Below are positions 1-64,000 of a stretch of DNA of 64,000 bases, piece after piece. The first letter of the stretch is position 1, and each line of letters starts with the position of its first letter. Both the position numbers and the translations under genes were made by a program. The notes under the pieces were generated by a model, which worked only from the letters and a program-made list of their open reading frames with translations, was not told where the DNA came from and made no database searches. The DNA is from Oscillospiraceae bacterium (GTDB taxonomy: Bacteria; Bacillota; Clostridia; Oscillospirales; Ruminococcaceae), in NCBI GenBank assembly GCA_017545185.1, contig JAFWQJ010000003.1, positions 1 through 64,000 of the forward strand. Reading direction: 5' to 3'.

Positions 1-165
1 CACCACGTCGCCGTCGGACGACACCGGCGAGACCACGGCGTATTCCCGGTCGCCCAGAAACACGAGGTCCAAAAACTCATAGTCTTCGGTGCAGCCGTCG
101 CTGTCGGTAATGGTGACAACGGCGTCTTCGTCCTCGTCGTGCAGCTGATTCAAAAGGTCGCTCAT
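1..165 (-). CDS. DUF1292 family protein, C-terminus cut by window edge
   Basis: The first 55 codons of a small acidic protein begin at an ATG that overlaps the stop of the upstream SecB-like gene (ATGA overlap), which points to translational coupling. The visible peptide has a run of Asp/Glu near residues 9-13 followed by a VTITDSDG-EDYEFLDL-F-GDREYAV pattern, as in the short DUF1292 (YrzB-like) proteins of Firmicutes. The function of that family is not established. The rest lies outside the window. Family call is from pattern recognition. Confidence 0.75.
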   Translation of the reverse strand, partial: MSDLLNQLHDEDEDAVVTITDSDGCTEDYEFLDLVFLGDREYAVVSPVSSDGDVV

Positions 166-575
166 TGGTCGTCCTCCTTCGGGCGGCGTTTGGGCAGGTC
201 GAAGCGGTAGATCTCCTGCGATTCGATGTCCACGTCCTGCACCATGATCGGCTGGATGCCGGCGTTGGCCGAAACCGTTGCCACAATCGCCTTGGCAAAC
301 GGGAACAGCTCCTTGAACGTGTCGACGTGGATGAATTCCTTTTCCACCTGCTTTTTGATTTGGAACAGCCCCACCACGGTGATCTTGACGCTCAGCACGT
401 CGGGCTGCTCCTTGTCGAACACCTCCACGGTCATCGTGCCCTCGCAAAGGTCGGGCTGCATATAGCGGACGTTGTGCGACACCTTGTTGGAAAGCTTGAG
501 CTGCACCTTGCCCTGAATCGTGTTGTGGAACACCAGCTCGCGCACCTTGTAGGCTTTCATCTGAACATTTGCCAT
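162..575 (-). CDS. SecB-like / DUF1149-type chaperone-fold protein
   Basis: A 137-residue protein with GGAGG 7 bases before its ATG. The alternating hydrophobic pattern and the C-terminal FKELFPFAKAIVATVSANAG segment resemble the helix of SecB, where LFPYAR is followed by a Gly/Pro-containing turn and a strand with a VDI/VNF ending. SecB-fold proteins hold unfolded clients. In Firmicutes the homologs are poorly characterised, so a true export role is not shown. It sits between a YdcF-like gene and a DUF1292 gene on one strand, 12 bases below the former and overlapping the latter by 4, so the three are probably cotranscribed. Confidence 0.6.
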   Translation of the reverse strand: MANVQMKAYKVRELVFHNTIQGKVQLKLSNKVSHNVRYMQPDLCEGTMTVEVFDKEQPDVLSVKITVVGLFQIKKQVEKEFIHVDTFKELFPFAKAIVATVSANAGIQPIMVQDVDIESQEIYRFDLPKRRPKEDDQ

Positions 576-587
576 AAGACGCCTCCG

Positions 588-1163
588 TTATTTCTTTTTC
601 AGATATTCGAACAGCAGCAGCGGAAACACCACCGCTTCGCGCAGATAGTTTCTGAGCTTTTCGTTTTCGGGCGACGGGGCGGCAACGGTTTCGGCCTTTA
701 CGCCGCACAGCCTGCCGATGAGCGAGGCGCGCAGCAGATGAAAATCGCTGGAAAGCACCGCGAGCCGCGGCGCAGACAGACCCGCCTCTTCCAGCAGCCG
801 CCTTGCGTTGGCAAAGTTCTCGAACGTGGTTTTCGACTGATCCTCCGGCAGAATGCGGCTGTCATCGACGCCGTTTTGCAGCAGAATCCCGCGGATGACC
901 TGAGCTTCGCTCTTTGTCTGGTCGTCGTGGACGATGCCGCCGCAGGGCACCGCGAGCACGGACGGGTGCTCGCGCAAAAACGCCGCCGCCCGCTCGGCGC
1001 GCATCCGAAGGGCAGGTTCCGCCGTTTCGCCGCGCACACGGGTGCCGAGGATCAAAAGCGCGTCGGGGACGCCGCTGCAGCTGCCGCGGCTCGCTTTCGC
1101 TTCCAGCGCGGCAAAGGCGGCCCACGGCAGGACCGCTGCGATCAGCCAGCCTCTTTTTTTCAT
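588..1163 (-). CDS. YdcF/SanA-like DUF218 protein, membrane-anchored
   Basis: The 191-residue protein starts MKKRGWLIAAVLPWAAFAAL, a likely uncleaved signal anchor. The body carries the DUF218 hallmarks: DALLILGTRVRGETAEPALRMR near the start of the domain, PCGGIVHDD, SEAQVIRGIL, the DQSKTTFENFANA segment and LAVLSSDFHLLRA. Members act at the envelope (SanA and ElyC in E. coli) and their chemistry is not settled. ATG 1163 is preferred over an in-frame GTG 9 bases upstream because AAAGGAG lies 8 bases before it. It is the first gene of the three-gene run ending at the window edge. Confidence 0.8.
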   Translation of the reverse strand: MKKRGWLIAAVLPWAAFAALEAKASRGSCSGVPDALLILGTRVRGETAEPALRMRAERAAAFLREHPSVLAVPCGGIVHDDQTKSEAQVIRGILLQNGVDDSRILPEDQSKTTFENFANARRLLEEAGLSAPRLAVLSSDFHLLRASLIGRLCGVKAETVAAPSPENEKLRNYLREAVVFPLLLFEYLKKK

Positions 1164-1269
1164 GCCGGACACTCCTTTTTACATTTTATTCAGTATACCA
1201 TAAATCAACCCTAAATGGAAGCAAAGAATGAATTTTCTTTGACATTTGTCTTTCGGCGCAAAAAAAGAG

Positions 1270-1297
1270 TGGACTTTTTGGTTTTTCGTGGTATAAT
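1270..1297 (+). promoter_or_regulatory. Extended -10 promoter for the radical SAM gene
   Basis: TGGACT, 16 bases, then TATAAT with TG one base upstream (TGGTATAAT). A TTGACA at 1239-1244 is too far upstream to serve this -10. Because the -10 touches the ATG at 1301, that ATG cannot be the start, and the ATG at 1331 is. Confidence 0.75.
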
Positions 1298-1330
1298 AAT
1301 ATGGATTATTCGAACGAAGCGAGGTGTGAC

Positions 1331-2758
1331 ATGAAACTCAGAGAATCGCTCGAACGCAAAGCGGCCGGGTTTACGCTGGACCGGCTGCTGAAATATATCA
1401 ATAAGGACCCGCAGAAAAACATCCTGCGGCTTCTGGACCGCACGGAGTTTTTGCTCGGCGGTATCTTTCCCGCGCAGAATCTCGCCGCCATGAAGCGCGT
1501 GATCCGCGAAGGCAAGGGCGTCTATTACCAATACGCGATGAACCTGCTGCGGGACACCGACCACGACTATCTCAAAAAGTTTCTGCTGGCCGCCGGCGTC
1601 GGCGCCGGCATCCACGGCACCAAAAAGGTGCGCCGCAACCGCGAGGTCTATCACTGCAACATTCCGTTTTTGATTCTGATGGATCCCACCAGCGCGTGCA
1701 ACTGCCGCTGCAAGGGCTGCTGGGCCGCCGAATACGGCCACAAGAACCACCTTTCGCTCGACGAAATGCGTTCGGTCGTGTCGCAGGGCAAGGCGCTGGG
1801 CACCCACGTCTATATGCTCACGGGCGGCGAACCGCTACTGCGCAAGAAGGACCTGATCACGCTTTGCGAAGAGAACCCCGACTGCGCCTTCCTCGCCTAT
1901 ACCAACGCCACGCTGATTGACGAGGCGTTCTGCGACGAGCTGCTGCGCGTGGGCAACATGACGCTGGCGCTTTCCATTGAGGGCAGCCAGAAGACCACCG
2001 ACGCGCGCCGCGGCGAGGGCATGTATGACGCGGCGGTCCGCGCGATGGAGCTGCTCAAGCGCAAGGGCGTGCTCTTCGGCATGTCGGTGTGCTATACGCG
2101 CGAAAACGTGGAGATGGTCACCAGCGACGCGTTCATGGACAAGATGGTGGACCTCGGCGTCAAGTTCGGCTTCTATTTCAACTATATGCCGGTCGGCTCC
2201 AACGCTTTGCCCGAGCTGATCCCCACGCCGGCGCAGCGGGCGTTCATGTATCAATGGCTGCGCAAAACGCGAAACGGCGAAACCGGAAAGCCGCTGTTCG
2301 TCATGGATTTCCAGGACGACGGCGAATACGTGGGCGGCTGCATCGCCGGCGGACGCAACTATTTCCACATCAACGCCGCGGGCGACATGGAACCCTGCGT
2401 GTTCATTCACTTCTCCGATTCCAACATCCGCGAAAAGACGCTGCTGGAAGGCCTGCAAAGCCCGCTGTTCATGGCGTACCACCGCAATCAGCCGTTCAAC
2501 GACAACCATCTGCGCCCCTGCCCGATGCTCGAGAATCCGCAGTGCCTGCGCGCGATCATTGCCGAAACCGGCGCGAAATCGACCAACCTGGAGGGCGAGG
2601 AAACTGCCGACGCGCTTTGCGCGAAGTGCGACAGGTTTGCCGCGGAATGGGCGCCGGTTGCCGAAGAACTCTGGAAAAATAATCCGCATCCGAATCCGAA
2701 AACGCAGTTCTACCGCGACACGGAAGAGGGCAAACAGGCGATGGCAAAAACAGAATAG
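1331..2758 (+). CDS. Radical SAM protein with C-terminal Cys cluster (SPASM-like)
   Basis: 475 residues. The CX3CX2C [4Fe-4S] motif appears as CNCRCKGC about 120 residues in, followed by LTGGEPLL, the typical SAM-binding strand. Further on come FYFNYMPVG, a GGCIAGGRNYFHINAAGDMEPC segment and a Cys-rich tail (CPMLENPQCL, CAKCDRF) that could hold auxiliary clusters as in SPASM proteins. A ~100-residue helical N-terminus precedes the barrel. GAGGTG stands just before ATG 1331. The substrate is unknown: no small peptide gene adjoins it, so a RiPP role is not supported by context. Confidence 0.8.
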   Translation: MKLRESLERKAAGFTLDRLLKYINKDPQKNILRLLDRTEFLLGGIFPAQNLAAMKRVIREGKGVYYQYAMNLLRDTDHDYLKKFLLAAGVGAGIHGTKKVRRNREVYHCNIPFLILMDPTSACNCRCKGCWAAEYGHKNHLSLDEMRSVVSQGKALGTHVYMLTGGEPLLRKKDLITLCEENPDCAFLAYTNATLIDEAFCDELLRVGNMTLALSIEGSQKTTDARRGEGMYDAAVRAMELLKRKGVLFGMSVCYTRENVEMVTSDAFMDKMVDLGVKFGFYFNYMPVGSNALPELIPTPAQRAFMYQWLRKTRNGETGKPLFVMDFQDDGEYVGGCIAGGRNYFHINAAGDMEPCVFIHFSDSNIREKTLLEGLQSPLFMAYHRNQPFNDNHLRPCPMLENPQCLRAIIAETGAKSTNLEGEETADALCAKCDRFAAEWAPVAEELWKNNPHPNPKTQFYRDTEEGKQAMAKTE

Positions 2759-2765
2759 ACAAACG

Positions 2766-2797
2766 CACAGCCGTCCGGGCAGCACCGGGCGGCTGTG
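2766..2797 (+). terminator. Terminator of the radical SAM gene
   Basis: Hairpin CACAGCCG-CCGG / CCGG-CGGCTGTG with one mismatch, starting 8 bases after the stop codon. The following T tract is weak. Confidence 0.7.
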
Positions 2798-2817
2798 TTC
2801 CGTTTGCAGGGTGCAGT

Positions 2818-2849
2818 GATAAAAACTGCCGCACCGGTTGGCGCGACAG
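2818..2849 (-). terminator. Terminator of trxB
   Basis: Read on the minus strand, an 11-bp stem (ACTGTCGCGCC with two wobble pairs) closes a 4-base loop and is followed by TTTTT, 17 bases past the trxB stop. Confidence 0.75.
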
Positions 2850-2865
2850 TTTCGGTTGTGCAAAA

Positions 2866-3768
2866 TTATTGATCCAGCCAGCGGCAGGCGGCAACGGCAG
2901 CCACCGCGCCGTCGCTGATCGCCGTGGCGATCTGGCGCACCTGCTTGGTGCGGCAATCCCCTGCCACGAAAACGCCCTTGCCCATGGCGCAGCTCTCGTC
3001 GCTGACGATGTAGCCCCATTCGTTCAGCGGCACAACGGCTTTGAACGGCTCGTTCTCGGGCACCTGGCCGATGGCGACGAAAATGCCGTCTACCGTCAGC
3101 TCCCGCGTTTCGCCGGTCTCCGTGTTGCGGATCGTGATGCCGGTCAGCTCGTCGCCGCCGTTCAGCGCATCGACCACACACGACGTGATGAAGTCCACGT
3201 TGTCCTTCTGCTTCAGCTGATCCAGCAGCTTTTGCTCGCCGGTGAAGAACGCGAGGTTCTGCACCAGCGTCACCTTTTTGCAAAGGTCGGAAAGCATGAC
3301 CGCCTCCTGCAGCGCCGTGTTGCCGCCGCCGATCACGGCCACCGTTTTGCCGCGGTAGAACGCGCCGTCGCAGACCGCGCAGTAGCTGACGCCCGCGCCC
3401 ACGAAGTCGTTTTCCCGCGCCACGCCGAGCTGCCGGTGCTTGGAGCCGGTGGCAAGAATCACCGTTCTGCCGTCAAAGCTGCCGTTTTCGCAGATCACGC
3501 GCTTGAAATCGCCGTGATCTTCAATCGCCTTTGCTTCGTCCAGCTCGATCTCCGCTTCCAAATGCAGCGCCTGCTCAATCAGCTTTTCGGCGAACTCGTT
3601 GCCGCTCATCTGAATAAATCCGGGATAGTTTTCCACCTTCGGCGAATGGGTGATCTGACCGCCGAAGGTCTCTTTTTCCAGCACGAGCACGGTTTTTTCC
3701 GCGCGGCGGGCATAGATTGCGGCGGTCAGGCCGGCAGGCCCCGCGCCGATAACGATGACGTCATACAT
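2866..3768 (-). CDS. trxB: Thioredoxin reductase
   Basis: 300 residues, usual length for low-Mr TrxB. The FAD site is IGAGPAGLTAAIYARRAEK near the N-terminus, the redox pair is CAVCDG (CxxC) about residue 135, the NADPH site is VIGGGNTALQEAV, and the C-terminal FAD motif is KGVFVAGDCR. It reduces thioredoxin- or glutaredoxin-like partners with NADPH in the cytosol. ATG 3768 is chosen because AGGAG lies 7 bases upstream and homologs begin MYDVIVIG; an upstream extension has no such signal. It is 96 bases downstream of nrdD, which carries its own C-terminal redoxin domain, but a perfect hairpin separates the two. Confidence 0.95.
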   Translation of the reverse strand: MYDVIVIGAGPAGLTAAIYARRAEKTVLVLEKETFGGQITHSPKVENYPGFIQMSGNEFAEKLIEQALHLEAEIELDEAKAIEDHGDFKRVICENGSFDGRTVILATGSKHRQLGVARENDFVGAGVSYCAVCDGAFYRGKTVAVIGGGNTALQEAVMLSDLCKKVTLVQNLAFFTGEQKLLDQLKQKDNVDFITSCVVDALNGGDELTGITIRNTETGETRELTVDGIFVAIGQVPENEPFKAVVPLNEWGYIVSDESCAMGKGVFVAGDCRTKQVRQIATAISDGAVAAVAACRWLDQ

Positions 3769-3808
3769 GGGGAAACTCCTTTCTGTTCCGCGGGTGCGGA
3801 GCAAAACC

Positions 3809-3836
3809 AATTCGGAATTCGGAATTCAGAATTGAA
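3809..3836. repeat. Four imperfect AATTCGG heptamers
   Basis: AATTCGG, AATTCGG, AATTCAG, AATTGAA stand head to tail between trxB and the nrdD terminator. No function is evident. Confidence 0.8.
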
Positions 3837-3859
3837 AACGGGCGGTTTCCCGCCCGTTT
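3836..3859 (-). terminator. Terminator after nrdD
   Basis: A perfect 10-bp stem (AAACGGGCGG / CCGCCCGTTT) with a 4-base loop starts 5 bases past the nrdD stop; the minus strand continues into TTTTC. Read-through would be needed for joint expression with trxB. Confidence 0.85.
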
Positions 3860-3864
3860 GCTGC

Positions 3865-6237
3865 TTACGCGATCGTGTCGATGTATTTGCGGATGTTCGA
3901 CACGTTGGTGATCTTTTCGATCCGGCCTTCCTTGCAGACGATCAGGGTCGGCGCCATCTTGACGCCATGCTCCTTGGCAAACGCCTCATTCTCTTCGGCA
4001 TAGACCTTTTCGAACGGCAGGCCCGCCTTGTTGAGGAAGCTTTCGGCCATCTTGCAGTTCGGGCAGGTCTTGGTGGCGAACAGATAGATGCCGTCCGCTT
4101 CCGCCTTCTCCGGCGCTGCGGCAGCCGGCGCCGTTTCGTCGTGCTTGACCTTATGCGGCGCGGTGGAGGTTTCCAGATTATAGAGCTTTCTGCGCTTGAA
4201 CTCTTCGGCCTTGCCGTCGTTCCAGTTCTGCACCGGACGGTAGTAGCCGGTGATGCGGCTGTAGACCTCGGTGGTTTCGCCGCAGATCGGGCAGGTGTAC
4301 TGCTCGCCCGTCAGATAGCCGTGGTTCTTGCAGACCGAATAGGTCGGCGACAGCGTGTAATAGGGCAGCTTGTAGTTGTCGGCGATCTTGCGCACCAGCG
4401 AAGCGGCGGCTTTCCAGTCGGGCAGCTTTTCGCCCAGGAAGGCGTGGAAGACCGTGCCGGAGGTATAGAGCGTCTGCAGCTCGTCCTGAATGTCGAGCGC
4501 CGCGAAGATGTCTTCGGTGAAGCTGACCGGCAGGTGGGAAGAGTTGGTATAGAACGGGGCGCGGCCGGGCTGCGAAGCGGTGATGATGTCGGGATAGCGG
4601 GCCACGTCGTGCTTGGCAAAGCGGTAGGTCGTGGATTCCGCCGGGGTCGCTTCGAGGTTATAGAGGTCGCCGTACTGCTCCTGATAGTCGCTCAGGCGCT
4701 CGCGCATGTGGTTGAGTACGTCCTTGGTGAACGCCTGCACGCGCTCGTCGGTGAGGTCGGCGCGCAGCCAGTTGGCGTTGAGGCCCACTTCGTTCATGCC
4801 GATCAGGCCGATGGTGGAGAAGTGGTTCTCAAACGTGCCGAGGTAGCGCTTGGTGTAGGGATAAAGGCCCTCGTCGAGCAGCTTGGTCACGATGGTGCGC
4901 TTCACCTTCAGCGAGCGGGCGGCGATGTCCATCATGTGGTTCAGGCGGTCATAGAAGTCCTTTTCGTCCTTGGCAAGATAGGCGATACGCGGCATGTTGA
5001 TCGTGACCACGCCGATGGAGCCGGTGCTCTCGCCGCTGCCGAAGAAGCCGCCCGTCTTTTTGCGCAGCTCGCGAAGATCCAGACGCAGCCGGCAGCACAT
5101 CGAACGGATGTCGGAGGGCTCCATGTCGGAGTTGACGTAGTTCGAGAAATAGGGCGTGCCGTATTTGGAGGTCATCTCAAACAGCAGCTTGTTGTTCTCG
5201 GTTTCGGACCAGTCGAAGTCGCGGGTGATGGAATAGGTCGGAATCGGATACTGGAAGCCGCGGCCGTTGGCGTCGCCCTCGATCATGATCTCGATGAACG
5301 CCTTGTTGACCATGTCCATCTCTTTTTTGCAGTCCTTATATTTGAACGGCATTTCCTTGCCGCCGACGATGCAGTTCAGCTCTGCGAGGTCATTCGGGAC
5401 CGTCCAGTCCAGCGTGATGTTGGAGAACGGTGCCTGCGTGCCCCAGCGGGACGGCGTATTGACACCGAACACAAAGGACTCGATGCACTTCTTGACCTGA
5501 TCGTAGGGCAGATTGTCCGCCTTGACGAACGGTGCAAGGTAGGTATCAAACGAAGAAAACGCCTGTGCGCCTGCCCACTCGTTCTGCATGATGCCGAGGA
5601 AGTTCACCATCTGGTTGCAGAGCGTGGCAAGATGCTTTGCCGGAGCCGAGGTGATCTTGCCCTCAACGCCGCCGAGACCCTCCTGAATGAGCTGCTTCAG
5701 TGACCAGCCTGCGCAGTAGCCGGTCAGCATGGAGAGGTCGTGGATATGCATATCGCCGGAGCGGTGCGCCGCCGCGATCTCCTCGTCATAGATCTCGGAG
5801 AGCCAGTAGTTCGCGGTGATCGCGCCGGAGTTGTTGAGGATCAGGCCGCCGACGGAATAGGTCACCGTGGAATTTTCCTTGACGCGCCAGTCCATGACCT
5901 TGACATAGCTGTCAACGGTATCTTTATAATCGAGGATCGTGGACTTCATGTTGCGGAGCTTCTCACGCTGCTTGCGGTAGAGGATATAAGCCTTTGCCAC
6001 ATCGCTGTAGCCTGCTTCGCCGAGCACATGCTCCACGCTGTCCTGGATATCCTCAACGGCGATCATGTCATCCTTGATCTTGCTTTCAAAATCTGCGGTC
6101 ACGCGGAGGGCAAGGAAGTCGATCACAGACGGGTGATACTGCTTGTTCTGCGCCTCAAAGGCCTTGCGGATCGCTTCCGCGATCTTGGTGATCTCAAAAT
6201 CGACCACTTTGCCGTCGCGCTTGGTAACCTGGTACAT
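3865..6237 (-). CDS. nrdD: Anaerobic class III ribonucleotide reductase with C-terminal redoxin domain
   Basis: 790 residues. The N-terminal ATP-cone (VTKRDGKVVDFEITKIAEAI) is followed by the large ten-stranded barrel. The C-terminal zinc site (CKNHG with CPIC) and glycyl-radical loop (RITGYYRPVQNW, Gly near residue 661) are intact. An extra ~75-residue domain after a short Ala/Pro/Glu linker carries KTCPNC and a cis-Pro-like MAPTLIV, a glutaredoxin/thioredoxin fold. It makes dNTPs anaerobically after activation by NrdG. Class III enzymes of the NrdD2 group are known to use redoxins instead of formate; the fused redoxin suggests the same here. Start: GGGAGG 8 bases before ATG 6237. Codon choice changes within the gene near 5.2-5.4 kb (see findings), so the two halves may have different origins. 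Confidence 0.95.
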   Translation of the reverse strand: MYQVTKRDGKVVDFEITKIAEAIRKAFEAQNKQYHPSVIDFLALRVTADFESKIKDDMIAVEDIQDSVEHVLGEAGYSDVAKAYILYRKQREKLRNMKSTILDYKDTVDSYVKVMDWRVKENSTVTYSVGGLILNNSGAITANYWLSEIYDEEIAAAHRSGDMHIHDLSMLTGYCAGWSLKQLIQEGLGGVEGKITSAPAKHLATLCNQMVNFLGIMQNEWAGAQAFSSFDTYLAPFVKADNLPYDQVKKCIESFVFGVNTPSRWGTQAPFSNITLDWTVPNDLAELNCIVGGKEMPFKYKDCKKEMDMVNKAFIEIMIEGDANGRGFQYPIPTYSITRDFDWSETENNKLLFEMTSKYGTPYFSNYVNSDMEPSDIRSMCCRLRLDLRELRKKTGGFFGSGESTGSIGVVTINMPRIAYLAKDEKDFYDRLNHMMDIAARSLKVKRTIVTKLLDEGLYPYTKRYLGTFENHFSTIGLIGMNEVGLNANWLRADLTDERVQAFTKDVLNHMRERLSDYQEQYGDLYNLEATPAESTTYRFAKHDVARYPDIITASQPGRAPFYTNSSHLPVSFTEDIFAALDIQDELQTLYTSGTVFHAFLGEKLPDWKAAASLVRKIADNYKLPYYTLSPTYSVCKNHGYLTGEQYTCPICGETTEVYSRITGYYRPVQNWNDGKAEEFKRRKLYNLETSTAPHKVKHDETAPAAAAPEKAEADGIYLFATKTCPNCKMAESFLNKAGLPFEKVYAEENEAFAKEHGVKMAPTLIVCKEGRIEKITNVSNIRKYIDTIA

Positions 6238-6277
6238 GAGAAAAACCTCCCGATAATAAATATAGTGCTCCGAGCTT

Positions 6278-6976
6278 TCAGACGCCGCGCAACTCGGCGT
6301 TCGGTACGTACTTACGGACAATTTCAAGAAAATGCCGCATCTCGGAGGGCGTGAACCCCGTCGTGCTGTTGTCGATCAGCTGACCGGAGTTCCGGAAATT
6401 TTGCAGATAGTATGCGTCGGCGCCGCGGATCCATTCACCGATCTTCTCAAAATCCTCAGCCGTGTGATACTGCTTCACGACTGTGGTGCGGAACTCATAG
6501 GATATCTTTGTCTGCTGCATCAGATACCGGACACTCCGGTGCACCGCGTCAATGCTGATCCGCTCAGTGCCGGCGGTAACAGCATATTTCTCGGGGCTGT
6601 TCTTGATGTCCATTGCGACCGTATCAATGAGTCCGCTCTCGGTGATCTCGCGGAGCCTGTCGGGATTCGTGCCGTTCGTGTCGAGCTTCACGGCAAATCC
6701 CATATCCCGTATCGGCTTCAGAAACTCGAAAAGATCAGGCTGGAGCAGCGGTTCGCCGCCGGTCACGCATACGCCGTCGAGCAAACCGGTCCGCTTTTTC
6801 AGAAACGCATACAGCTCGTCCGCTGTGATCGCCTCCGCCAGCGGCTCCGTGACCAGCCCTGCATTGTGGCAGAACGGGCAGCGGAGATTACAGCCCCAAG
6901 TGAAAACCGTACAGGCGGTTTTGCCGGGATAATCCAGCAGAGTTAATTTTTGCAAACCGGCGATTTTCACGTACAT
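6278..6976 (-). CDS. nrdG: Anaerobic ribonucleotide reductase activating protein
   Basis: 232 residues. The radical SAM motif CNLRCPFC (CX3CX2C) follows LTLLDYPGKTACTVFTWG, the signature of the NrdG-like activase, and VTGGEPLL comes next. It generates the glycyl radical on NrdD, whose gene lies 40 bases downstream. Homologs begin MKIAGLQ, so a GTG at 6970 (giving VKIAGLQ, with GGGG 7 bases upstream) is as likely as ATG 6976, which lacks a spaced ribosome site. Two NrdR-like boxes precede the gene. Confidence 0.9.
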   Translation of the reverse strand: MYVKIAGLQKLTLLDYPGKTACTVFTWGCNLRCPFCHNAGLVTEPLAEAITADELYAFLKKRTGLLDGVCVTGGEPLLQPDLFEFLKPIRDMGFAVKLDTNGTNPDRLREITESGLIDTVAMDIKNSPEKYAVTAGTERISIDAVHRSVRYLMQQTKISYEFRTTVVKQYHTAEDFEKIGEWIRGADAYYLQNFRNSGQLIDNSTTGFTPSEMRHFLEIVRKYVPNAELRGV

Positions 6977-7057
6977 ACCCCATTTTCGATGTTTGTTAAA
7001 ATTCTTGCAATACAGGTTTTCCGCATTTTGCTGCAAAAGCAATGAGATTGGAACAAA

Positions 7058-7105
7058 ACACAAGATATAGTGCCTGCACGTTCACAGAATCACAATACCT
7101 CGTGT
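7058..7105 (-). promoter_or_regulatory. Tandem NrdR boxes upstream of nrdG-nrdD
   Basis: Two 16-bp near-palindromes at 7058-7073 (ACACAAGATATAGTGC) and 7090-7105 (TCACAATACCTCGTGT) match the known NrdR pattern ACACWATATATWGTGT. Their starts are 32 bp apart, the three-turn spacing typical of NrdR pairs. They lie just downstream of the minus-strand -10. Confidence 0.8.
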
Positions 7106-7113
7106 CTGTTTCT

Positions 7114-7142
7114 ATTTTATCAGATTTCTTTTCATTTGTCAA
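7114..7142 (-). promoter_or_regulatory. nrdG-nrdD promoter
   Basis: Minus-strand TTGACA, 17 bases, TAAAAT. Transcription would start inside the NrdR boxes, so bound NrdR would block it. Confidence 0.8.
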
Positions 7143-7482
7143 GAACGAATTATATATTTTTCTGTTTTACTTAATTTGCCTGTCAGCGGCTTCCGGGATA
7201 TTGCGGAGCAGGCAGAAAAGTGCCCGATAATTGCGCTTTCAACACTGCGCGGAAACGGACGTATCTGCGGAAAAACCGGCAACAATCCACTTTTGCACGC
7301 AAAATGCTCTTATCCATATTATACGATATTCTCCCGATCGGTGCAGACACTCCGTTCATATTCCACAAGGTTTTCCGGCGCAGCAGCCGCAATCCGCGGC
7401 AAGGACAGCATCTGTATTCAAAAAGCAAGCAGGTATATGCTTTTTCATTGTGGAAAAAGCCCGGGAGTCTGAAAATCGGGGC
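7143..7482. other. Intergenic stretch, nothing recognised
   Basis: About 340 bases between the divergent nrdG and pheB promoters. Short reading frames here lack ribosome sites and resemble nothing known. No T-box specifier or other riboswitch pattern was seen. Confidence 0.5.
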
Positions 7483-7511
7483 TTGACATTGCCGCCGGAA
7501 TATGGTATAAT
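7483..7511 (+). promoter_or_regulatory. Promoter of pheB-hom
   Basis: Consensus TTGACA, 17 bases, TATAAT with TG one base upstream. A leader of about 58 bases containing a small CCGCC/GGCGG hairpin follows. Confidence 0.9.
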
Positions 7512-7575
7512 GAACATGTTGGAAAAACAACTGTCCGCCACCGGCGGAAGATATGGAAGGAGGCACTGCCGCTTC

Positions 7576-8019
7576 ATGTCAGACCATACGAAAAACTGGG
7601 TCGTTGTCGATGCCGCGGTTCTGCCGGAGGTCATCCTCAAAACACTGACCGTCAAGCGGATGCTTGCGAACCGGGAGGAGAAAAGCTCCTCTGCGGCCTG
7701 CCGCGCCGTCGGGATCTCCCGCAGCGCATTCTATAAGTACCGCGATTCTGTTTTTGTTTACGAGGAACAGATGCGCGAGCATATTTTCACGGTCTATCTT
7801 CTGCTGCATGACGAGGCCGGCGTGCTCTCAGGCGTGCTGCACGAGCTGACGGACGCCAATGCCAATGTCCTGACGCTCAATCAGAGCATCCCGGTGGACG
7901 GTGCCGCGACCGTGACCGTCACATTCCGGCTGGAGGATTCGGCACAGGTCTCTGCGCTGGTCAGCCGGCTCGCGGAGCGCAAGGGCGTTGTTGAGGTTCG
8001 TCTGCTCTCCGGTTCGTGA
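7576..8019 (+). CDS. pheB: PheB-type ACT domain protein
   Basis: 147 residues, the usual PheB/UPF0735 length. The N-terminal part (VVDAAVLPEVILKTLTVKRML, then AVGISRSAFYKYRDSVF) is the family signature and resembles a small DNA-binding helical domain. The C-terminal ACT domain (LHDEAGVLSGVLHELTDANANVLTLNQSIP) would bind an amino acid. These proteins often sit directly before homoserine dehydrogenase in Clostridia, as here, and are thought to sense or regulate amino-acid synthesis. ATG 7576 fits homologs; the GGAGG is rather far (12 bases) upstream. Confidence 0.9.
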   Translation: MSDHTKNWVVVDAAVLPEVILKTLTVKRMLANREEKSSSAACRAVGISRSAFYKYRDSVFVYEEQMREHIFTVYLLLHDEAGVLSGVLHELTDANANVLTLNQSIPVDGAATVTVTFRLEDSAQVSALVSRLAERKGVVEVRLLSGS

Positions 8020-8081
8020 GCGGATGTCACATATTGTTATAGAAATGAGGTAAGAAGCTCCGGTCACGGAGCGAAAAGCGT

Positions 8082-9335
8082 ATGAAAAAATTTGCTGTAC
8101 TCGGTTACGGAACGGTCGGTTCCGGCGTTGTCGAGCTGTTCTATAAGAACCGCGCAAAGATCGAATCGAAGGCGGGCTCCGAAATGGAGCTCGGTTATAT
8201 TCTGGATCTCCGGGATTTCCCGGATTCCCCCTATGCGGAAAAGTTCACCAAGTCGATCGACACGATCCTTGCAGATGACGAGATCACGGTCGTCGCGGAG
8301 TGCATGGGCGGCGTCGAGCCTGCATTCACCTATCTGATGCAGTGCCTCAGCCGCGGCATCAGCGTGGCAACGTCCAACAAGGAGCTGATCGCACAGAAAG
8401 GCGCAGAGCTGCTCGCAAACGCCAAGGCGCATTCCTGCAACTGCTTCTTTGAGGCGAGCGTCGGCGGCGCGATCCCGATCATCCGGCCGCTGCACCGCTG
8501 CCTTGCCGCAAATGAGATCTCCGAGATCTACGGCATCCTGAACGGCACGACGAACTACATCCTCAACAAGATGCTGACCGACGGCATGACCTTTGAGGAT
8601 GCCCTCGCGAAGGCACAGAAGCACGGCTATGCAGAGCGCGAACCGAGCGCCGATGTGGACGGTCACGATGCCTGCCGCAAGATCTGCATTCTGTCCTCGC
8701 TGGCATTCGGCAAGCACGTTTATCCGGCAAGTGTGTATACGAAGGGCATCCGCGAGATCACGCTGGAGGATGCCGCTGCCGCCGATGCACTCGACGGCGC
8801 CGTCAAGCTGATCGCATTCGTCAAAAAGCTCGATGACGGCAGGATCCTTCCGGCGGTCATGCCGATGTTCGTCCCGCACGAGAACATGATCTCCCGCGTG
8901 GACGGCGTGTTCAACTGCATCGAGGTCTGCGGCGACGCGATCGACCGCGCATATTTCTGCGGACGCGGCGCGGGCAAGCTCCCGACGGCCAGTGCGGTCA
9001 TGGCGGATATCATCGAGGCGGTCAAGCATCACAAGACGGTCTTTTCGCAGGACTGGACCGATGCAGGCACGCAGGACTTCATCGCCGGCATTGATGAGCT
9101 GGTCTGCGGCATGTTCATCCGCTTTGCTGCGGAGCAGGATGCTGCGGCACTCTGCGAAAAGCTGACAGCCGATCTCGAAGGCTGCGGCAGCTATGAAGCG
9201 GACGGCATTTCCGCTGTCGATCATGCGGCACTCATCACCTTCCCGATGACAAAGGCACAGCGCGACAGCCTGCTGGCAAAGCTTGCAGAAAGCGGCCTGA
9301 CAGTCGCACACTGGATGCCGGTCATGGAAGCGTAA
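8082..9335 (+). CDS. hom: Homoserine dehydrogenase
   Basis: 417 residues. The nucleotide-binding loop is GYGTVGSGVVEL at the N-terminus; ATSNKELIA, ILNGTTNYILNKM and GYAEREPSADVDGHDACRK are the catalytic-domain signatures, including the conserved Lys and Asp residues. A ~70-residue C-terminal segment (ALITFPMTKAQRDSLLAKLAESG) looks like an ACT-type regulatory domain. It reduces aspartate semialdehyde to homoserine for threonine and methionine synthesis. It follows pheB by 62 bases with no promoter between, so the two form an operon. Confidence 0.95.
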   Translation: MKKFAVLGYGTVGSGVVELFYKNRAKIESKAGSEMELGYILDLRDFPDSPYAEKFTKSIDTILADDEITVVAECMGGVEPAFTYLMQCLSRGISVATSNKELIAQKGAELLANAKAHSCNCFFEASVGGAIPIIRPLHRCLAANEISEIYGILNGTTNYILNKMLTDGMTFEDALAKAQKHGYAEREPSADVDGHDACRKICILSSLAFGKHVYPASVYTKGIREITLEDAAAADALDGAVKLIAFVKKLDDGRILPAVMPMFVPHENMISRVDGVFNCIEVCGDAIDRAYFCGRGAGKLPTASAVMADIIEAVKHHKTVFSQDWTDAGTQDFIAGIDELVCGMFIRFAAEQDAAALCEKLTADLEGCGSYEADGISAVDHAALITFPMTKAQRDSLLAKLAESGLTVAHWMPVMEA

Positions 9336-9354
9336 TCAGATAAACAAGAAGCCA

Positions 9355-9380
9355 AAGGACGCCGATTTACCGGCGTCCTT
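9355..9380 (+). terminator. Terminator of pheB-hom
   Basis: Perfect stem AAGGACGCCG / CGGCGTCCTT with a 6-base loop, then TTCTTGTTTTTG. Confidence 0.9.
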
Positions 9381-9474
9381 TTCTTGTTTTTGTTGTATTT
9401 GCGGCGTGCAGAAAAGACTGTCGGGCGTTCTCCGCTCACCGTCCCCGGAGGAAAATGCCCGCGGGGGCTCCCCG

Positions 9475-11184
9475 CTAGCCGCGCTTGAACAGCGTTACGT
9501 TGCGAAATGTGACCGCGGAGCTCATCTCGCCGAGGAAGAACACGATCTCGCAGGCGTCATCGGCTTCGGGCATGTCAAATGCCTTGACGACCGTTTCCTC
9601 TTTGCCGTCCGCGTTCATGCTGCCGGTGCAGTAGACCTTTTCCGGATCATGCATACTGCGCACCGCGTACTGCAAAGCGAGCCCCTTCTGCGGCGTCGCG
9701 TTGAATGAGAGCTCATAGCTTCCCTCAATCAGACTGAGGTTCCGCACATAACCGATCGCGGCTTCCGGCGAATTGCCTGCCTTCGAGAGCGTCACGTTCA
9801 GTGACTTGTCCCATTCGCTGAAATACGGCCAGCCGCTTGCGCCCGCCTCCGTGTTGATCTCCGCGCCGTATTTCCCGTCAACGGCAAAATCAAGGCCGAT
9901 CTTCGCAGAGGGCATACCGAGCGCCTCGCAGATCTTGTCCGCGAGAATATACGCATTGAGCTGATGCGTGACCGGCGACGGATGCCAGTCCGCGCCGTAG
10001 CCGTCCGACTGCTTCTGCGTCGGCGACTGATAGCAGATGATCTTCGGGTCACCGACCGCCTTGACCGCCGCCTCGATATACGGGTACAGCTCCTCGCAGC
10101 CCATGATGCCGAGCGTGCAGATGATGACGGAATCCGGATTGCATTTCCGCACGGTTTTCAGGAATGCCTCATAGCCCGCCTGAAATTCCGCGCCGCGCGT
10201 TTCGAGATCGCTTTTCGCGTAGGAATCGTCATTCGTGCCGAGATTGACGATGACCGCATCATACGGATGCGACGCGAAATCCCACGGCTCCGCATAGATC
10301 GCCTGATGCCCGACGTTCTCATACGCAAGCGGCATCAGGCTGGTCGCATTCTTCGTGCCGCTGCCCGTATAACCGGACACAATGCCGTAGCCGCTGTAGC
10401 TGACCGCGCTGTAATCCGCATCCAGAAGCTGCGCCGTCAGATAGGCATAGGACTTGGAAAAATTCTCCGTGCCAGTCTCGAAGCCGACATACTGCGTTTC
10501 CGCCTCAACGCCGTAAGCGCAGGTGATCGAATCGCCGATGAACTCGATCGAAAGATTTTTTTGCGCGGCGGGCCTGACCGGCTCCGCGGCAGAGGTCATG
10601 ACGTCAAACTGCTTCACGCCGATCGCGCCGTTATTCGCCTCGGAAAGATGCATGATCTTCACGGCCGCAGTCCGCTGCTTTGTTCCGGTAAAGAGCTGCA
10701 CGGTCTGCTCCTTTTCGCTCATCAGCACATCTTTGATCAGCTCGCCGTTGACGTACACGCCGTAGCGCGGGCGGTGCTTTTCATCGGAGCTGACCGCGCC
10801 GTCTCCGGCGATCGTCACGGATGCCTCTGCAGCAGTCACGGTGCATTCGACGGCAGCGCCGCTCTGTACAAGCCATGTGACGCCGTTCTTCGTCAGCGTG
10901 CGGCCGGTCAGCTTGGTCTGCTCCGTGATCGCCGTAACGGTCTGCGAACGGAGCGCTCCGTTCTCCTGCGGTTCAAGCAGCTCCCGCTTCATCAGCGTCA
11001 GGTCGATCGCATTGACAATGCCGTCCGCGTCATAGTCATCCGCCTCGGTGACCGCCGCCGCAGCCGTCAGCGATCTCAGCAGCCGTTCCACATCCTCACG
11101 GGATGCCGCCTGTGTCTCCAGCGGCATGACAGCATCCGCCGCAAGGATCAGCGCAGCCAGAAACGCAATTCTTTTTTTACGCAT
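9475..11184 (-). CDS. Secreted CE2-type carbohydrate esterase with N-terminal half-dockerin
   Basis: 569 residues with a signal peptide (MRKKRIAFLAALILAADAV). Residues ~29-70 hold a dockerin-like Ca loop (DYDADGIVNAIDLTLMKREL) with no clear first loop. A beta-sandwich follows (~95-200), then an SGNH hydrolase with GDSI at 217-220, a GTND block and a C-terminal DWHP (Asp-His). The order jelly roll then SGNH, with IEFIGDSITCAYG, matches carbohydrate esterase family 2 (acetyl-xylan/glucomannan deacetylases). A further ~120-residue beta-rich tail looks like a carbohydrate-binding module. It probably removes acetyl groups from hemicellulose at the cell surface. GGAGG lies 8 bases before the ATG. 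Confidence 0.85.
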   Translation of the reverse strand: MRKKRIAFLAALILAADAVMPLETQAASREDVERLLRSLTAAAAVTEADDYDADGIVNAIDLTLMKRELLEPQENGALRSQTVTAITEQTKLTGRTLTKNGVTWLVQSGAAVECTVTAAEASVTIAGDGAVSSDEKHRPRYGVYVNGELIKDVLMSEKEQTVQLFTGTKQRTAAVKIMHLSEANNGAIGVKQFDVMTSAAEPVRPAAQKNLSIEFIGDSITCAYGVEAETQYVGFETGTENFSKSYAYLTAQLLDADYSAVSYSGYGIVSGYTGSGTKNATSLMPLAYENVGHQAIYAEPWDFASHPYDAVIVNLGTNDDSYAKSDLETRGAEFQAGYEAFLKTVRKCNPDSVIICTLGIMGCEELYPYIEAAVKAVGDPKIICYQSPTQKQSDGYGADWHPSPVTHQLNAYILADKICEALGMPSAKIGLDFAVDGKYGAEINTEAGASGWPYFSEWDKSLNVTLSKAGNSPEAAIGYVRNLSLIEGSYELSFNATPQKGLALQYAVRSMHDPEKVYCTGSMNADGKEETVVKAFDMPEADDACEIVFFLGEMSSAVTFRNVTLFKRG

Positions 11185-11220
11185 ATCAGAGCCTCCCCCG
11201 CCCGATTTCATGATACTTCT

Positions 11221-11249
11221 ATTATATCGCATGTCATGCGGCATGTCAA
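11221..11249 (-). promoter_or_regulatory. Promoter of the CE2 gene, with palindrome in the spacer
   Basis: Minus-strand TTGACA, 17 bases, TATAAT. The spacer contains GCATGTCATGC (11229-11239), an 11-bp palindrome that could be an operator. Confidence 0.8.
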
Positions 11250-11272
11250 TTCACAGTTGACAATCAGACAGC

Positions 11273-11310
11273 AAAAGACCCCGTACAGTCATCCTGCACG
11301 GAGTCTTTTC
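11273..11310 (-). terminator. Terminator of the SpoIID-domain gene
   Basis: Minus-strand stem AAAGACTCCGTGCAG pairing with CTGTACGGGGTCTTT (two mismatches), 24 bases past the stop. Confidence 0.8.
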
Positions 11311-11333
11311 AACACAATATTCCGGATCGCAGA

Positions 11334-12686
11334 TCATGCTGCCTGCGTATCCGCTGCCGCTTCCGGAGCGGCGTCTGTCACTGCCTGAACCGCCTGACCT
11401 GCAGTCTCAGCGGCAGCAGGATTCTGCTCAGGATTGATGACCGGAGCAGCTTCCGCTGCTGCCGATGCACTGTCCTGATACTCAAATTCAAACTTCGGAG
11501 ACTTCAGACCGAGAACACCGCGCAGGTCATTGCCCTTCACGCGAACTTGCCCGCCGATGACTGCATAGGCTACATAGCCGCCGTCACCGTACTCAAGTTT
11601 AATCCAATCATACGGGTTGCCTGTCAGTGTTACATGGTAGGTGTTCTGAAGCTTTGCTTTGAGCGTGCTTGCAGAAAAGACCTTGTGGCTGTTGTAATGC
11701 GGGTCAGAGGTATCATCATGTCTGACGGTCACGCTTGTCAGATAAGGAAGATCCGCAAAGAATACATCCTTACAGGAAGCGGTCGCACCGCCGGAAGATG
11801 CATAGAACGGGGTCAGTGCCGGGGAATTGTTGTAATAAACAACCACGCCGAGCACGGACTTTACGGCATCGACGATCTTCTGCGGCGGATTCGCCTTGCA
11901 GATCATGCCGGAGCCGCCTCCGTTATAGAGGTAATAGGTATAGGCTGCAACAGCCTGTGCCTTGATCGCCTCAACTGAGAAGCTGGGTCCCATTTCATTG
12001 TTGCAGATCTGGGACAGAATCGAGACGACCGTATCGGTCTTGCCGCCGACCGTCATCAATTCGTTTTCGGCCGTGCCTGTCTGAACAAGCATCGTGCCGG
12101 GATAGTAGAGACTCAAAATCTGATCGTACGTCCAACCGTCGTACATTGCGTAGAAGTTTGCGCCGTTCTGGCTCATTCCTACGCCGTGTCCAAATCCGGA
12201 CGAATAGAAGATCACGCTGTCAGGTTCTGCGGTCACGGTCTGCCTGACCGGAGCCGCAGGCTCAGGGACTGTCACGACGGTTGTCGTAGTAACGGTAGGC
12301 TCCTCGCTGTTCACAGCTTCGGAACTCTTGATATCAGTTGTCGCTGCAATGGTCGTCGTAAGCGGTTCGTCCGGCTCCGTGTACGCTGCCTCATAGCTGA
12401 TCAGCGTCAGGCTCTTATCATATTCAAAAAGATCCGCCTTCCACCAATCGGCAACATCATACGCCTCTGCACCTTCGGAAAGGCTGCTGCCTGAGGCGGC
12501 CGCTCCTGAAACGGCTTGTACGTCCGTTTCATTCTCATAGCCTCCTGTAACAGCTGCATAGGCAGTATTGGCAGCTCGGGAGCGCAGCATGGCGTCTCTG
12601 TCGCTCTGCATTGCACATGTACTGGTGAAACACAGAGCCATGGAAACCAGAATCGCCACGCGGTTTCTTCGCGTTCGAGCTTGCAT
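11334..12686 (-). CDS. SpoIID/LytB-domain lytic transglycosylase, apparently circularly permuted
   Basis: 450 residues. A signal segment (~10-25) and a Thr-rich linker (~108-145) lead to the SpoIID domain. The GFGHGVGMSQ motif with QILSLYYPGT (164-198), which ends ordinary SpoIID proteins, comes first here. It is followed by NNEMGPSFSVEAIKAQAVAAYTYY (229-252), normally the start of the domain, with the catalytic Glu (about 231) kept. The middle region then runs to GNDLRGVLGLKSPKFEFEY, normally just before GxGHGVGMSQ. SpoIID cleaves denuded peptidoglycan glycan strands; in this context remodelling of the wall around surface proteins is plausible. ATG 12686 has GGAGAG upstream; a GTG 27 bases earlier does not. 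Confidence 0.85.
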   Translation of the reverse strand: MQARTRRNRVAILVSMALCFTSTCAMQSDRDAMLRSRAANTAYAAVTGGYENETDVQAVSGAAASGSSLSEGAEAYDVADWWKADLFEYDKSLTLISYEAAYTEPDEPLTTTIAATTDIKSSEAVNSEEPTVTTTTVVTVPEPAAPVRQTVTAEPDSVIFYSSGFGHGVGMSQNGANFYAMYDGWTYDQILSLYYPGTMLVQTGTAENELMTVGGKTDTVVSILSQICNNEMGPSFSVEAIKAQAVAAYTYYLYNGGGSGMICKANPPQKIVDAVKSVLGVVVYYNNSPALTPFYASSGGATASCKDVFFADLPYLTSVTVRHDDTSDPHYNSHKVFSASTLKAKLQNTYHVTLTGNPYDWIKLEYGDGGYVAYAVIGGQVRVKGNDLRGVLGLKSPKFEFEYQDSASAAAEAAPVINPEQNPAAAETAGQAVQAVTDAAPEAAADTQAA

Positions 12687-13082
12687 AGTTTCTCTCCAAT
12701 ATTTCAATCTCACCGGTTTTGCCCGGCTTTATTTCCCCGAGATTGCTGCGGGGATTTTGTCTAACCGTTTGTGTCCCTTTCGCCGGCTGAAAAGCCCAAT
12801 TCCGTTCAGCCGAGCGCACTGTCTGATGAACAGTGCAATGTTCTGCGTCGCAGTGAATCTGCGTACATCTCTCTGCTTAGCTGCAAGGTATCATATTGCG
12901 GAGATGTGCACCGCGGGGAGAGCCGCGTGTGAGTATGGCTGTTCGCTCATAGCTCAGAACAATATGAAGCAGCGAAACCGAAAGAAAGCAGTCCGCTCAA
13001 AGCGGAAACAAGTCCGTTTACCTCCTTGACGTCCCATTTTCCTCCGGCTTGATCGTTTTTTGTCAATCAATCATAGCCTGAA
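12687..13082. other. Long leader/intergenic region before the SpoIID-domain gene
   Basis: About 395 bases between two minus-strand genes. On that strand it contains several hairpins, including CCCCG/CGGGG 30-50 bases before the next start. I looked for the conserved blocks of the c-di-AMP riboswitch, which often precedes cell-wall hydrolase genes, and did not find them. No convincing promoter was seen. Confidence 0.4.
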
Positions 13083-14624
13083 TCACGATTTCGGCCCGTA
13101 GGGCACGAATTTTTTGGGATCGTAATTATCAGGGTGGCCTGCCTTATAGTAGGCCGTGGGGTACAACACATTATCATTCAATGTGGCATTCTTTGTACCT
13201 GCGTAAAGGTCTTCGCCGGCACGAAGCTCCCTGCACATCAGTATCAGCTTTGCAGTTTTGAGCAGCCCGTTGCACGTGTACAGCGACAGGAGCTGATCTC
13301 CGTACTCCACATCAACATCGTTGCAGATGAGTGTGCGTTTTTTCGCTTCATTGACATAGTCATAGAACGCTTTTTCGTTTTCATAGTCCAGCGTGTTCCA
13401 GCAATCAAAAGCATTGGAAGAATACAGGTCGTCTCCGTCAACAATGAAGACGGCGAATATCTTGAACTTGTAATGATTGTACGGTGTGCTGAACTCGACG
13501 ATCGGATGCTCACTGTAAAAGTTCGGACCAAGGTTCACATAGTCGCGAAGGCTTCCGAACATCGTTCTGTTGCCCATGTCGTGTCCGTAAATGAAAACAT
13601 TTCCGGAATTCTCGACGACCCGTCTGTGATCGACGACTTCGTCGAAGTGGCACCTGTAATCCATGAAGATACAGCCTGCGCGGTTCTCTTCACCCTTAAA
13701 GGTGCGGTACAGGTAATAACCGTTCTGATTGTCGTTGATATCTTCAGACTTTTTCTGCACAACGGGGTAGCTGACGACAGTACCGGGGATATTGATATAC
13801 CCGACGAAATCCGGATTGATCTCCAGCCATCTGGCGAGTTCATTGAGTTCAAGATACTCGCTGGCAGAGCCCTTCTCCGGGCCTTCGTATTCATTGTCCT
13901 CAAACGATCTGTTTTTCAGCGACTCCTCGTAAAGTTTGTTCCATTCCTCGTACTCCTTTTTGCCCTTGTAACGGTCAATATAGTAGCTGCTGATGAGGAA
14001 CGCACAGACTCCGACAACAACGAGTGCCATTGAAAAAATGATCTTCCGCATGATCTCAAATGCAGAGTCTCCCTTCCACGGGAGAAAGGTCTTCAGGAAA
14101 TCAGTGAACGTGCGCTTTTTCTTCGTAAACCGATCCGGCTGCGAAAGCGTCGCCTCAGAGCCTTCGTGATCCGGCTGCATCGTATATGCCTCCGGTTCCC
14201 GTCTGCTCCTCCGCTCAGCCGCCGCCTTTGGCGCAGCACCGTAATGCTCCGCCGCATCCTGCGGTGTTCTCACACGCGCAGATACCTCGTCAGCCTCAGA
14301 AGAATATTCGGCATACGGATCTGAATGACGGTGGGTAAGTCGTGTTGCTGTAACTTCTTCTGCGATATCCGCTCTGCCGTCCCGATTCGTGCGATGCTGC
14401 TTCCATTCCAGACGGTCCGCATTCTCCGTGACGCGCTCCGCAGAGGGTTCCGCACGTCCAGCGGCGCCCCTGAGCATCCTTCGTCCGTTGTATGCATTTC
14501 GTCTGGTATTGTCCGCGGCATTCCGATCACTCGGATAGCCGTAACCGGGGTCCGCCGGTCTCCTGCCGTTCGGCACCGGATCCGGTCGGTTGGGTTGTTC
14601 ATAGGGGTATTGCGAATGATTCAT
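13083..14624 (-). CDS. Class B sortase with long disordered cytoplasmic N-terminus
   Basis: 513 residues. Residues 1-185 are polar and low-complexity, one membrane helix spans ~193-213, and the sortase barrel follows. The catalytic His is in FIYGHDM (348), the Cys in LLSLYTCNG (451) and the Arg in LMCREL (465). Inserted helical segments around 400-435 fit class B. Sortases of this class attach surface proteins; in cellulosomal ruminococci one anchors the scaffoldin ScaE to the wall, a plausible role here although no scaffoldin lies in the window. The ~190-residue cytoplasmic extension is unusual for the class. Start at ATG 14624, GGAGG 7 bases upstream. Confidence 0.9.
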   Translation of the reverse strand: MNHSQYPYEQPNRPDPVPNGRRPADPGYGYPSDRNAADNTRRNAYNGRRMLRGAAGRAEPSAERVTENADRLEWKQHRTNRDGRADIAEEVTATRLTHRHSDPYAEYSSEADEVSARVRTPQDAAEHYGAAPKAAAERRSRREPEAYTMQPDHEGSEATLSQPDRFTKKKRTFTDFLKTFLPWKGDSAFEIMRKIIFSMALVVVGVCAFLISSYYIDRYKGKKEYEEWNKLYEESLKNRSFEDNEYEGPEKGSASEYLELNELARWLEINPDFVGYINIPGTVVSYPVVQKKSEDINDNQNGYYLYRTFKGEENRAGCIFMDYRCHFDEVVDHRRVVENSGNVFIYGHDMGNRTMFGSLRDYVNLGPNFYSEHPIVEFSTPYNHYKFKIFAVFIVDGDDLYSSNAFDCWNTLDYENEKAFYDYVNEAKKRTLICNDVDVEYGDQLLSLYTCNGLLKTAKLILMCRELRAGEDLYAGTKNATLNDNVLYPTAYYKAGHPDNYDPKKFVPYGPKS

Positions 14625-14733
14625 AAGAACGCCTCCATCAACTGCATTGCCTTGCTTCAAATCCGTGCAGGGAAGCACATTTTATCCGCATCGGCTCCGC
14701 TCAGGTATGTCTGCATGAAAGTCTGTACATCTC

Positions 14734-15282
14734 TCACGCAAGCAATAATTGTTTCGCTAACTGAAACACGCATAACGCGGTCATCTTCCGGATACCGTCC
14801 CGCGAAAGCCCGGGAAATTCCCAGAGCCGCAGCAGGGTGGCAGCGATCCTGTTCTGATAGGCAAAGCCCGCATAAACGGTTCCGACGGGAAGTTCCGCGG
14901 TTCCGCCTCCGGGTCCGGCCAGACCGGTCACTGTCAAACACAGATCCGCACCCGAAAGGTGCATCAGTCCCTCCGCCATGGCCAATGCTGTCTGACGGCT
15001 GACTGCTCCGTGCTCGGCAAGGATACCGGACGGGACATGAAGCAAGTGTTGCTTCATCCGATCAGAGTAGGTGCAGACTCCAAGCTCGATCACCTGTGAT
15101 GCGCCTGACACTGATGTAATACGTTCAGAGAGCAGACCGCCTGTGAGGCTTTCGCCTGTTGCCACAGTGAGCCTATTCTCCATTAGATATTGTACTACAT
15201 CCTGTACGGTCTTGTCAAGGCTGCCCGTCATGATTTCGGAGGATTTGCCAAATTCGGGCAGGATAATTTGTTCAATATTCAT
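14734..15282 (-). CDS. pncC: CinA C-terminal domain / nicotinamide-nucleotide amidase
   Basis: 182 residues, the stand-alone amidase form. TVATGESLTGGLLSERITSVSGASQVIELGVCTYSDRMK contains the catalytic GES Ser and conserved Tyr; AVSRQTALAMAEG and VTGLAGPGGGTAELPVGTVYAGF complete the signature. It hydrolyses NMN to nicotinate mononucleotide in pyridine-nucleotide recycling. About 25 residues before the domain are extra. GGAGG lies just before ATG 15282. Confidence 0.9.
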   Translation of the reverse strand: MNIEQIILPEFGKSSEIMTGSLDKTVQDVVQYLMENRLTVATGESLTGGLLSERITSVSGASQVIELGVCTYSDRMKQHLLHVPSGILAEHGAVSRQTALAMAEGLMHLSGADLCLTVTGLAGPGGGTAELPVGTVYAGFAYQNRIAATLLRLWEFPGLSRDGIRKMTALCVFQLAKQLLLA

Positions 15283-15355
15283 TGTTCCTCCAAATTGTTA
15301 TCTGTACGCATCATTCAATCATGAAAATGCGGTTTTTGTCGGATTTACTGAAAAA

Positions 15356-16567
15356 TCAGAGACCCTGTTCCTCGGAGACATGCTGCGCAAAGACCTTTTT
15401 TTCCGCGCCGGCAAGGGATTTTTCGACCAGCGGCGCGAAATCGACCTCCGCCTGTGCCTCGGCAACATCGTCCAGATGCGGGCGCAGCTTCGGATGCCGC
15501 GGCGTAAAGACCGTGCAGCAGTCCTCATAGGGCTGGATCGAGATATCGTAGGTGTCGATCATTCTGGAGATCGTGATGATCTCGGTCTTGTCCATGCCGA
15601 TCAGCGGACGCAGCACCGGCATCGTCGCGACGGCATCGGTGCAGGCCAGTGCGGGAAGCGTCTGGCTGGCGACCTGTCCGAGGCTCTCGCCGGTGACGAT
15701 CGCGCCGCATTCCTCGCGCTCCGCAAGTTTGCAGGCGATCTCCATCATCAGGCGGCGCATCAGGATCGTGAAGTATTCCTCCGGGCAGTTCCGCTGCAGC
15801 TCCTCCTGGATCTCGGTGAACGGCACGCAGTAGAACGCCATGCTGCCGCACCACGGGGTCAGCTTTTCACAGAGCTGCTCCACCTTCATGCGTGCGCGCT
15901 CGGAGGTATACGGCGGGCTTGCAAAGTGGCAGGCCGTGATGCGCAGGCCGCGCTTTGCCATCATGTAAGCCGCGACCGGGCTGTCAATGCCGCCGGAAAG
16001 CAGCAGCATCGCATTGCCGGAGGTCCCGACCGGCAGACCGCCCGCGCCCTTTTCCCGGACCGCGTGCACATAAGCATGTTCCTCGCGGATCTCGACCGTC
16101 ACGGTCACATCCGGATCATTGACATTGACCTTGAGATGCGGATAATGCGAGAGCAAGATCCCGCCGAGCTCCGCGCAGATCTCCGGCGACTTCATCGGGA
16201 AGGCCTTGTCCGCACGCTTCGCCTCGACCTTGAACGTCTTTGCGGCGGTCAGCGCATCCTCGAGATACGGCACGGATTTTGCCGCGATATCCGCGAAGGA
16301 TTTTGCACAGGTCAGTGCGCGGGAAAGTGCCGCAATGCCGAATACCTTTTTCAGGCGCGGCATCGCAGCAGCGAGCAGTTCACTGCAGGCGTCGTCGGTT
16401 TCCGCTTCGGGTACTATATAAATAGTGGACTGTGCCTTGGAATACGAAAACTTGCCGAGCTTTTTCAGCCGGTAGCGGATATTCCGCAGCAGCACATCCT
16501 CAAATGTACCGCGGTTCAGTCCCTTCAGCGCCATTTCGCCGTATTTCACAAGAATGATCTCTCTCAT
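15356..16567 (-). CDS. thiI: tRNA 4-thiouridine synthase ThiI
   Basis: 403 residues, the Firmicute form lacking a rhodanese domain. N-terminal ferredoxin-like and THUMP domains (MREIILVKYGEMALKGLNRGTFE) precede the PP-loop LLLSGGIDSPVAAYMMAKRG; EECGAIVTGESLGQVASQTL and PEYEDCCTVF-like elements (QPYEDCCTVFTP) follow, with catalytic Cys candidates. It adenylates U8 of tRNA and inserts sulfur supplied by a cysteine desulfurase. The desulfurase gene is two genes upstream on the same strand, so sulfur donor and acceptor are coexpressed. Confidence 0.95.
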   Translation of the reverse strand: MREIILVKYGEMALKGLNRGTFEDVLLRNIRYRLKKLGKFSYSKAQSTIYIVPEAETDDACSELLAAAMPRLKKVFGIAALSRALTCAKSFADIAAKSVPYLEDALTAAKTFKVEAKRADKAFPMKSPEICAELGGILLSHYPHLKVNVNDPDVTVTVEIREEHAYVHAVREKGAGGLPVGTSGNAMLLLSGGIDSPVAAYMMAKRGLRITACHFASPPYTSERARMKVEQLCEKLTPWCGSMAFYCVPFTEIQEELQRNCPEEYFTILMRRLMMEIACKLAEREECGAIVTGESLGQVASQTLPALACTDAVATMPVLRPLIGMDKTEIITISRMIDTYDISIQPYEDCCTVFTPRHPKLRPHLDDVAEAQAEVDFAPLVEKSLAGAEKKVFAQHVSEEQGL

Positions 16568-16585
16568 GCCAACTCTCCGTTTTTG

Positions 16586-17026
16586 TTATGGATTCAGCTT
16601 CCGGTACAGCGTGATCATGTCGGGGCTGTGCTGAAAGCCGTTTTTCAGATAAAACTGTTCGCTCGGATAACCCTTTGTTGTCTGCAGAACGATCGAAACG
16701 ATCCCCTGCTGCCGCATCGCATCCGCTATGCCCGAAAGCAGCCGGCTGCCGATGCCCTTGCCCTGCATCTCCGATAAGGCGCAGAATTCGTCGATCACAT
16801 ATTCTTTTCCGTAAAGGTAGGTCACGACGCGCCCGGCCGCAAAGCCGAGGATCTGACCTGCTTCTTCATATACAAAGCCGGCGGAAAGCTGTGTGCCCGT
16901 CAGCTCGGATATCCGCGTTTCCGCGAGCGTCACCGTCCAGTTCTCATGCCACGGTGCCGCCCGGAATGCGCTGCAGAATACCGCAGCACAACTTTCCAGA
17001 TCACGCGGTTCATATTCTCTGATCAT
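16586..17026 (-). CDS. GNAT family acetyltransferase
   Basis: 146 residues, single GNAT domain. The acetyl-CoA loop is QGKGIGSRLLSGIADAM, after the strand EYVIDEFCAL; IVLQTTKGYPSEQFYLKNGFQ is the C-terminal signature. The substrate cannot be read from sequence. It lies 11 bases after nifS and 18 bases before thiI, so it belongs to their operon. Confidence 0.9.
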   Translation of the reverse strand: MIREYEPRDLESCAAVFCSAFRAAPWHENWTVTLAETRISELTGTQLSAGFVYEEAGQILGFAAGRVVTYLYGKEYVIDEFCALSEMQGKGIGSRLLSGIADAMRQQGIVSIVLQTTKGYPSEQFYLKNGFQHSPDMITLYRKLNP

Positions 17027-17037
17027 GCAAGCACCTG

Positions 17038-18174
17038 TTACCGCTTATGCACAAGCTGCTGCTGTGCATCCTGCAAAGCTGTGCACAGTGCCGTGATCTC
17101 CTCCGCGGTATTCTCCGCGCAGAAGCTGACGCGCAGCGTACTGTCCGCGAGATCGGGCCTGATGCCGAACTGTTCCAGAACGCCGCTCTGCTTGCCTTTC
17201 GAGCAGGCAGAACCGCTCGATACATAAATTCCGCGGTCAGAGAGGAAATGCAGCATCGTCTCCGAGCGGAGCCCCTTCACCGAAAAGCTCAGGATATACG
17301 GAGAGCCGTCCGCCGGGGAATTGACCGTGATGCCGTCCAGCGCCGAAAGCTGCCGGATGCATTCGCTGCGCAGGCCGGCAACATGCTCCGCCCTTGCCGC
17401 GAGCGTTTTGCTCAGGTCACTGACCGCCGCGCCGAATCCGACGATCAGCGGCACGGATTCCGTGCCCGGCCGGATGCCGCCCTCCTGCTCGCCGCCCTTC
17501 ATCAGACCGGTCAGGCGCACGCCCTTTTTGTGATACAGTGCGCCGATGCCCTTGCAGGCATGGACCTTGTGTCCGCTGACGGTCAGCAGATCGGCATTCA
17601 GCTTCTGCGGGGTGAACGGGATCTTCATGAAGCCCTGCACCGCATCACAGTGCGTGATGACGTCGGGGTACTCCCGCTTCACCTGCGCAAAGACCTTCTG
17701 CACCGGCAGGATATGACCTGTTTCATTGTTGACGAGCATCATGCTGATGAGGCAGGTGTTCTCATTGACCGCGGACGCAAACGCTGCAGCATCCGGAATG
17801 CCGTCCGCACCCGGCGCCACGCGGATGACCTCATAGCCCTCCGCCTCCAGCAGATCAAATGCACCGCGCACCGATGCGTGCTCGACCGTTGAGGTCACGA
17901 TGCGGCGTTTCCGTTTTCCGTAGGCGTGTGCCGCGCCGAGCACCGCAAGATGATTGCTCTCGGTCGCACCCGAGGTAAACATCACAGCGCCTGTCTCACA
18001 GCCGAGTGCGGATGCGATCTGTTTTCTTGCATTTGTCACGAGCGTCTCCGCGGCCAGCCCAAAGCTGTGCAGCGAGGACGGATTTCCGTATTGCTCCCGC
18101 AGCATCGCCGTCATCGCGGAGACACATGCCACCCCCGGACGGGTCGTCGCCGCAGAATCCAGATAGATCATCAT
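17038..18174 (-). CDS. Cysteine desulfurase (NifS/IscS family)
   Basis: 378 residues. MIYLDSAATTRP opens the protein, the PLP Lys is in SGHKVHACKGIGALY, and the mobile catalytic Cys is in YVSSGSACSKGK. It converts cysteine to alanine and an enzyme persulfide; with thiI next in the operon its main client is probably tRNA s4U synthesis, though Fe-S assembly is possible. The start is uncertain: ATG 18174 or 18171 fits homologs but the GGGAG is ~13 bases away, and an upstream GTG at 18189 sits too close to it. Confidence 0.93.
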   Translation of the reverse strand: MMIYLDSAATTRPGVACVSAMTAMLREQYGNPSSLHSFGLAAETLVTNARKQIASALGCETGAVMFTSGATESNHLAVLGAAHAYGKRKRRIVTSTVEHASVRGAFDLLEAEGYEVIRVAPGADGIPDAAAFASAVNENTCLISMMLVNNETGHILPVQKVFAQVKREYPDVITHCDAVQGFMKIPFTPQKLNADLLTVSGHKVHACKGIGALYHKKGVRLTGLMKGGEQEGGIRPGTESVPLIVGFGAAVSDLSKTLAARAEHVAGLRSECIRQLSALDGITVNSPADGSPYILSFSVKGLRSETMLHFLSDRGIYVSSGSACSKGKQSGVLEQFGIRPDLADSTLRVSFCAENTAEEITALCTALQDAQQQLVHKR

Positions 18175-18214
18175 GGTCAGGCTATACACTCCCTTATATC
18201 ATAAAACTGTTTCT

Positions 18215-18243
18215 ATTATAGCATACTTTTCTGAAAAAAGCAA
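18215..18243 (-). promoter_or_regulatory. Promoter of nifS-GNAT-thiI
   Basis: Minus-strand TTGCTT, 17 bases, TATAAT, with TGC just before the -10. Confidence 0.8.
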
Positions 18244-18316
18244 AAAAAGTTTTTGAAAAGTTTGCGAAATACGGATTAAGAAAATGAAGATTCTCTGTTT
18301 CTTTTCCAAACAAATC

Positions 18317-18347
18317 AAAAGCGTCCCGGCATCACTGACGGAACGCT
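18317..18347 (-). terminator. Terminator of the tRNA pair
   Basis: Minus-strand AGCGTTCCG / CGGGACGCT stem followed by TTTTG, just past tRNA-Gly. Confidence 0.7.
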
Positions 18348-18355
18348 GATCGGAA

Positions 18356-18426
18356 AGCAGGTGAAGGGAATCGAACCCTCGACCTCAGCTTGGGAAGCTG
18401 ATGTTTTGCCATTAAACTACACCTGC
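18356..18426 (-). tRNA. tRNA-Gly (anticodon CCC)
   Basis: 71-base cloverleaf on the minus strand. Acceptor GCAGGTG/CACCTGC, T loop GGTTCGATTCC, and anticodon loop TTCCCAA closed by CAGC/GCTG-type pairing, giving anticodon CCC (GGG codons). CCA is not encoded. Confidence 0.93.
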
Positions 18427-18436
18427 AGCTATAAAG

Positions 18437-18464
18437 AAACCCTCATACAGCTGTATGAGGGTTT
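18437..18464 (-). terminator. Perfect 28-bp palindrome between the two tRNAs
   Basis: AAACCCTCATACAG mirrored exactly by CTGTATGAGGGTTT, followed on the minus strand by CTTTAT. It may end part of the tRNA-Leu transcripts or act as a processing hairpin. Confidence 0.75.
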
Positions 18465-18468
18465 CGGA

Positions 18469-18552
18469 TGCGGATAAGAGGACTTGAACCTCCATGATAT
18501 TGCTATCACATGGACCTGAACCATGCGCGTCTGCCAATTCCGCCATATCCGC
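18469..18552 (-). tRNA. tRNA-Leu (anticodon CAG)
   Basis: 84-base class II tRNA on the minus strand with a long variable arm (TGATAGCAATATCA). Acceptor GCGGATA/TATCCGC, T arm GGTTCAAGTCC, anticodon loop TTCAGGT within CATGG/CCATG, anticodon CAG. CCA is not encoded. Confidence 0.95.
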
Positions 18553-18584
18553 ACATCCTGCCGCTGTTTTCCTGCGACTTTGTT

Positions 18585-18613
18585 ATTATAGCATAAACCG
18601 GATGATTTGTCAA
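18585..18613 (-). promoter_or_regulatory. Promoter of the tRNA-Leu/tRNA-Gly unit
   Basis: Minus-strand TTGACA, 17 bases, TATAAT with TGC before the -10; about 30 bases upstream of tRNA-Leu. Confidence 0.9.
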
Positions 18614-18676
18614 CCCCTTTTCTGCAATTTTCTCAAAAAATTTTTTCGGCGCCGTTTTTTCGCCTGATAACTGCAA

Positions 18677-18706
18677 ACGCCGTGCACGGAAAAGCGCGCA
18701 CGGCGT
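18677..18706 (-). terminator. Terminator of the 131-residue gene
   Basis: ACGCCGTGC / GCACGGCGT perfect stem, starting 4 bases past the stop of the gene at 18711. Confidence 0.75.
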
Positions 18707-18710
18707 ATCT

Positions 18711-19106
18711 TCACGGTTTTCCTGTCTGCAGCAGATCCTCCGCCTTCAGCCGGATATGATAATCCCTGCAGCGGACGACCTCATCTATGACGTCCCGCGC
18801 AGCATTCAGTGTCAGAAGATGCTGCTCCGATGCGGTCAGAAAACCGTACACCAGTTCACTCAGATTCGCAGCAGAAAACTGCGCATACACCTGCTTCAGC
18901 TGACTGACGGACAGCGCGGTACATTCCTCATAAATTTCACCGGCGCGCTGGTTGAGATACTTCTTCCGCAGCTTTTCGGCCAGCGCGATATCCTGCTCCG
19001 TCCCGCTGCTGATGACCGGAACGGACAGCACACAGCGTCCGTCGGTATACTGCGGAATCTCGGAATCTCTGGCAAATAACCCGACTGTCATACGTTTTTT
19101 CTGCAT
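18711..19106 (-). CDS. Uncharacterised 131-residue protein
   Basis: Not recognised. It has no signal peptide or membrane segment. The N-terminal third is polar with a possible strand pair (TVGLFARDSEIPQYTDGRCVLSVPVI); the rest is predicted helical (EKLRKKYLNQRAGEIYEECTALSVSQLKQVYAQF, then HLLTLNAARDVIDEVVRCRDYHIRLKAEDLLQ). GGGAGG precedes the ATG at about 9 bases, and a consensus promoter and terminator flank it, so it is probably a real single-gene unit. Confidence 0.65.
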   Translation of the reverse strand: MQKKRMTVGLFARDSEIPQYTDGRCVLSVPVISSGTEQDIALAEKLRKKYLNQRAGEIYEECTALSVSQLKQVYAQFSAANLSELVYGFLTASEQHLLTLNAARDVIDEVVRCRDYHIRLKAEDLLQTGKP

Positions 19107-19155
19107 CTGATTCTGCCTCCCTGCCGAAGCAATCGTCTGAAATAGCTATAGCATT

Positions 19156-19184
19156 ATTATAATCGAAACGATACGGATTGTCAA
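19156..19184 (-). promoter_or_regulatory. Promoter of the 131-residue gene
   Basis: Minus-strand TTGACA, 17 bases, TATAAT, ending about 10 bases before the upstream GNAT gene's stop. Confidence 0.85.
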
Positions 19185-19193
19185 GCATCTGCA

Positions 19194-19769
19194 TTATTTG
19201 CAGAAGTGTATCTTCTCGCGGAACATCTCCGGCGGAAGGATCTGCCGGTAAAGTCCGGCGTAGATCTGTCGGAGCTGCTCCGGAGTATGCGTTTTCCGCA
19301 GCGGCAGTTCCATGACCCGATACCGCACGCCGAACACGGATGTTTCCATGCCGGAAGCCAGACAGCCGTTTTCGAGATAAAACCGGATGCGCCGCTCCCG
19401 CAGGATGCGTTCGGCATGATTCTCTGCCGTCTCCGGCGATTCGGATTCGATCAGCACGGCACCGGCTTCCGGGAACTGCTCCGGCAGCATCCGCAGGAAT
19501 GCGCTCCCGATCCCCTGCCCTCTTTTCGCCGCATCCACGGCAAAATAGTCCAGCAGCAGCTCCGTATCATCCTGCCTGCGCAGGATCACGAAAAAGCCGT
19601 AGGCCAGCAGTTCTCCGCCTTCAAACAGTCCCGTGCAGCGGTATCTGCCCGCAGAAAGCGCCCGCCGGATCCTTGACAGCGGCTTCAATTCGTCCGGCGG
19701 GAAATCCGCCGTCATGCGTTCCTGATAGACCTGCGTCACCTGTGCCGCAGTCAGCTCTGCAAACTGCAT
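19194..19769 (-). CDS. GNAT family acetyltransferase
   Basis: 191 residues. The core strand LLLDYFAVDAAKRGQGIGSAFLRML gives the acetyl-CoA loop; EAGAVLIESESPE and RRIRFYLENGCLASG follow, as in GNATs with a ~20-residue C-terminal helix (TPEQLRQIYAGLYRQIL). The substrate is unknown. ATG 19769 directly follows the GH43 stop codon and uses a GGAG inside the last GH43 codons, so it is translationally coupled to that gene; a GTG 6 bases upstream is the alternative. Confidence 0.85.
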   Translation of the reverse strand: MQFAELTAAQVTQVYQERMTADFPPDELKPLSRIRRALSAGRYRCTGLFEGGELLAYGFFVILRRQDDTELLLDYFAVDAAKRGQGIGSAFLRMLPEQFPEAGAVLIESESPETAENHAERILRERRIRFYLENGCLASGMETSVFGVRYRVMELPLRKTHTPEQLRQIYAGLYRQILPPEMFREKIHFCK

Positions 19770-19771
19770 AT

Positions 19772-22588
19772 TCACTCCGTTTCCGGCAGCAGCTCGATCT
19801 TTGCGATATGCCGGAGGATCATCGTGATATCCTCCGAATCGACATTGCCGTTCTGATTGCAGTCCGCATTCCGCTTGCCCTGATCGGTGATCACCACAGC
19901 CCTGTCCTCATTGACCATCCGCGCCGTCAGCACCGCGTCGGAGACATCGACCTTGCCGCTGCAGTCTGCATCGCCAAGAAGCCTTTTGCCGGCGGGTTCC
20001 GTCACGGTCGTTTCAGCCGTTGTTTCCGTCGTTGTTTCAGCCGTTGCGGTTCCGGGGGCGGTCGTCGTCTGTACCGGCTGCGTGACCGTGACCTTCTCCG
20101 CCGGGATCAGCACAAATTTCTGCGATTCGCAGCAGGAAAGTGTATAGCTGCCGTCCTCATTGCAGTCGATCTGAATTATCTGTTCCTCTCCGCCGTTCAC
20201 CGGAGAGATCTTCACTGTGCCGTCACCCGCGGGCGTCAACACATTTCCGTTCTCGTCCGTTAGCGTATAATTACATATACTGTTCTGCCAGCCGGTCTGT
20301 GAGACCAGCGTCAGGAGCCACGGCGTACCGTTCTCCGTTTCCGAGACAGCACCCGCTGCACTGCTGAGGAATTTGCCGCTTTCCACAGAACGCAGCGCAT
20401 AGCTGTGCGTCGGTATAGATGCATAGGTCGGACGGATCTCCCAGATCTGGCAGCCGCCGTCCCAGAATTCCCACTGTTTGACCGCGCCGCCGTTTGCGGT
20501 GCTCCATTCATAGACGTCAAGCCCTGCCGCATCGCCGGAGCATTTCGAGACGATGCCGTAATATGAACCGGAGCGCAGCAGTCTGAACTGCTGATTGTCC
20601 GCGCCGGTATATGCCGCAAGGGAAACGTCAAGACCGTTTTCCGCGCTGCTGCCCTGCACCGTCACGCATTTGGATTCATCGGAAAACGGTGTGATCCTGC
20701 AATAGCCGTTGCCCAGATCGGTCAGCCGGAAGGCTTCCTCACGGCGGGTCATCTGCTCCCACTGACACAGCTTTCCGGTCTCCGGGTCTGCATCCAGCAG
20801 CAGACCGCTGTTCCGGTTGACGATGATATACGGCAGATTGCTGAGGAGCTTTGTGCCGCTGATATACACACCCCCGCTCTGATCGGGCAGCGCGTTTTCA
20901 TCCTTATAAAGCGCCGTCAGCGCCTGTGAGCGGGAGACCGGTGTCTGCTCGGAGCCTGTCCATTCCTCCGTCTTGATGCCCCAGATCGTCTGATTGTTTG
21001 CGCCTGCCGCCGTAAAAGTCATGACGCGCTTGCCGCTCTCGTCATACTGCGCATTGAACCGGCCGGTATAATCCACATTGCCGATCCTGAAATGTGCGGA
21101 TGCATCATACTGCGTCGCCCGCCATGTACCGGTCACGGCGCCGGTGATGTTCATATCAGCGCCGAACATCGGGCCGCTGCCCATCACGATATTCTCGCAG
21201 GTCAGCGTGATCTTCTGCGTGCCGGTGATCTTGCCGTCTGTTCCCGTGCCGTGATTGATGAACGCATAGGTGCCTGCCAGCTCCCGCGGGTCATAGCCGC
21301 TTTCCGACCATGTTTCGCCGCTGTATTCATAGGGCATCACGACCGGCCATCCCTCCGCATTGAAGCTCATCGCATGGACGCGCACCTCATGATATTCCGC
21401 GCCGTCGTCAAAGCGCGTGTGGTTGATGAGATACCACTGACCGTCGTCATCATGCAGCACGGAATTGTGCCCCGGTGCCATATACGCCTTCTGCAGGCCG
21501 GGGATCATATAGTTCGTCATCAGCTTCAGGCCGATCGAATTGAGATCGGGATTCTGCGGCAGCACCATATCTCTGCCGGCGGCATCCGTAAAAGGCCCCA
21601 GCGGACTGCGGGAGCGTCCGACGCGCATATTGTAGCCGCCGGTCGAGGTCAGACCGCCGTAGGTCACGAACAGATAGTAGAAGCCGGTTTCCGCATTGTA
21701 CTCGATGAAGGGTCCCTCGCCGGATTTGCCGTATCCGCCGGAGATCTTCGTGCCGAAATAGCTGTCCGTCATTCTGCCGTCCGCGGTCTTGCCGGTTTTC
21801 GGGTGAATGCATCTGCCGGTCGCTTTGTCGATCTCCAGCGCAAAAATGCCGCCCGACCACGAACCGTAGCACATATACATCCTGCCGTCGGTATCGGTAT
21901 AGATCGTCGGGTCGATCGCGTTCGGAAAGAGCTGATTGTTGAAATTATGCTTGTTGAACCAGCTTTCGTTATAGGTCACCTGCCCCGCCGCGATCAGCTC
22001 GTCAATGTTCGTGCTCGTGTATTTGCGGTTGACGTTCTTTGTTGCGCTGGTCGCAAAGCTGTCGTTGTCGGTAAAGCCGGAGTAGATCAGGTTATCGACA
22101 AAGGTATAAGGCCCCTCGATATTCTGCGACGCCGCAAACGCGATCACCGAGCGCATATAGGTCGAGGAGGTGCAGAAGTACATCAGGTACGCGCCCTTTG
22201 AGCCGTCCGCATTGACATAATCCGCATCCCAGAACACATCCGGCGCCCAGACCGCAAAGCCGCCGGCGCAGTCCTCCAGATCCTCGCCCGCCCATGCAAA
22301 GGCCGTCTTCAGATTGCCGGAGAGATCCCCGAAAAGCCGGTTGTTCGTCCGCGCATAGCCGTTCGTAAAGAGCTGCCAGCTCTGCAGGTCGTCGGACTTC
22401 GCCGCGTCGATATGCGAGCCGAACACATAATATTTCCCGGTCGCGGGATCGCGGATGACGGACGGGTCGTGCACGGACACACGTGCCTTTTGCTGTACAT
22501 AGTCTGCCGCATCCGCAGCCGGCAGCTGCAGCGCGGTCAGCGTCATGACGGCTGAAACAGCCGCCGCAAGAAGTTTCCTCAGTTTCAT
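19772..22588 (-). CDS. GH43 arabinanase-like enzyme with ricin-type module and dockerin
   Basis: 938 residues: signal peptide (1-27), GH43 five-bladed propeller (~30-430), a C-terminal beta-barrel typical of endo-arabinanases (~435-550), a beta-trefoil/ricin-like carbohydrate-binding region (~590-790), a Thr-rich linker (~845-868) and a C-terminal dockerin with two Ca loops (GDADCSGKVDVSDAVL and ADCNQNGNVDSEDI). Catalytic candidates are the Asp in VHDPSVIRD, the Asp in NAIDPTIY and the Glu in GEGPFIEY. It should be a cellulosomal arabinan- or arabinoxylan-degrading enzyme. It diverges from the GH9 gene across a 201-bp regulatory region and is followed by a coupled GNAT gene. Confidence 0.9.
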   Translation of the reverse strand: MKLRKLLAAAVSAVMTLTALQLPAADAADYVQQKARVSVHDPSVIRDPATGKYYVFGSHIDAAKSDDLQSWQLFTNGYARTNNRLFGDLSGNLKTAFAWAGEDLEDCAGGFAVWAPDVFWDADYVNADGSKGAYLMYFCTSSTYMRSVIAFAASQNIEGPYTFVDNLIYSGFTDNDSFATSATKNVNRKYTSTNIDELIAAGQVTYNESWFNKHNFNNQLFPNAIDPTIYTDTDGRMYMCYGSWSGGIFALEIDKATGRCIHPKTGKTADGRMTDSYFGTKISGGYGKSGEGPFIEYNAETGFYYLFVTYGGLTSTGGYNMRVGRSRSPLGPFTDAAGRDMVLPQNPDLNSIGLKLMTNYMIPGLQKAYMAPGHNSVLHDDDGQWYLINHTRFDDGAEYHEVRVHAMSFNAEGWPVVMPYEYSGETWSESGYDPRELAGTYAFINHGTGTDGKITGTQKITLTCENIVMGSGPMFGADMNITGAVTGTWRATQYDASAHFRIGNVDYTGRFNAQYDESGKRVMTFTAAGANNQTIWGIKTEEWTGSEQTPVSRSQALTALYKDENALPDQSGGVYISGTKLLSNLPYIIVNRNSGLLLDADPETGKLCQWEQMTRREEAFRLTDLGNGYCRITPFSDESKCVTVQGSSAENGLDVSLAAYTGADNQQFRLLRSGSYYGIVSKCSGDAAGLDVYEWSTANGGAVKQWEFWDGGCQIWEIRPTYASIPTHSYALRSVESGKFLSSAAGAVSETENGTPWLLTLVSQTGWQNSICNYTLTDENGNVLTPAGDGTVKISPVNGGEEQIIQIDCNEDGSYTLSCCESQKFVLIPAEKVTVTQPVQTTTAPGTATAETTTETTAETTVTEPAGKRLLGDADCSGKVDVSDAVLTARMVNEDRAVVITDQGKRNADCNQNGNVDSEDITMILRHIAKIELLPETE

Positions 22589-22622
22589 GGCGGTATCCCC
22601 CGTATACTGTATTTGTACCCTT

Positions 22623-22651
22623 ATTATAGCACAACCTGTCTGCACTGTAAA
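22623..22651 (-). promoter_or_regulatory. Promoter of the GH43 gene
   Basis: Minus-strand TTTACA, 17 bases, TATAAT with TGC before the -10. Confidence 0.85.
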
Positions 22652-22667
22652 TAATACATTGTATTAT
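22651..22667. promoter_or_regulatory. Inverted repeat between divergent GH43 and GH9 promoters
   Basis: ATAATAC-ATT-GTATTAT, perfect 7-bp arms, abutting the GH43 -35 and 38 bp upstream of the GH9 -35. A candidate shared operator; the regulator is not in view. Confidence 0.5.
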
Positions 22668-22705
22668 CTTTGTATGCTTTATTACGAAGCTGCACAAATA
22701 ACAAC

Positions 22706-22734
22706 TTGACAAAGACGGTTTTTTGTGGCATAAT
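22706..22734 (+). promoter_or_regulatory. Promoter of the GH9 gene
   Basis: TTGACA, 17 bases, CATAAT with TG one base upstream. Confidence 0.85.
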
Positions 22735-22789
22735 ATAGGTAACGCGGCAAACGGTAGCCGCAGGATAAATTCAGGAGGGGATCTATACT

Positions 22790-25174
22790 ATGAGAAAGAA
22801 ACGGATCACGGCATTGCTGAGCGCATCTGCCGTGCTCGCAGGCATGGCGCAGTCCGTACCGGCTGTGTCTGTCACCGCAGCTTCCGATCTGGACTATGCA
22901 AAGGCGCTCCAGATGTCGCTGTACTTCTATGAGTGTCAGCAGGCCGGAAAGCTGCCGGAGTGGAACCGTGTGGAATGGCGCGGCGATGCAGGTCTGAATG
23001 ACGGACTGCTCGGCGGCTGGTTCGATGCGGGCGACCACGCAAAATTCAATCTGCCGATGTCCTATTCGGCATCCATGCTCGCATGGGGTCTGTACGCCTA
23101 TCCGAACGGCGTCGAGCAGGCAGGCGAAATGACGAACTACGTCAACAACCTGAAATGGGCACTCGACTACTTCGTGGACTGCGATCTCGGCGACTCGGTC
23201 ATCTATCAGGTCGGCCTCGGCCAGAAGGACCATACATGGTGGGGACCCTGTGAGCTGCTCGAATACGGCATGAAGGATCAGGGCAACACCGACTGCCGCG
23301 GCGTATTAAAGGGCAGAAATTGCTCCGCCGTCACCGCACAGATGGCATCCGCGCTGGCAGCAGGCTACTGCGCACTGCAGGGCAGAGTGGACAGCGCCGT
23401 GCTGGACAGCTATCTGGAGCACGCGGTCAGCATGTTCAAGCTGGCTGACGCGGACCGCAGCGACGCGACCTACAACAAGTCTGACGCGCAGGGCTTCTAC
23501 GAGTCCCGCCAGTTCTACGATGACCTGTTCTTCTGCTGCAATTGGCTGTACATGGCAACGAAGGATAATTCCTATCTCGAAAAGGCCGCATCGTATAAGT
23601 CCAGCCTCGGCACCGAAATGGGGCAGGGCGATATGCTGAAATATTCGTGGTGCCACTGCTGGGACGATGTGCAGCAGGGCGCAACGATCCTCTACGCGAT
23701 CAACACCGGCGATGAGGCATGGAAAACGCAGGCCAAGCGTCACCTCGACTACTGGCTCGAATCCAAGGAGACCGTTCCGGGCGGCCTGATCTATGTCCAG
23801 AACTGGGGCTGCCTGCGTCATGCAAATGCATTCGCATTCACCTGCGCATATGCCTGCGACAAGCTGTTCAAGGATGACGCGAAATTCGATCAGTATATGG
23901 CACTGGCGGAAAAGCAGGTCAACTTCGCACTCGGCGACAACCCGACCAAGCAGTGCTATGTCGTCGGCTACGCGGACAACTCCCCGAAGTGCTGCCACCA
24001 CAGAACCGCACACGGCTCTTGGAAGAACGCGGAAAAGACTCCGACGCTGAACCGTCACATTCTCTACGGCGCACTGGTCGGCGGTCCGAAACAGGACGGC
24101 TCCTTCAACGATGACCGCGGCGACTACATCTGCAACGAGGTCGCAACGGACTACAATTCCGGCTACACCGCAATGCTCTGCAAGATGCTCGACAAGTACG
24201 GCGGCAAGAGCGACCCGAACTTCCCGTATCCGGAGCAGCGCGAGGACGAGTTCTTTGTCGAGGCAAAGGCGACCAGCGATTCCGGCGGCACGACCGTCAG
24301 CATGAAGATCACGAACCACACCGCATGGCCGGCGCGCGTTGTCGATAACATCTCGATGCGCTACTACATGGATCTCAGCGAGATCATCGACGCAGGTCTT
24401 GATCCGACCAGCGTGGAAATGCGCGTGGACCGCGACCAGACCGGCATGTATTCCGGCGACGGCGTCAAGGCTGCGGAGATCTCCAAGCCGAAGCAGTACA
24501 AGGGCAATATCTACTACGTTGAGATCAACTTCCCGGACGGCAGAGCATTCATGCCGATCTCCGAGGGTCAGCATCAGTGCGAGATCCTGCTTGCACTTGT
24601 GTATCCGAACTACGGCAAGGGCTGGGATGCGACCAATGACCCGTCCGCAAAGGGTCTCGGCGGCACCGCGAACGAGTACACCGCATATATCCCGGTCTAC
24701 GAAAACGGCGTGCTGATCTCCGGTGAGGAACCGGACGGCACCAAGGGCACCGGCTCGATCAGCGCAAACCCGGCACCGGGCGGCTCCAGACCGAACATTG
24801 ATCCGCCGAAGGAGACCACCGCACCGCCGGTCGTGACGACCACGGCCGCACCGGTGACCACGCCGGCTCCGGATACGACCCCGGCTCCCGTTCCGACCAC
24901 CACCAAGGCGATCGAAACGACCGCAGAGATCACGACGCTTGATCCTTCGGATATCACCTGGGGCGATGCGGACTGCAGCGGCAAAGTGGACGTTTCCGAC
25001 GCCGTTCTGATCTGCCGCTATGCGACAGAGGATGCAGGCGCAAGGATCACCGATCAGGGCAAGAAGAACGCTGACGTTGACGGCAGCGGCAATGTCACGG
25101 CAGATGACACGATCAAGATCCTGAAGTTCATTGCAAAGCTCATCAACGCAGATCAGCTTGCACCGCAGAACTAA
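22790..25174 (+). CDS. GH9 endoglucanase with CBM3c and dockerin
   Basis: 794 residues: signal peptide (1-31), GH9 catalytic domain (~32-470), CBM3c-type module (~484-640), Pro/Thr linker (~665-720) and dockerin (722-794, loops DADCSGKVDVSD and DVDGSGNVTADD). The catalytic Asp pair is in GGWFDAGDHAKFN, the proton-donor Glu in CNEVATDYNSG (~448), and the His cluster in CCHHRTAH. The GH9-CBM3c arrangement is that of processive endoglucanases of theme B1. Strong GGAGGGG lies before ATG 22790. It is a core cellulosome enzyme, divergent from GH43. Confidence 0.95.
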   Translation: MRKKRITALLSASAVLAGMAQSVPAVSVTAASDLDYAKALQMSLYFYECQQAGKLPEWNRVEWRGDAGLNDGLLGGWFDAGDHAKFNLPMSYSASMLAWGLYAYPNGVEQAGEMTNYVNNLKWALDYFVDCDLGDSVIYQVGLGQKDHTWWGPCELLEYGMKDQGNTDCRGVLKGRNCSAVTAQMASALAAGYCALQGRVDSAVLDSYLEHAVSMFKLADADRSDATYNKSDAQGFYESRQFYDDLFFCCNWLYMATKDNSYLEKAASYKSSLGTEMGQGDMLKYSWCHCWDDVQQGATILYAINTGDEAWKTQAKRHLDYWLESKETVPGGLIYVQNWGCLRHANAFAFTCAYACDKLFKDDAKFDQYMALAEKQVNFALGDNPTKQCYVVGYADNSPKCCHHRTAHGSWKNAEKTPTLNRHILYGALVGGPKQDGSFNDDRGDYICNEVATDYNSGYTAMLCKMLDKYGGKSDPNFPYPEQREDEFFVEAKATSDSGGTTVSMKITNHTAWPARVVDNISMRYYMDLSEIIDAGLDPTSVEMRVDRDQTGMYSGDGVKAAEISKPKQYKGNIYYVEINFPDGRAFMPISEGQHQCEILLALVYPNYGKGWDATNDPSAKGLGGTANEYTAYIPVYENGVLISGEEPDGTKGTGSISANPAPGGSRPNIDPPKETTAPPVVTTTAAPVTTPAPDTTPAPVPTTTKAIETTAEITTLDPSDITWGDADCSGKVDVSDAVLICRYATEDAGARITDQGKKNADVDGSGNVTADDTIKILKFIAKLINADQLAPQN

Positions 25175-25182
25175 TACAAATT

Positions 25183-25219
25183 CCCCCGCAGAGCAGAACG
25201 CTATGCGGGGGATGTTTTT
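25183..25219 (+). terminator. Terminator of the GH9 gene
   Basis: CCCCCGCA / TGCGGGGG stem followed by ATGTTTTTG, 8 bases after the stop. Confidence 0.85.
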
Positions 25220-25248
25220 GTTAAAATGCGCTCCGCTGTTCATACAGG

Positions 25249-25280
25249 AACCCGCCTCGCAGATGTGAGGCGGGTTCTTT
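25249..25280. terminator. Bidirectional hairpin between GH9 and the protease pseudogene
   Basis: AACCCGCCTC / GAGGCGGGTT perfect stem, TTCTTTCT on the plus side; lies 11 bases past the pseudogene's stop on the minus strand. Confidence 0.75.
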
Positions 25281-25290
25281 CTGATACAGC

Positions 25291-27594
25291 TTAATCCAGC
25301 ACGATCTTTTTCGCGATCGCTTTCAGGATCATGGTCAGATCGGAAGAATCAAGCGTGTTGTTGTGATTGCAGTCCGCAAGGAAAATGCCCTGCGTCGCCG
25401 ACCGTAAGCTTCTTTTCCTTCGTCAGATCACGGGTACTGCCGTCCGGCAGGGTCGCGATGCCGGTTTTCATGTCAAGCGTGATGCGGACATGTTCGATCA
25501 GCTCCAGATTCTTTGTACAGCAGTCTGCCTCATAGGTCACGACCGCATCCGGCGAGACCGAACGGGTGAGATTCAGATATTTCCAGCAGCCGGTCAGCTC
25601 ATGGAACAGCGGCCGGATATAGCTTGTTTCCGCATCGTAGGCACTGATCGCCAGATAACCCTCCGTCGTTTCCATATCAGTCGGCACCAGTACATCCTTT
25701 ACCATATTCAGGGTACCGAACTCCTCTTTCCAGATATCGCCCTGGTAGAACTGCGAATCCAGGGTATAGCCCGTTTCGGGCGTGCCGGATATGACGCAGC
25801 TCCAGCCTTCGTCGATGCTGTCCGGCAGATCGGCAACGGCATCCAGCCTATTCTCGATCCAGTTCGTGCTGATCCCGTAATGATAGCTGCTTTCCCGCAC
25901 CGGATTTGTAATCGGAACGTAATGCACCGTAACCGCCGTGAACTCATAAAGCCCGTATGTCCCGCGGTAAATACCCGGCTTGACGGAAGAAGGCCGCACG
26001 CTTTCATCCGGAACATCTATCTCCGCGATATTGAATGCGCGGTCAACCGCCGCAATGTGATATGCGGTCATATCGGTGATATCATATTCCCAGTGTGAAG
26101 CAGCCGGTCTCATCCGGTTCAGCGCGGTAAAATTCGGAAAAGTCAAACTGCTCGAACCACTGATCACCGCCTAACACATTGAACGAAATATACGACGGCA
26201 CCGGTGCTGAAACTCCGATCGTAGAATAACCCGGAATCAGATCTGAGGCAGTCTGATCGGTTTCGCCTCTGGTGACAATCAGTTGTCTGCTGTTGAAAGT
26301 GAGCGCGTCTCTTACAAATTCGAGACTGCAGGACTGCGGGGGTTCCGCACCCTCCTTCTGCACGAGGCTGCCGGTTCCGATCCCAAAAATCATGAGGTTG
26401 TCGAGCATAGGATCCTGCACTGTGATCGTCAGGATCTTCCGGCCGTTCCGCTCCGAAACGGCGGTGCTGAGCGCCGGTGCTTTCTTTTTGATCGTGACGG
26501 GCACCTCGACCGTGCGCGGATGCGTGTATAGCTGTTCCTCCGTGAGGCCGTACAGGATCCGATATGTATAATCACCGTCCGGCAGATCGGAGAACTGATG
26601 CGCAGTTGACAGCATCGCGGATCGGGTCATCCTCCTTCAGGATCTCATACAGATTGCCCTGGCTGATGTTAAGGACATCCGCCTGCAGCTTGACCGCATC
26701 CTCCATGGCCGCGATCATATCTGAATATTCCCGCCACGGGGAGTCCAGTCCGAAGAACAAGATCTGTGCATCCGGCGCAACGCCGGAATGCATCCGCCCC
26801 TCCTCATCCTCGTACATGTTGCCGGCCGCGATCCCCGCGACATACGTGCCGTGATAAGCCGCCGCTCTGCTGTCCGAGACCTGCTCCGGCATAAAGCTGA
26901 GATAATCGGCGGCAAACGGGATCTTGCTGCTGTGGTACATTTTTTCGGGATCAATTGCGATGTTCAGACCGAACGTCTCCGCGATCGTCTGAACATCCTC
27001 CTCGTTCAGCTAGACGGGAATGTCATCATTCAGCGCCGCGAACATCGGGTGCCGGAGATCAAGCTCCGTGTCAATAATTGCGATGACCGTTCCTGCTCCG
27101 CGGCAGCCGGACTGCTCAAAAAACTGATACGAATCAATAGAAAGCGAACCGGATACTTCCTCCTGATCCGCGGCGATCCGAAGCGATTTTGTGACGCTCC
27201 GTACAGCCGGAATGGCCTCTGCGTCGTCGATCAGATCTTCCGGAAGCATACAGGAAAATGCATTGGTCAGAACGGAGTACCGGTATTCCGGTTCCAGTGC
27301 CGGATCCCATTCCCGCAGCTGTGCAAGGACTGTATCCTGCTCCGAACGGATCTCCTCGCTGCGGGCGGCTGCTTCCGGCGTCAGAAGCTGATCGGCCGTC
27401 AGCCCGCCTTCCAGCAATGCGTCCGAGCAGAGCCGAACGATCACGGAAACCGGTTCCCGACTTTCGGCAGTCTGCACAGCCGGTGTGCTGCGGTCATCCG
27501 CAGCTGCAGAAAAGCCCGTCCAGGCAAGACTGCTGCATGTCAGTACGGATCATGCTGTGATACAAAGCAATTTGTGAAATGTGTTCTTGTTCAT
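25291..27594 (-). pseudogene. Decayed subtilisin-like (S8) protease with dockerin remnant
   Basis: The minus strand reads MNKNTFHKLLCITA, then TGA (27550-27552) inside the signal peptide, then 180 codons with the S8 Asp motif (IAIIDTELD), then TAG (27010-27012). The same frame resumes with the His motif (YHGTYVAGIAAGN) and GVAPDAQILFF, but breaks near 26620-26630, where the sequence jumps to an fn3-like segment (SDLPDGDYTYRILYGL); the Ser motif (GTSMA) is missing, so an internal deletion is inferred. Another frameshift lies near 26098. Near 25392 the frame jumps from VGDA to QGIFLADCNHNNTLDSSD, deleting the first dockerin loop. The promoter and ribosome site remain. Two stops and three frame breaks make sequencing error unlikely as the sole cause. 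Confidence 0.9.
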
Positions 27595-27661
27595 TTCCTT
27601 TCCCCTTTCAGATTCATTCTCCGGGAACCTCTCCCCCGATGAGGCCTTCCGGGATAAATCC

Positions 27662-27690
27662 TTTATAGCACAATTCTACAAAAATAGCAA
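27662..27690 (-). promoter_or_regulatory. Surviving promoter of the S8 pseudogene
   Basis: Minus-strand TTGCTA, 17 bases, TATAAA with TGC before the -10. Confidence 0.7.
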
Positions 27691-28025
27691 TGTTCTCATT
27701 TTTTTAGAATATGAGATGATACTGAAAGATTACGTCGGTACAAGCTGAAACGCCGCGATCAAGGATCGTGTCACGGGCATCGGGGAATATGCCGTTTAAG
27801 GCAGCCCGGACAGCACGGTTTGTCAGGCATTTTGTTTGATACGAAAACACGCTAATTCAAACATCCGACACAAATCACTCACACCTGATTCACAGAATTA
27901 TGATATCATTAAGATGAAGGAATGTGTGCTGATGCACCGTTTCCGGAAAGACGGTACGGCAAACGCAGAGAGAGGGCCTGCGCAGGCCGCACAGTACCGC
28001 TGTCATAATTCAAGGAGGGAATGCC
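27691..28025 (+). other. Upstream region and structured leader of the GH5 gene
   Basis: No clear promoter was found. At 27936-27999 the RNA could form either ACCGT(27936)/ACGGT(27951) or CGGTAC(27952)/GTACCG(27994); the two share 27952-27955 and exclude each other. The second encloses the perfect palindrome GGCCTGCGCAGGCC (27975-27988). The GH5 ribosome site follows 14 bases later. Confidence 0.4.
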
Positions 28026-29837
28026 ATGAAACAAAAGCATCTTGCTGCCATTTGTCTGGCAGCACTCATCGCGGCAGGCACGCTCGGCTATACAGCCATG
28101 AAGATGCCTGTCCCCGCTAAAGCAGCCGACGACTGCAATGACGACTGGCTCCACTGTGAAGGAAGCCGCATCTTTGACAAGGACGGCAATGAGGTCTGGC
28201 TGACCGGCGCCAACTGGTTCGGCTTCAACTGCACCGAAAATTCGCCGCACTATCTTTGGAGCGGCGACATCAACGATCTGGTCAGGGATATCGCAGATCA
28301 CGGCGTCAATGTGCTCCGTCTGCCGGTCTCGACCGAACTGCTCTATAACTGGATGATCGGCGACCCCGACCCGATCGAGAGCATCAACCCCAACAACGAC
28401 CCGAGCTATCCGTTCAACGTCGATCTCATCCGCGCGGACGGCAGCGTCTGCGACAGCAAGGAGCTGTTTGATATCCTGCTCGCCAAATGCAAGGAGAACG
28501 GCATCAAGGCGTTCATCGACATCCACAGCCCGGAATCCAACAACTCCGGCCACAACTACGGCCTCTGGTACGGCAAGTCCTTTACCGCGAACAACGGCAA
28601 AAAGGTCGAGGTCACAACGGATGTGTGGATCGAGACGCTTGCATGGTGTGCGGACGCGTACAAAAATGATGATACGCTCATCGGATTTGACCTGAAAAAT
28701 GAGCCGCACAGCAAGTACGGCGGCGCACCGATCGACGCGATCTGGGACGATTCCGATGCGCCGAACAACTGGAAGAAAGCCGCTGAGGACTGCGCAGACG
28801 CGATCCTTGCCAAGAACCCCAACGCGCTGATCCTGATCGAGGGCGTGGAGGGCTTTGAGGGGCACGGCGCATGGTGGGGCGGCAATCTCCGCGGCGTCGC
28901 GAAGTACCCCGTCACACCGAAAGCCGGCACCTCGCAGATCGTTTACTCGCCGCATGATTACGGCCCGATCGTCAGCGACCAGTCATGGTTCCACAAGGAC
29001 TTCACCGAAAAGACGCTGCTGGACGATTACTGGTACGACACATGGGCATATCTCGTTGAGGAGGACAAGTACCCGCTGCTGATCGGCGAATGGGGCGGCA
29101 AGCTCGATGACGGCGACAACGAAAAGTGGCTCGGGCTGCTCCGCGACTACATGATCAAGCATCATGTGAATCACACCTTCTGGTGCCTCAACGATGATTC
29201 CGGCGATACCGGCGGTCTCTGGAAGGATATCCAGTTCGGTACCACGCAGGGCGCGGACGGCACGATTACCGGCCATACGACGATCAACTGGGATCAGAAG
29301 AAATACGAGACCTACTACTATCCGGCGATCTGGAAAACCTCTGATACCAAAAAGTTCATCGGACTGGATCATCAGGTCCCGCTCGGCAAGAACGGCATCA
29401 GCCTTTCGGAGTATTACGCATCCAGTGAGACGAGCAATCTGGACGGCGGCTCCAAGGGCAAGCACGGCGGCTCTGTTCCGATCGTCACCACGCCGCCGCA
29501 GGTCACGACCGCTCCGCCGGCTGTGACCACCGCACCGGTCACCACGACAACAGCTGTCATCACGACCGCAGAACCGGCGCCCGGCACCACAACATCCAAA
29601 CTCGTGCAGCCGACCAAATGGGGTGACGCGAACCTTGATACGAAAGTGGATGTTTCCGATGCCGTTCTGCTGTGCCGCTTCTTAGTCGGCGATGCGTCGG
29701 CGACGATCACGGATCAGGGCATCGCAAACTGCAGGATCCTCAAGCAGGGCGAACCGCCCACAAGTGACTGCGTCGTCAAGATTATTAAGTACATCGCGAA
29801 GATGATCAATCCGGAGGATCTCGGTCCGGAGGCGTGA
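28026..29837 (+). CDS. GH5 cellulase with dockerin
   Basis: 603 residues: signal peptide (1-34), GH5 barrel (~36-450), Pro/Thr linker (~480-528), dockerin (~531-603). The acid/base Glu is in FDLKNEPHSKYGG (~225), the nucleophile Glu in LLIGEWGGK (~355); VLRLPVS, DIHSPE and YSPHDYGP are other GH5 motifs. It likely cuts cellulose or mixed-linkage glucan within the cellulosome. The first dockerin Ca loop is recognisable (DANLDTKVDVSDAVL) but lacks the usual Gly, and the second is degenerate (NCRILKQGEPPTSDCVVKI). AAGGAGGG precedes ATG 28026. Confidence 0.95.
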   Translation: MKQKHLAAICLAALIAAGTLGYTAMKMPVPAKAADDCNDDWLHCEGSRIFDKDGNEVWLTGANWFGFNCTENSPHYLWSGDINDLVRDIADHGVNVLRLPVSTELLYNWMIGDPDPIESINPNNDPSYPFNVDLIRADGSVCDSKELFDILLAKCKENGIKAFIDIHSPESNNSGHNYGLWYGKSFTANNGKKVEVTTDVWIETLAWCADAYKNDDTLIGFDLKNEPHSKYGGAPIDAIWDDSDAPNNWKKAAEDCADAILAKNPNALILIEGVEGFEGHGAWWGGNLRGVAKYPVTPKAGTSQIVYSPHDYGPIVSDQSWFHKDFTEKTLLDDYWYDTWAYLVEEDKYPLLIGEWGGKLDDGDNEKWLGLLRDYMIKHHVNHTFWCLNDDSGDTGGLWKDIQFGTTQGADGTITGHTTINWDQKKYETYYYPAIWKTSDTKKFIGLDHQVPLGKNGISLSEYYASSETSNLDGGSKGKHGGSVPIVTTPPQVTTAPPAVTTAPVTTTTAVITTAEPAPGTTTSKLVQPTKWGDANLDTKVDVSDAVLLCRFLVGDASATITDQGIANCRILKQGEPPTSDCVVKIIKYIAKMINPEDLGPEA

Positions 29838-29862
29838 ACAAAGCGCAGCTTATGCAAAAAGG

Positions 29863-29893
29863 AATCAGGCTCACCTGCAGCGGTGAGCCTGAT
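29863..29893 (+). terminator. Terminator of the GH5 gene
   Basis: ATCAGGCTCACC / GGTGAGCCTGAT perfect 12-bp stem; T tract weak (GTGTGTT). Confidence 0.8.
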
Positions 29894-29942
29894 GTGTGTT
29901 CTGGATTGTGGGGAGTTTGTGGTGGGGTGTGCTGATGATCGG

Positions 29943-31001
29943 TTACGGATTATATTCTACAGTATAAATCGTTCTCTTTTTCTCGATCTTCTTGCCGAGA
30001 TTTTTACCAGCAGTGCACTTCTTGCAATTGTTGTGCATAGAGGATAAGCCGCTGACGGTTGCGCGTGTATAGTTGTGAAGAATCACTTGTGCATCATACA
30101 TGTTTACAACATTATCGCCGTTCACATCCGCAACCTTCAGATCGAGCTGTTTCTCCCCTTCCACAGTGAAAAACAGACCTTTGAAGTTTCTGTTTGTTGA
30201 CTTGATCGCCGAATTATAAACTTTAAGCGCATCGAATGTCGTGTTAACACTGATTGGGGTCTCATCTTCATTCAGCATCAGGCAAATGGCCTGTGCATCT
30301 TCCACATCAATAATGTTATCGCCGTTCACATCGCCGAGCTTATATGTATAATCCGTAACCACTTTCTTGGTATAGGAACCTTTCGGAGGGGTTGTGCTTT
30401 CATATTCGATTTTTTTCGGCTCCTCATGCGGCACAGGGTTATTATCTGCTGTCAAAAGCTTGTCAACAACCGGCGGAGATACCACATCCTGAATAGGGAT
30501 GTTTTTCAAATTGACATTCGGTTTTGCTTTTAGGTAAAAAGTAACAACGTCATAATCATCCTTATCATTTTTATTTGACATTGTTCCGATGGAAAGATTC
30601 GCGGGCTTATCATCTGTTGAGTTATAAGGCGCGTCGTTCCACGTAACGTACGTAGTTGAACGATCACAAGCAGGTCCGAGGGTATAGTAAATCTGTTCAT
30701 ATTTCTTGTCGTCGGATTTGTATTCGTATCTGTACGGTTCAATGTAGTTTAAATCAAACGGAATTCGGATACCGGCATTTGCATATCCGGGATTGTTTTC
30801 CATCTTTATTGTGACCATCCATGAACCTGCGTAAACGGTTCTTAATTCACCATCCTCGCATTCCACTTCTATATCACAGGTAACCGGTTCAATTTTCGTG
30901 AGCAGATTGTTCACAGAATTTGTTGCCGCATTCACCTGCAGCGGCTGAGAAGATGCCAGCATCATAGCGCTGAGAAGAAGAGAAGAAATCGCTTTTTTCA
31001 T
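29943..31001 (-). CDS. Small secreted protein: cohesin-like domain plus dockerin-like repeats
   Basis: 352 residues. A signal peptide (MKKAISSLLLSAMMLASS) leads to a beta-rich domain (~35-190) whose WMVTIKMENNPGYANAGIRIPFDL and VVTFYLKAK stretches resemble the start and end strands of cohesins. After a linker, two Ca loops (DVNGDNIIDVEDAQ and DVNGDNVVNMYDAQ) are spaced ~85 residues apart, much more than in ordinary dockerins. A single cohesin with a dockerin is the layout of adaptor scaffoldins such as ScaC, which would make this an adaptor; the cohesin call is tentative. Base composition is more A+T-rich than its neighbours, hinting at separate origin. GAGG lies 9 bases before ATG 31001. Confidence 0.6.
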   Translation of the reverse strand: MKKAISSLLLSAMMLASSQPLQVNAATNSVNNLLTKIEPVTCDIEVECEDGELRTVYAGSWMVTIKMENNPGYANAGIRIPFDLNYIEPYRYEYKSDDKKYEQIYYTLGPACDRSTTYVTWNDAPYNSTDDKPANLSIGTMSNKNDKDDYDVVTFYLKAKPNVNLKNIPIQDVVSPPVVDKLLTADNNPVPHEEPKKIEYESTTPPKGSYTKKVVTDYTYKLGDVNGDNIIDVEDAQAICLMLNEDETPISVNTTFDALKVYNSAIKSTNRNFKGLFFTVEGEKQLDLKVADVNGDNVVNMYDAQVILHNYTRATVSGLSSMHNNCKKCTAGKNLGKKIEKKRTIYTVEYNP

Positions 31002-31283
31002 GTTTGTTTACCTCGTATTCTGTAATTTTTTTAGACTTGTAATGCTGTCTGAGCAGGATGCCTTGTCTGCTGTTTCTGCAGCCGCAGTCTTTCCCGTTGA
31101 CCTGCGTTGCATCCGCAGCAATGATGCTTTCGGTTCCGAAATCCGCTTTTCTTGCGGCCGGTATCATGTCAGCCGGTCTGTCTGACCCGGGATCTCCCCT
31201 TTTCCCGGCTCCGTCAGATTCAGCTGCAGCCTGTGCAGCCGGTTTTCCGTCGTTTCCGAACCGATGCCGGAATCAAAAACACT
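31002..31283 (-). other. ~280-base untranslated leader of the cohesin-like gene
   Basis: Lies between the promoter at 31290-31318 and ATG 31001. On the minus strand it has a strong hairpin (CTGAC-GGAG-CCGGG pairing with CCCGG-GTCAG) and several GC-rich arms, though the gene is A+T-rich. No known riboswitch class was recognised. Confidence 0.5.
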
Positions 31284-31289
31284 GTCCAC

Positions 31290-31318
31290 ATTATAGCACA
31301 AAACTGGTGAAAAAGCAA
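31290..31318 (-). promoter_or_regulatory. Promoter of the cohesin-like gene
   Basis: Minus-strand TTGCTT, 17 bases, TATAAT with TGC before the -10. Confidence 0.8.
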
Positions 31319-31446
31319 TAAGATTCCAAATTTCTGTCTTTTGCACAAAATAATTGTAGGCGTTTTGTACAAGTCGAGCGAATAATAGGAACGAATTTTA
31401 ACACATGCGTCATTTAATATTCTAAAGCACGAAATAAATATAACAA

Positions 31447-31477
31447 AATTGCGCCCGGCGTAAAACCGGGCGCATTG
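31447..31477 (-). terminator. Terminator of the CBM4-GH9 gene
   Basis: Minus-strand AATGCGCCCGG / CCGGGCGCAATT stem then TTGTTA. Confidence 0.85.
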
Positions 31478-31504
31478 CTGTATTTATGCAGTTGTTTTAG
31501 CGTT

Positions 31505-34500
31505 TCAGGAAGGGAGTTTGTCCAGCGGAAGCTGCGCATAGCTGATCTTCTTCGCAATCAGCATGAGCATTGCGGTGAGGTCAGCCGAATCCAGACTGCC
31601 CTTGACGATATTCGCCTGCATCCTGCCCTGATCGGTGATGACCGCTTCCGAATCCTCGGTCAGATACCGCGCAAGCAGAACCGCGTCGGAAACGTCGGTC
31701 CTGCCGTCGGCGTCCGTGTCGCCCCAGACCTCGACCGCCGCCGCAGACGGGGTCGTGCCGGGCTCTGTGACAGGAGGCGGAGGCGGCGGGCAGCAGCGGT
31801 CGCGCAGGAAGAATGCGATCCATGCGAGCTCCGCATTCCAGCTGAGCGAGACCGCACTGCAGGAATATGCTTCAATGGAATCAATATAGCATTTCTCGGA
31901 CGCATTCCCCTCTGCGCCCTGCACCATTCCGAGTCCGCGCATATACGGATCATGGAAATCAACCGTCGGGCCTGCGGTCAGCACGCCGTCCGGTGCCATG
32001 GGCAGCGTATCGTCCAGCTCATACCCCCAGTATCTGTGACTCGGGAACTGTACGCGGTAAGTGCCGTAGCCGGTGATATACGAGACAGACAGCGGGTTAT
32101 TGCCGAGCAGATAGTCCATGCCGGTCGTGACGCCGTTAAGATACTCGGTGTCACTGGTCAGATCGAATGCATACGCCAGCACGATGATGTTGCTGAGTGC
32201 TCTTGCATTGGAGTCGTATTCAAAGCCTTCCGGCTGTTTGATCTCGCCGTACACGGTCGGGAGGTATTCATTGGCACCGCGTCCCTGATACGGAATGCTG
32301 TAGCCCTGCTGCGCCTCGAGATCAAGATACACCTGCGCGGTTTCAAGGATCGACTTGTTCAGCGTATCTTTCTGCGCATCGGTCAGCGCATTGATATGCA
32401 GCGCCAGCGACAGCGAGCCTGCCGCGGCTGTGTTGCCCCAGTTGAATGCCGTGTAGGAGCCGTCGCCGTCCTCATTCTCGCCGCCGGTGATTCTTGCTGG
32501 CACCCTGAACGCATCCTTATATGCGGAGAGCTCCTTCAGATATTCCGCGGCATCGGCATCACCCAGCGCCTTCGCGGTGAGATACAGCTCGCAGGCTGCC
32601 CAGTAGGCATCGTCGTGCACCTCAACATCGCCGTAAGACTGCGATGTTCGCGACTGAAGCAGCGGTGCATACTGAGAGGTCTTGTTGTTCTCCTCCGCCG
32701 GCACCTCGTTCGCGTAGAATGTGTGGCGGGTTATTTTCATGTCGGGGTCATAATAATGCTTTTTGAATGCCTGATAGGCTTCCTTTGCATCCTTCATGAG
32801 ATTCGCTGCATATTCCGGATCATAATCCTGCCAGAGTCTGGCGCCCTGTGCCGCACATGCAGCGTAATTCAGCGTGGCCGCGAAGGTCGGCGGCTTGATG
32901 ATGCGGACAGTTTCCCATTCATCCTCATAATTCCACGGTCTGGTCGCAAGACCCGTTGCTTTGTGATCCTGAACCTTGTGGTAGTAAAGCCCTGCCAGCT
33001 CGCCCCATGTCGGCTCGCTTGCATCGACCTTCATCTTTGCCATGAAATCAAGCTCGTATCTGCATTCGTCGAGAATGTCCGGCGCGGCATTGCCGGTCTC
33101 CGGAACAACGCAGGTGCCGGAGCCGTCCCTGAAAATGTTGCTCTGTACCATCGTGCCTAAGCTGTTCAGAGACCGCTCATACATATTCTGCAGCGTCCAG
33201 ACAGCCATGCCGCCCTCGACCATGGATTTGCTGTGATCGGCCGATTCGTACCAGCCGCCGGAGACCTCTGCCTCGGAGGAGGCATACGTCACATTTGCTT
33301 CTTCCTGACCAAGATACAAGTCGTTCCACTCGGTCTGGATCACCGCACGGTCGGTCTTATGCCCGCCCTTGTGTGCAAGCGACCACGTTTCACCGGAGGT
33401 GATGTACTTGTCTTCAATATCCATGCCGGAACGGTTCTGGAAGAAGTAGTTGATCGCATCCGTCAGCAGTTCATGCGAGCTGTCATCGTAAGGATTGTCC
33501 TTGATCTCAAACGCAAAGGAACGCCAGTCCGTATCCTGGATGCGCAGATAATAGGTTCCGGGCGTCGTATACTCGGAAAAGTCGATTTTGCAGACATTTT
33601 CCTGTGAATCCTTGTCAAAGAACTTTTTGCCGGTCGTGCCGGTATACACGACATTTCCGTCCGTATCCGCAAGCTCAAAGGTGTAGCTGTCCTTTGTCAG
33701 GTCAATCGTTTTCAGATACGGATAGTTTGTCGGGTACGACTTGTTGTCGCCGAGCGTCGCGGTCTTTGCACCCTGCGTGAAATAACCGAGCTGATTCACG
33801 GAAATAAAGTTGTTCTCAAGGCCGCTCCAGTTGCGGCCGGTTCCGTAATATTCGCAGCTGGGTTTGCAGATTCCGGTTGATATATCGGCAACTGACATGT
33901 TGTCAAACCAGATCTCGTCACCGTCCTGCGCATTGCCTCTTTCACCGTATGCATACCAGAAAGCCCATTCCTTCGCCTTGAGATCCTCGGTGCATTCCAC
34001 GATGCCTTCCCATGTCTGCCATTCGGTGCTCAGCTCGACCGGCTCGCCCCAGCCCTGTCCGCCGCCGCCCATGTGCGGCCCCTGTACAAAGCCTTCCTTC
34101 TTCAGCGTGAAGTACTCGTCATAAGGCTCACCGGTATCGCCGATTCTGGAACTGAGCATCAGGCCGCTTCTGTTTGACTTTGCGCTGAAGCTGATCTTGT
34201 AGGTATGACCTGTCTCAAAGTCCAGCTTTCTATGGCGGAACTGCAGATCCCACGCCTGATTCTCGGCGCCCCGTGCCCTGAGAATCGTGATGTGTACGGC
34301 ACCGTCTTCAAGCTTGAAATCCTGTCTGGCAGGCGCAGCCTCTACTATATGCCACGGGAGCATCTTGTAATCAAAGGTCGATTCTCCCAGCAGCTCTCCG
34401 CCCTTTATAGCGGATGCAGTCAGTGATGACAGAATGCTGACAGATGATGCTGCGGTCATTGCTGCGGCCATTGCTGCGGCCAGCAGCCGTTTGGATAATT

Positions 34501-34510
34501 TCCTGTTCAT
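31505..34510 (-). CDS. CBM4-Ig-GH9 protein with dockerin, catalytic residues altered
   Basis: 1001 residues: signal peptide (1-36), CBM4-like module (~38-215), CelD-type Ig domain (~225-325), GH9 domain (~335-900), short Pro-rich linker, dockerin (~927-990). This is the layout of theme D GH9 cellulases. The active site departs from the norm: the usual DAGDH is ESADH, PHHR is PSHR, and the proton-donor Glu of the C-terminal NEV motif is Ala (SCSAV, codon 31853-31855), while the flanking DSxEAY and WNAELAW remain. It may be a non-hydrolytic glucan-binding protein. The dockerin's second loop is also irregular (NIVKGSLDSAD). Confidence 0.88.
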   Translation of the reverse strand: MNRKLSKRLLAAAMAAAMTAASSVSILSSLTASAIKGGELLGESTFDYKMLPWHIVEAAPARQDFKLEDGAVHITILRARGAENQAWDLQFRHRKLDFETGHTYKISFSAKSNRSGLMLSSRIGDTGEPYDEYFTLKKEGFVQGPHMGGGGQGWGEPVELSTEWQTWEGIVECTEDLKAKEWAFWYAYGERGNAQDGDEIWFDNMSVADISTGICKPSCEYYGTGRNWSGLENNFISVNQLGYFTQGAKTATLGDNKSYPTNYPYLKTIDLTKDSYTFELADTDGNVVYTGTTGKKFFDKDSQENVCKIDFSEYTTPGTYYLRIQDTDWRSFAFEIKDNPYDDSSHELLTDAINYFFQNRSGMDIEDKYITSGETWSLAHKGGHKTDRAVIQTEWNDLYLGQEEANVTYASSEAEVSGGWYESADHSKSMVEGGMAVWTLQNMYERSLNSLGTMVQSNIFRDGSGTCVVPETGNAAPDILDECRYELDFMAKMKVDASEPTWGELAGLYYHKVQDHKATGLATRPWNYEDEWETVRIIKPPTFAATLNYAACAAQGARLWQDYDPEYAANLMKDAKEAYQAFKKHYYDPDMKITRHTFYANEVPAEENNKTSQYAPLLQSRTSQSYGDVEVHDDAYWAACELYLTAKALGDADAAEYLKELSAYKDAFRVPARITGGENEDGDGSYTAFNWGNTAAAGSLSLALHINALTDAQKDTLNKSILETAQVYLDLEAQQGYSIPYQGRGANEYLPTVYGEIKQPEGFEYDSNARALSNIIVLAYAFDLTSDTEYLNGVTTGMDYLLGNNPLSVSYITGYGTYRVQFPSHRYWGYELDDTLPMAPDGVLTAGPTVDFHDPYMRGLGMVQGAEGNASEKCYIDSIEAYSCSAVSLSWNAELAWIAFFLRDRCCPPPPPPVTEPGTTPSAAAVEVWGDTDADGRTDVSDAVLLARYLTEDSEAVITDQGRMQANIVKGSLDSADLTAMLMLIAKKISYAQLPLDKLPS

Positions 34511-34705
34511 ATAACCCCGTCCTTTCCTGTTGATGCAGCCGGTGCGGTACAGCATACGGCAGCAGTTTGGTTTGACAGTCCGTCCGGTCAGACCGTGCAC
34601 TTCCGGCTCCCCTGTCCCCCGCACAGAAAAACCGGATCACGGCACACAATCCCGCCGCCGGACAAAACCTGTCATTATGTCGGATTTTTACCTCACGACA
34701 GTTTC

Positions 34706-34734
34706 ATTTTAGCATATTCCGACGAATTTGTAAA
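34706..34734 (-). promoter_or_regulatory. Promoter of the CBM4-GH9 gene
   Basis: Minus-strand TTTACA, 17 bases, TAAAAT with TGC before the -10; implies a ~190-base leader. Confidence 0.75.
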
Positions 34735-34823
34735 GAGATTCGCAGAAAAAACTGTGATGCAATATTTTTTTAAATCAGTGTGTAACCTTTTTTCCCGGTT
34801 CCTGTCTATAGTAGTAGCAGGCA

Positions 34824-34869
34824 TGACGCGGCAGGCGGCCGTTCGGAGGCGCGCCGTCCCGCTGCGTCA
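34824..34869 (+). other. Hairpin in the leader of the four-repeat dockerin gene
   Basis: TGACGC pairs with GCGTCA and encloses GGCGGC/GCGCC-type pairing, ending 46 bases before ATG 34916. A possible -10 (TATAGT, 34807-34812) just upstream lacks a good -35. Confidence 0.4.
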
Positions 34870-34915
34870 GGCATGTGAAGGATGAAAACGATCATTGAAC
34901 AAAGGAGTGATTTTG

Positions 34916-36799
34916 ATGGAACACAGAAAAACAGTATCAGCGATCCTCTCAGCGGTGACGGCCTGCGCGGTGCTGCCGACGTTCCCGGCGGTTTATGCCG
35001 CTGAAACAGAAGTCCCCGACTGGGTGCCCGCCGATTTCAAGGATGCTTGCTCATTCGACAACACCTACGGCAGCACGCTCGTAAAGGACGACATCATCTG
35101 CATTGTCACGCGGCATACCGGAGAAGGAACCGTGAAGCGTTTACCCCTGCTCGGCAGCGGAAACTACAAAACACTGGCTGACGAATGGTATAAGGGCGAA
35201 TTTGAATTATACGGAGACCTTTATCCGTACTACCATGTCACGGTCTATCAGCCGGAGGAATCCAAAAGCATCGTTTTTTATAACTATGACACGGAAAGCG
35301 GCAAGGAAACGGCTAAAGAAGATCAGTATGTCTTCTCGGTTGATCCGGAGCTGCATGTCACGGAGACTGACTGGCGCGCCGTCGTGCCGGACTGCATCAC
35401 AGAATACAGGGATTTCATCGGGGAGACCGGCAACGAATACGGGCTCGGCACAGACGGGTTCACGACCTGCAACATCGGCGGCAGAGGCAGATTTGTGATC
35501 TTGGCGGCAGCAAGCAACGGCTTCGCAGGCAGCTACATGGACAGCAAAGTCACCGTCAACGGCGCAAAACGTGAGCTCAGACTGTCAAACTGCAATTTAA
35601 AATATGCAGGGCCGGAGCCGACCGATCAGGGCAGCACATTCGTGCGTTTCCTTGAAATCACTGAGCCGGCAGACATTGAGGCGACCCTTGAGCATCACAT
35701 GGAACACATCGAGCATGAACCGTTCAGCGTCACCAAAAAGCTGAAAGCTGAGAAAGACAGCAGCGGATTCATCAGCGTCTCTGCGGCGGATGAACCGGCC
35801 AACGAGGAAGAATGGCGCAAATATGTGCCGGATACCTCTGACGAGGCCTATACGTTCCTGCGCAGTGAGGGACTTGTCTCAAGCAGCGAATCGTTTAATG
35901 AATTCAACATTGACAACCGCGGCGATTATCTGATCGCGGCAGCGGCGACCTACGGCGGACTGTCGCCCGCAATGGCAATGATCGAGCTGAGAAAAGACGG
36001 AAAGCTGCTGAAAATGACATCTGTTGACTGCAAGCCCGCTGTATCCGCTGACTACGCGGTGGACGGTGAATGCCTGATCTCCTATGCTAAAATCACGGAG
36101 CCGTGCACGATCACGGCATCCATCCGGAACGGTGAAAAGAATTTCCGGAAGGAAACAACCATCACCGTGACAGAGGATGCCGACGGCAAGCTCTGCTTTG
36201 CGGCTGAGGATGAATTCGCATTCCTGCCCAAGAGCTTTGAGGAGGCAGATGCATTTTTCAGCGAGAACGGGGCTGTCTCTGAGCAAAAGGGATATATCGT
36301 CTGCTGCGGTGAAACGAACCGCACGACCGGCTACAGCATTCTGACCGATACGGCAGGCTCTGCGGGCGCAGAGGTCGTGAAAAAGGTACAGTTCAGCCGG
36401 GAACAGGATACATTGGAGGACGGTGCAGACCGGACATATCAGTTCACTGTGCTCAAGCCGCTTGAGAAAGGAAAGCTGAAGGTCACGGTGCGTCAGGCGC
36501 GTGAATGGAACCCCGATGACGGCAGGATTCTGCAGACGAAGTTCTATTACGTCAGGGATTATCTGTCCCTTGCAGAGCTGAAGATCACTATGGGCGATCT
36601 GGACGGCGACGGTCAGATAACAACCGCCGATCTCGTGCTGATGAGCAAGTACCTCGGCGGCACCCAGGATCTGGATGAAGTGCAGTTCTTTGCAGCTGAC
36701 CTCCGGAACGACAACCGCATCAATGCGGCGGATCTCTCGGTCATGAAGCGGCAGCTTGCCGAAATCCGGAATCCGTCGCCTTCGATCACAAATACATAA
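34916..36799 (+). CDS. Secreted dockerin protein with four novel ~120-residue repeats
   Basis: 627 residues, signal peptide (1-30), no known catalytic domain. Four units of ~110-140 residues can be aligned: each starts with a VP-PKS-type Pro followed by an aromatic/acidic helix (WVPADFKDACSF, VVPDCITEYRDF, YVPDTSDEAYTF, FLPKSFEEADAF), then a Gly turn and a beta strand, and ends F-x-tvl/it-x-P-x5-I (HVTVYQPEES, RFLEITEPADI, SYAKITEPCTI, QFTVLKPLEKG). The dockerin (GDLDGDGQITTADLVLM and ADLRNDNRINAADLSVMKRQL) belongs to a different class from the GH enzymes nearby. ATG 34916 has GGAG 8 bases upstream. The role is unknown; repeated binding modules are plausible. Confidence 0.7.
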   Translation: MEHRKTVSAILSAVTACAVLPTFPAVYAAETEVPDWVPADFKDACSFDNTYGSTLVKDDIICIVTRHTGEGTVKRLPLLGSGNYKTLADEWYKGEFELYGDLYPYYHVTVYQPEESKSIVFYNYDTESGKETAKEDQYVFSVDPELHVTETDWRAVVPDCITEYRDFIGETGNEYGLGTDGFTTCNIGGRGRFVILAAASNGFAGSYMDSKVTVNGAKRELRLSNCNLKYAGPEPTDQGSTFVRFLEITEPADIEATLEHHMEHIEHEPFSVTKKLKAEKDSSGFISVSAADEPANEEEWRKYVPDTSDEAYTFLRSEGLVSSSESFNEFNIDNRGDYLIAAAATYGGLSPAMAMIELRKDGKLLKMTSVDCKPAVSADYAVDGECLISYAKITEPCTITASIRNGEKNFRKETTITVTEDADGKLCFAAEDEFAFLPKSFEEADAFFSENGAVSEQKGYIVCCGETNRTTGYSILTDTAGSAGAEVVKKVQFSREQDTLEDGADRTYQFTVLKPLEKGKLKVTVRQAREWNPDDGRILQTKFYYVRDYLSLAELKITMGDLDGDGQITTADLVLMSKYLGGTQDLDEVQFFAADLRNDNRINAADLSVMKRQLAEIRNPSPSITNT

Positions 36800-36827
36800 C
36801 TGACATTTCGGATACACACTCCTTTAT

Positions 36828-36868
36828 AAGCCGCGGCACTCCGTAAAAACGGGGTGCTGCGGCTTTTC
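36828..36868 (+). terminator. Terminator of the four-repeat dockerin gene
   Basis: AAGCCGC-GCAC-CCGT stem pairing with ACGG-GTGC-GCGGCTT, then TTCT. Confidence 0.85.
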
Positions 36869-36903
36869 TGTGCGCAATATGACAAAAGACAGCAATAAAC
36901 GAC

Positions 36904-36947
36904 TTGCATCCTTCAACGAAGAATGCTATAATAGTATAATAGCATTC
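36904..36947 (+). promoter_or_regulatory. Promoter of the BspA-like gene overlapped by an inverted repeat
   Basis: TTGCAT, 17 bases, TATAAT (36927-36932). Perfect 9-bp arms GAATGCTAT (36921-36929) and ATAGCATTC (36939-36947) straddle the -10, a good operator position. Confidence 0.75.
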
Positions 36948-37050
36948 TAATTATACAGTATGTATTTGACGCAACACCATACGGTCAGCCGGCACACAGC
37001 AGGTCTCTTTCTGCAGTGTGCCTGCAGCATAAAAAAGGAGGATAAGATCC

Positions 37051-39282
37051 ATGAAAAGCAAATTGGTCAGGCAGGCGGCGGCAGCAGCGCTGGCGCTTGC
37101 AATGGCAGCAGGTGCTCTGCCGGCATTTCCGGCGGCGGAAGGCTTCCTGTCCCCTGCCGCGGTCACAGCCAGCGCCGCAGACTTCAACCTTGCTGTTGAA
37201 GACGGCACGCTGACACTCGCGGGAGACATGAATGCAGATCCGCAGGAATTCCGCACGGCACTGAACGATCTGGACTGGTCAACGATCACTGCCTTGAAGG
37301 CCGCACCGAACGCGGTCTTTCCGGAGGACTGCTCCGGACTGTTCGCGGGCAGAAACACGCTGGAAACAGTTGATTTTTCCGGCGCGGATTTCTCTCATGT
37401 TCAGAAAACGGACGCCATGCTGAGCGGCTGTGTGAAGCTGCAGAGCGTCAAAATGACCGGCCTTGATCTCTCGGCACTGGAATCGTTCTACTATACGTTC
37501 GGCACCTGCAGAGCACTGAAATCGGTCGATCTGACCGGCTCCGTCATGACGAAGGTCAGCGACGCTTCTTCTCTGTTCGTCAACGACGAAGCGCTGGAGG
37601 AGGTCAAGGGACTTGCGATCAACAGCCCCAACCTGAAAAGAGTGTCCCAGATGTTCTACAACTGCCATGCGCTGAAAAGCATTGATCTCAGCCAGCTCCA
37701 TACTGACAGCGCGGAAAACTTCAATTCCATGTTCTTCGGATGCATTGCGCTGACAGAACTCGATCTCAGCGGATTCCGCACCGGCTGCGGCAAATACTTC
37801 GACAGTATGTTCAGCTACTGCACTTCGCTCCGCACGCTTGATCTGAGCAGCTTCGATACATCCAGTGCAGCGTCACTGTCCTATATGTTCAAGAACTGCA
37901 ATTCGCTCCTCGCGGTAGATGTCAGCAGCTTCGATACATCCAATGTGTATGATTTCGGCTCGATGTTTGCATACTGCCCCAGACTGAAAACCGCTGATCT
38001 CTCAAGCTTTTCTTTTGACGAAAATGTCGATGCAGCCTATCTGTTCAGCGAGTGCACCGATCTGACAGAAATTGATCTGAGCGGTTTTGACAGCAGCAAG
38101 ATGACAAGGACACGGGGGATGTTCGGCGGCTTAAAGCATCTGAAAAAGCTGACCCTCGGCGAGCATTTCACAGAGCTTACCGCAGAGATGAACCTGCCCG
38201 AGCCGCAGTTCGGCTGGGCGTATGAAAACGCGCCGGATACCGTCGTTTCCGTTCCCACTGACGACTACACCCCCTACACCACATTATCCAACAGCGGCAA
38301 AAACACATACATCAGCAGAGGCGGATACGGTGAGATCACCGATGTTCAGCTGATGCTCCTCAAGGACGGCAGCACCAACGTCCGCTTCTACGCTGAGCTT
38401 TCCGACCTCATGGATCCGCAGGCTGTCGAGGACGGAGAGGTCTGGTTCTTCATCTATAATGTTGCAGGCAGTGCTTCTGACCATTACGAAGCGCAGGTGG
38501 ATGAGAACGGCAGATATTACGTGACGGTCAATGTCCCTGCAAAGTGCATGGCATCCAAGATCGAAGCAGACCTTTTCTTCTACAGCCAGAAGATCCATCA
38601 TCTGCCGGAGGGCGCGGAGATGCCGCAGGATGTCTGGAGCAAGGAGTTTGACAGAGTGTACTACTCTATCCGCAACTATGCAGATACCCTGCTTGCAGAT
38701 CCTGTGACCTATGCAGCGGAGCAGGATCTCATCAAGGCGATGCTCTGCTACGGCGGTGCGGTACAGCGTCATTTCAATTATAATATTGATACGACAGCGC
38801 CGACCAACTACCCGGTCGCTGATCAGGGCATCGACTACAGCGGCAGAGAATTTACCGCAGCAAACAGCTTTGTCAAGCCGCAGCCGATCAACGGCCTGTC
38901 CTATGCAGGCAGCTCGGTCGTGCTCGGCGCAACAACAAAGCAGCGGCATTATTTCAAGCTTGAAAGCGGCAGCATTTCCGATTACAGCTTCACCGTGAAG
39001 AAGGGCGGAACAACAACGGCTGCGGAACCGGCGCTGTTCTCCGGTGATGACGGCGACCTCTACTTCATTGAGACCGCGGGCGCTTCCGCAATGGATCTTT
39101 ACAGTGCGCTGACGATCACCGCGGCAAGCAAGGCGGATGCATCTCATACAATGCAGTTCCGCTACAGTGCCATGGACTATGTCCGCCTCGGCCTGCAAAA
39201 CGGCAGACTGACCGGCACCGCCGCAAAGGTCGCGGAGACACTCGGCTGGTTTGCCGCAGAAGCGCAGAACTATCAGAACTGA
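37051..39282 (+). CDS. BspA-like leucine-rich repeat surface protein
   Basis: 743 residues. A signal peptide (~1-40) is followed by about ten DUF285/BspA repeats (~60-370) of the form L-LDLSSFDTSSAASLSYMFKNCNSL, recognised in secreted adhesins. The C-terminal ~340 residues are beta-rich, without dockerin or LPXTG motif; they include VWFFIYNV and a YGGAVQRHFNYN segment and are not recognised. It probably mediates adhesion or substrate contact. A GGCACAC/GTGTGCC hairpin lies in the leader (36991-37022) and AAGGAGG precedes the ATG. A tiny peptide gene follows 14 bases downstream. Confidence 0.8.
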   Translation: MKSKLVRQAAAAALALAMAAGALPAFPAAEGFLSPAAVTASAADFNLAVEDGTLTLAGDMNADPQEFRTALNDLDWSTITALKAAPNAVFPEDCSGLFAGRNTLETVDFSGADFSHVQKTDAMLSGCVKLQSVKMTGLDLSALESFYYTFGTCRALKSVDLTGSVMTKVSDASSLFVNDEALEEVKGLAINSPNLKRVSQMFYNCHALKSIDLSQLHTDSAENFNSMFFGCIALTELDLSGFRTGCGKYFDSMFSYCTSLRTLDLSSFDTSSAASLSYMFKNCNSLLAVDVSSFDTSNVYDFGSMFAYCPRLKTADLSSFSFDENVDAAYLFSECTDLTEIDLSGFDSSKMTRTRGMFGGLKHLKKLTLGEHFTELTAEMNLPEPQFGWAYENAPDTVVSVPTDDYTPYTTLSNSGKNTYISRGGYGEITDVQLMLLKDGSTNVRFYAELSDLMDPQAVEDGEVWFFIYNVAGSASDHYEAQVDENGRYYVTVNVPAKCMASKIEADLFFYSQKIHHLPEGAEMPQDVWSKEFDRVYYSIRNYADTLLADPVTYAAEQDLIKAMLCYGGAVQRHFNYNIDTTAPTNYPVADQGIDYSGREFTAANSFVKPQPINGLSYAGSSVVLGATTKQRHYFKLESGSISDYSFTVKKGGTTTAAEPALFSGDDGDLYFIETAGASAMDLYSALTITAASKADASHTMQFRYSAMDYVRLGLQNGRLTGTAAKVAETLGWFAAEAQNYQN

Positions 39283-39296
39283 AAGGAAGATTTACG

Positions 39297-39410
39297 ATGA
39301 AAGCTTATACATCTCCTGAACTTGAGATCACGGTGTTTGCATCCGAGGATGTCATCACAGCCAGCATCTTTGAAACGGGTGCCGAGGACGAAATGCCGGT
39401 CCTCATGTAA
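39297..39410 (+). CDS. 37-residue peptide with EDVITAS motif
   Basis: Starts ATG 39297, 14 bases after the BspA-like stop, with GAAAGGAAG upstream, and ends at TAA 39408 before a strong terminator. The sequence opens MKAYTSPELEITVFASEDVI and continues TASIFETGAEDEMPVLM. From memory, short proteins of the form K-Y-x-x-P-E-x-E-I-x-x-F-x-x-E-D-V-I/L-T are common in gut Clostridia; their function is not known to me. It is probably cotranscribed with the BspA-like gene. No signal peptide, membrane helix or Cys is present. Confidence 0.7.
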   Translation: MKAYTSPELEITVFASEDVITASIFETGAEDEMPVLM

Positions 39411-39421
39411 ACAGCAACAGA

Positions 39422-39452
39422 AAAGCACGCATCCTTCACGGGTGCGTGCTTT
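39422..39452. terminator. Convergent terminator between peptide gene and MFS gene
   Basis: AAAGCACGCA / TGCGTGCTTT perfect stem followed by T6 on the plus strand. The stop codon of the minus-strand MFS gene lies inside it. Confidence 0.9.
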
Positions 39453-40662
39453 TTTTATGTCTTTTCCCGGTATCGCTTCTCAGGAAGCGCGAGCAGGCAA
39501 GGAATCCCGCTGCTGCGAGCAGCAGAATGATCGCGAAAAGCTTGACAGGCTCCACTGCAATACCGCTCCGGATGCAAAGAAAGCTGAGGACGGCTGCCAT
39601 CATGTAGCCGGTCAGCGTGGCCTCCGTCATGGCCTTGTTGTAGCGGCCGACCAGTCCGCGGCCGGCTGCGGAAAAGTTGACGTAATACCGGCTGCCGGAG
39701 AGGAAAATGCCGTTGCCGATGCCGCTCAGTACCGCAGCGGCGGTCAGCAGCACCGGGGAACTGCTGTGAAAAACGATGATCATTCCGAGCGCCGCAGCCA
39801 TTGCAAGCGGCGCGGCCGTCCGGAGTTTCCAGAGCTTCATCGCCGGGAACAGCCCGATCACCACGGCGGAGACCAGAACCGTTCCCGCAAGGAACAGGCT
39901 GCTTTTCACCGCGTAATCCGCAACATGAAGGTGATCCTTCATGATATAGGCGACCGAAGGCATCAGCGTGTTCGTTGCGCAGTACATCAGAAAGGTATAG
40001 ATCATCGCAGTCCGGTCAGCCTTCTGCACGGATGCGGGTACTTCACCGGACGGTTCCGCATCCGCAGCGGATGCGTTCATTCTTCCGCTTCCGCCGCCGG
40101 AATAGGCTGTATACGCACGGATGACAGGCAGATAACCGACCAGCAGCAGGCTTACGGAAAGCAGAATACAAAGCCGCGGAGATCCCGCAAAGAATGAGAA
40201 AAACAGCGGGCCTGCAATATAACCGATCATCTGATAGGTCAGCAGGATGCGCACATTCTTTTCGCGGTCGGCATCCGAGACCGTACCGGAAATGAACACA
40301 TCAAAGACATTGTACAGGAAGTTCAGGCAGAAGCTGGAAATACCGAACAGCACCATATAGATCACCGAATGCTGCACCAGAAACATCGCGGCAAAGGTCA
40401 GGCAGAGCGCAAGTGCCATGCCGGCAGTCAGAAGGAACCTGCTCCGCCCGGTTCCCTGCATACTGCGCCGGATGATCCGCGACGACAGCATAATGCCGAA
40501 CATCGTGCAGAGTGCACTGATAAACAGTGCGGCAGAGACGAGCGTTTCCTTCTTCTCCGGATAATAGCTGTCATAAAACATCTGCACCGCAATGTTCCGG
40601 ATGCCCGCGGAAAACACGGATGTACAGAGATACACAAGATCGCGCAGGAGCTGCTTTCTCAC
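39436..40662 (-). CDS. MFS transporter, last gene of the putative lipid operon
   Basis: 408 residues with about twelve hydrophobic helices split by a cytoplasmic loop near the middle (SGGGSGRMNASAADAEPSGE). Short Arg-rich loops (SSRIIRRSMQGTGRSR) fit the major facilitator fold. Substrate not readable. It starts 2 bases after the CDP-alcohol phosphatidyltransferase stop. E. coli pairs the MFS lysophospholipid flippase LplT with the acyltransferase/acyl-ACP synthetase Aas; an analogous MFS plus acyl ligase-PlsC pairing occurs here, so lipid flipping is a reasonable inference, not shown by sequence. Confidence 0.85.
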   Translation of the reverse strand: MRKQLLRDLVYLCTSVFSAGIRNIAVQMFYDSYYPEKKETLVSAALFISALCTMFGIMLSSRIIRRSMQGTGRSRFLLTAGMALALCLTFAAMFLVQHSVIYMVLFGISSFCLNFLYNVFDVFISGTVSDADREKNVRILLTYQMIGYIAGPLFFSFFAGSPRLCILLSVSLLLVGYLPVIRAYTAYSGGGSGRMNASAADAEPSGEVPASVQKADRTAMIYTFLMYCATNTLMPSVAYIMKDHLHVADYAVKSSLFLAGTVLVSAVVIGLFPAMKLWKLRTAAPLAMAAALGMIIVFHSSSPVLLTAAAVLSGIGNGIFLSGSRYYVNFSAAGRGLVGRYNKAMTEATLTGYMMAAVLSFLCIRSGIAVEPVKLFAIILLLAAAGFLACSRFLRSDTGKRHKKSTHP

Positions 40663-40664
40663 GC

Positions 40665-41414
40665 TTATCTGCCCTCTTTCTTCAGACGGAAGAACAGGGT
40701 GAACGCCATTCTGCAGACCTCTGCCGCCGCGCCGACGATCATCGGGATCATGATGATATCAAGCAGCATCACGGGGAAAGTACCGATATGGAACACCGTG
40801 ATCGGTCCGAAAATGAAATTGATGATCGCAACGACGATATACGAGACATGGATCTCGAACGGGCCGAAGGGCGGGAACGGGAACTCGTTGTAGATCATGA
40901 TATAATGCATGGTGCAGAGCATGTGGATGCCGTACAGCGGTGCGCCGAACGCGGCAAATTCCAGATGTCCGAAGGGCGAAAGGCCGATAAACAGCAGCGT
41001 GAACGTGCAGACCAGCGTATCCGACATGATGTCGAAGAAGCCGCCGCGCAGGGATTTCTGATTGCGCGTTCTTGCCATGTAGCCGTCCAGATTGTCGCAG
41101 ACGATATGCGTCAGCAGACCGAGCACTGCGGCGAGGAAGAACCAGCGCGAGAACGTCCCGAGGAAGAAGCAGAGCGAGCCGGTCAGTCCCGCGATGATGC
41201 CGATTGTCGTCACGACGTTCGGATGAACGGTCTCCGGGATCAGATACGCGAATTTATACGTAAAATCCGCAAATTTCCGCTCCATAACACTCGGAACGGT
41301 CTTGAGCGGCGCGTCCTTTGCGCCGGACTGGTCAGGCCTTATGCTGGCGGCTGCCTTCTTCGCCGCCTTCATCTGCTTTTTGGTCAGCTTGTCATCCTGT
41401 TTCAGTTCACTCAT
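40665..41414 (-). CDS. CDP-alcohol phosphatidyltransferase family protein
   Basis: 249 residues. The family motif DGX2ARX8GX3DX3D is complete, running from DGYMAR to GGFFDIMSD. Six or so hydrophobic helices surround it. These enzymes join a CDP-activated moiety to an alcohol: either CDP-diacylglycerol plus headgroup, or CDP-headgroup plus diacylglycerol. As the same operon encodes a soluble cytidylyltransferase, the second is favoured. Its start overlaps the HAD gene's end by 8 bases. Confidence 0.92.
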   Translation of the reverse strand: MSELKQDDKLTKKQMKAAKKAAASIRPDQSGAKDAPLKTVPSVMERKFADFTYKFAYLIPETVHPNVVTTIGIIAGLTGSLCFFLGTFSRWFFLAAVLGLLTHIVCDNLDGYMARTRNQKSLRGGFFDIMSDTLVCTFTLLFIGLSPFGHLEFAAFGAPLYGIHMLCTMHYIMIYNEFPFPPFGPFEIHVSYIVVAIINFIFGPITVFHIGTFPVMLLDIIMIPMIVGAAAEVCRMAFTLFFRLKKEGR

Positions 41415-42027
41415 GATTCTTTTCTCCTTTTTTCATAAGATATGCGCGCAGGCTCTGCTCCGCCTCGCGCCAGTTCTTCACGCGGAGCAGATTCTCCGCG
41501 GAAATGCCTCTGTTATACGGCGCGTCAAACAGCAGCACGCAGATGCCGTGCTCTGCAAGCTTTTTCGCCGTGACCGGGTGGTCATCTATCATCACGCTGA
41601 CATGATATTTCTTGCAGAATCGATGCTTTTCATCCGCGGCATGTTTCTCATCGCAGAGCAGCAGCTTATCACAGCAAAAGCCGTTCCGATGCAGCCAGTT
41701 CGTCAGTGCGCGGCGGCTGTACCGCCCGAGCGGCGAATCCGACATGGCAAATTTGCGCGCGGTGATCTGATAAATGCTGTGCCCCCCGCGCTTCAGCCGC
41801 CGGTATACGCCTGCGGCATCCGGATAGGGCGGATAGCTCCGGCAGTAATACGGCAGGAACCAGCGCATCCCGAACAGCAGCACCGGCAGTCCGCTGACGC
41901 CGAACATTTCCTCGAGCGTATAGCCCGCAGGATCGGCCGGCTGCTTCCGGAAGAACCGGCTCCCGTATTTCAGCATGAAATGCCGGGTGTCCAGCAATAC
42001 GCCGTCAACGTCAATGCCGATCCTCAT
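41407..42027 (-). CDS. HAD-superfamily phosphatase (5'-nucleotidase-like)
   Basis: 206 residues. Motif I is IDVDGVLLD at the N-terminus (nucleophile and acid Asp), motif II a Thr in YQITARK, and motif IV is MIDDHP. The layout resembles NT5C-type deoxynucleotidases, which also act on other small phosphate esters. Within this operon it could trim a phosphorylated headgroup precursor or lysophosphatidate-like intermediate. It overlaps the acyl ligase gene by 4 bases (ATGA) and the transferase gene by 8, so coexpression is tight. Confidence 0.8.
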   Translation of the reverse strand: MRIGIDVDGVLLDTRHFMLKYGSRFFRKQPADPAGYTLEEMFGVSGLPVLLFGMRWFLPYYCRSYPPYPDAAGVYRRLKRGGHSIYQITARKFAMSDSPLGRYSRRALTNWLHRNGFCCDKLLLCDEKHAADEKHRFCKKYHVSVMIDDHPVTAKKLAEHGICVLLFDAPYNRGISAENLLRVKNWREAEQSLRAYLMKKGEKNHE

Positions 42028-44639
42028 AATGCCGCCTTTCTCATGTCCGTGACGGCGCGGTAGAGCTTTTCCGTCAGCGTATCCGCGGTATCGTCCGTTG
42101 CCGGCATGATCGGTGCGCCGAACGCGATCTGCAGCCGCGGCTTTCTGTGATTTTTGAAATCATAGAACTTCGGCAGCAGCGTTCCAGCCGGATAGATCTC
42201 ATAGGCACCCGTGATGCAGACCGGCACGATCGGGACGCCGGTATCCATAGAAAGGCTCGCGACGCCCTTTTTGAAGCTGCCCATTTCGCCGTTCCGCGTG
42301 CGGGTGCCCTCGGGGTGGATCAGAAACTGCGTATCGCCCCGGCGAATGACCTGCTCCGCACGCTCCATGGCAGGTGCCGGATTGCCGCTGCGGTCGGTCG
42401 GGATGCCGCCGAGCATCCGGAGCATCTGCCGCGTGACCGCAGTATCAAGATGCTCCTGCTTTGCAAGGCAGGCGACGCGGCTGCAGTCAATGCGTTCTTT
42501 CAGCGCCGTCCACACCCAGAGCCCGTCCAGATGACTTTCGTGATTCGGACAGAAGATATAATGCCTGTCCGGACGGAGCTGCTCCGTACCTGTGATCTCA
42601 AAATCATAGAGGCTGCCGAACATGCGCATCATGCCGTTCAGCAGCAGCATGTCCCTGCGGCGGCGTTCCAGCGGAAAATCCTTCACATCCGCGGTGCTGC
42701 TGCCGGAGCGCCTGATATGCTTCTTTTTCACGGTCACATCCGCAAGCTCTCTGACCGTCTCCACGCTGCCGATCAGCTCCATGAGGTCGGTATCGTAGAC
42801 AGTCTGCAGCTCCGTGCAGAGCTCGAACATCGTGATCGAGTCGATCGAGAGGTCTTCCGTCAGCCGGGAATCCGGCGTGACCTCCGTATCCTCCGGGACA
42901 AATCTCCGGACAATGTCGCAGAAGTCGGCAAGATATGCGGGAAGATCGGCCGCAGCCTTTGTGCTGTGCTTCACGGATTTCTCCTCCTGCACTTTTGCGG
43001 CCGCATCGAGCTCCTCGACGATCTGCCGCAGCTGATACCGCTTGATCTTGCCGAGTGTCGTCGCCGGAAGCTCCGGCACGGTCAGAATGTCCGCCAGCCG
43101 ATACAGCGTACCGTTCGATTCCGAGCGGCTTCTGAGCTTCTTTTTCAGTTGTTCGATCTCTTTGCTGCTGAGCCCTGCCGACTCGATAAACAGCACGAGA
43201 TGATCAGTATGCATATAGTCATCCGGGATGCCGCAGCACGCGACGCGCACATCGCCGCAGACCGCCTGATAGTAGCTGTCCACATCGGGCGCGGAGACCT
43301 TGTGTCCGTTGCTGAGCTGGATCGTCTCCTTGCGTCTGCCGGTGATGTAAAGATAGCCGTCGCGGTCAATATAGCCGAGATCGCCCGTTTTCAGATAGCC
43401 GTCCGGCGTAAAGGCTTTGCGGGTGCTCTCCGGGTCGCGGAAATAGCCGTTCATCATCAGCGCGGATTTCACGAGGATCTCCTCATTCTCAATGCGGATG
43501 TCGATAAACGGGAACTGTCTGACATTGCCGGCACCTCTGTCCGGATAGCCGTCCTGCACCGAGGACGCGGTGATCGGGAAGGACGCCTCCGTCGAGCCGT
43601 AGGCGTTCAGGAACTCAATGCCGAGATCAAGGAAGAACCGCACGGTCTCAAGCTCGCAGGGCTCTGCGCCGCAGCCGAGAATGATAATGCGCCTGCCGAG
43701 CGCGGGTGCATAGAACGGTCTGGTCAGCCAGCGCATCCGGATGCCGGTGCGCTTCCGGACATACGAGGTGATCCTGCAGCAGGCCGTAAACGCCGCCCGC
43801 ACCGGGAACGGCCGCTTTGCGATCTCCGCCTGCATTTTCTTCTGAATGGTCTCGTAGACCTTCGGGATCATGATCATATGCGTCGGCTGATACACCTTCA
43901 GACCGAGCGTCAGACCGGCTGCGGTCAGTTCGGGCACGAAGCCCATTTCCGCACCGAGGATCAGATTGATGTGCATCATCGCAAAGCCGGCCACATGAGA
44001 AAGCGGCAGCACCTGCAGAAAGCAGGGCGTATTGTCCGTATAATTGCCGTAGCGCTCCCCTGCCTTCTGGCCGTAGAAGATCGACTTATAGGTCACCTCC
44101 ACGCCCTTGACGCTGCCGGTCGTGCCGGAGGAAAAGAGGATCGCGATGATGTCCTGCTTGCCGGGGATCGCCGGGATTTTACGCTGCTTCAGTCCGGGAT
44201 TGAGCCGTTTCAGCGGCGTATTCCCCGAGAACAGCCGGTATACCGGCAGGGTGTTTTTCAGATCGGGGTCAAGCGTTTCATACAGCGCATCCGTCGTGAC
44301 GATCAGAGACGGCTCCGCAAATTTCAGCAGACGGTTCCGCTCCTCCGGGGGCAGCGCCACATCCGGCAGCACTGCGGGATAGCCGAGATACGCAAGCGCC
44401 AGCAGCATCGCCGCCATATCGCCGGAGGGCGGCGTCAGGACCGCGACGCGCGCATTCGGAGCAATGCCGTTTACTTCCAGAACGCGCTTCACATGCGCCG
44501 TCATGCGTTCGAGCTTACGATAGGTATAAATTCGTTTTTCGTGTTCGTTTATGAGGTTGACGATCGCAGCCTTACCGGGCGTTTTCCGGAATACACCGTC
44601 AAGCCGTTTCCGGTAATCCTGCTGTCCGTAGGTTTTCAT
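42024..44639 (-). CDS. Trifunctional acyl-AMP ligase - acyl carrier protein - PlsC acyltransferase
   Basis: 871 residues. The ANL adenylation domain (~1-535) has the P-loop ILFSSGTTGSVKG, YGSTEASFPIT and TGDLGYIDRDGYLYITGRRKE. An acyl carrier domain (~565-640) follows, with the phosphopantetheine Ser in DLSIDSITMFEL. A PlsC/LPLAT domain (~670-871) carries NHESHLD (HX4D) and HPEGTRTRNG. A fatty acid could be activated, loaded on the internal ACP and passed to a lysophospholipid or glycerol phosphate acceptor. E. coli Aas has the two enzymatic domains in the opposite order and no ACP. GGAGG lies 11 bases before ATG 44639. Confidence 0.93.
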   Translation of the reverse strand: MKTYGQQDYRKRLDGVFRKTPGKAAIVNLINEHEKRIYTYRKLERMTAHVKRVLEVNGIAPNARVAVLTPPSGDMAAMLLALAYLGYPAVLPDVALPPEERNRLLKFAEPSLIVTTDALYETLDPDLKNTLPVYRLFSGNTPLKRLNPGLKQRKIPAIPGKQDIIAILFSSGTTGSVKGVEVTYKSIFYGQKAGERYGNYTDNTPCFLQVLPLSHVAGFAMMHINLILGAEMGFVPELTAAGLTLGLKVYQPTHMIMIPKVYETIQKKMQAEIAKRPFPVRAAFTACCRITSYVRKRTGIRMRWLTRPFYAPALGRRIIILGCGAEPCELETVRFFLDLGIEFLNAYGSTEASFPITASSVQDGYPDRGAGNVRQFPFIDIRIENEEILVKSALMMNGYFRDPESTRKAFTPDGYLKTGDLGYIDRDGYLYITGRRKETIQLSNGHKVSAPDVDSYYQAVCGDVRVACCGIPDDYMHTDHLVLFIESAGLSSKEIEQLKKKLRSRSESNGTLYRLADILTVPELPATTLGKIKRYQLRQIVEELDAAAKVQEEKSVKHSTKAAADLPAYLADFCDIVRRFVPEDTEVTPDSRLTEDLSIDSITMFELCTELQTVYDTDLMELIGSVETVRELADVTVKKKHIRRSGSSTADVKDFPLERRRRDMLLLNGMMRMFGSLYDFEITGTEQLRPDRHYIFCPNHESHLDGLWVWTALKERIDCSRVACLAKQEHLDTAVTRQMLRMLGGIPTDRSGNPAPAMERAEQVIRRGDTQFLIHPEGTRTRNGEMGSFKKGVASLSMDTGVPIVPVCITGAYEIYPAGTLLPKFYDFKNHRKPRLQIAFGAPIMPATDDTADTLTEKLYRAVTDMRKAAL

Positions 44640-44726
44640 CAAAAAGAATGCCTCCTGAATTTGCAAAAGAATCAGCCGGCGTCCGCGGGAAAAATGCAGT
44701 CTGAGGCAGCGGGCGCGGCGATGCGC

Positions 44727-45806
44727 TTACAGCGAATAGAAGCGCAGGAAATCTTCGGGATCATGAATCCCGTGATCCGCATACCAGAATTCGGCTGTCT
44801 CAATGCGGATGCCGTTGTACCAGTCCAGCACGCGGTTCAGCTCCGGCACATCCGCACCGGCAAACTGCGCGATCTGCACGATGACCGCAAGCCCGAACGA
44901 AAAATCCGCCGTGAAATACCGCGAATGCAGGTCGGGCAGAAAGCCGCCCTCCGCAGGAACAGACGGCGTTTTCAGTCCTTTGAACGCATTGATGCTGCGG
45001 ATCTTTTCCGTCAGCTGATGCGGCGTTTCGCTCTCGTAATGCACCCGCAACGATTTCACATGCGAAAGGTCAAACATCGGCAGCGCACGGCAGATCTTCT
45101 GCACCTCATCGTCACAGCGGAACAGCAGCTCCGAGGTCTCGTCGTCCCATTCCTCATAAAACAGCGGCAGCGACGGATAGACCTTCCCCGGCTGATAATC
45201 GCCGAACAGCGTCATCAATCTTGTCGTATGCAGCACGGGATTCGAGGGCGTCAGCGTCAGGTTCAGCATATTCGGGATTGCCTTGCAGGGGATATCAAAA
45301 ATGCTGCTGACGAATGCGGCACATTGTTCCGCTGCGGATGCGGGCAGTGCCGCTGCGTGCAGCTCGGAACGGTATCCGACCGAGCGCACGGTACTCCCCT
45401 TTTTCACGAGCCGCGCCACAGCCGGTACCCGCTCGATACAGAAGAAGGTGTGCCCCTTTTCGATGCACCGCCGGAATGCGCATTCGCTGCCGCCGTTCCC
45501 CGGAACGACGCCGATCAGCGCGTCTTTTTTGCAGTATGCAAAGACATCGTCTGCGGCCTTCTGCATCAGTGCAGAGGGATATGTCACGAGCACGGCGTCC
45601 GCATCGGCAAGCGCGGTGACAGGGTCGTCCGTCGCACAGCGGATCTCGCCCTGATGCGTGAGATTGCCGTTCTCATCGACGATCGTCAGGCACTTTTCAA
45701 ACATCTCCGGCACAGAGGTATACACCGTGACCGCATGTCCTTTTTCCGCGCAGTGCACGGCGAACTGCGTCCCGATGTTGCCGCCGCCGATTACCGTAAT
45801 ATTCAT
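44727..45806 (-). CDS. Octopine/nopaline dehydrogenase family protein
   Basis: 359 residues. A Rossmann domain (ITVIGGGNIGTQFAVHCAEKGHAV) is followed by VPGNGGSE and the C-terminal opine-dehydrogenase domain with NLTLTPSNPVLHTTRL, containing the conserved Asn-Pro-His of the family, and TADFSFGLAVI. Opine dehydrogenases reductively condense an amino acid with a 2-oxo acid, or oxidise the product. It begins 1 base after the cytidylyltransferase fusion ends and is 87 bases ahead of the acyl ligase. A role in building or modifying an amino-acid headgroup is inferred. Confidence 0.85.
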   Translation of the reverse strand: MNITVIGGGNIGTQFAVHCAEKGHAVTVYTSVPEMFEKCLTIVDENGNLTHQGEIRCATDDPVTALADADAVLVTYPSALMQKAADDVFAYCKKDALIGVVPGNGGSECAFRRCIEKGHTFFCIERVPAVARLVKKGSTVRSVGYRSELHAAALPASAAEQCAAFVSSIFDIPCKAIPNMLNLTLTPSNPVLHTTRLMTLFGDYQPGKVYPSLPLFYEEWDDETSELLFRCDDEVQKICRALPMFDLSHVKSLRVHYESETPHQLTEKIRSINAFKGLKTPSVPAEGGFLPDLHSRYFTADFSFGLAVIVQIAQFAGADVPELNRVLDWYNGIRIETAEFWYADHGIHDPEDFLRFYSL

Positions 45807-45807
45807 A

Positions 45808-47622
45808 TCACTTCACCTGCATTTCCGTTTTCAGCGCAGCGGTCAGACGGTCGTTGTCCGCGCTGCCGCGGATCGCGATGCGGATGAACGCACCGCCGCC
45901 CAGCTTCTTTGAAAGGTCTTTGATCAGGATCGAATGCTTCACCAGCAGCAGCTTCGTCAGCTGTGAAGCGGCCATGCCGTTTGTGAGCTCCGCCGTGAAA
46001 TAATTTGCCTGTGACGGGATCACGCGCAGACCGTTGATTTCAGAGAGTGCTGCCGCAAACCGACTGCGCTCGGCACGGAAGCGGACAAGCGCAGTTTCGT
46101 AGTCCTTGTTGTATTTTTCTGCGATCTGCATATAGAATTCGCCGAAGGAATTGATGTTCCAGATCGCGACGTCCTTTTTCATCGCTGCGATCAGCTCCGT
46201 ATCGCCGGAAGCCAGCACGCCGAGGCGCAGGCCGGGAACGCCGTAGGATTTCGAGATGCTTTTCATCACATACAGCCGCGGGTATTTGTCAAGGATTTCC
46301 TGACGGATCAGCGTCGCATCCGGTTCGTCCGCAAAATCGACAAAGGATTCGTCGATCACAAGGCGGATGCCCTTTTCGGCAGCCCAGTCACAAAGACGCA
46401 GCAGGTCGGCCTTCGGGATATAGCTGCCGGAGGGATTGTCCGGATTCACCACGACCAGACTGCCGATCTCCTTATCTGCGAAAAATTGCATCAGGTCGTC
46501 CGCCGTATAGGAAAGGTCGGCATTGTGCGGATAAAACGAAACGGACTGTGCCGGGTCAAAGCGGTTCGGATATTCCTCAAAGGTCGGCCGGACAAAGCCG
46601 GTTCTGCCGCCCAGCTGCTCCATGAGGGATTTGATCAGCTCCGCCGCGCCGTTCCCGACGATGATGTTTTCCTGTTCTACGCCGAAGTTCTTGGCGGCCA
46701 GCAGCGCATTGACCTTCATGCCGGAGGGATACTGCGTCAGCAGCTTCTCAAAGCTCGCCTTGATCTCGTCGATCAGGCGCTGCGGCGGATAGAACGGATT
46801 GACCAGATAGCAGAAATCCAGCACCTGCGGATACCTCCAGTAGCCGCCGTACCGTGACTGGATCAGGCTGACCTTTTCATCGTCGTCCGGCGCGAACATG
46901 GACGCGGCAATGTCAAGATCCTGCAGATCGTCGATCTCGTACCAGAGCTGCCCGCTGAGCCGCTTTGCCTTGATAACCGGGATATCGAGCATTGTGATGA
47001 CCTTCAGCACCTGCTCGTAATACTCATTGTTGCCGAGTGCTTTGGAATAGGCGTCCAGAAACGGGATATAGTGCGTCTCCGAAAAGCGGCGGCTGAACTT
47101 GTAGATATTCACGGTCTTGTAATAGCTGCCGATCTCGTTGAAGCGGAATTTGTCCTTGCTGACGAACGCCTCAATATGGTCGTCGTCGTCGATCCGGACG
47201 CAGGTGCCGTCCATCCAGCTTTCGTATTTGTCCACGAGGGCAAGCGTATCACGCGGGTCGTCCAGCAGCAGGTCAATGACCGCATCCTCGAAGATTAGGT
47301 CGGACTCAAACAAGAGCGTATCGTCGCTGCAGAGATAATCCTTCGCAAGCGCGAGCGAATAGATATTGTTGGTCTTATAGTAGATCGGGTTTTCCACATA
47401 TTCGATCGGCGTGCGGATGCCGAGCGTATCAATGTACCGCTTCAGTTCCTCCGCCTTGTAGCCGACGACAATGACGATCCGCCTGAGCCCCTTTTTCTCG
47501 ATCTGCCGGAGCATCCTGTCGATCAGGGTCTCCCCGTTCACCTGCACCATGCATTTTGTATTGCTGCGCGTCAGGTTTTTCAGCCGTTTTCCCATGCCTG
47601 CCGCCAAAATTACAGCCTGCAT
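45808..47622 (-). CDS. Nucleotidyltransferase - PLP aminotransferase/decarboxylase fusion
   Basis: 604 residues. Residues 1-235 form a sugar-phosphate/choline-phosphate type nucleotidyltransferase (QAVILAAGMGKRLKNLTRSNTKCMVQVNG, FESDLIFED), closest in style to LicC-like cytidylyltransferases. Residues ~245-604 are a fold-type I PLP enzyme of the HisC/CobD kind, with NPDNPSGSYI, VIDESFVDF and the Schiff-base Lys in SISKSYGVPGLRLG. The pair suggests production of an amino-alcohol phosphate or amino acid and its activation as a CDP derivative. It is the first gene of the operon, under a consensus promoter. Confidence 0.9.
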   Translation of the reverse strand: MQAVILAAGMGKRLKNLTRSNTKCMVQVNGETLIDRMLRQIEKKGLRRIVIVVGYKAEELKRYIDTLGIRTPIEYVENPIYYKTNNIYSLALAKDYLCSDDTLLFESDLIFEDAVIDLLLDDPRDTLALVDKYESWMDGTCVRIDDDDHIEAFVSKDKFRFNEIGSYYKTVNIYKFSRRFSETHYIPFLDAYSKALGNNEYYEQVLKVITMLDIPVIKAKRLSGQLWYEIDDLQDLDIAASMFAPDDDEKVSLIQSRYGGYWRYPQVLDFCYLVNPFYPPQRLIDEIKASFEKLLTQYPSGMKVNALLAAKNFGVEQENIIVGNGAAELIKSLMEQLGGRTGFVRPTFEEYPNRFDPAQSVSFYPHNADLSYTADDLMQFFADKEIGSLVVVNPDNPSGSYIPKADLLRLCDWAAEKGIRLVIDESFVDFADEPDATLIRQEILDKYPRLYVMKSISKSYGVPGLRLGVLASGDTELIAAMKKDVAIWNINSFGEFYMQIAEKYNKDYETALVRFRAERSRFAAALSEINGLRVIPSQANYFTAELTNGMAASQLTKLLLVKHSILIKDLSKKLGGGAFIRIAIRGSADNDRLTAALKTEMQVK

Positions 47623-47691
47623 TTTTTCACATCCTTCCGTTTTTCCGTATTCTCATCGCAAGCAAATAAATACATATTATAACAACTTCAT

Positions 47692-47720
47692 ATTATAGCA
47701 AATTCCGTTTGCCGTGTCAA
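47692..47720 (-). promoter_or_regulatory. Promoter of the six-gene lipid operon
   Basis: Minus-strand TTGACA, 17 bases, TATAAT with TGC before the -10; the strongest consensus match in its region. Confidence 0.9.
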
Positions 47721-47850
47721 CTGACAAAACGCATTTTTCACAGCAAAAACATACATATCGCAAAATTGGTTGATATTTCACAAAAGATAAAAATTATGTT
47801 GATATACAGAATACAGCCCGTTTTTCTCCGGAAACATGCACAGGCAGAAA

Positions 47851-47876
47851 AACCGGAGCGCATTCACGCTCCGGTC
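47851..47876 (-). terminator. Terminator of the sigma/anti-sigma operon
   Basis: Minus-strand ACCGGAGCG / CGCTCCGGTT stem followed by TTTCTG, 11 bases past the anti-sigma stop. Confidence 0.85.
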
Positions 47877-47886
47877 AGGTTTGCGG

Positions 47887-48771
47887 TCATGATGTTTTTC
47901 GGTGCAGATCGCGCCACGCCAGATATTCCTCGGAAAGCCGCTCGTCCTCGGTGATCCCCTGCTGCACGCTCGTGCTGTTCAGCGGCTCCGCGCTTGTTTC
48001 GACCAGCGACTGATAGCTGCCGGACAACGTGCAGTACCGGAACTGCTGCCCCGTGATCTTCTCATCCGGGAAGGCGGCCTGCATTCTTTCCGTCAGCTCG
48101 ACCATGTTTTTGTATGCGTCACCCTTTGACATTTCCCGCGCATCCCACACATACCAGTAAATGCGGTGATACTGCGTTTTCAGGTCTCTGCCGCTGACGA
48201 CCGTATATAACCCGATCTGCTCCCCCGGTTCAAGCCCCTCGGCAGTCAGTTCGTCGCGGAACGCCGCATACTGTTCATTCAGCGCATTATGCTTCTGCTC
48301 GCCAAGCTTGCCGTCAATGATGAAATCATTGCGAAGCTGATAGGCTAGCCCGTATCCGTCGGAAACATACTGCCCGTTGTACCAGTCAAAATGACAGCGG
48401 ATCTTGCTGCCGGAATACGCCGAAAGCCGCGACTCCGCACGCAGCTTACCGATAAGCGGCACATAGCCGAGCCCGTAACAGATCACCCCGAATCCAAGCA
48501 GCAGCAAAGTCAGCAGCGTCAGACCGCAGCCTGCAAACACCTTCCGGACGCGCGATCTGCGCCGCACCTTTTTGAGTGCCGCCTTTGCCTCCGGCAGGTC
48601 GGCAGGCGGTTCCGCATCCGGCTGCTCCGGAAATGCCGCATAAAGCTTCCGGCATTCCTCACAGATTTTCAGATGCTCCTCGACCAGCTGCTTTGTTTCC
48701 TCGCTGCAGAGCCCGTCGTGATAGACCGGGAACAGGTCGCCGATCACCTGACAGCTTATCGTTTCATTCAT
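47887..48771 (-). CDS. Zinc-finger anti-sigma factor with one membrane helix
   Basis: 294 residues. The N-terminal zf-HC2 motif is CQVIGDLFPVYHDGLCSEETKQLVEEHLKICEEC (HX3CX2C), which binds the ECF sigma factor. A single membrane helix (~95-118, LTLLTLLLLGFGVICYGLGY) leads to an extracytoplasmic sensor of ~175 residues that I do not recognise. It overlaps the sigma gene by 8 bases; ATG 48771 (GGAGG 9 bases upstream) is preferred to ATG 48777, which is too near the ribosome site. Confidence 0.9.
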   Translation of the reverse strand: MNETISCQVIGDLFPVYHDGLCSEETKQLVEEHLKICEECRKLYAAFPEQPDAEPPADLPEAKAALKKVRRRSRVRKVFAGCGLTLLTLLLLGFGVICYGLGYVPLIGKLRAESRLSAYSGSKIRCHFDWYNGQYVSDGYGLAYQLRNDFIIDGKLGEQKHNALNEQYAAFRDELTAEGLEPGEQIGLYTVVSGRDLKTQYHRIYWYVWDAREMSKGDAYKNMVELTERMQAAFPDEKITGQQFRYCTLSGSYQSLVETSAEPLNSTSVQQGITEDERLSEEYLAWRDLHRKTS

Positions 48772-49273
48772 CGTCATCCGCCTCCTTCATCATCGCGAGC
48801 AGTTTCTTTTTCGCGCGGAAAAATGTTACGCCCGCCCAGTTTGCGTTTTTGCCGAACAATCTGCCGATCTCACTGAACTGCAGCTCCGCGAACACCCGTA
48901 GCAGAAAGACCTCCTTATAGGGCTCCTCCAGCTGATGCAGCAGGCTGTGGATCTCCATGGAGCAGTCATGTGTCTCGGCCTTCTCCTGCAGATCGCCGGA
49001 TGCGGGCTGCTCCGGCACCTCGTCCAGCGGGAGCGGACGGTCTTTGTTCTTTTTCAGCCAGCGGCGGTATTCATTCCTTGCGATCGCGCAGAGATATGTT
49101 TTGATCGAGCATTCTCCGCGGAATTTGTCCGCAGAAAGCGAAAACTGCAGCAGCGTATCCTGCAGGATATCCATGGCAAGCTGCTCGTCGTTCGTCATAC
49201 GCAGGATGAATCTGTAAAGATCGGCACTGTAAAGCCGGTAGATCTCCTCGAATGCACTGTCCGTCGCGCCCAC
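48764..49273 (-). CDS. ECF sigma factor
   Basis: 169 residues with region 2 (AFEEIYRLYSADLYRFILRMTNDEQLAMDILQDTLLQ) and region 4 (LEEPYKEVFLLRVFAELQFSEIGRLFGKNANWAGVTFFRAKKKL). It directs RNA polymerase to a small regulon when released by the coupled anti-sigma. The GTG start at 49273 touches its own Shine-Dalgarno (AAAGGGG), which is odd; no better in-frame start precedes it because of an upstream stop. Confidence 0.92.
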   Translation of the reverse strand: MGATDSAFEEIYRLYSADLYRFILRMTNDEQLAMDILQDTLLQFSLSADKFRGECSIKTYLCAIARNEYRRWLKKNKDRPLPLDEVPEQPASGDLQEKAETHDCSMEIHSLLHQLEEPYKEVFLLRVFAELQFSEIGRLFGKNANWAGVTFFRAKKKLLAMMKEADDDE

Positions 49274-49286
49274 CCCCTTTCACTTC

Positions 49287-49312
49287 ATTAGAGTACAGAT
49301 GACGCGGTTTCA
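49287..49312 (-). promoter_or_regulatory. Putative ECF-type autoregulatory promoter
   Basis: Minus-strand TGAAAC, 15-16 bases, then CTAAT, directly ahead of the sigma gene. GAAAC-type -35 elements are typical of ECF targets; no sigma-70 promoter is evident here. Confidence 0.55.
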
Positions 49313-49336
49313 TTACAGGATCTCAGAAAAATTATT

Positions 49337-50248
49337 TCATCCCGCCTGACTGTTCATCAATGCATGGATCTCCGGGAGCGCCGGCGGATGCAGCGGCAGC
49401 GGAAAACGCGTGATTGCAACTGCGGCACAGGCCGCGGCAAACCGGACGGTCTCCGCATCGTTCATGCCGTGCAGCAGCGCGTATACACAGCCCGCCTTGA
49501 ATGTATCTCCTGCGCCGAGCGTGCTCTTTACCGGAACGCAGAACGCGGGCATCCGGTGGGTCGGCCCGCCTTTTCTGCCGAACAGCATCTCCCCGCTCCC
49601 CTGCGTCAGGATCGTCAGGCCGTCCTTCTCCTGCTTCATCAGCTCCATGAGATCCTCCGGCGCTGCTGCGGCACCGTACTGCGCCGTGCATTCATGTGAG
49701 ATCACATTGACCGCGGCGTAACGGTGCAGCGCGGAATCATGGCGCGCGTCGATCGTCACATACGGGATCCGGTGCTTCACGCAGAGCTCCGCGGCCAGCA
49801 GCGATTCCGCACCGAAAAAAGGGTCGATCGCGGCAGCGCGGCAGCCTGTGATGTCCGTTTCCCGCGGGATGCTCCACCAGCGTTTTCCGGACGAGAACAG
49901 CGCCTGAAATCTGCCCATCGGAGATCGCACCTGCCCGCCGATTACGACATAATCCATGACGCCCGGATCATCGGGCATCGGCTGCAGCGGTGACAGATCG
50001 ACCTGCCTGTCCGCATAAAACGCCTGCAGCATCGGCAGAACCGCCGTGCCGATCTGTGTGCCGTCCATGCGCACGGAAACGCCAAGCGCATCCAATACGG
50101 TCGCGGCGTTTCCGGTCTCCCCGCCCGGCAGAAAATACTGCGCTGCGATCTCTGCGTAGGTATCCGGCTGCAGAAAGCCGTCCTTCAGTAAAAAAGAATG
50201 CGTACCGAGAATCTGCCCGAACAGATAGACCTCCGGTGTATGCTTCAC
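49337..50248 (-). CDS. PfkB family sugar/nucleoside kinase
   Basis: 303 residues. The C-terminal PfkB signature KSTLGAGDTFKAGCVYAL holds the catalytic Asp and anion hole; the N-terminal FLPGGETGNAATVLDALG matches PfkB signature 1 in part. The precise substrate (ribose, fructose derivative or nucleoside) cannot be read. It begins at a GTG (50248) with GGAGGG 7 bases upstream and has its own promoter. Confidence 0.88.
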   Translation of the reverse strand: MKHTPEVYLFGQILGTHSFLLKDGFLQPDTYAEIAAQYFLPGGETGNAATVLDALGVSVRMDGTQIGTAVLPMLQAFYADRQVDLSPLQPMPDDPGVMDYVVIGGQVRSPMGRFQALFSSGKRWWSIPRETDITGCRAAAIDPFFGAESLLAAELCVKHRIPYVTIDARHDSALHRYAAVNVISHECTAQYGAAAAPEDLMELMKQEKDGLTILTQGSGEMLFGRKGGPTHRMPAFCVPVKSTLGAGDTFKAGCVYALLHGMNDAETVRFAAACAAVAITRFPLPLHPPALPEIHALMNSQAG

Positions 50249-50282
50249 GGGAATCCCTCCTTTTTGTTATTGTTCCGGCTTC

Positions 50283-50311
50283 ATTATAACATAAGCGCTG
50301 CGGGAAATCAA
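50283..50311 (-). promoter_or_regulatory. Promoter of the PfkB gene
   Basis: Minus-strand TTGATT, 17 bases, TATAAT. Confidence 0.8.
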
Positions 50312-50364
50312 GCATCCGGCAAGCTGTTTATTCTGCTGATTCCTGCATTTTCGGCATTCTGAGA

Positions 50365-50393
50365 TTGATAAAAGCCGAAAAGTATGGTATACT
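50365..50393 (+). promoter_or_regulatory. Promoter of the NPCBM-like dockerin gene
   Basis: TTGATA, 17 bases, TATACT with TG one base upstream. Confidence 0.8.
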
Positions 50394-50444
50394 ATAATGT
50401 TGTATGATATATCCACTATCATCGCAGAGAAAGGAATAAAAAAT

Positions 50445-52571
50445 ATGAGAAAATGCTATATCTTTGCAATGGCGGCGCTGCTGTGCTGTACATCGGCCGT
50501 GCTGCCGGTACAGGCTGCATCCGTTCAGGCGGAAGCGGACGCTCCTGCAGCAGCGGAATGGATCGGCACCGGAACCGAAACAAAGAATATAACGGTTTAC
50601 GATGCTGCAAACAACGGCTCGTTCCGGATGAGCGGCCGGATCTATACGCAGGGCATTGTATTCACAGGCGCCTCCAATGACATGGAGAACAATGCCGTTT
50701 CAACGGTCACGTATGATGTCTCCGCGTTCAGTACGATCAGCTTCACTGTCGGTCATGTGGATAATACCGTGCTCAACAGCGGCACGCTGACAGTCAGCAA
50801 GGACGGTCAGGAAGCAGATTCCGTTTTCCTTTCTTACAACATCACCGCAAGGGAATATACGCTGGATGTTTCGGATGCGCAGTCTGTCACGTTCACCGTC
50901 ACGGTCAACGGAAAATCCCAGTTCGGCTTCGGCAGTATTTCCGCGGACGGCAGTGAGCCGGAAAAGCCTTCCGCCGCACCGGAATACGATGCACCGGAAA
51001 AGCTGATGAACACCGGCTACAACATGCTGAACACGGCGGTCTATACCGCAGCGGACAAGAGCCAGTCCTTCAAAATGAACGGCAGGACCTATTATCAGGG
51101 ACTTGTTTTCAGCGGCGGCGCGAGCTACAATGAAACAAATGCATCCCTGTTCACGGTCAATACGGAGAACGTCAGCAGGCTCCGCTTTACGGCCGGACAC
51201 ATCGACAACGCGGCCAGAAAAAACGCAACCGTCAAGATCTACCGCGACAATGTACATGACGAAGCAGAGGACATCGTACTGACGCCGGACATGGCACTGA
51301 AGGAATATGAGCTCGATGTCAGCGATACCAAATGTCTGCTGCTCTGGATCGACCGCGGCGGCGATTCCGTGTATGCATTCGGAGATATCTCCGTGAATGA
51401 AAAGGAATGCGGGCTGAAATCCGCAGCACCGGTTTACGCGTCCCCGGAAAAAATGCTGAACGCTTCCTTCAACAACGAAAATATTACCGTATGCAGCGCA
51501 ACAGATCAGAGCCAGTCCTTCAAAATGAACGGCCGAACCTATTATCAGGGCATTCAGTTCAACGGCGGTATGCCGTACTATGACCCCAACACCTCACGCA
51601 TTTCGTTCAATACCGAAAATGTCAGCAGGCTTTCGTTCACCGCGGGGCATCTTGACAACACGGCACTGAAGGACGCGACGCTGTATATCTACCGCGACAA
51701 TGTAAAGAGCGACGAGGAAACGATCGGTCTGAGTGCTTCCATGCCGCTGAAGGATTACGTGATCGACGTCACCGATACCGGCGTTCTGACGCTTGTCATG
51801 GAGCGCAAAACAAAATCGGACAGCTCCGTCAGCATTTCCGGCTACGGCTTTGCGAATGTCTCCTTTGACGGCAGGCAGGCTGAACTGGAATGCAAGATCC
51901 CAAAGTATACGGATACCGCACAGCTGCTGAAGGCAGGCTTCAATACGCAGAAGGCTGCTGTTTACTCCGGCGACGACACCTCCAGGACCTTCACGGTCGG
52001 CAGCGAGACATACAGTCAGGGCATCGTATTCGGCGGCGGCAATTTCTATACGCCGCAGACGGAAAACCGCATCTCGTTCAATGTTGAGAACACCGGCGCC
52101 GTGACAATGAAGCTCGGCTGCGTGCAGAGCACCGACGGCAAGGAGGATTCCGTCATGCGCGTCATGCTCGACAATCAGGAGATCCGTCAGATCCCGCTGA
52201 AAAAGGATATGCCCGTCCGCGATTACACGTTCAATACCGCAGGCAGCGCTGTGCTGGAGCTGGTCGTTCCGGTCAGCTACACGGACAGCTATGCAGCGGC
52301 CGATATCCGGCTTTCCGATACGCCGGTAATCCTGCGCGGTGATGTCAACGGAAACGGAGAGGTCGGCGTCGATGACGCACAGATCGCCCTGAGAGCATAT
52401 ACAGAACGCCTCTCCGGCAAGCCGCTCCCGCTGAACAAGGCACAGACCGAGGCCGCCGATGTGGATGATTCCGGCATCATCAGCATTGAGGACGTTCAGC
52501 TGATTCTCAAGTATTACACCGAGAATACCGTCGCGGGAAAGAAGGTTTCGTGGGAAGCGCTGATACAATAA
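50445..52571 (+). CDS. Dockerin protein with four NPCBM-like modules
   Basis: 708 residues: signal peptide (1-23), four ~135-residue modules (~45-175, ~188-320, ~330-475, ~485-620) and a dockerin (~625-700). Each module has SFKMNGRTYYQGLVF-like, FTAGHIDN-like and DVSDT-like blocks, the pattern of the NPCBM family often found with glycoside hydrolases; no catalytic domain is present. The second and third modules are closest to each other. The dockerin (DVNGNGEVGVDDAQIALRAYTE, ADVDDSGIISIEDVQLILKYYTE) is of a third class. It may bring extra glycan-binding capacity to a complex. AAAGGA lies 10 bases before ATG 50445. Confidence 0.8.
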   Translation: MRKCYIFAMAALLCCTSAVLPVQAASVQAEADAPAAAEWIGTGTETKNITVYDAANNGSFRMSGRIYTQGIVFTGASNDMENNAVSTVTYDVSAFSTISFTVGHVDNTVLNSGTLTVSKDGQEADSVFLSYNITAREYTLDVSDAQSVTFTVTVNGKSQFGFGSISADGSEPEKPSAAPEYDAPEKLMNTGYNMLNTAVYTAADKSQSFKMNGRTYYQGLVFSGGASYNETNASLFTVNTENVSRLRFTAGHIDNAARKNATVKIYRDNVHDEAEDIVLTPDMALKEYELDVSDTKCLLLWIDRGGDSVYAFGDISVNEKECGLKSAAPVYASPEKMLNASFNNENITVCSATDQSQSFKMNGRTYYQGIQFNGGMPYYDPNTSRISFNTENVSRLSFTAGHLDNTALKDATLYIYRDNVKSDEETIGLSASMPLKDYVIDVTDTGVLTLVMERKTKSDSSVSISGYGFANVSFDGRQAELECKIPKYTDTAQLLKAGFNTQKAAVYSGDDTSRTFTVGSETYSQGIVFGGGNFYTPQTENRISFNVENTGAVTMKLGCVQSTDGKEDSVMRVMLDNQEIRQIPLKKDMPVRDYTFNTAGSAVLELVVPVSYTDSYAAADIRLSDTPVILRGDVNGNGEVGVDDAQIALRAYTERLSGKPLPLNKAQTEAADVDDSGIISIEDVQLILKYYTENTVAGKKVSWEALIQ

Positions 52572-52576
52572 CAGTG

Positions 52577-52614
52577 AAAGTGGTCATTTGTCGCCTGACA
52601 AACGACCACTTTTC
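52577..52614 (+). terminator. Terminator of the NPCBM-like dockerin gene
   Basis: AAGTGGTC-TTTGT pairing with ACAAA-GACCACTT, then TTC. Confidence 0.85.
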
Positions 52615-52706
52615 TTTCAGTCTGTGCTATAATGGGATCATCAAAGGCGAATCACATCGCCGGAGACAATAAAACCATTGTGCAAAGACGAAAAGGAGGA
52701 GATAAA

Positions 52707-53093
52707 ATGAAAGAGTATACTTTGGAAGCAATAGAACTGCGGATTCTGGCAAAAGCAGCGCTGATCACCGATCACGATCATGAAGCGTTCCATAAGCTTT
52801 CTGAGGATTATAGAGCGATCTGCGGCCATCCGCCGTTCTGCGGCTTCGATGACTACAGCTATGAGGGCGCTGATGAAGAAGCAAAAATAGAACGTGACTG
52901 GGTGCAGGCAGCGAAAAAAGGCAGAGCCATGGAAACGAATCATTCTGTAAATGCAAACAAAAAGGAGGGGTTCCACATGATCGGAGCAATGTTAGGTGAT
53001 ATGATCGGGCGCCCTATGAGTTTGACAGGGGCGCAAAAACCAAGGACTTCCCGCTGTTCGGCAGAGGCTCGCACATCACGGACGATTCCGTGA
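52707..53093 (+). CDS. Uncharacterised ORF running into the ADP-ribosylglycohydrolase start
   Basis: AAGGAGG precedes ATG 52707. The first ~90 residues (KEYTLEAIELRILAKAALI, then ICGHPPFCGFDDYSYEG) are mostly helical and not recognised. The frame then passes without a stop through the ATG of the next gene (52977, itself preceded by AAAGGAGG) and, after that gene's frameshift, ends at 53093. Either this is a separate small gene whose stop was lost, or an N-terminal extension of the glycohydrolase. A TGC-TATAAT at 52625-52633 may be its -10. Confidence 0.45.
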   Translation: MKEYTLEAIELRILAKAALITDHDHEAFHKLSEDYRAICGHPPFCGFDDYSYEGADEEAKIERDWVQAAKKGRAMETNHSVNANKKEGFHMIGAMLGDMIGRPMSLTGAQKPRTSRCSAEARTSRTIP

Positions 53094-53773
53094 TGACAGC
53101 CGCGGTCGCGGAGGCACTCATGGAAAGCAGCGGCAGATCCGATGACGAGATCAAAGCGGCGCTGATCCGCTCCATGCAGAAATGGGGCAGACGCTATCCG
53201 GATGCGGGCTACGGCGGACGGTTCATCCACTGGCTGTTCACAGCGGATCCGCAGCCGAACGGCAGCTACGGCAACGGCTCCGCAATGCGCGCGTCGGCGG
53301 CGGGGTGGATGTCCGACGACGTTGACACCGTGCGGCATCTCGCGGCGCTGACCGCGGAGGTCTCGCACAATCACCCGGAGGGCATCAAGGGCGCGGAGGC
53401 GACGGCCGCTGCGATCTGCCTTGCGAGAAACGGCAGCAGCCTCGCGGAGATCAAAGCATACACCGAACGGGAATTCGGCTATGACCTTTCCGGAACATGT
53501 GCGGAGCTCCGGCCGAAGAACCGGCACAACGAGACCTGTCAGGTGACGATGCCGCTGGTCTTTGCGGCATTCCTCGAAAGCACGGACTTCGAGGACGCGA
53601 TCCGGAACGCGGTTTCGCTCGGCGGCGACACAGACACGATCGCCTGCATCACTGGCAGCATTGCGGAGGCTTTTTACGGCGTCCCGGCGGAGATCGAAGC
53701 GGAGGGCAGAAAGCGTCTGCCGGACGACATGCTTGCGCTGCTCGACCGGTTCACGGCACAGTGTAAAGCGTGA
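52977..53773 (+). pseudogene. ADP-ribosylglycohydrolase with a -1 frameshift
   Basis: ARH-family fold: MIGAMLGDMIG at the N-terminus, then in the next frame PYEFDRGAKTKDFPLFGRGSHITDDSVMTAAV, AMRASAAGW and the C-terminal SLGGDTDTIACITG metal-binding motif. One base is missing after GGG at 53007-53010 (GGG-CG-CCC-TAT), breaking the frame between the N-terminal helix and the TDD metal site. The rest of the frame is intact to 53773, so the lesion is recent or a sequencing/assembly error. The enzyme would remove ADP-ribose from proteins or other targets. Confidence 0.85.
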
Positions 53774-53833
53774 TCTCCGCCGGATTGAATATGCTGATCA
53801 TTACAGAGCATACGTTTTCGGATAAACTGAAAC

Positions 53834-53859
53834 GGCCGGATGCACAAAAGCATCCGGCC
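53834..53859 (+). terminator. Terminator after the glycohydrolase
   Basis: GGCCGGATGC / GCATCCGGCC perfect 10-bp stem, weak T tail. Confidence 0.8.
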
Positions 53860-53876
53860 TGCTTCGTTCCAAAGCA

Positions 53877-53905
53877 TTGACAGAATGAAGAAGATGCGTT
53901 ATAAT
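53877..53905 (+). promoter_or_regulatory. Promoter of the HD-domain gene
   Basis: TTGACA, 17 bases, TATAAT. Confidence 0.88.
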
Positions 53906-53971
53906 AAACACATATCTCTGCCGCATACCGCCGGCAGGAGAATCCCGAAGGAAGTGAAAGGAGTCCGCAGC

Positions 53972-54661
53972 ATGAGCTCAGAATTTGCAGAAAACGCCAA
54001 GCGGTTCCCGTTATACAACAGGGTGCGGAACGATCATGATATCCGCGTCTATATCGAGGAGCAGAACAAATCCATGCACGCCATGGGCTATACGGAGCAC
54101 AGCTTCGGACATATCGGCGTGGTCGCCGAGCGCACCGGCTACATTCTGGAAACGCTCGGAATGGACGATCACACCGTTGATCTCGGGCTGATCGCGGCAT
54201 GGATGCACGATCTCGGGAATGTCGTGAACCGCGTCGATCACAGCCAGTCCGGTGCGCTGATGACCTTTTATCTGCTGGACAAAATGGGATTTGCCGCAGA
54301 GGATATCGCGCCGGTCATCCGCGCGATCGGAAACCACGATGAGGGCAGCGGCGTGCCCGTCAGCGATATCGCAGCCGCGCTCATTCTCGCCGATAAATCT
54401 GATGTCCGCAGAAACCGCGTGCAGGATACGCCCGAGCATTTCGATATTCACGACCGCGTGAATTATTCCGTTACATCCTCACAGCTCAAAATCAATTCGG
54501 AGCATACCGCGATCAAATTAAAGCTCGTGATCGACACCAGATACGGCGAGATCGGCGAATACTTCGAGATTTTCATGGAGCGGATGCTGCTCTGCCGCAA
54601 GGCCGCCAAATTCCTGAATCTGGAATTTCATCTGATCATCAATGAACAGACGCTGATGTGA
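53972..54661 (+). CDS. HD-domain phosphohydrolase
   Basis: 229 residues. Metal ligands fit SFGHIG, WMHDLGN and GNHDEG, and a further Asp occurs in LILADKSD; this is the H...HD...H...D pattern of HD hydrolases that act on nucleotides or phosphate esters. The C-terminal ~60 residues (SSQLKINSEHTAIKLKLVIDT) form a small beta element typical of one COG1418-like group. Substrate not known. GGAG lies 9 bases before ATG 53972, 66 bases after the promoter. Confidence 0.85.
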   Translation: MSSEFAENAKRFPLYNRVRNDHDIRVYIEEQNKSMHAMGYTEHSFGHIGVVAERTGYILETLGMDDHTVDLGLIAAWMHDLGNVVNRVDHSQSGALMTFYLLDKMGFAAEDIAPVIRAIGNHDEGSGVPVSDIAAALILADKSDVRRNRVQDTPEHFDIHDRVNYSVTSSQLKINSEHTAIKLKLVIDTRYGEIGEYFEIFMERMLLCRKAAKFLNLEFHLIINEQTLM

Positions 54662-54701
54662 GGGGCGGACTTCAGGAATATTATTTAATTTGCATGGAGC
54701 A

Positions 54702-55754
54702 TTAAAACTCATGCTCAATATTCTCCATAGCCAGAAAGCGCTCTAAATCTGTCATTTTATCCTTCTCCGGCTCTACCCCTTTTAATGCTTTCTCTTTCTC
54801 ATAATCCCAGCCGTCACGCGCTTCGTCCCAATCATTATGAGATTTGAGGAAATCCCTCATTTCTATTGTATGGATATCCCAATAAGAGACAAGTAACGTG
54901 TAAAAATCTAATCTGGCATAACAAAATGTGACCTTATATTCAGAATGACGGCTGTACACCGACAGTTTATAATCACGACCGGGCTCATACTTTTCGCCCA
55001 GTTTTTCGTGATAGCTTTCAATTGAAATGCGCTTATCCGCCAGCACTTCCATATCTCCGGAAATCAGCGTGTTGTCCTCGCCGTTTTCTCTGACGGCATA
55101 AGCTTTAGAAACCCGTACTTCTTTCGGTTTTTTGCCAGACTTATTCGTCACTGTGATTGTGTACACGTTGTCAAGATCTATATAGAAAATCCAGCCTTTG
55201 TACGTACAATGCGATTTGAGATTTGATTTGATACGGGCAAGCTTCGCCTCTGGCAGCCTTTCAGGCCGCGGCAAGGATACCGGCGCCTGTCTGTCCGGCA
55301 AAGAAGCAGGCGGATTTCCCATATTCATATCCGGTAAGAAACCCGGTAAAGCACTTGGCACATCAAGTACAGACGGGTCAGGAATTGATATCCCTTGATT
55401 TTTCAGAGTAGGATGTAACTGACGCAGATACTCCTCATGCAATGCTACCTTTATCTCCAGATACAAAGTTCTCGATTCCATATCCAGCTGTTTATTTGCG
55501 ATATACTTAAGAATCTGAAGCACAACCGTGTTGACTTCATTTTGAGCTAATTGTATCTTTCCCTGAACTTTTTTTTGCTTCCCCGCCAGAACATACCAGA
55601 CATACCGAAGTCCGTGCTGTGCATCAACCGTAACCAGCGCTTTCTGATTCTGAATCAGATCGGTCAGCTCTTTCATCAGCCTCCTGATATCATCGGAATC
55701 CATTTCCTCTATGACCTCTCCGTGGACAACCGGAGTAACTTCATACTGTGCCAT
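54702..55754 (-). CDS. Uncharacterised 350-residue partner of a patatin lipase
   Basis: Not recognised. Residues 1-115 are helical and charged (SDDIRRLMKELTDLIQNQKALVTV, QILKYIANKQLDMESRTLYLEIKVALHEEYLRQ); ~120-165 is a Pro-rich linker; ~170-310 is beta-rich (GWIFYIDLDNVYTITVTNKSGKKPKEVRVSKAY), ending in a charged helical tail. No membrane segment or signal peptide. It starts 18 bases downstream of the patatin gene and shares its promoter. Both genes are somewhat more A+T-rich than their surroundings. Confidence 0.65.
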   Translation of the reverse strand: MAQYEVTPVVHGEVIEEMDSDDIRRLMKELTDLIQNQKALVTVDAQHGLRYVWYVLAGKQKKVQGKIQLAQNEVNTVVLQILKYIANKQLDMESRTLYLEIKVALHEEYLRQLHPTLKNQGISIPDPSVLDVPSALPGFLPDMNMGNPPASLPDRQAPVSLPRPERLPEAKLARIKSNLKSHCTYKGWIFYIDLDNVYTITVTNKSGKKPKEVRVSKAYAVRENGEDNTLISGDMEVLADKRISIESYHEKLGEKYEPGRDYKLSVYSRHSEYKVTFCYARLDFYTLLVSYWDIHTIEMRDFLKSHNDWDEARDGWDYEKEKALKGVEPEKDKMTDLERFLAMENIEHEF

Positions 55755-55772
55755 TTTTCATGTTCCTTTCCC

Positions 55773-56702
55773 TTAACGATTTTCCAGCAGATATGCTTTA
55801 GCTTTCTGCAGCGCTGCTTCATAAGCAAGCTTCTGCTGTTCCAGTTTCCGTGCCTTTTCACCCAGCGTGTCAATCTGCAGATAACTTTTAAATACCGACA
55901 TACTGTCGCGGTATCCGGCTTCGATCAGGCGGGCGGCATGTTCCGGCTTGAAATTCAGGGTTCCGGTCAGAAGCCCCATTTGATCCAGCGGTACACTCGG
56001 AAGAATCTCATGCACCGCAATGCCCTGCTCCCGGTACCGCTGTTTATCATACGGAGCATAACCGGCCAGAACATCCAGATGAATCACGATGACCTCATCA
56101 CAAGCTGAACTTCCCAGCAGCGGATACACCGGCGAGTTATCGCCGCCCCACGGCACGCCGCCGTCCTCATGCAGCCTGCTGCCGATCCGGACTTTCCGGC
56201 ATAACAGCGGGAGCGCGGAGGTCGCAAGCATAACGGCTTTCGGCGTTGAACATTTTTTCAGCCAGGTGCCGCAGTCTTTCTCGGAGACAACGCGCAAATT
56301 GTGATAGCTCATTTCTCCGTTTACGTATTTTTCAACTGACCGCCCGTCAGCGGCGTATTCACAGAATTCACCGTTCTGTCCGGCACAGTGCGTGGCCAGA
56401 AAGCAGTCAATGCTACTTTGGGAAAAAGCTTTGGTATCTATAAAATCATCAATCAGCTCTTCCAGTTTCATTTGCAGTCGGGTCACCTTCAGCCTTGAGA
56501 TCTCATGCAGCCAGATACGCTCGGCATTTTCATAGCTGCCCTGCACAAACAAAGCCGCATTCAGACCGCCGACGGAGGTTCCGGCAATCGCCGTGACATT
56601 CCTGTCCCAGCCAAGCTCATGCAGCGCTTTCCACACACCGATCTGATAGGCGCCTTTTCCGCCGCCGCCGTCCAGAACCAATCCGATTCTTCGTCCGTTC
56701 AT
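55773..56702 (-). CDS. Patatin-like phospholipase
   Basis: 309 residues. The oxyanion motif is LVLDGGGGKGAYQIGVWKAL, the nucleophile Ser is in AIAGTSVGGLNAAL, and the Asp of the dyad in HEDGGVPWG. It should cleave acyl esters of lipids. Patatins serve housekeeping roles (RssA-like) but also act as membrane-killing effectors in CBASS and related defence systems. No cyclase gene is present, so a defence role is only suggested by its pairing with an unknown gene. GAGGTG lies 6 bases before ATG 56702. Confidence 0.9.
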   Translation of the reverse strand: MNGRRIGLVLDGGGGKGAYQIGVWKALHELGWDRNVTAIAGTSVGGLNAALFVQGSYENAERIWLHEISRLKVTRLQMKLEELIDDFIDTKAFSQSSIDCFLATHCAGQNGEFCEYAADGRSVEKYVNGEMSYHNLRVVSEKDCGTWLKKCSTPKAVMLATSALPLLCRKVRIGSRLHEDGGVPWGGDNSPVYPLLGSSACDEVIVIHLDVLAGYAPYDKQRYREQGIAVHEILPSVPLDQMGLLTGTLNFKPEHAARLIEAGYRDSMSVFKSYLQIDTLGEKARKLEQQKLAYEAALQKAKAYLLENR

Positions 56703-56728
56703 ATTATTCACCTCACATGCTTTAGTCT

Positions 56729-56771
56729 GATCATTTGATCTTATTATATCACATTTCAGACAGTATTTCAA
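56729..56771 (-). promoter_or_regulatory. Promoter and palindrome upstream of the patatin gene
   Basis: Minus-strand TTGAAA, 17 bases, TATAAT (56743-56748). The 12-bp palindrome GATCATTTGATC (56729-56740) lies at the expected transcription start. Confidence 0.75.
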
Positions 56772-56809
56772 CCATTTCCGGAAATTATTTCGTATCATTT
56801 GCAGTGCAG

Positions 56810-56838
56810 TTGACGCAGCGCGCAGAATCTGATATAAT
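56810..56838 (+). promoter_or_regulatory. Promoter of the SNF2 helicase gene
   Basis: TTGACG, 17 bases, TATAAT. Confidence 0.85.
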
Positions 56839-56904
56839 AAAAACACAGGGATAATCTATTTTCAAAGTCAAACGGAAACAAACGACCCGCAGGAGGTGAT
56901 TTTC

Positions 56905-59049
56905 ATGGCAAGGCCGTTCGGCACAAAGGAAGCAAAGCTGCTGATCACAGAGCACCGGGAGCTGCTCAGTCAACTGGAGGAAGCCGCATCTGCCCTGCAG
57001 ACCTGCCGTGAGAACATCAAACAGTATTCCGATCTGCTTGCCGCACAGAGCGTGCTCACGATCCTGCGGGATATCCCGGTCGAGGAGATCAACAACCGGG
57101 AAAAGCGTTCCTTCCGTGTCAAGACGCTCCGCGAAAACGGCTATCAGACGATAGCGGACATTGTTCCGGCATCCGTGCACGCACTCGCCTCCGTTTACGG
57201 CATCAGCGAGGATGCGGCCTGTTCGATCAAGCGCATCGTCAACGAAATGGCCTCACAGGCCGGGCAGGGCTGCAAAATCCGCCTCAGCACGGACAATCAG
57301 TCGAAGGAAGCCTCCGACCTTGTCTCGGCGATCTGCCGATTCCGGCAGCTGAAACCGCTGTCTGCATCCGCCGCACAGACCGCCGACGCAAACCGTTCCG
57401 ATATCAGCACCGCGCTTGCCGATCTGGAACCTGTAAACGGTACGCTGAAATGGCTGTTCGCGTCAAAGGAAAAAAAGCGGAAGGCAATGGAGGCGTTCTG
57501 CCGGCTGACAGAACTCCGCATCGACAACTACGGCGCGGAAGCTGCCGCGCTGACCGCCGAATATCAGGCGATACAGAACAGCACGGTCTCCGACGCGTGG
57601 AAGGATTTTTCTGCTGACCCGGTCTCCTATTTCAATGTTCTGGAGGAGATCAATCCGGGTCTGCTCGGCAATGACGACGCGCTGTACGGTCTGCCGGAGG
57701 AGCTTGCCCGCGAGATTCAGGACGAATGCTGGTTCCCGGACGGCCTGCTCTGTGAGCTGCGCAGATATCAGCAATGGGGCGTAAAATATATCCTGCATCA
57801 GGAGCGCGTGCTGCTCGGCGATGAAATGGGGCTCGGCAAAACCGTTCAGGCGATCGCGGCCATGGTCTCGCTCAAAAACACGGGCGCATCGCATTTTCTG
57901 GTCGTATGCCCCGCAAGCGTCATCACGAACTGGTGCAGAGAGATCCGGAAAATGAGCCGGCTCACGGTGATCAAAATTCACGGCTGCTCCCGGACGGACG
58001 CCTTTCAGTCGTGGCTGAAAACGGGCGGCGTCGCCGTGACGACCTACGAAACAACCGCCTACTGCACACTGCCGGACGCTTTCCGGTTTTCGATGCTGGT
58101 TGTTGACGAAGCACATTATATCAAGAATCCCGAAGCGAAACGGACAAAAAATGTCAGAGCGCTCTGCACCCATGCCGAACGCCTGCTCTTTATGACCGGC
58201 ACCGCACTGGAAAACAGAGCCGGGGAAATGGTCTCACTGATCCGGATGCTGCAGCCGGATATCGGCAGCCGCATCGAAAATATGACGTATATGGCTTCGG
58301 CGCCGCAGTTCCGCAAAACGATCGCGCCGGTCTACTACCGCAGAAAGCGCGAGGATGTCCTGACCGAGCTGCCCGACCTGATCGAAAGCAGGGAATGGTG
58401 CACGATGTCCCCGGCAGAGGAAGCTGCCTATGAACAGGCGGTTCTCTCGGGCAATTATACGGAATCGAGACGGGTCTCGTGGAATGTGCCCGACCTCAAC
58501 GATTCCTCCAAGGCAGCGCGGCTGCTGGAGCTTGTCAATGATGCGGAGGCAGACGGACGCAAGGTGATCGTCTTTTCGTTCTTCCTTGATACGATCCGGA
58601 AAATCACGCTGCTGCTCGGAAAGCGCTGTCTCGATCCGATCACGGGCGCTGTTCCGCCGCAGCGGCGGCAGGAGCTGATCGACAGCTTTGATCAGGCGCC
58701 GCCCGGCACGGTGCTTGCCGCACAGATCCAATCCGGCGGGACCGGCCTGAATATTCAGTCCGCCAGCGTTGTGATCCTCTGCGAACCGCAGCTGAAGCCG
58801 TCTGTGGAAAATCAGGCGATCTCACGCGCCTACCGCATGGGTCAGACGCGCAATGTGCTTGTCTACCGCCTGCTGTGCGAGGATTCCGTCGATGAGCGGA
58901 TCACGGCGCTGCTGGAGGAAAAGCAGGCGGTCTTTGACGCCTTTGCGGATCAGTCCGAGGCGGCGAACGACAGTCAGGAGATCGACGAGCACACCTTCGG
59001 CGATATCATCCGCGAGGAGATCGACCGGATCAATGCAAAGCGCAAATGA
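56905..59049 (+). CDS. SNF2-family helicase/translocase
   Basis: 714 residues. The N-terminal ~270 residues include a helical region and an HhH-like element (YQTIADIVPASVHALASVYGISEDAA). The two RecA-like lobes follow: motif I GDEMGLGKTVQAI (~310), Ia VVCPASVITNW, II VDEAHYIKN, III FMTGTALEN, IV-VI QSGGTGLNIQSA and ISRAYRMGQT. It is a double-stranded DNA translocase of the RapA/SNF2 class; no nuclease or methyltransferase domain is fused. It diverges from the patatin operon. AGGAGG lies 8 bases before ATG 56905. Confidence 0.92.
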   Translation: MARPFGTKEAKLLITEHRELLSQLEEAASALQTCRENIKQYSDLLAAQSVLTILRDIPVEEINNREKRSFRVKTLRENGYQTIADIVPASVHALASVYGISEDAACSIKRIVNEMASQAGQGCKIRLSTDNQSKEASDLVSAICRFRQLKPLSASAAQTADANRSDISTALADLEPVNGTLKWLFASKEKKRKAMEAFCRLTELRIDNYGAEAAALTAEYQAIQNSTVSDAWKDFSADPVSYFNVLEEINPGLLGNDDALYGLPEELAREIQDECWFPDGLLCELRRYQQWGVKYILHQERVLLGDEMGLGKTVQAIAAMVSLKNTGASHFLVVCPASVITNWCREIRKMSRLTVIKIHGCSRTDAFQSWLKTGGVAVTTYETTAYCTLPDAFRFSMLVVDEAHYIKNPEAKRTKNVRALCTHAERLLFMTGTALENRAGEMVSLIRMLQPDIGSRIENMTYMASAPQFRKTIAPVYYRRKREDVLTELPDLIESREWCTMSPAEEAAYEQAVLSGNYTESRRVSWNVPDLNDSSKAARLLELVNDAEADGRKVIVFSFFLDTIRKITLLLGKRCLDPITGAVPPQRRQELIDSFDQAPPGTVLAAQIQSGGTGLNIQSASVVILCEPQLKPSVENQAISRAYRMGQTRNVLVYRLLCEDSVDERITALLEEKQAVFDAFADQSEAANDSQEIDEHTFGDIIREEIDRINAKRK

Positions 59050-59066
59050 ACACGATCATGAGAAAA

Positions 59067-59102
59067 AACAGCGGAACCGGAACAGCACCGGCTCCGCTGT
59101 TT
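59067..59102 (+). terminator. Terminator of the SNF2 gene
   Basis: AACAGCGGA-CCGG pairing with CCGG-TCCGCTGTT, then TCTTTTATT. Confidence 0.88.
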
Positions 59103-59156
59103 CTTTTATTGCGGAGCAGTCCCCTGCCGAGGCCGCAGACGGCAGCTCCCGCAAAA

Positions 59157-59188
59157 AAACTGACACCTCCCGCCGGAGATGTCAGTTT
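59157..59188 (-). terminator. Terminator of the M4 protease gene
   Basis: Minus-strand AAACTGACA-CTCC / GGAG-TGTCAGTTT stem then TTTTTGC. Confidence 0.88.
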
Positions 59189-59245
59189 GAATGTTCAGTC
59201 TGCAGACGGAACGCGCCCGTCCGCGCTCAGTGTCAGAATCGTGAC

Positions 59246-61246
59246 TTACAGATACTGCGTGGTGTGGTTGCGGATCGCTCTGGAAATGGCATCGGCATCC
59301 TGCATCGTGACCCTTCCGTCATAGTTCACATCCGCAGTTTTCTTGTTAAAGTTCTTCGGCGTATAACCGCGGGCTGCCTGCGTGACGGCATCCACATCCT
59401 TGTTATCGACCAGGCCGTCTCCGTTCACATCACCCATTTTGTTGCTGACATCCGGAATGCCGACCGTATTGAATGCATTGACAACATAGTTCTTGTACTT
59501 CGTTCTGTCGGACGCGGACAGGGACTTCCTGCTCAGAACGGCATCGGCCGCCTTCAGAACAGCGGTTCTGCACTGGATGAAGTTTGCGGCATTCGCGCCC
59601 TGGCTCAGATAATCGAGCGACGTATACCAGATTTCTCTGCCGATCGCAGCAGGCAGGCCGGCATGATGCATCAGGTATGCGGCATGGGAGATGATCGTGC
59701 TGGCACTGTGCTGCTCAATGTGCTCATACGCGCCCAGATTCTGTTTGTCGTACCGGTACGCATTGTAATGATAGTAGAAGAGATTGCCGTCATAAGGATT
59801 CCGCTGCCTTCCGCTGCTCGGCGAGCAGGTCAGATCTCTTGAGCAGCGGCCGGACTGCTTATATTCATCCTCAGCGAATTTCCACTGCAGCTTGTTCTCG
59901 AAATATTCGCCCATGATATCGCTGTAGGCTTCCTGCAGCGCATCCGTCTCAGTATTGTTGTTGTTCTGATCTTCCCACTTCACCTTTGCGATCGTGACAC
60001 GGTGCGTAAATTCATGCGCGGCCACATCCCATGCACAGGCTGCAGCTTCTTTATGTTCGCTGTCGCCGGAGTTGAATATCGCATAAGCAATATAATTGCC
60101 GCACGGGCTGGCAAAAGAACCTTGACTGGACTGATACCGCGCTCTCACCGCAAGTGCGGAGCCCTTTCCGTCTGTTCCCTTCCAGCCGAAATTGTTGAGA
60201 TAGAAATCATAGATCCGCTGCACGACATACATCGTTCCTGCCTCTAATTTGTCATCCATCATTTTTGACTTGGAAGACACATGATATGTACCGGCACATA
60301 AGTTTGAAAGTCCGAGCGTGTTCTGAAAGTTATACGCCATACCGGAAACGCTCTTTTCAAAGAAATACTGCTCATGCCGCGCAAAATAATAGTCTCTCAG
60401 TGCATACTCAGGGTTATAGTCATCCCTCGTAATATAGATGTTTCGCTTGGAATCATACGAATAATAATCATCCCCCTGCTTTGCATACGTCAGCATGAAT
60501 CTGTTGGAATGCACGATCGGATTGTATTTGCCGTCGCTTGTGCTGGTCATCTGTTCCACACTCTGCGGCAGGGCATAAGCCGGGCCGACCTGATGCAGAA
60601 CGGTGCCGGTTTCCGCATCGAGATACACGATCGAAGCGTCAATACGGTCGGTCACGCCGTGCCATGCAAGATGCGGCTTGCCATCCTCCGTCCGGAACAC
60701 GACCAGTTCCGGCGTGCCGGAGACCTCTGCATCGAGCTGCTCCTGCAGGATCGTCTTTGCGGCATCCGCAGGGATCTCCGGTGCAGTATCCAGCGTCAGG
60801 CCGGGTGCAAAGGAGCTTGTCAGAAAATTCGCCTGTCTGCTGCTCTGATCCACAACAAGCTTGACATAAGCGTTCCGGACAGTGAGCCCCTGATACACCT
60901 GACGGAAGGTGTAAACATCGTTGTATGTGCTTTCGGTCCTGCTGTCAAAGATGAGCTCGCTGTCAAAATCGGCAATGCCCAGCAGGCCGGACATGCCCTT
61001 CAGAACAGCAGCTGCGTCGCTTTCACTGCGAATCTTCCGCGCGGAAATGATGCCGTCGATTTCGGAAGCGGCACCGGTTTCCGTGTACGCAATGCGCGGC
61101 AGGACACCTCCGTTTGCTTCGGTCAGGACAGCGCATGCGTCAGCCGGCACAGTCCGGGCGGTTTCCGCTGCAAAGGCAGCAGGACTTGCGGACTGCAGAG
61201 CAACTGCGCACAGTGCGGCGATTGTGAGAATGGATTTTCGTTTCAT
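59246..61246 (-). CDS. Secreted M4 (thermolysin-like) metalloprotease with dockerin
   Basis: 666 residues: signal peptide (1-27), FTP/propeptide region (~45-210, including FRQVYQGLTVRNAYVKLVVD), M4 catalytic domain (~235-585) and dockerin (~590-660). The zinc site is HEFTH (~411-415) with the third ligand in ALQEAYSD; the C-terminal His is in EHIEQHSAS. The dockerin (GDVNGDGLVDNKDVDAV, ADVNYDGRVTMQDADAI) is yet another class. It may process or protect cellulosome proteins. AGGAGG lies just before ATG 61246. Confidence 0.93.
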   Translation of the reverse strand: MKRKSILTIAALCAVALQSASPAAFAAETARTVPADACAVLTEANGGVLPRIAYTETGAASEIDGIISARKIRSESDAAAVLKGMSGLLGIADFDSELIFDSRTESTYNDVYTFRQVYQGLTVRNAYVKLVVDQSSRQANFLTSSFAPGLTLDTAPEIPADAAKTILQEQLDAEVSGTPELVVFRTEDGKPHLAWHGVTDRIDASIVYLDAETGTVLHQVGPAYALPQSVEQMTSTSDGKYNPIVHSNRFMLTYAKQGDDYYSYDSKRNIYITRDDYNPEYALRDYYFARHEQYFFEKSVSGMAYNFQNTLGLSNLCAGTYHVSSKSKMMDDKLEAGTMYVVQRIYDFYLNNFGWKGTDGKGSALAVRARYQSSQGSFASPCGNYIAYAIFNSGDSEHKEAAACAWDVAAHEFTHRVTIAKVKWEDQNNNNTETDALQEAYSDIMGEYFENKLQWKFAEDEYKQSGRCSRDLTCSPSSGRQRNPYDGNLFYYHYNAYRYDKQNLGAYEHIEQHSASTIISHAAYLMHHAGLPAAIGREIWYTSLDYLSQGANAANFIQCRTAVLKAADAVLSRKSLSASDRTKYKNYVVNAFNTVGIPDVSNKMGDVNGDGLVDNKDVDAVTQAARGYTPKNFNKKTADVNYDGRVTMQDADAISRAIRNHTTQYL

Positions 61247-61311
61247 AAATACCCTCCTAAAATGTAGTGTGATTCTTTCGTTGATATATTTTTTAACACG
61301 AAAGCAGCTAT

Positions 61312-61340
61312 ATTCTACCATAAAAAGCAATAAAAAGCAA
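61312..61340 (-). promoter_or_regulatory. Promoter of the M4 protease gene
   Basis: Minus-strand TTGCTT, 17 bases, TAGAAT with TG one base upstream. Confidence 0.7.
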
Positions 61341-61537
61341 GCGATTTAATAAATGCTTCATCTATTTGCGGCAATACCTCCGAAAGATTTGAACAGGCGC
61401 CGTTTTTTATATACAGCAGCTACAACAGATCCGGTCTGCGCACCTGCAGATCCGCCGCTGCACCCGCAGGCTGCAGTTATGATAATATCGTACAGAAAAC
61501 GCGCAGAATTTGATTTCACTCTTGGCATCTTTGTTTC

Positions 61538-61566
61538 TTGCATTTTGAGTTAGCATATGCTATAAT
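61538..61566 (+). promoter_or_regulatory. Promoter of the methyltransferase gene
   Basis: TTGCAT, 17 bases, TATAAT with TGC before the -10. The spacer is filled by a palindromic operator (61549-61564). Confidence 0.85.
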
Positions 61567-61592
61567 ATATACGGCAGTTTGCTTATGCTAAC
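61549..61592 (+). promoter_or_regulatory. Two palindromic operators, DtxR/MntR-like
   Basis: 61549-61564 (GTTAGCATATGCTATA) and 61577-61592 (GTTTGCTTATGCTAAC) each match the palindrome GTTAGCATATGCTAAC at 14 of 16 positions. They flank the -10 and transcription start, 28 bp centre to centre. TTAG...CTAA half-sites are typical of the iron/manganese DtxR family. Confidence 0.65.
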
Positions 61593-61610
61593 TACATAGG
61601 AGGAAGAAAC

Positions 61611-62408
61611 ATGGAATTGAAACTCGGCGACGTACAAACAACAGCACTGATCCCGCTGGCGATCAAGGCGAATGAGACACAGCGGAAGCATCCCCGCATC
61701 AAAGACCCGAAAGCTGTCGAGATCATCCGGTCGCTCAGAATCGACACGAAGCCCTACGATAAATTCATGTCGCATGAGGGCGTGATCGCACGGACGATCA
61801 TGCTTGACCGTCAGTTAAAGGGCATCATCAAAAAAGCACCGGATACTGTCATTGTCAATGTCGGTGCAGGCTTTGACGACCGTTTTTCCAGAGTGGACAA
61901 CGGCAGGATCCTGTGGTTTGACCTCGATCTTCCGGATTCGATCGCCGCAAGAAAAAAAGCCTTCCCGGAACGTGACCGCGTCACCATGATCGCAGGAAAT
62001 GCACTGGAAAGCGGCTGGTGCAAACCGGTACAGGACGCACTCGCCGGCAAAAAGGCAAAACCTGTTTTCATTGCAGAGGGTCTGTTTATGTATCTGACGT
62101 TCGATCAGATCCGGACATTTCTGGAGGTACTGAAAAGCAATTTTCCCGGCGGCGGCATTCTGATCGCGGAACAGAACTGCAAAGCGATGCAGAAAAGCGA
62201 AAAGCACCATGATACGGTAAAAAATACCAATGCGCATTTTATGTCGGGGACGGATTCCGGACAGGAGATCGCAGATCTGACGGACAGAATCGAGTTTGTG
62301 GAGGAACACAGCTTCAATGAAGAAATGAGGAAATACAGCATCCGTGCAAAGCTCTTTGCGCTGCTGCTCCCGAAAATGAATGACCGCTGGGCGACCTTCC
62401 GCTGGTAA
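61611..62408 (+). CDS. COG3315/LCMT-type SAM-dependent methyltransferase
   Basis: 265 residues, no signal peptide. SAM-binding motif I is VIVNVGAGFDDRF; WFDLDLPDSIAARKKAF and AEGLFMYLTFDQIRTFL are signatures of the leucine-carboxyl/TcmP-type O-methyltransferases. The substrate is unknown. Operators resembling metalloregulator boxes overlap the promoter, and the feo genes follow on the same strand, so it is probably metal-regulated. AGGAGGAAGAAAC leads into ATG 61611. Confidence 0.85.
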   Translation: MELKLGDVQTTALIPLAIKANETQRKHPRIKDPKAVEIIRSLRIDTKPYDKFMSHEGVIARTIMLDRQLKGIIKKAPDTVIVNVGAGFDDRFSRVDNGRILWFDLDLPDSIAARKKAFPERDRVTMIAGNALESGWCKPVQDALAGKKAKPVFIAEGLFMYLTFDQIRTFLEVLKSNFPGGGILIAEQNCKAMQKSEKHHDTVKNTNAHFMSGTDSGQEIADLTDRIEFVEEHSFNEEMRKYSIRAKLFALLLPKMNDRWATFRW

Positions 62409-62444
62409 CAGAGACCGTATGCAGACATTTTCCGATATCGTATA

Positions 62445-62460
62445 GTTAGCTATAGGTAAC
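62445..62460 (+). promoter_or_regulatory. Operator-like palindrome before the feo operon
   Basis: GTTAGCTATAGGTAAC, a near-palindrome with GTTA/TAAC ends like the methyltransferase operators, overlapping a TATAGT -10 candidate (62441-62446). The -35 is weak. Confidence 0.55.
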
Positions 62461-62476
62461 AAAGGAGGATGATGAC

Positions 62477-62851
62477 TTGTATTTTGCAATGACGGCAGCC
62501 GCCCTGTGCGGCGTGATCCTGATCGTCTTTTCGGTCGTGCATAAGATCCGGTACGGCGGGGGCTGCTGCGGCGGGCATGAAGCTGCTGCGGCAAAGATCC
62601 ATGCGGCCGACCGCGATCTCTCACATTATCCGTATCAGTATACCGCGGAGATCGAAGGCATGGTCTGTTCGCACTGCGTTCGGAATGTGGAAAATGCCTT
62701 TCATGCAGATACGGGCATCCGCGCTGCTGTCGATCTTTGCCGCAAAACCGCAAGGCTCTATGCCAAGCATCCGCTGACACGGAAAGAAGCGGCAGCGATG
62801 CTGGACGGCACAAGCTATACACTGACTGAATTCAAGGAGGTAAAGGAATGA
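62477..62851 (+). CDS. Membrane-anchored HMA-domain protein linked to Feo
   Basis: 124 residues from a TTG start (62477) with AAAGGAGG 8 bases upstream; ATG 62489 is too distant from it. One N-terminal membrane helix (AMTAAALCGVILIVFSVVH) is followed by GGGCCGGH, like the short FeoB-associated Cys-rich membrane proteins, and then a heavy-metal-associated domain with EGMVCSHCVRNVENAF (CxxC). It may pass or sense metal next to the FeoB transporter. Its stop overlaps the feoA start (ATGA). Confidence 0.8.
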   Translation: MYFAMTAAALCGVILIVFSVVHKIRYGGGCCGGHEAAAAKIHAADRDLSHYPYQYTAEIEGMVCSHCVRNVENAFHADTGIRAAVDLCRKTARLYAKHPLTRKEAAAMLDGTSYTLTEFKEVKE

Positions 62852-63075
62852 ATCTGGGCGAACTGAAAGAGAATTCCGAAGCCGTCGTCAGCGGCATTTC
62901 GGGGGATGCGCGGTTTATCAGCCGCATCACATCCATCGGTCTGACACCGGGCTGCCGTGTGCAGATCATCAAAAATGACAGGAACCGTCCTGTCCTGCTG
63001 TACTCGCGGGATACGATGATCGCCGTGAACCGCAAAGAATGTGCAGGCATTACCGTTTCGGAGGTGAGAAAATGA
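62848..63075 (+). CDS. feoA: FeoA, SH3-like ferrous iron transport protein
   Basis: 75 residues, the usual FeoA length, with SRITSIGLTPGCRVQIIKNDRNRPVLLYSRDTMIAVNRKEC as the SH3-like core. It binds the cytosolic side of FeoB and is needed for Fe2+ uptake. It overlaps the upstream HMA gene and the downstream feoB gene, each by 4 bases, giving tight coupling. Confidence 0.92.
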   Translation: MNLGELKENSEAVVSGISGDARFISRITSIGLTPGCRVQIIKNDRNRPVLLYSRDTMIAVNRKECAGITVSEVRK

Positions 63076-64000
63076 GCGCAACGATCGCACTGCTCGGACA
63101 GCCGAACTCCGGCAAATCGACGCTGTTCAATGCGCTGACGGGCCTTCGTCAGCATGTCGGAAACTGGCCGGGCAAAACCGTCGAGAAAAAGGAAGGCACC
63201 TTCACGCACAAGGGCGATACCTATTCCGTGGCCGACCTGCCGGGCTCGTACAGTATGTCCGCAAACTCGGATGAGGAAGTCATCACGCGGGATTTCATCG
63301 CGTCCGGCAAGGCGGATGTGGTCTGCATACTGGCGGACAGCTCGCAGCTGGAACGCAGCCTGTTCATGCTCGCCGATTACGCCGGGCTTTCCGCGCCTTG
63401 CTTTCTGGTATTGAATATGGCGGATGTCGCGAAGGAGCGCGGCAAGAAGATCGACGCAAAGAAAATCGAGCAGAAGCTCGGGATTCCGGTGATGCTGTTT
63501 TCTGCGACCGATACGAAATCATACGACACGTTTTATGCGGCGCTGGAACGCGCGCTGAAAGAGAGATCACATATCAATGCCGCGGCGCTTGAGGCGGAAT
63601 ATGAAAAGATCGACGGTTATCGGGATATCCGGCAGCGGATCTCGAACTGCGAGATCCCGGGGTATACCCCGATGTGGCTGACCGTCAAGACACTGGAGCA
63701 TGACAAGGTCATCACGGCAAAGCTGAAAAATGCGCTTCCGGATGAGATCATGGAGGAGATCGAACGGCATACCAAGGGGACGGAAACTGCGATCGCTGCC
63801 GGAGAATGCAAATTCAAATGGATCGACAGCATCCTGAACGGCGCCGTCACGGAGACCAAAACCAAAGCAGCGCTCGGCAGGCTTGACCGCATCTATACGC
63901 ATAAATTCTGGGGCAAGCCCGCGGTCGTGCTGACGGTCCTGCTCGGCCTGCTCGCGTCCTTTATTCCGGCGCTGCCGGTCATGGGCGTCGGCTCCGGCGT
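63072..64000 (+). CDS. feoB: FeoB ferrous iron transporter, 3' end beyond window
   Basis: The first 309 codons are visible. The G domain has G1 GQPNSGKST, G3 DLPGSY and G4 NMAD (NKxD variant common in FeoB), with the TVEKKEG switch between. A GDI-like helical region follows, and the first membrane helix (AVVLTVLLGLLASFIPALP) begins at the window edge. FeoB imports Fe2+ across the cytoplasmic membrane. It starts at ATG 63072, overlapping feoA by 4 bases. Confidence 0.95.
   Translation, partial: MSATIALLGQPNSGKSTLFNALTGLRQHVGNWPGKTVEKKEGTFTHKGDTYSVADLPGSYSMSANSDEEVITRDFIASGKADVVCILADSSQLERSLFMLADYAGLSAPCFLVLNMADVAKERGKKIDAKKIEQKLGIPVMLFSATDTKSYDTFYAALERALKERSHINAAALEAEYEKIDGYRDIRQRISNCEIPGYTPMWLTVKTLEHDKVITAKLKNALPDEIMEEIERHTKGTETAIAAGECKFKWIDSILNGAVTETKTKAALGRLDRIYTHKFWGKPAVVLTVLLGLLASFIPALPVMGVGSG

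Follow-up and report, generated by a model that had tools for sequence, protein, structure and literature searches.

In the PntC-AEPT protein of Treponema denticola (Tde1415, PDB 6pd1), a LicC-like cytidylyltransferase and a PLP enzyme for an aminoethyl unit share one polypeptide, and phosphonyl tailoring clusters with PntC contain LicD-like transferases, according to passages of the respective report (PMC6697681). In the capsule pathway of Campylobacter jejuni, the PLP enzymes Cj1436 and Cj1437 yield ethanolamine phosphate or serinol phosphate, and Cj1435 subsequently strips the phosphate, as stated in excerpts of PMC12409886. N-[(R)-1-carboxyethyl]ethanolamine phosphate appears in PMC9630907, both in the glossary and in a figure legend on K. 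pneumoniae capsules and P. mirabilis O-polysaccharides.

On the lipid side, the Kennedy pathway employs ethanolamine kinase and transfers a CDP-headgroup to diacylglycerol by means of a CDP-alcohol phosphotransferase. The Aas/LplT pair consists of a single protein that unites an acyl-AMP ligase with PlsC, and of a neighbouring MFS protein; in Aas, PlsC precedes the ligase. The Proteus O-antigen is a carrier of N-[(R)-1-carboxyethyl]ethanolamine phosphate. Phosphatidyl-N-(2-hydroxyethyl)alanine was reportedly described in rumen ciliates by Kemp and Dawson in 1969, and the ciliate lipid reportedly derives from phosphatidylethanolamine (PE); literature searches on phosphatidyl-N-(2-hydroxyethyl)alanine found no paper.

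The locus described here lies in a 64-kb window, the whole stretch of DNA that was analysed. It comprises six ORFs, all on the minus strand (39436-47622), downstream of a single extended -10 promoter, with intergenic gaps of 1, 87, -4, -8, and 2 bases from gene 1 to gene 6. These gaps were computed with ATG 44639, 3' of an AGGAGG, as the start of gene 3; the ORF list instead has this gene as 880 aa from a TTG. The promoter (47720-47692, minus strand; TTGACA-17-TATAAT plus TG extension) matches the consensus at 12/12 positions, is the sole promoter-like site on the minus strand between 39000 and 48000, and is identical in sequence in the second carrier genome (G198). The original prediction of six minus-strand genes behind one consensus promoter was thus borne out, and the families it listed were matched by the Pfam assignments for all six genes.

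With a probability of roughly 40%, the operon encodes a Kennedy-type (CDP-headgroup) route to a glycerophospholipid whose ethanolamine headgroup is modified before it is attached. The predicted product is phosphatidyl-N-(1-carboxyethyl)ethanolamine, which equals phosphatidyl-N-(2-hydroxyethyl)alanine; the class, a CDP-activated, amine-tailored lipid, can be predicted with more certainty than the exact headgroup. The observed basis is gene content, intact domains and motifs, selection, the separate recurrence of gene pairs, and the sameness of gene 1 across contexts; all substrates and the order of steps we infer. The PLP half of gene 1 would decarboxylate O-phospho-L-serine to ethanolamine phosphate, which its nucleotidyltransferase half would convert to CDP-ethanolamine. 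Gene 2 would reductively join a 2-oxo acid, pyruvate being the most likely, to the free amine and so form CDP-N-(1-carboxyethyl)ethanolamine, the R configuration being expected if the enzyme acts like octopine dehydrogenase. Gene 3 would load a fatty acid on its own ACP domain and turn lysophosphatidate into phosphatidate, gene 4 would remove the phosphate to leave diacylglycerol, and gene 5 would join diacylglycerol and the CDP-headgroup to phosphatidyl-N-(1-carboxyethyl)ethanolamine, a lipid that gene 6 would transport across the membrane.

Unlike in the Kennedy pathway, the headgroup would originate from phosphoserine rather than via ethanolamine kinase and would be N-modified before transfer. 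The predicted lipid is the one reported from rumen ciliates, with protozoa as the source there and a bacterium here. The predicted headgroup is that of the enterobacterial surface glycans, where it sits, however, on glycan and not on lipid (PMC9630907). In contrast to AEPT, a class V AEP transaminase, the PLP domain of gene 1 is CobD-like (Aminotran_1_2), and unlike phosphonyl tailoring clusters, the operon is without PEP mutase, its predicted substrate being a phosphate ester instead of a phosphonate. In C. jejuni, an amide bond links the amine to glucuronic acid, and the excerpts concerned do not describe CDP activation (PMC12409886).

Gene 1 (45808-47622, minus strand, 604 aa) consists of a PntC/LicC-type cytidylyltransferase (about residues 1-245; Pfam NTP_transf_3) and the CobD-like PLP domain (about 260-600), with the motifs LAAGMGKRL at 6, ESD at 106, and YEID at 228. 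The top PDB match of the N-half is the PntC-AEPT fusion 6pd1 (60 bits, residues 2-241), followed by LicC (1jyk, 56 bits) and 4jd0 (41 bits), the latter named merely as a nucleotidyl transferase; sugar-type enzymes score 30-35 bits, below PntC and LicC. The PntC/LicC-type signature (LAAGxGxRL, ESD, W-Y-E-I-D) is present as in the closest solved members. Glu104 of Tde-PntC, which lies near the amine and is Asp in LicC (PMC6697681), aligns with Glu106 of gene 1, a position occupied by Glu in 84/84 rows. The second amine-contact residue of PntC, Glu196, aligns with Tyr202, adjoining the invariant Glu203, a replacement that counts against the main reading. CTP-type activation of an amino-alcohol phosphate, originally predicted with sugar phosphates as the alternative, is supported as the probable function of the N-half, with PntC and LicC nearest and ahead of named sugar enzymes.

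The C-half (268-600) matches best 6oux, which we take to be SMUL_1544, a phosphoserine decarboxylase, at 174 bits; the two PDB entries that follow score 110 and 100. The molecule name of 6oux is the annotation given to SMUL_1544 in parts of PMC7755780. Gene 1 was rejected as a CobD equivalog (TIGR01140, 182.4 bits versus a cut-off of 290.55), a result that counts against the main reading. The PLP lysine is kept in gene 1 (K458) and in 82/84 rows; its absence from two rows speaks against the main reading. Overall, the PLP half resembles decarboxylases of the phosphoserine/phosphothreonine type. The PLP and opine-type enzymes, previously assumed to make the headgroup between them, are accordingly assigned revised putative roles, namely this decarboxylation and tailoring of the amine.

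At least 80 species genomes contain the gene 1 fusion in full length, many of them labelled as gut or rumen assemblies, and 83 loci with full-length homologues were surveyed, with 84 rows used for the column comparison. LicD or TagB/F-like (glycerophosphotransferase-like) genes are found in 54/83 loci. Directly beside gene 1 on the same strand lies an opine dehydrogenase in 24 of the 83, an OCD/mu-crystallin reductase in 12, and a methyltransferase in four; opine and OCD genes occur together in one locus versus 4.4 expected. Loci with an opine neighbour span Lachnospiraceae, Coriobacteriales, and Bacteroidales (lineages as labelled in the records). In another genome of the same genus (G218), a methyltransferase domain is fused to the gene 1 homologue. 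In the 84-row alignment of gene 1, opine and OCD loci show no fixed difference in any column, so that probably one CDP-amine, at best guess CDP-ethanolamine, is produced and tailored afterwards.

Gene 2 (44727-45806, minus strand, 359 aa) is a member of the opine dehydrogenase family (Octopine_DH, 98.5 bits, cut-off 30; PDB 3c7a and 1bg6). It harbors H193, R296, D301, and the family-specific R126; the catalytic H193 is found in 28/28 rows and D301 in 26/28. The protein appears to belong to a set of amine-tailoring enzymes that glycan loci use as well, and its proposed reaction is the N-(1-carboxyalkyl)ation of the amine in the ethanolamine unit. Against this, R126 (28/28 rows) replaces Thr143 of octopine dehydrogenase (3c7a), and known opine dehydrogenases act on alpha-amino acids (plus a 2-oxo acid) and are not known to act on ethanolamine units.

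Gene 3 (42024-44639, minus strand, 871 aa) encodes an acyl-AMP ligase-ACP-PlsC protein (AMP-binding, 156.4 bits; Acyltransferase, 100.2 bits) with the motifs SSGTTG at 170, DSI at 600, HESHLD at 700, and EGTR at 777. The PP-binding match is below its cut-off (18.8 versus 20.8 bits), so the assignment as ACP draws additionally on the DSI motif. Gene 4 (41407-42027, minus strand, 206 aa), an NT5C-type HAD phosphatase (38.2 bits, cut-off 24.8; DVD at 6-8), gave no meaningful PDB match and is proposed to act as a phosphatidate (or nucleotide) phosphatase; its family name points to nucleotides, contrary to the main reading.

Gene 5 (40665-41414, minus strand, 249 aa) is a CDP-alcohol phosphatidyltransferase (CDP-OH_P_transf, 46 bits, cut-off 22) with the complete DxxDGxxAR(x8)GxxxDxxxD motif at residue 107 and is proposed to be a CDP-X:diacylglycerol transferase. 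As PgsA, PssA, or PIP synthase it was rejected, all eight NCBIfam equivalog matches being below cut-off. The closest paralogue, in the same genome (41%), is located with PlsC-like and acyl-AMP-ligase-like genes; at locus L141, both families were confirmed by Pfam. The predicted transfer to lipid is supported by the full motif and the surroundings of such paralogues. At E 1e-25, matches among 391 class genomes are confined to the window's own genome and two others. Two of these sites fit the main reading poorly: one match lies within a phosphonate-type operon (L139), the other beside ligase-like and PlsC-like genes with no recognised headgroup gene (L140). Judged by sequence, the CDP-alcohol phosphatidyltransferase, together with the acyl-AMP-ligase/ACP/PlsC protein and the HAD phosphatase, here replaces the glycan transferase.

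Gene 6 (39436-40662, minus strand, 408 aa) encodes an MFS transporter (MFS_1, 38.8 bits, cut-off 33.4), proposed to be a lipid flippase. The analogy to LplT-Aas drawn originally turned out to be loose: gene 3 has the reverse domain order, with the ligase preceding PlsC, and includes an ACP; its Aas scores are far below cut-off (NF006386/NF005291, 133.9 versus 1221 and 97 versus 1349 bits), and gene 6 matches no NCBIfam family, LplT included, at E 0.01.

The complete six-gene set, with order kept, is present in 2/30 genomes of the genus, the window's genome and G198; among ten other gene 3 neighbourhoods examined from 396 family genomes, that of G198 alone has it. This confinement to two related genomes weakens the expectation of co-occurrence and the main reading, but the pairs gene 1 plus gene 2 and gene 3 plus gene 4 recur separately elsewhere, the latter as adjoining homologues in two other genera (three genomes). 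All six genes are under purifying selection (Ka/Ks 0.08-0.39, Ks 0.13-0.37 between the two carriers).

Several other readings share part of this evidence. The least improbable among them, still unlikely, is that the PLP half is an aminotransferase making serinol phosphate like Cj1437, so that the headgroup would be an N-carboxyalkyl serinol. In Campylobacter, ethanolamine phosphate comes from Cj1436 and serinol phosphate from Cj1437, the Cj1437 reaction being worded as deamination of dihydroxyacetone in the excerpts of PMC12409886. Fold alone does not tell decarboxylase from aminotransferase, and many aminotransferases are among the NCBIfam matches of gene 1; the top model, however, is the decarboxylase CobD (182 bits versus 148 for HisC), and 6oux leads the PDB matches by 64 bits. 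In a tree with several very long branches, 6oux and two distant fusion proteins group with CobD/HisC (83/99), apart from the window-type fusions, and CobD, HisC-like proteins, 3ftb, and the genome's own CobD-like protein form one group (98/97) excluding 6oux. 6oux is nearer to the CobD/HisC-like group than the window-type fusions are; it is thus intermediate and no proven sister of the latter, a placement that counts for the serinol version and against the main reading. Ordinary PE made via serine-based CDP-ethanolamine, with the opine enzyme acting elsewhere or making a free opine, appears distinctly improbable. An amine-modifying neighbour is absent within two genes of gene 1 in 41/83 loci, against the main reading, so that unmodified CDP-ethanolamine is a likely product there. 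Yet opine dehydrogenase directly adjoins gene 1 in 24/83 loci of diverse lineages, and the genome encodes Psd next to a CDP-alcohol transferase, which should make a second route to plain PE unnecessary.

The acceptor of gene 5 might also be something other than a lipid, or be lipid-linked (a small alcohol or a glycan precursor), with gene 3 acylating the product, a version only marginally less credible than the serinol one. Some CDP-alcohol transferases take soluble acceptors, inositol enzymes are among the weak PDB matches of gene 5, and the 83 gene 1 loci, 54 of them with glycan-type phosphotransferases, yielded no relative of gene 5. The top PDB match, in contrast, is choline/ethanolaminephosphotransferase 1, although weak (26 bits), and the paralogues beside PlsC-like and acyl-AMP-ligase-like genes favour a lipid. 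Least probable is that gene 3 N- or O-acylates the headgroup instead of lysophosphatidate, so that the lipid would carry three chains or be of an acylated opine type. The acceptors of PlsC-type domains are varied, and the stretches from the three genomes with genes 3 and 4 are without genes 1, 2, and 5, so that the acceptor of gene 3 need not depend on this headgroup; the accompanying gene 4 homologue would nevertheless better fit the sequence from lysophosphatidate via phosphatidate to diacylglycerol.

Should the Kennedy-type reading hold, it would provide a lipid class so far known from rumen ciliates with genes and with a mass that can be tested (+72.021 on PE), and suggest a possible route to the carboxyethyl-ethanolamine phosphate of enterobacterial glycans. 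The gene 1 fusion would then be a phosphoserine-based source of CDP-ethanolamine-type donors, sparing carriers the need for external ethanolamine or choline in these decorations; the methyltransferase fusion in G218 would hint at de novo phosphocholine-like groups. More tentatively, and with some doubt, the operon may represent a blueprint for phosphatidyl-N-(2-hydroxyethyl)alanine-type lipids in bacteria, one that originated through the coupling of a widespread phosphoserine-to-CDP-ethanolamine tailoring module for surface glycans to a lipid transferase, one CDP-amine core being combined with interchangeable amine modifiers (opine dehydrogenase, OCD reductase, methyltransferase) and acceptors (glycan, diacylglycerol).

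Exact consensus promoters number six in the window versus 0.007 expected per 64 kb (first-order Markov estimate); they are thus common in this genome, and that of the operon is unexceptional. A hairpin at the operon end (39419-39455) encloses the stop codon of gene 6, the last gene; it is terminator-like on the plus strand, the only one with a terminator score, and weak on the minus strand, with four T after the hairpin on the operon strand. The 228 bases 5' of gene 1 (47623-47850) are near-identical between the two carriers, with six substitutions and one gap, despite the Ks of 0.13-0.37 in the six genes.

The six genes form a minus-strand operon (39436-47622) with gaps of 1, 87, -4, -8, and 2 bases between its reading frames. 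It is preceded by an extended -10 promoter (47720-47692, minus strand) that is exact at 12 of 12 consensus positions. Six exact promoters occur in the window against 0.007 expected per 64 kb (Markov estimate), so the organism uses such promoters and that of the operon is not exceptional. G198, a second genome from this genus with all six genes, has an identical promoter ahead of the operon. Ka/Ks ratios amount to 0.08 (gene 1), 0.10 (gene 2), 0.13 (gene 3), 0.39 (gene 4), 0.13 (gene 5), and 0.18 (gene 6). The single operon of the original prediction is borne out by its reading frames, the exact promoter, Ka/Ks values of 0.08-0.39, and the recurrence of all six genes in G198; the genes are real and under selection. 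Between the window and G198, Ks ranges from 0.13 to 0.37 across the six genes, and the 228 bases upstream of gene 1 (47623-47850) are near-identical, with six substitutions and one gap; selection there may act on more than the promoter. Riboswitch control was rejected, since an Rfam search of the operon's upstream region gave no family at gathering score and its three matches all lay far below.

The best-supported version of the product, at a probability of about 0.4, would be a CDP-headgroup derived from phosphoserine, tailored at its amine, and coupled to diacylglycerol, with an exact headgroup that we infer. The original prediction, an amino-headgroup phospholipid made via a CDP-intermediate, guessed the pathway class well. 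Residues 1-245 of gene 1, the cytidylyltransferase-PLP fusion, find their best PDB match in PntC-AEPT (6pd1, 60 bits), covering almost the entire domain, followed by LicC (56 bits) and the nucleotidyl transferase 4jd0 (41 bits). Use of sugar phosphates would have spoken against the predicted headgroup activation; heptose- and sugar-type enzymes score 30-35 bits, clearly under PntC and LicC, and a sugar-nucleotide enzyme was rejected on this comparison. For Tde-PntC, Rice et al. (2019, PMC6697681) place Glu104 and Glu196 close to the AEP amine, LicC having Asp instead. Glu104 aligns with Glu106 of gene 1 and Glu196 with Tyr202, which adjoins an invariant Glu203.

The PLP half (residues 268-600) matches 6oux with 174 bits, 3ftb with 110, and CobD (1lc5) with 100. 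The entry 6oux is taken here to be SMUL_1544, which presumably decarboxylates phosphoserine. Both share the name "threonine phosphate decarboxylase-like enzyme" (a passage of PMC7755780 for SMUL_1544). An identity as plain CobD or HisC was rejected, as gene 1 stays under both model cut-offs (182 bits versus 290.55 for CobD). The same genome encodes a separate CobD-like protein (286.7 bits versus 290.55) and, on contig C73, a HisC-like open reading frame (5143-6198 of the fetched stretch L015), labeled by reading neighboring translations alone. A passage of PMC12409886 assigns ethanolamine phosphate from phosphoserine to Cj1436 and serinol phosphate to Cj1437. It is improbable that the PLP half is an aminotransferase making serinol phosphate, which would yield a serinol-type headgroup. 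This alternative gains from a tree of 25 PLP-half rows with several very long branches and an unsettled bootstrap. CobD, 3ftb, and the HisC-like and CobD-like proteins of the same genome form one group (98/97) without 6oux, and, compared with the window-type fusions, 6oux lies closer to this group, together with two distant fusions from Priestia and Erwinia (83/99). The entry 6oux is thus intermediate, not beside gene 1, and this placement slightly weakens the phosphoserine-derived CDP-headgroup and strengthens the serinol product.

If the phosphoserine route is followed further, gene 2 would supply the amine tailoring. It scores 98.5 bits with Octopine_DH (Pfam), and at E up to 1e-5 its relatives in the PDB are limited to octopine dehydrogenase (3c7a/3iqd) and N-(1-D-carboxylethyl)-L-norvaline dehydrogenase (1bg6). 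His193, Arg296, and Asp301, which we take to mark the catalytic region, align with residues conserved in octopine dehydrogenase and 1bg6. All 28 rows of an alignment of the window's protein with 27 homologues have Arg126, where 3c7a has Thr, as do all 26 rows of a second alignment that leaves out two loci and one second copy and adds G198; this residue is proposed to bind a phosphate or pyrophosphate group on the substrate. A phosphoserine decarboxylase and an octopine-type dehydrogenase using pyruvate would together yield N-[(R)-1-carboxyethyl]ethanolamine phosphate. Proteus is a carrier of this compound, and its R configuration fits the octopine-type dehydrogenase family. Joined to diacylglycerol, such a headgroup would give phosphatidyl-N-(2-hydroxyethyl)alanine, a lipid of rumen protozoa. 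In PMC9630907, the headgroup phosphate is named in a figure legend on Klebsiella pneumoniae capsules and Proteus mirabilis O-polysaccharides and in the glossary. Among the matches listed, literature searches gave no report of the ciliate lipid and, in the excerpts covered, no gene assignment for the carboxyethyl-ethanolamine headgroup; by title and abstract, none of the matches listed for combinations of opine dehydrogenase, cytidylyltransferase, LicD, CDP-alcohol transferase, and phosphoserine decarboxylase describes such a system.

Relatives of gene 1 are widespread. A scan of a species-genome collection gave at least 592 candidate stretches, at least 520 of them encoding a relative (tblastn E up to 1e-3; not necessarily all fusions). 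The best 80 of these at least 520 all align from query residue 1 to at least 592 and, by record name, stem from Lachnospiraceae, Ruminococcus, Clostridia, Spirochaetia, Bacteroidales, Actinomycetaceae, Coriobacteriales, and others; with three from the family search they make up 83 loci. Eight genes on each side were surveyed, with reading frames called greedily by length and families named from one representative each; as less than 1 kb of sequence lies before gene 1 in three loci and after it in seven, all neighbor counts are lower bounds. LicD is found in at least 28 loci, opine dehydrogenase in 26, OCD/mu-crystallin in 14, and a methyltransferase in four, and LicD or CDP-glycerol-glycerophosphotransferase-like genes occur in at least 54 of the 83. 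The immediate same-strand neighbor is at least 24 times an opine dehydrogenase, 12 times OCD, four times a methyltransferase, 12 times LicD, and 12 times a glycerophosphotransferase-like gene (plus two of a second cluster). One locus has both opine and OCD genes, versus 4.4 expected, and none combines the methyltransferase with either; the overlap probabilities (0.027 for opine and OCD genes alone, 0.005 including the methyltransferase) are only indicative because the loci are not phylogenetically independent.

Grouped by the amine-modifying enzyme within two genes, 24 loci carry an opine dehydrogenase, 14 OCD, four a methyltransferase, and 41 none; with about half of the loci lacking a modifying neighbor, amine modification appears optional. 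No gene 1 column is fixed differently between opine and OCD loci in an 84-row alignment, most of the listed substrate- and PLP-site positions show the same residues across all neighbor groups, and the PLP lysine is absent from two rows. On the simplest reading, gene 1 would make one CDP-amine, to which one of three N-modifications may be added and whose usual acceptor is a glycan. That such a widespread glycan-tailoring module has been coupled to a lipid transferase, providing a blueprint for phosphatidyl-N-(2-hydroxyethyl)alanine-type lipids, is less likely than not, and the intermediate position of 6oux weakens it as well.

Within the genus, gene 1 is present in four of 30 genomes (the window's, G198, G218, and G214). 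The G218 homologue (8024-10570 of stretch L163; 849 aa) carries a C-terminal SAM methyltransferase domain (Pfam) and possibly converts phosphoserine to CDP-methylated-ethanolamine or CDP-choline within a single protein. It adjoins a fusion of a YidC/60KD_IMP-like membrane domain with a CDP-glycerol-glycerophosphotransferase-like domain (L163:5961-8006). Such membrane domains occur in proteins of 682-896 aa, here and at L071:3507-6194, and the latter type is found at 20 of the 83 loci. In G214, gene 1 is truncated by the contig end and adjoins a 680-aa gene resembling the G218 fusion; this 77% complete genome yielded no gene 3 homologue. A Fusobacterium vincentii locus has a relative (50% identity) with a LicD-like gene three genes off and no opine gene found, and no clear tailoring gene was found at a Priestia plasmid locus. 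On an Erwinia rhapontici plasmid (L148:5980-9168), directly downstream of a distant fusion (32% identity), lie a gene annotated as CDP-alcohol phosphatidyltransferase and one for a HAD protein, a second pairing of a gene 1-type fusion with a lipid-type transferase.

Gene 5 has a complete CDP-alcohol transferase motif. Among 391 class genomes, relatives at E up to 1e-25 are confined to its own genome (itself and a 41% paralogue) and two others (37%). Around the transferase in the paralogue's stretch (L138), its G198 counterpart (L144), and stretches from G202 (L141) and G797 (L140), there are PlsC-like and acyl-AMP-ligase-like genes, confirmed by Pfam in L141 and elsewhere called by similarity to gene 3, together with a B12-radical-SAM gene (where family-tested) and a roughly 220-aa protein that matched no family (where tested). 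In the G743 stretch (L139), a short PlsC-like gene but no ligase was seen. This recurrence with fatty-acid activation and PlsC-like genes supports a lipid acceptor. Downstream of the transferase in both L139 and L141 lie a cytidylyltransferase-PEP mutase fusion and an iron alcohol dehydrogenase, and L139 also has a TPP enzyme; these gene sets are assigned by their families to a phosphonate pathway. L141 carries the PEP mutase fusion, dehydrogenase, and lipid genes in one contiguous block. The window's genome has a split phosphonate-lipid-like system: a cytidylyltransferase-CTP_transf_like-PEP mutase fusion, phosphonopyruvate decarboxylase, and iron alcohol dehydrogenase on contig C73 (L015:7418-12049), and PlsC-like, acyl-AMP-ligase-like, B12-radical SAM, CDP-alcohol transferase, and 222-aa proteins on contig C43 (L138:7984-13326). 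The B12-radical SAM protein, which we liken to the C-methylating Fom3, suggests by analogy a methylation of CMP-hydroxyethylphosphonate prior to lipid transfer.

In gene 3, the ligase, ACP-serine, and PlsC motifs are all intact. Of 396 family genomes, 11 encode a homologue of it (E up to 1e-60), its own among them. The proposed conserved neighborhood held insofar as the full set recurs in G198, and failed beyond it, no other of the ten further gene 3 neighborhoods having all six genes; conservation as a unit through the family was rejected accordingly. A gene 4 homologue adjoins gene 3 in G228 and G005 (one genus; the G005 copy of gene 3 is broken by TGA) and in G103 (another), with genes 1, 2, and 5 not found in the stretches fetched; in G200, G042, G053, G256, G385, and G364, neither the full set nor a gene 4 homologue beside gene 3 was found. 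The HAD protein encoded by gene 4 gave no meaningful PDB match, and no assignment finer than MFS protein was obtained for gene 6.

With the full set in two of 30 genus genomes, the operon is accessory. A fixed part of the chromosome was rejected, since G204 and G200 have the neighboring sigma-factor and zf-HC2 genes and the operon is absent from those contigs. Phosphatidylserine decarboxylase is encoded in 29 of 30 genus genomes, including the window's, where a CDP-alcohol transferase lies about 0.5 kb away and is taken by its position as PssA; the operon should thus not be needed for plain phosphatidylethanolamine. Another transferase, on contig C8, reaches 80 bits against the pssA model's cut-off of 107. 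On both sides of the operon region, translations of 34895-36799 and 50397-52571 read as secreted-looking proteins with dockerin-like C-terminal repeats, resembling those of cellulosome-forming ruminococci.
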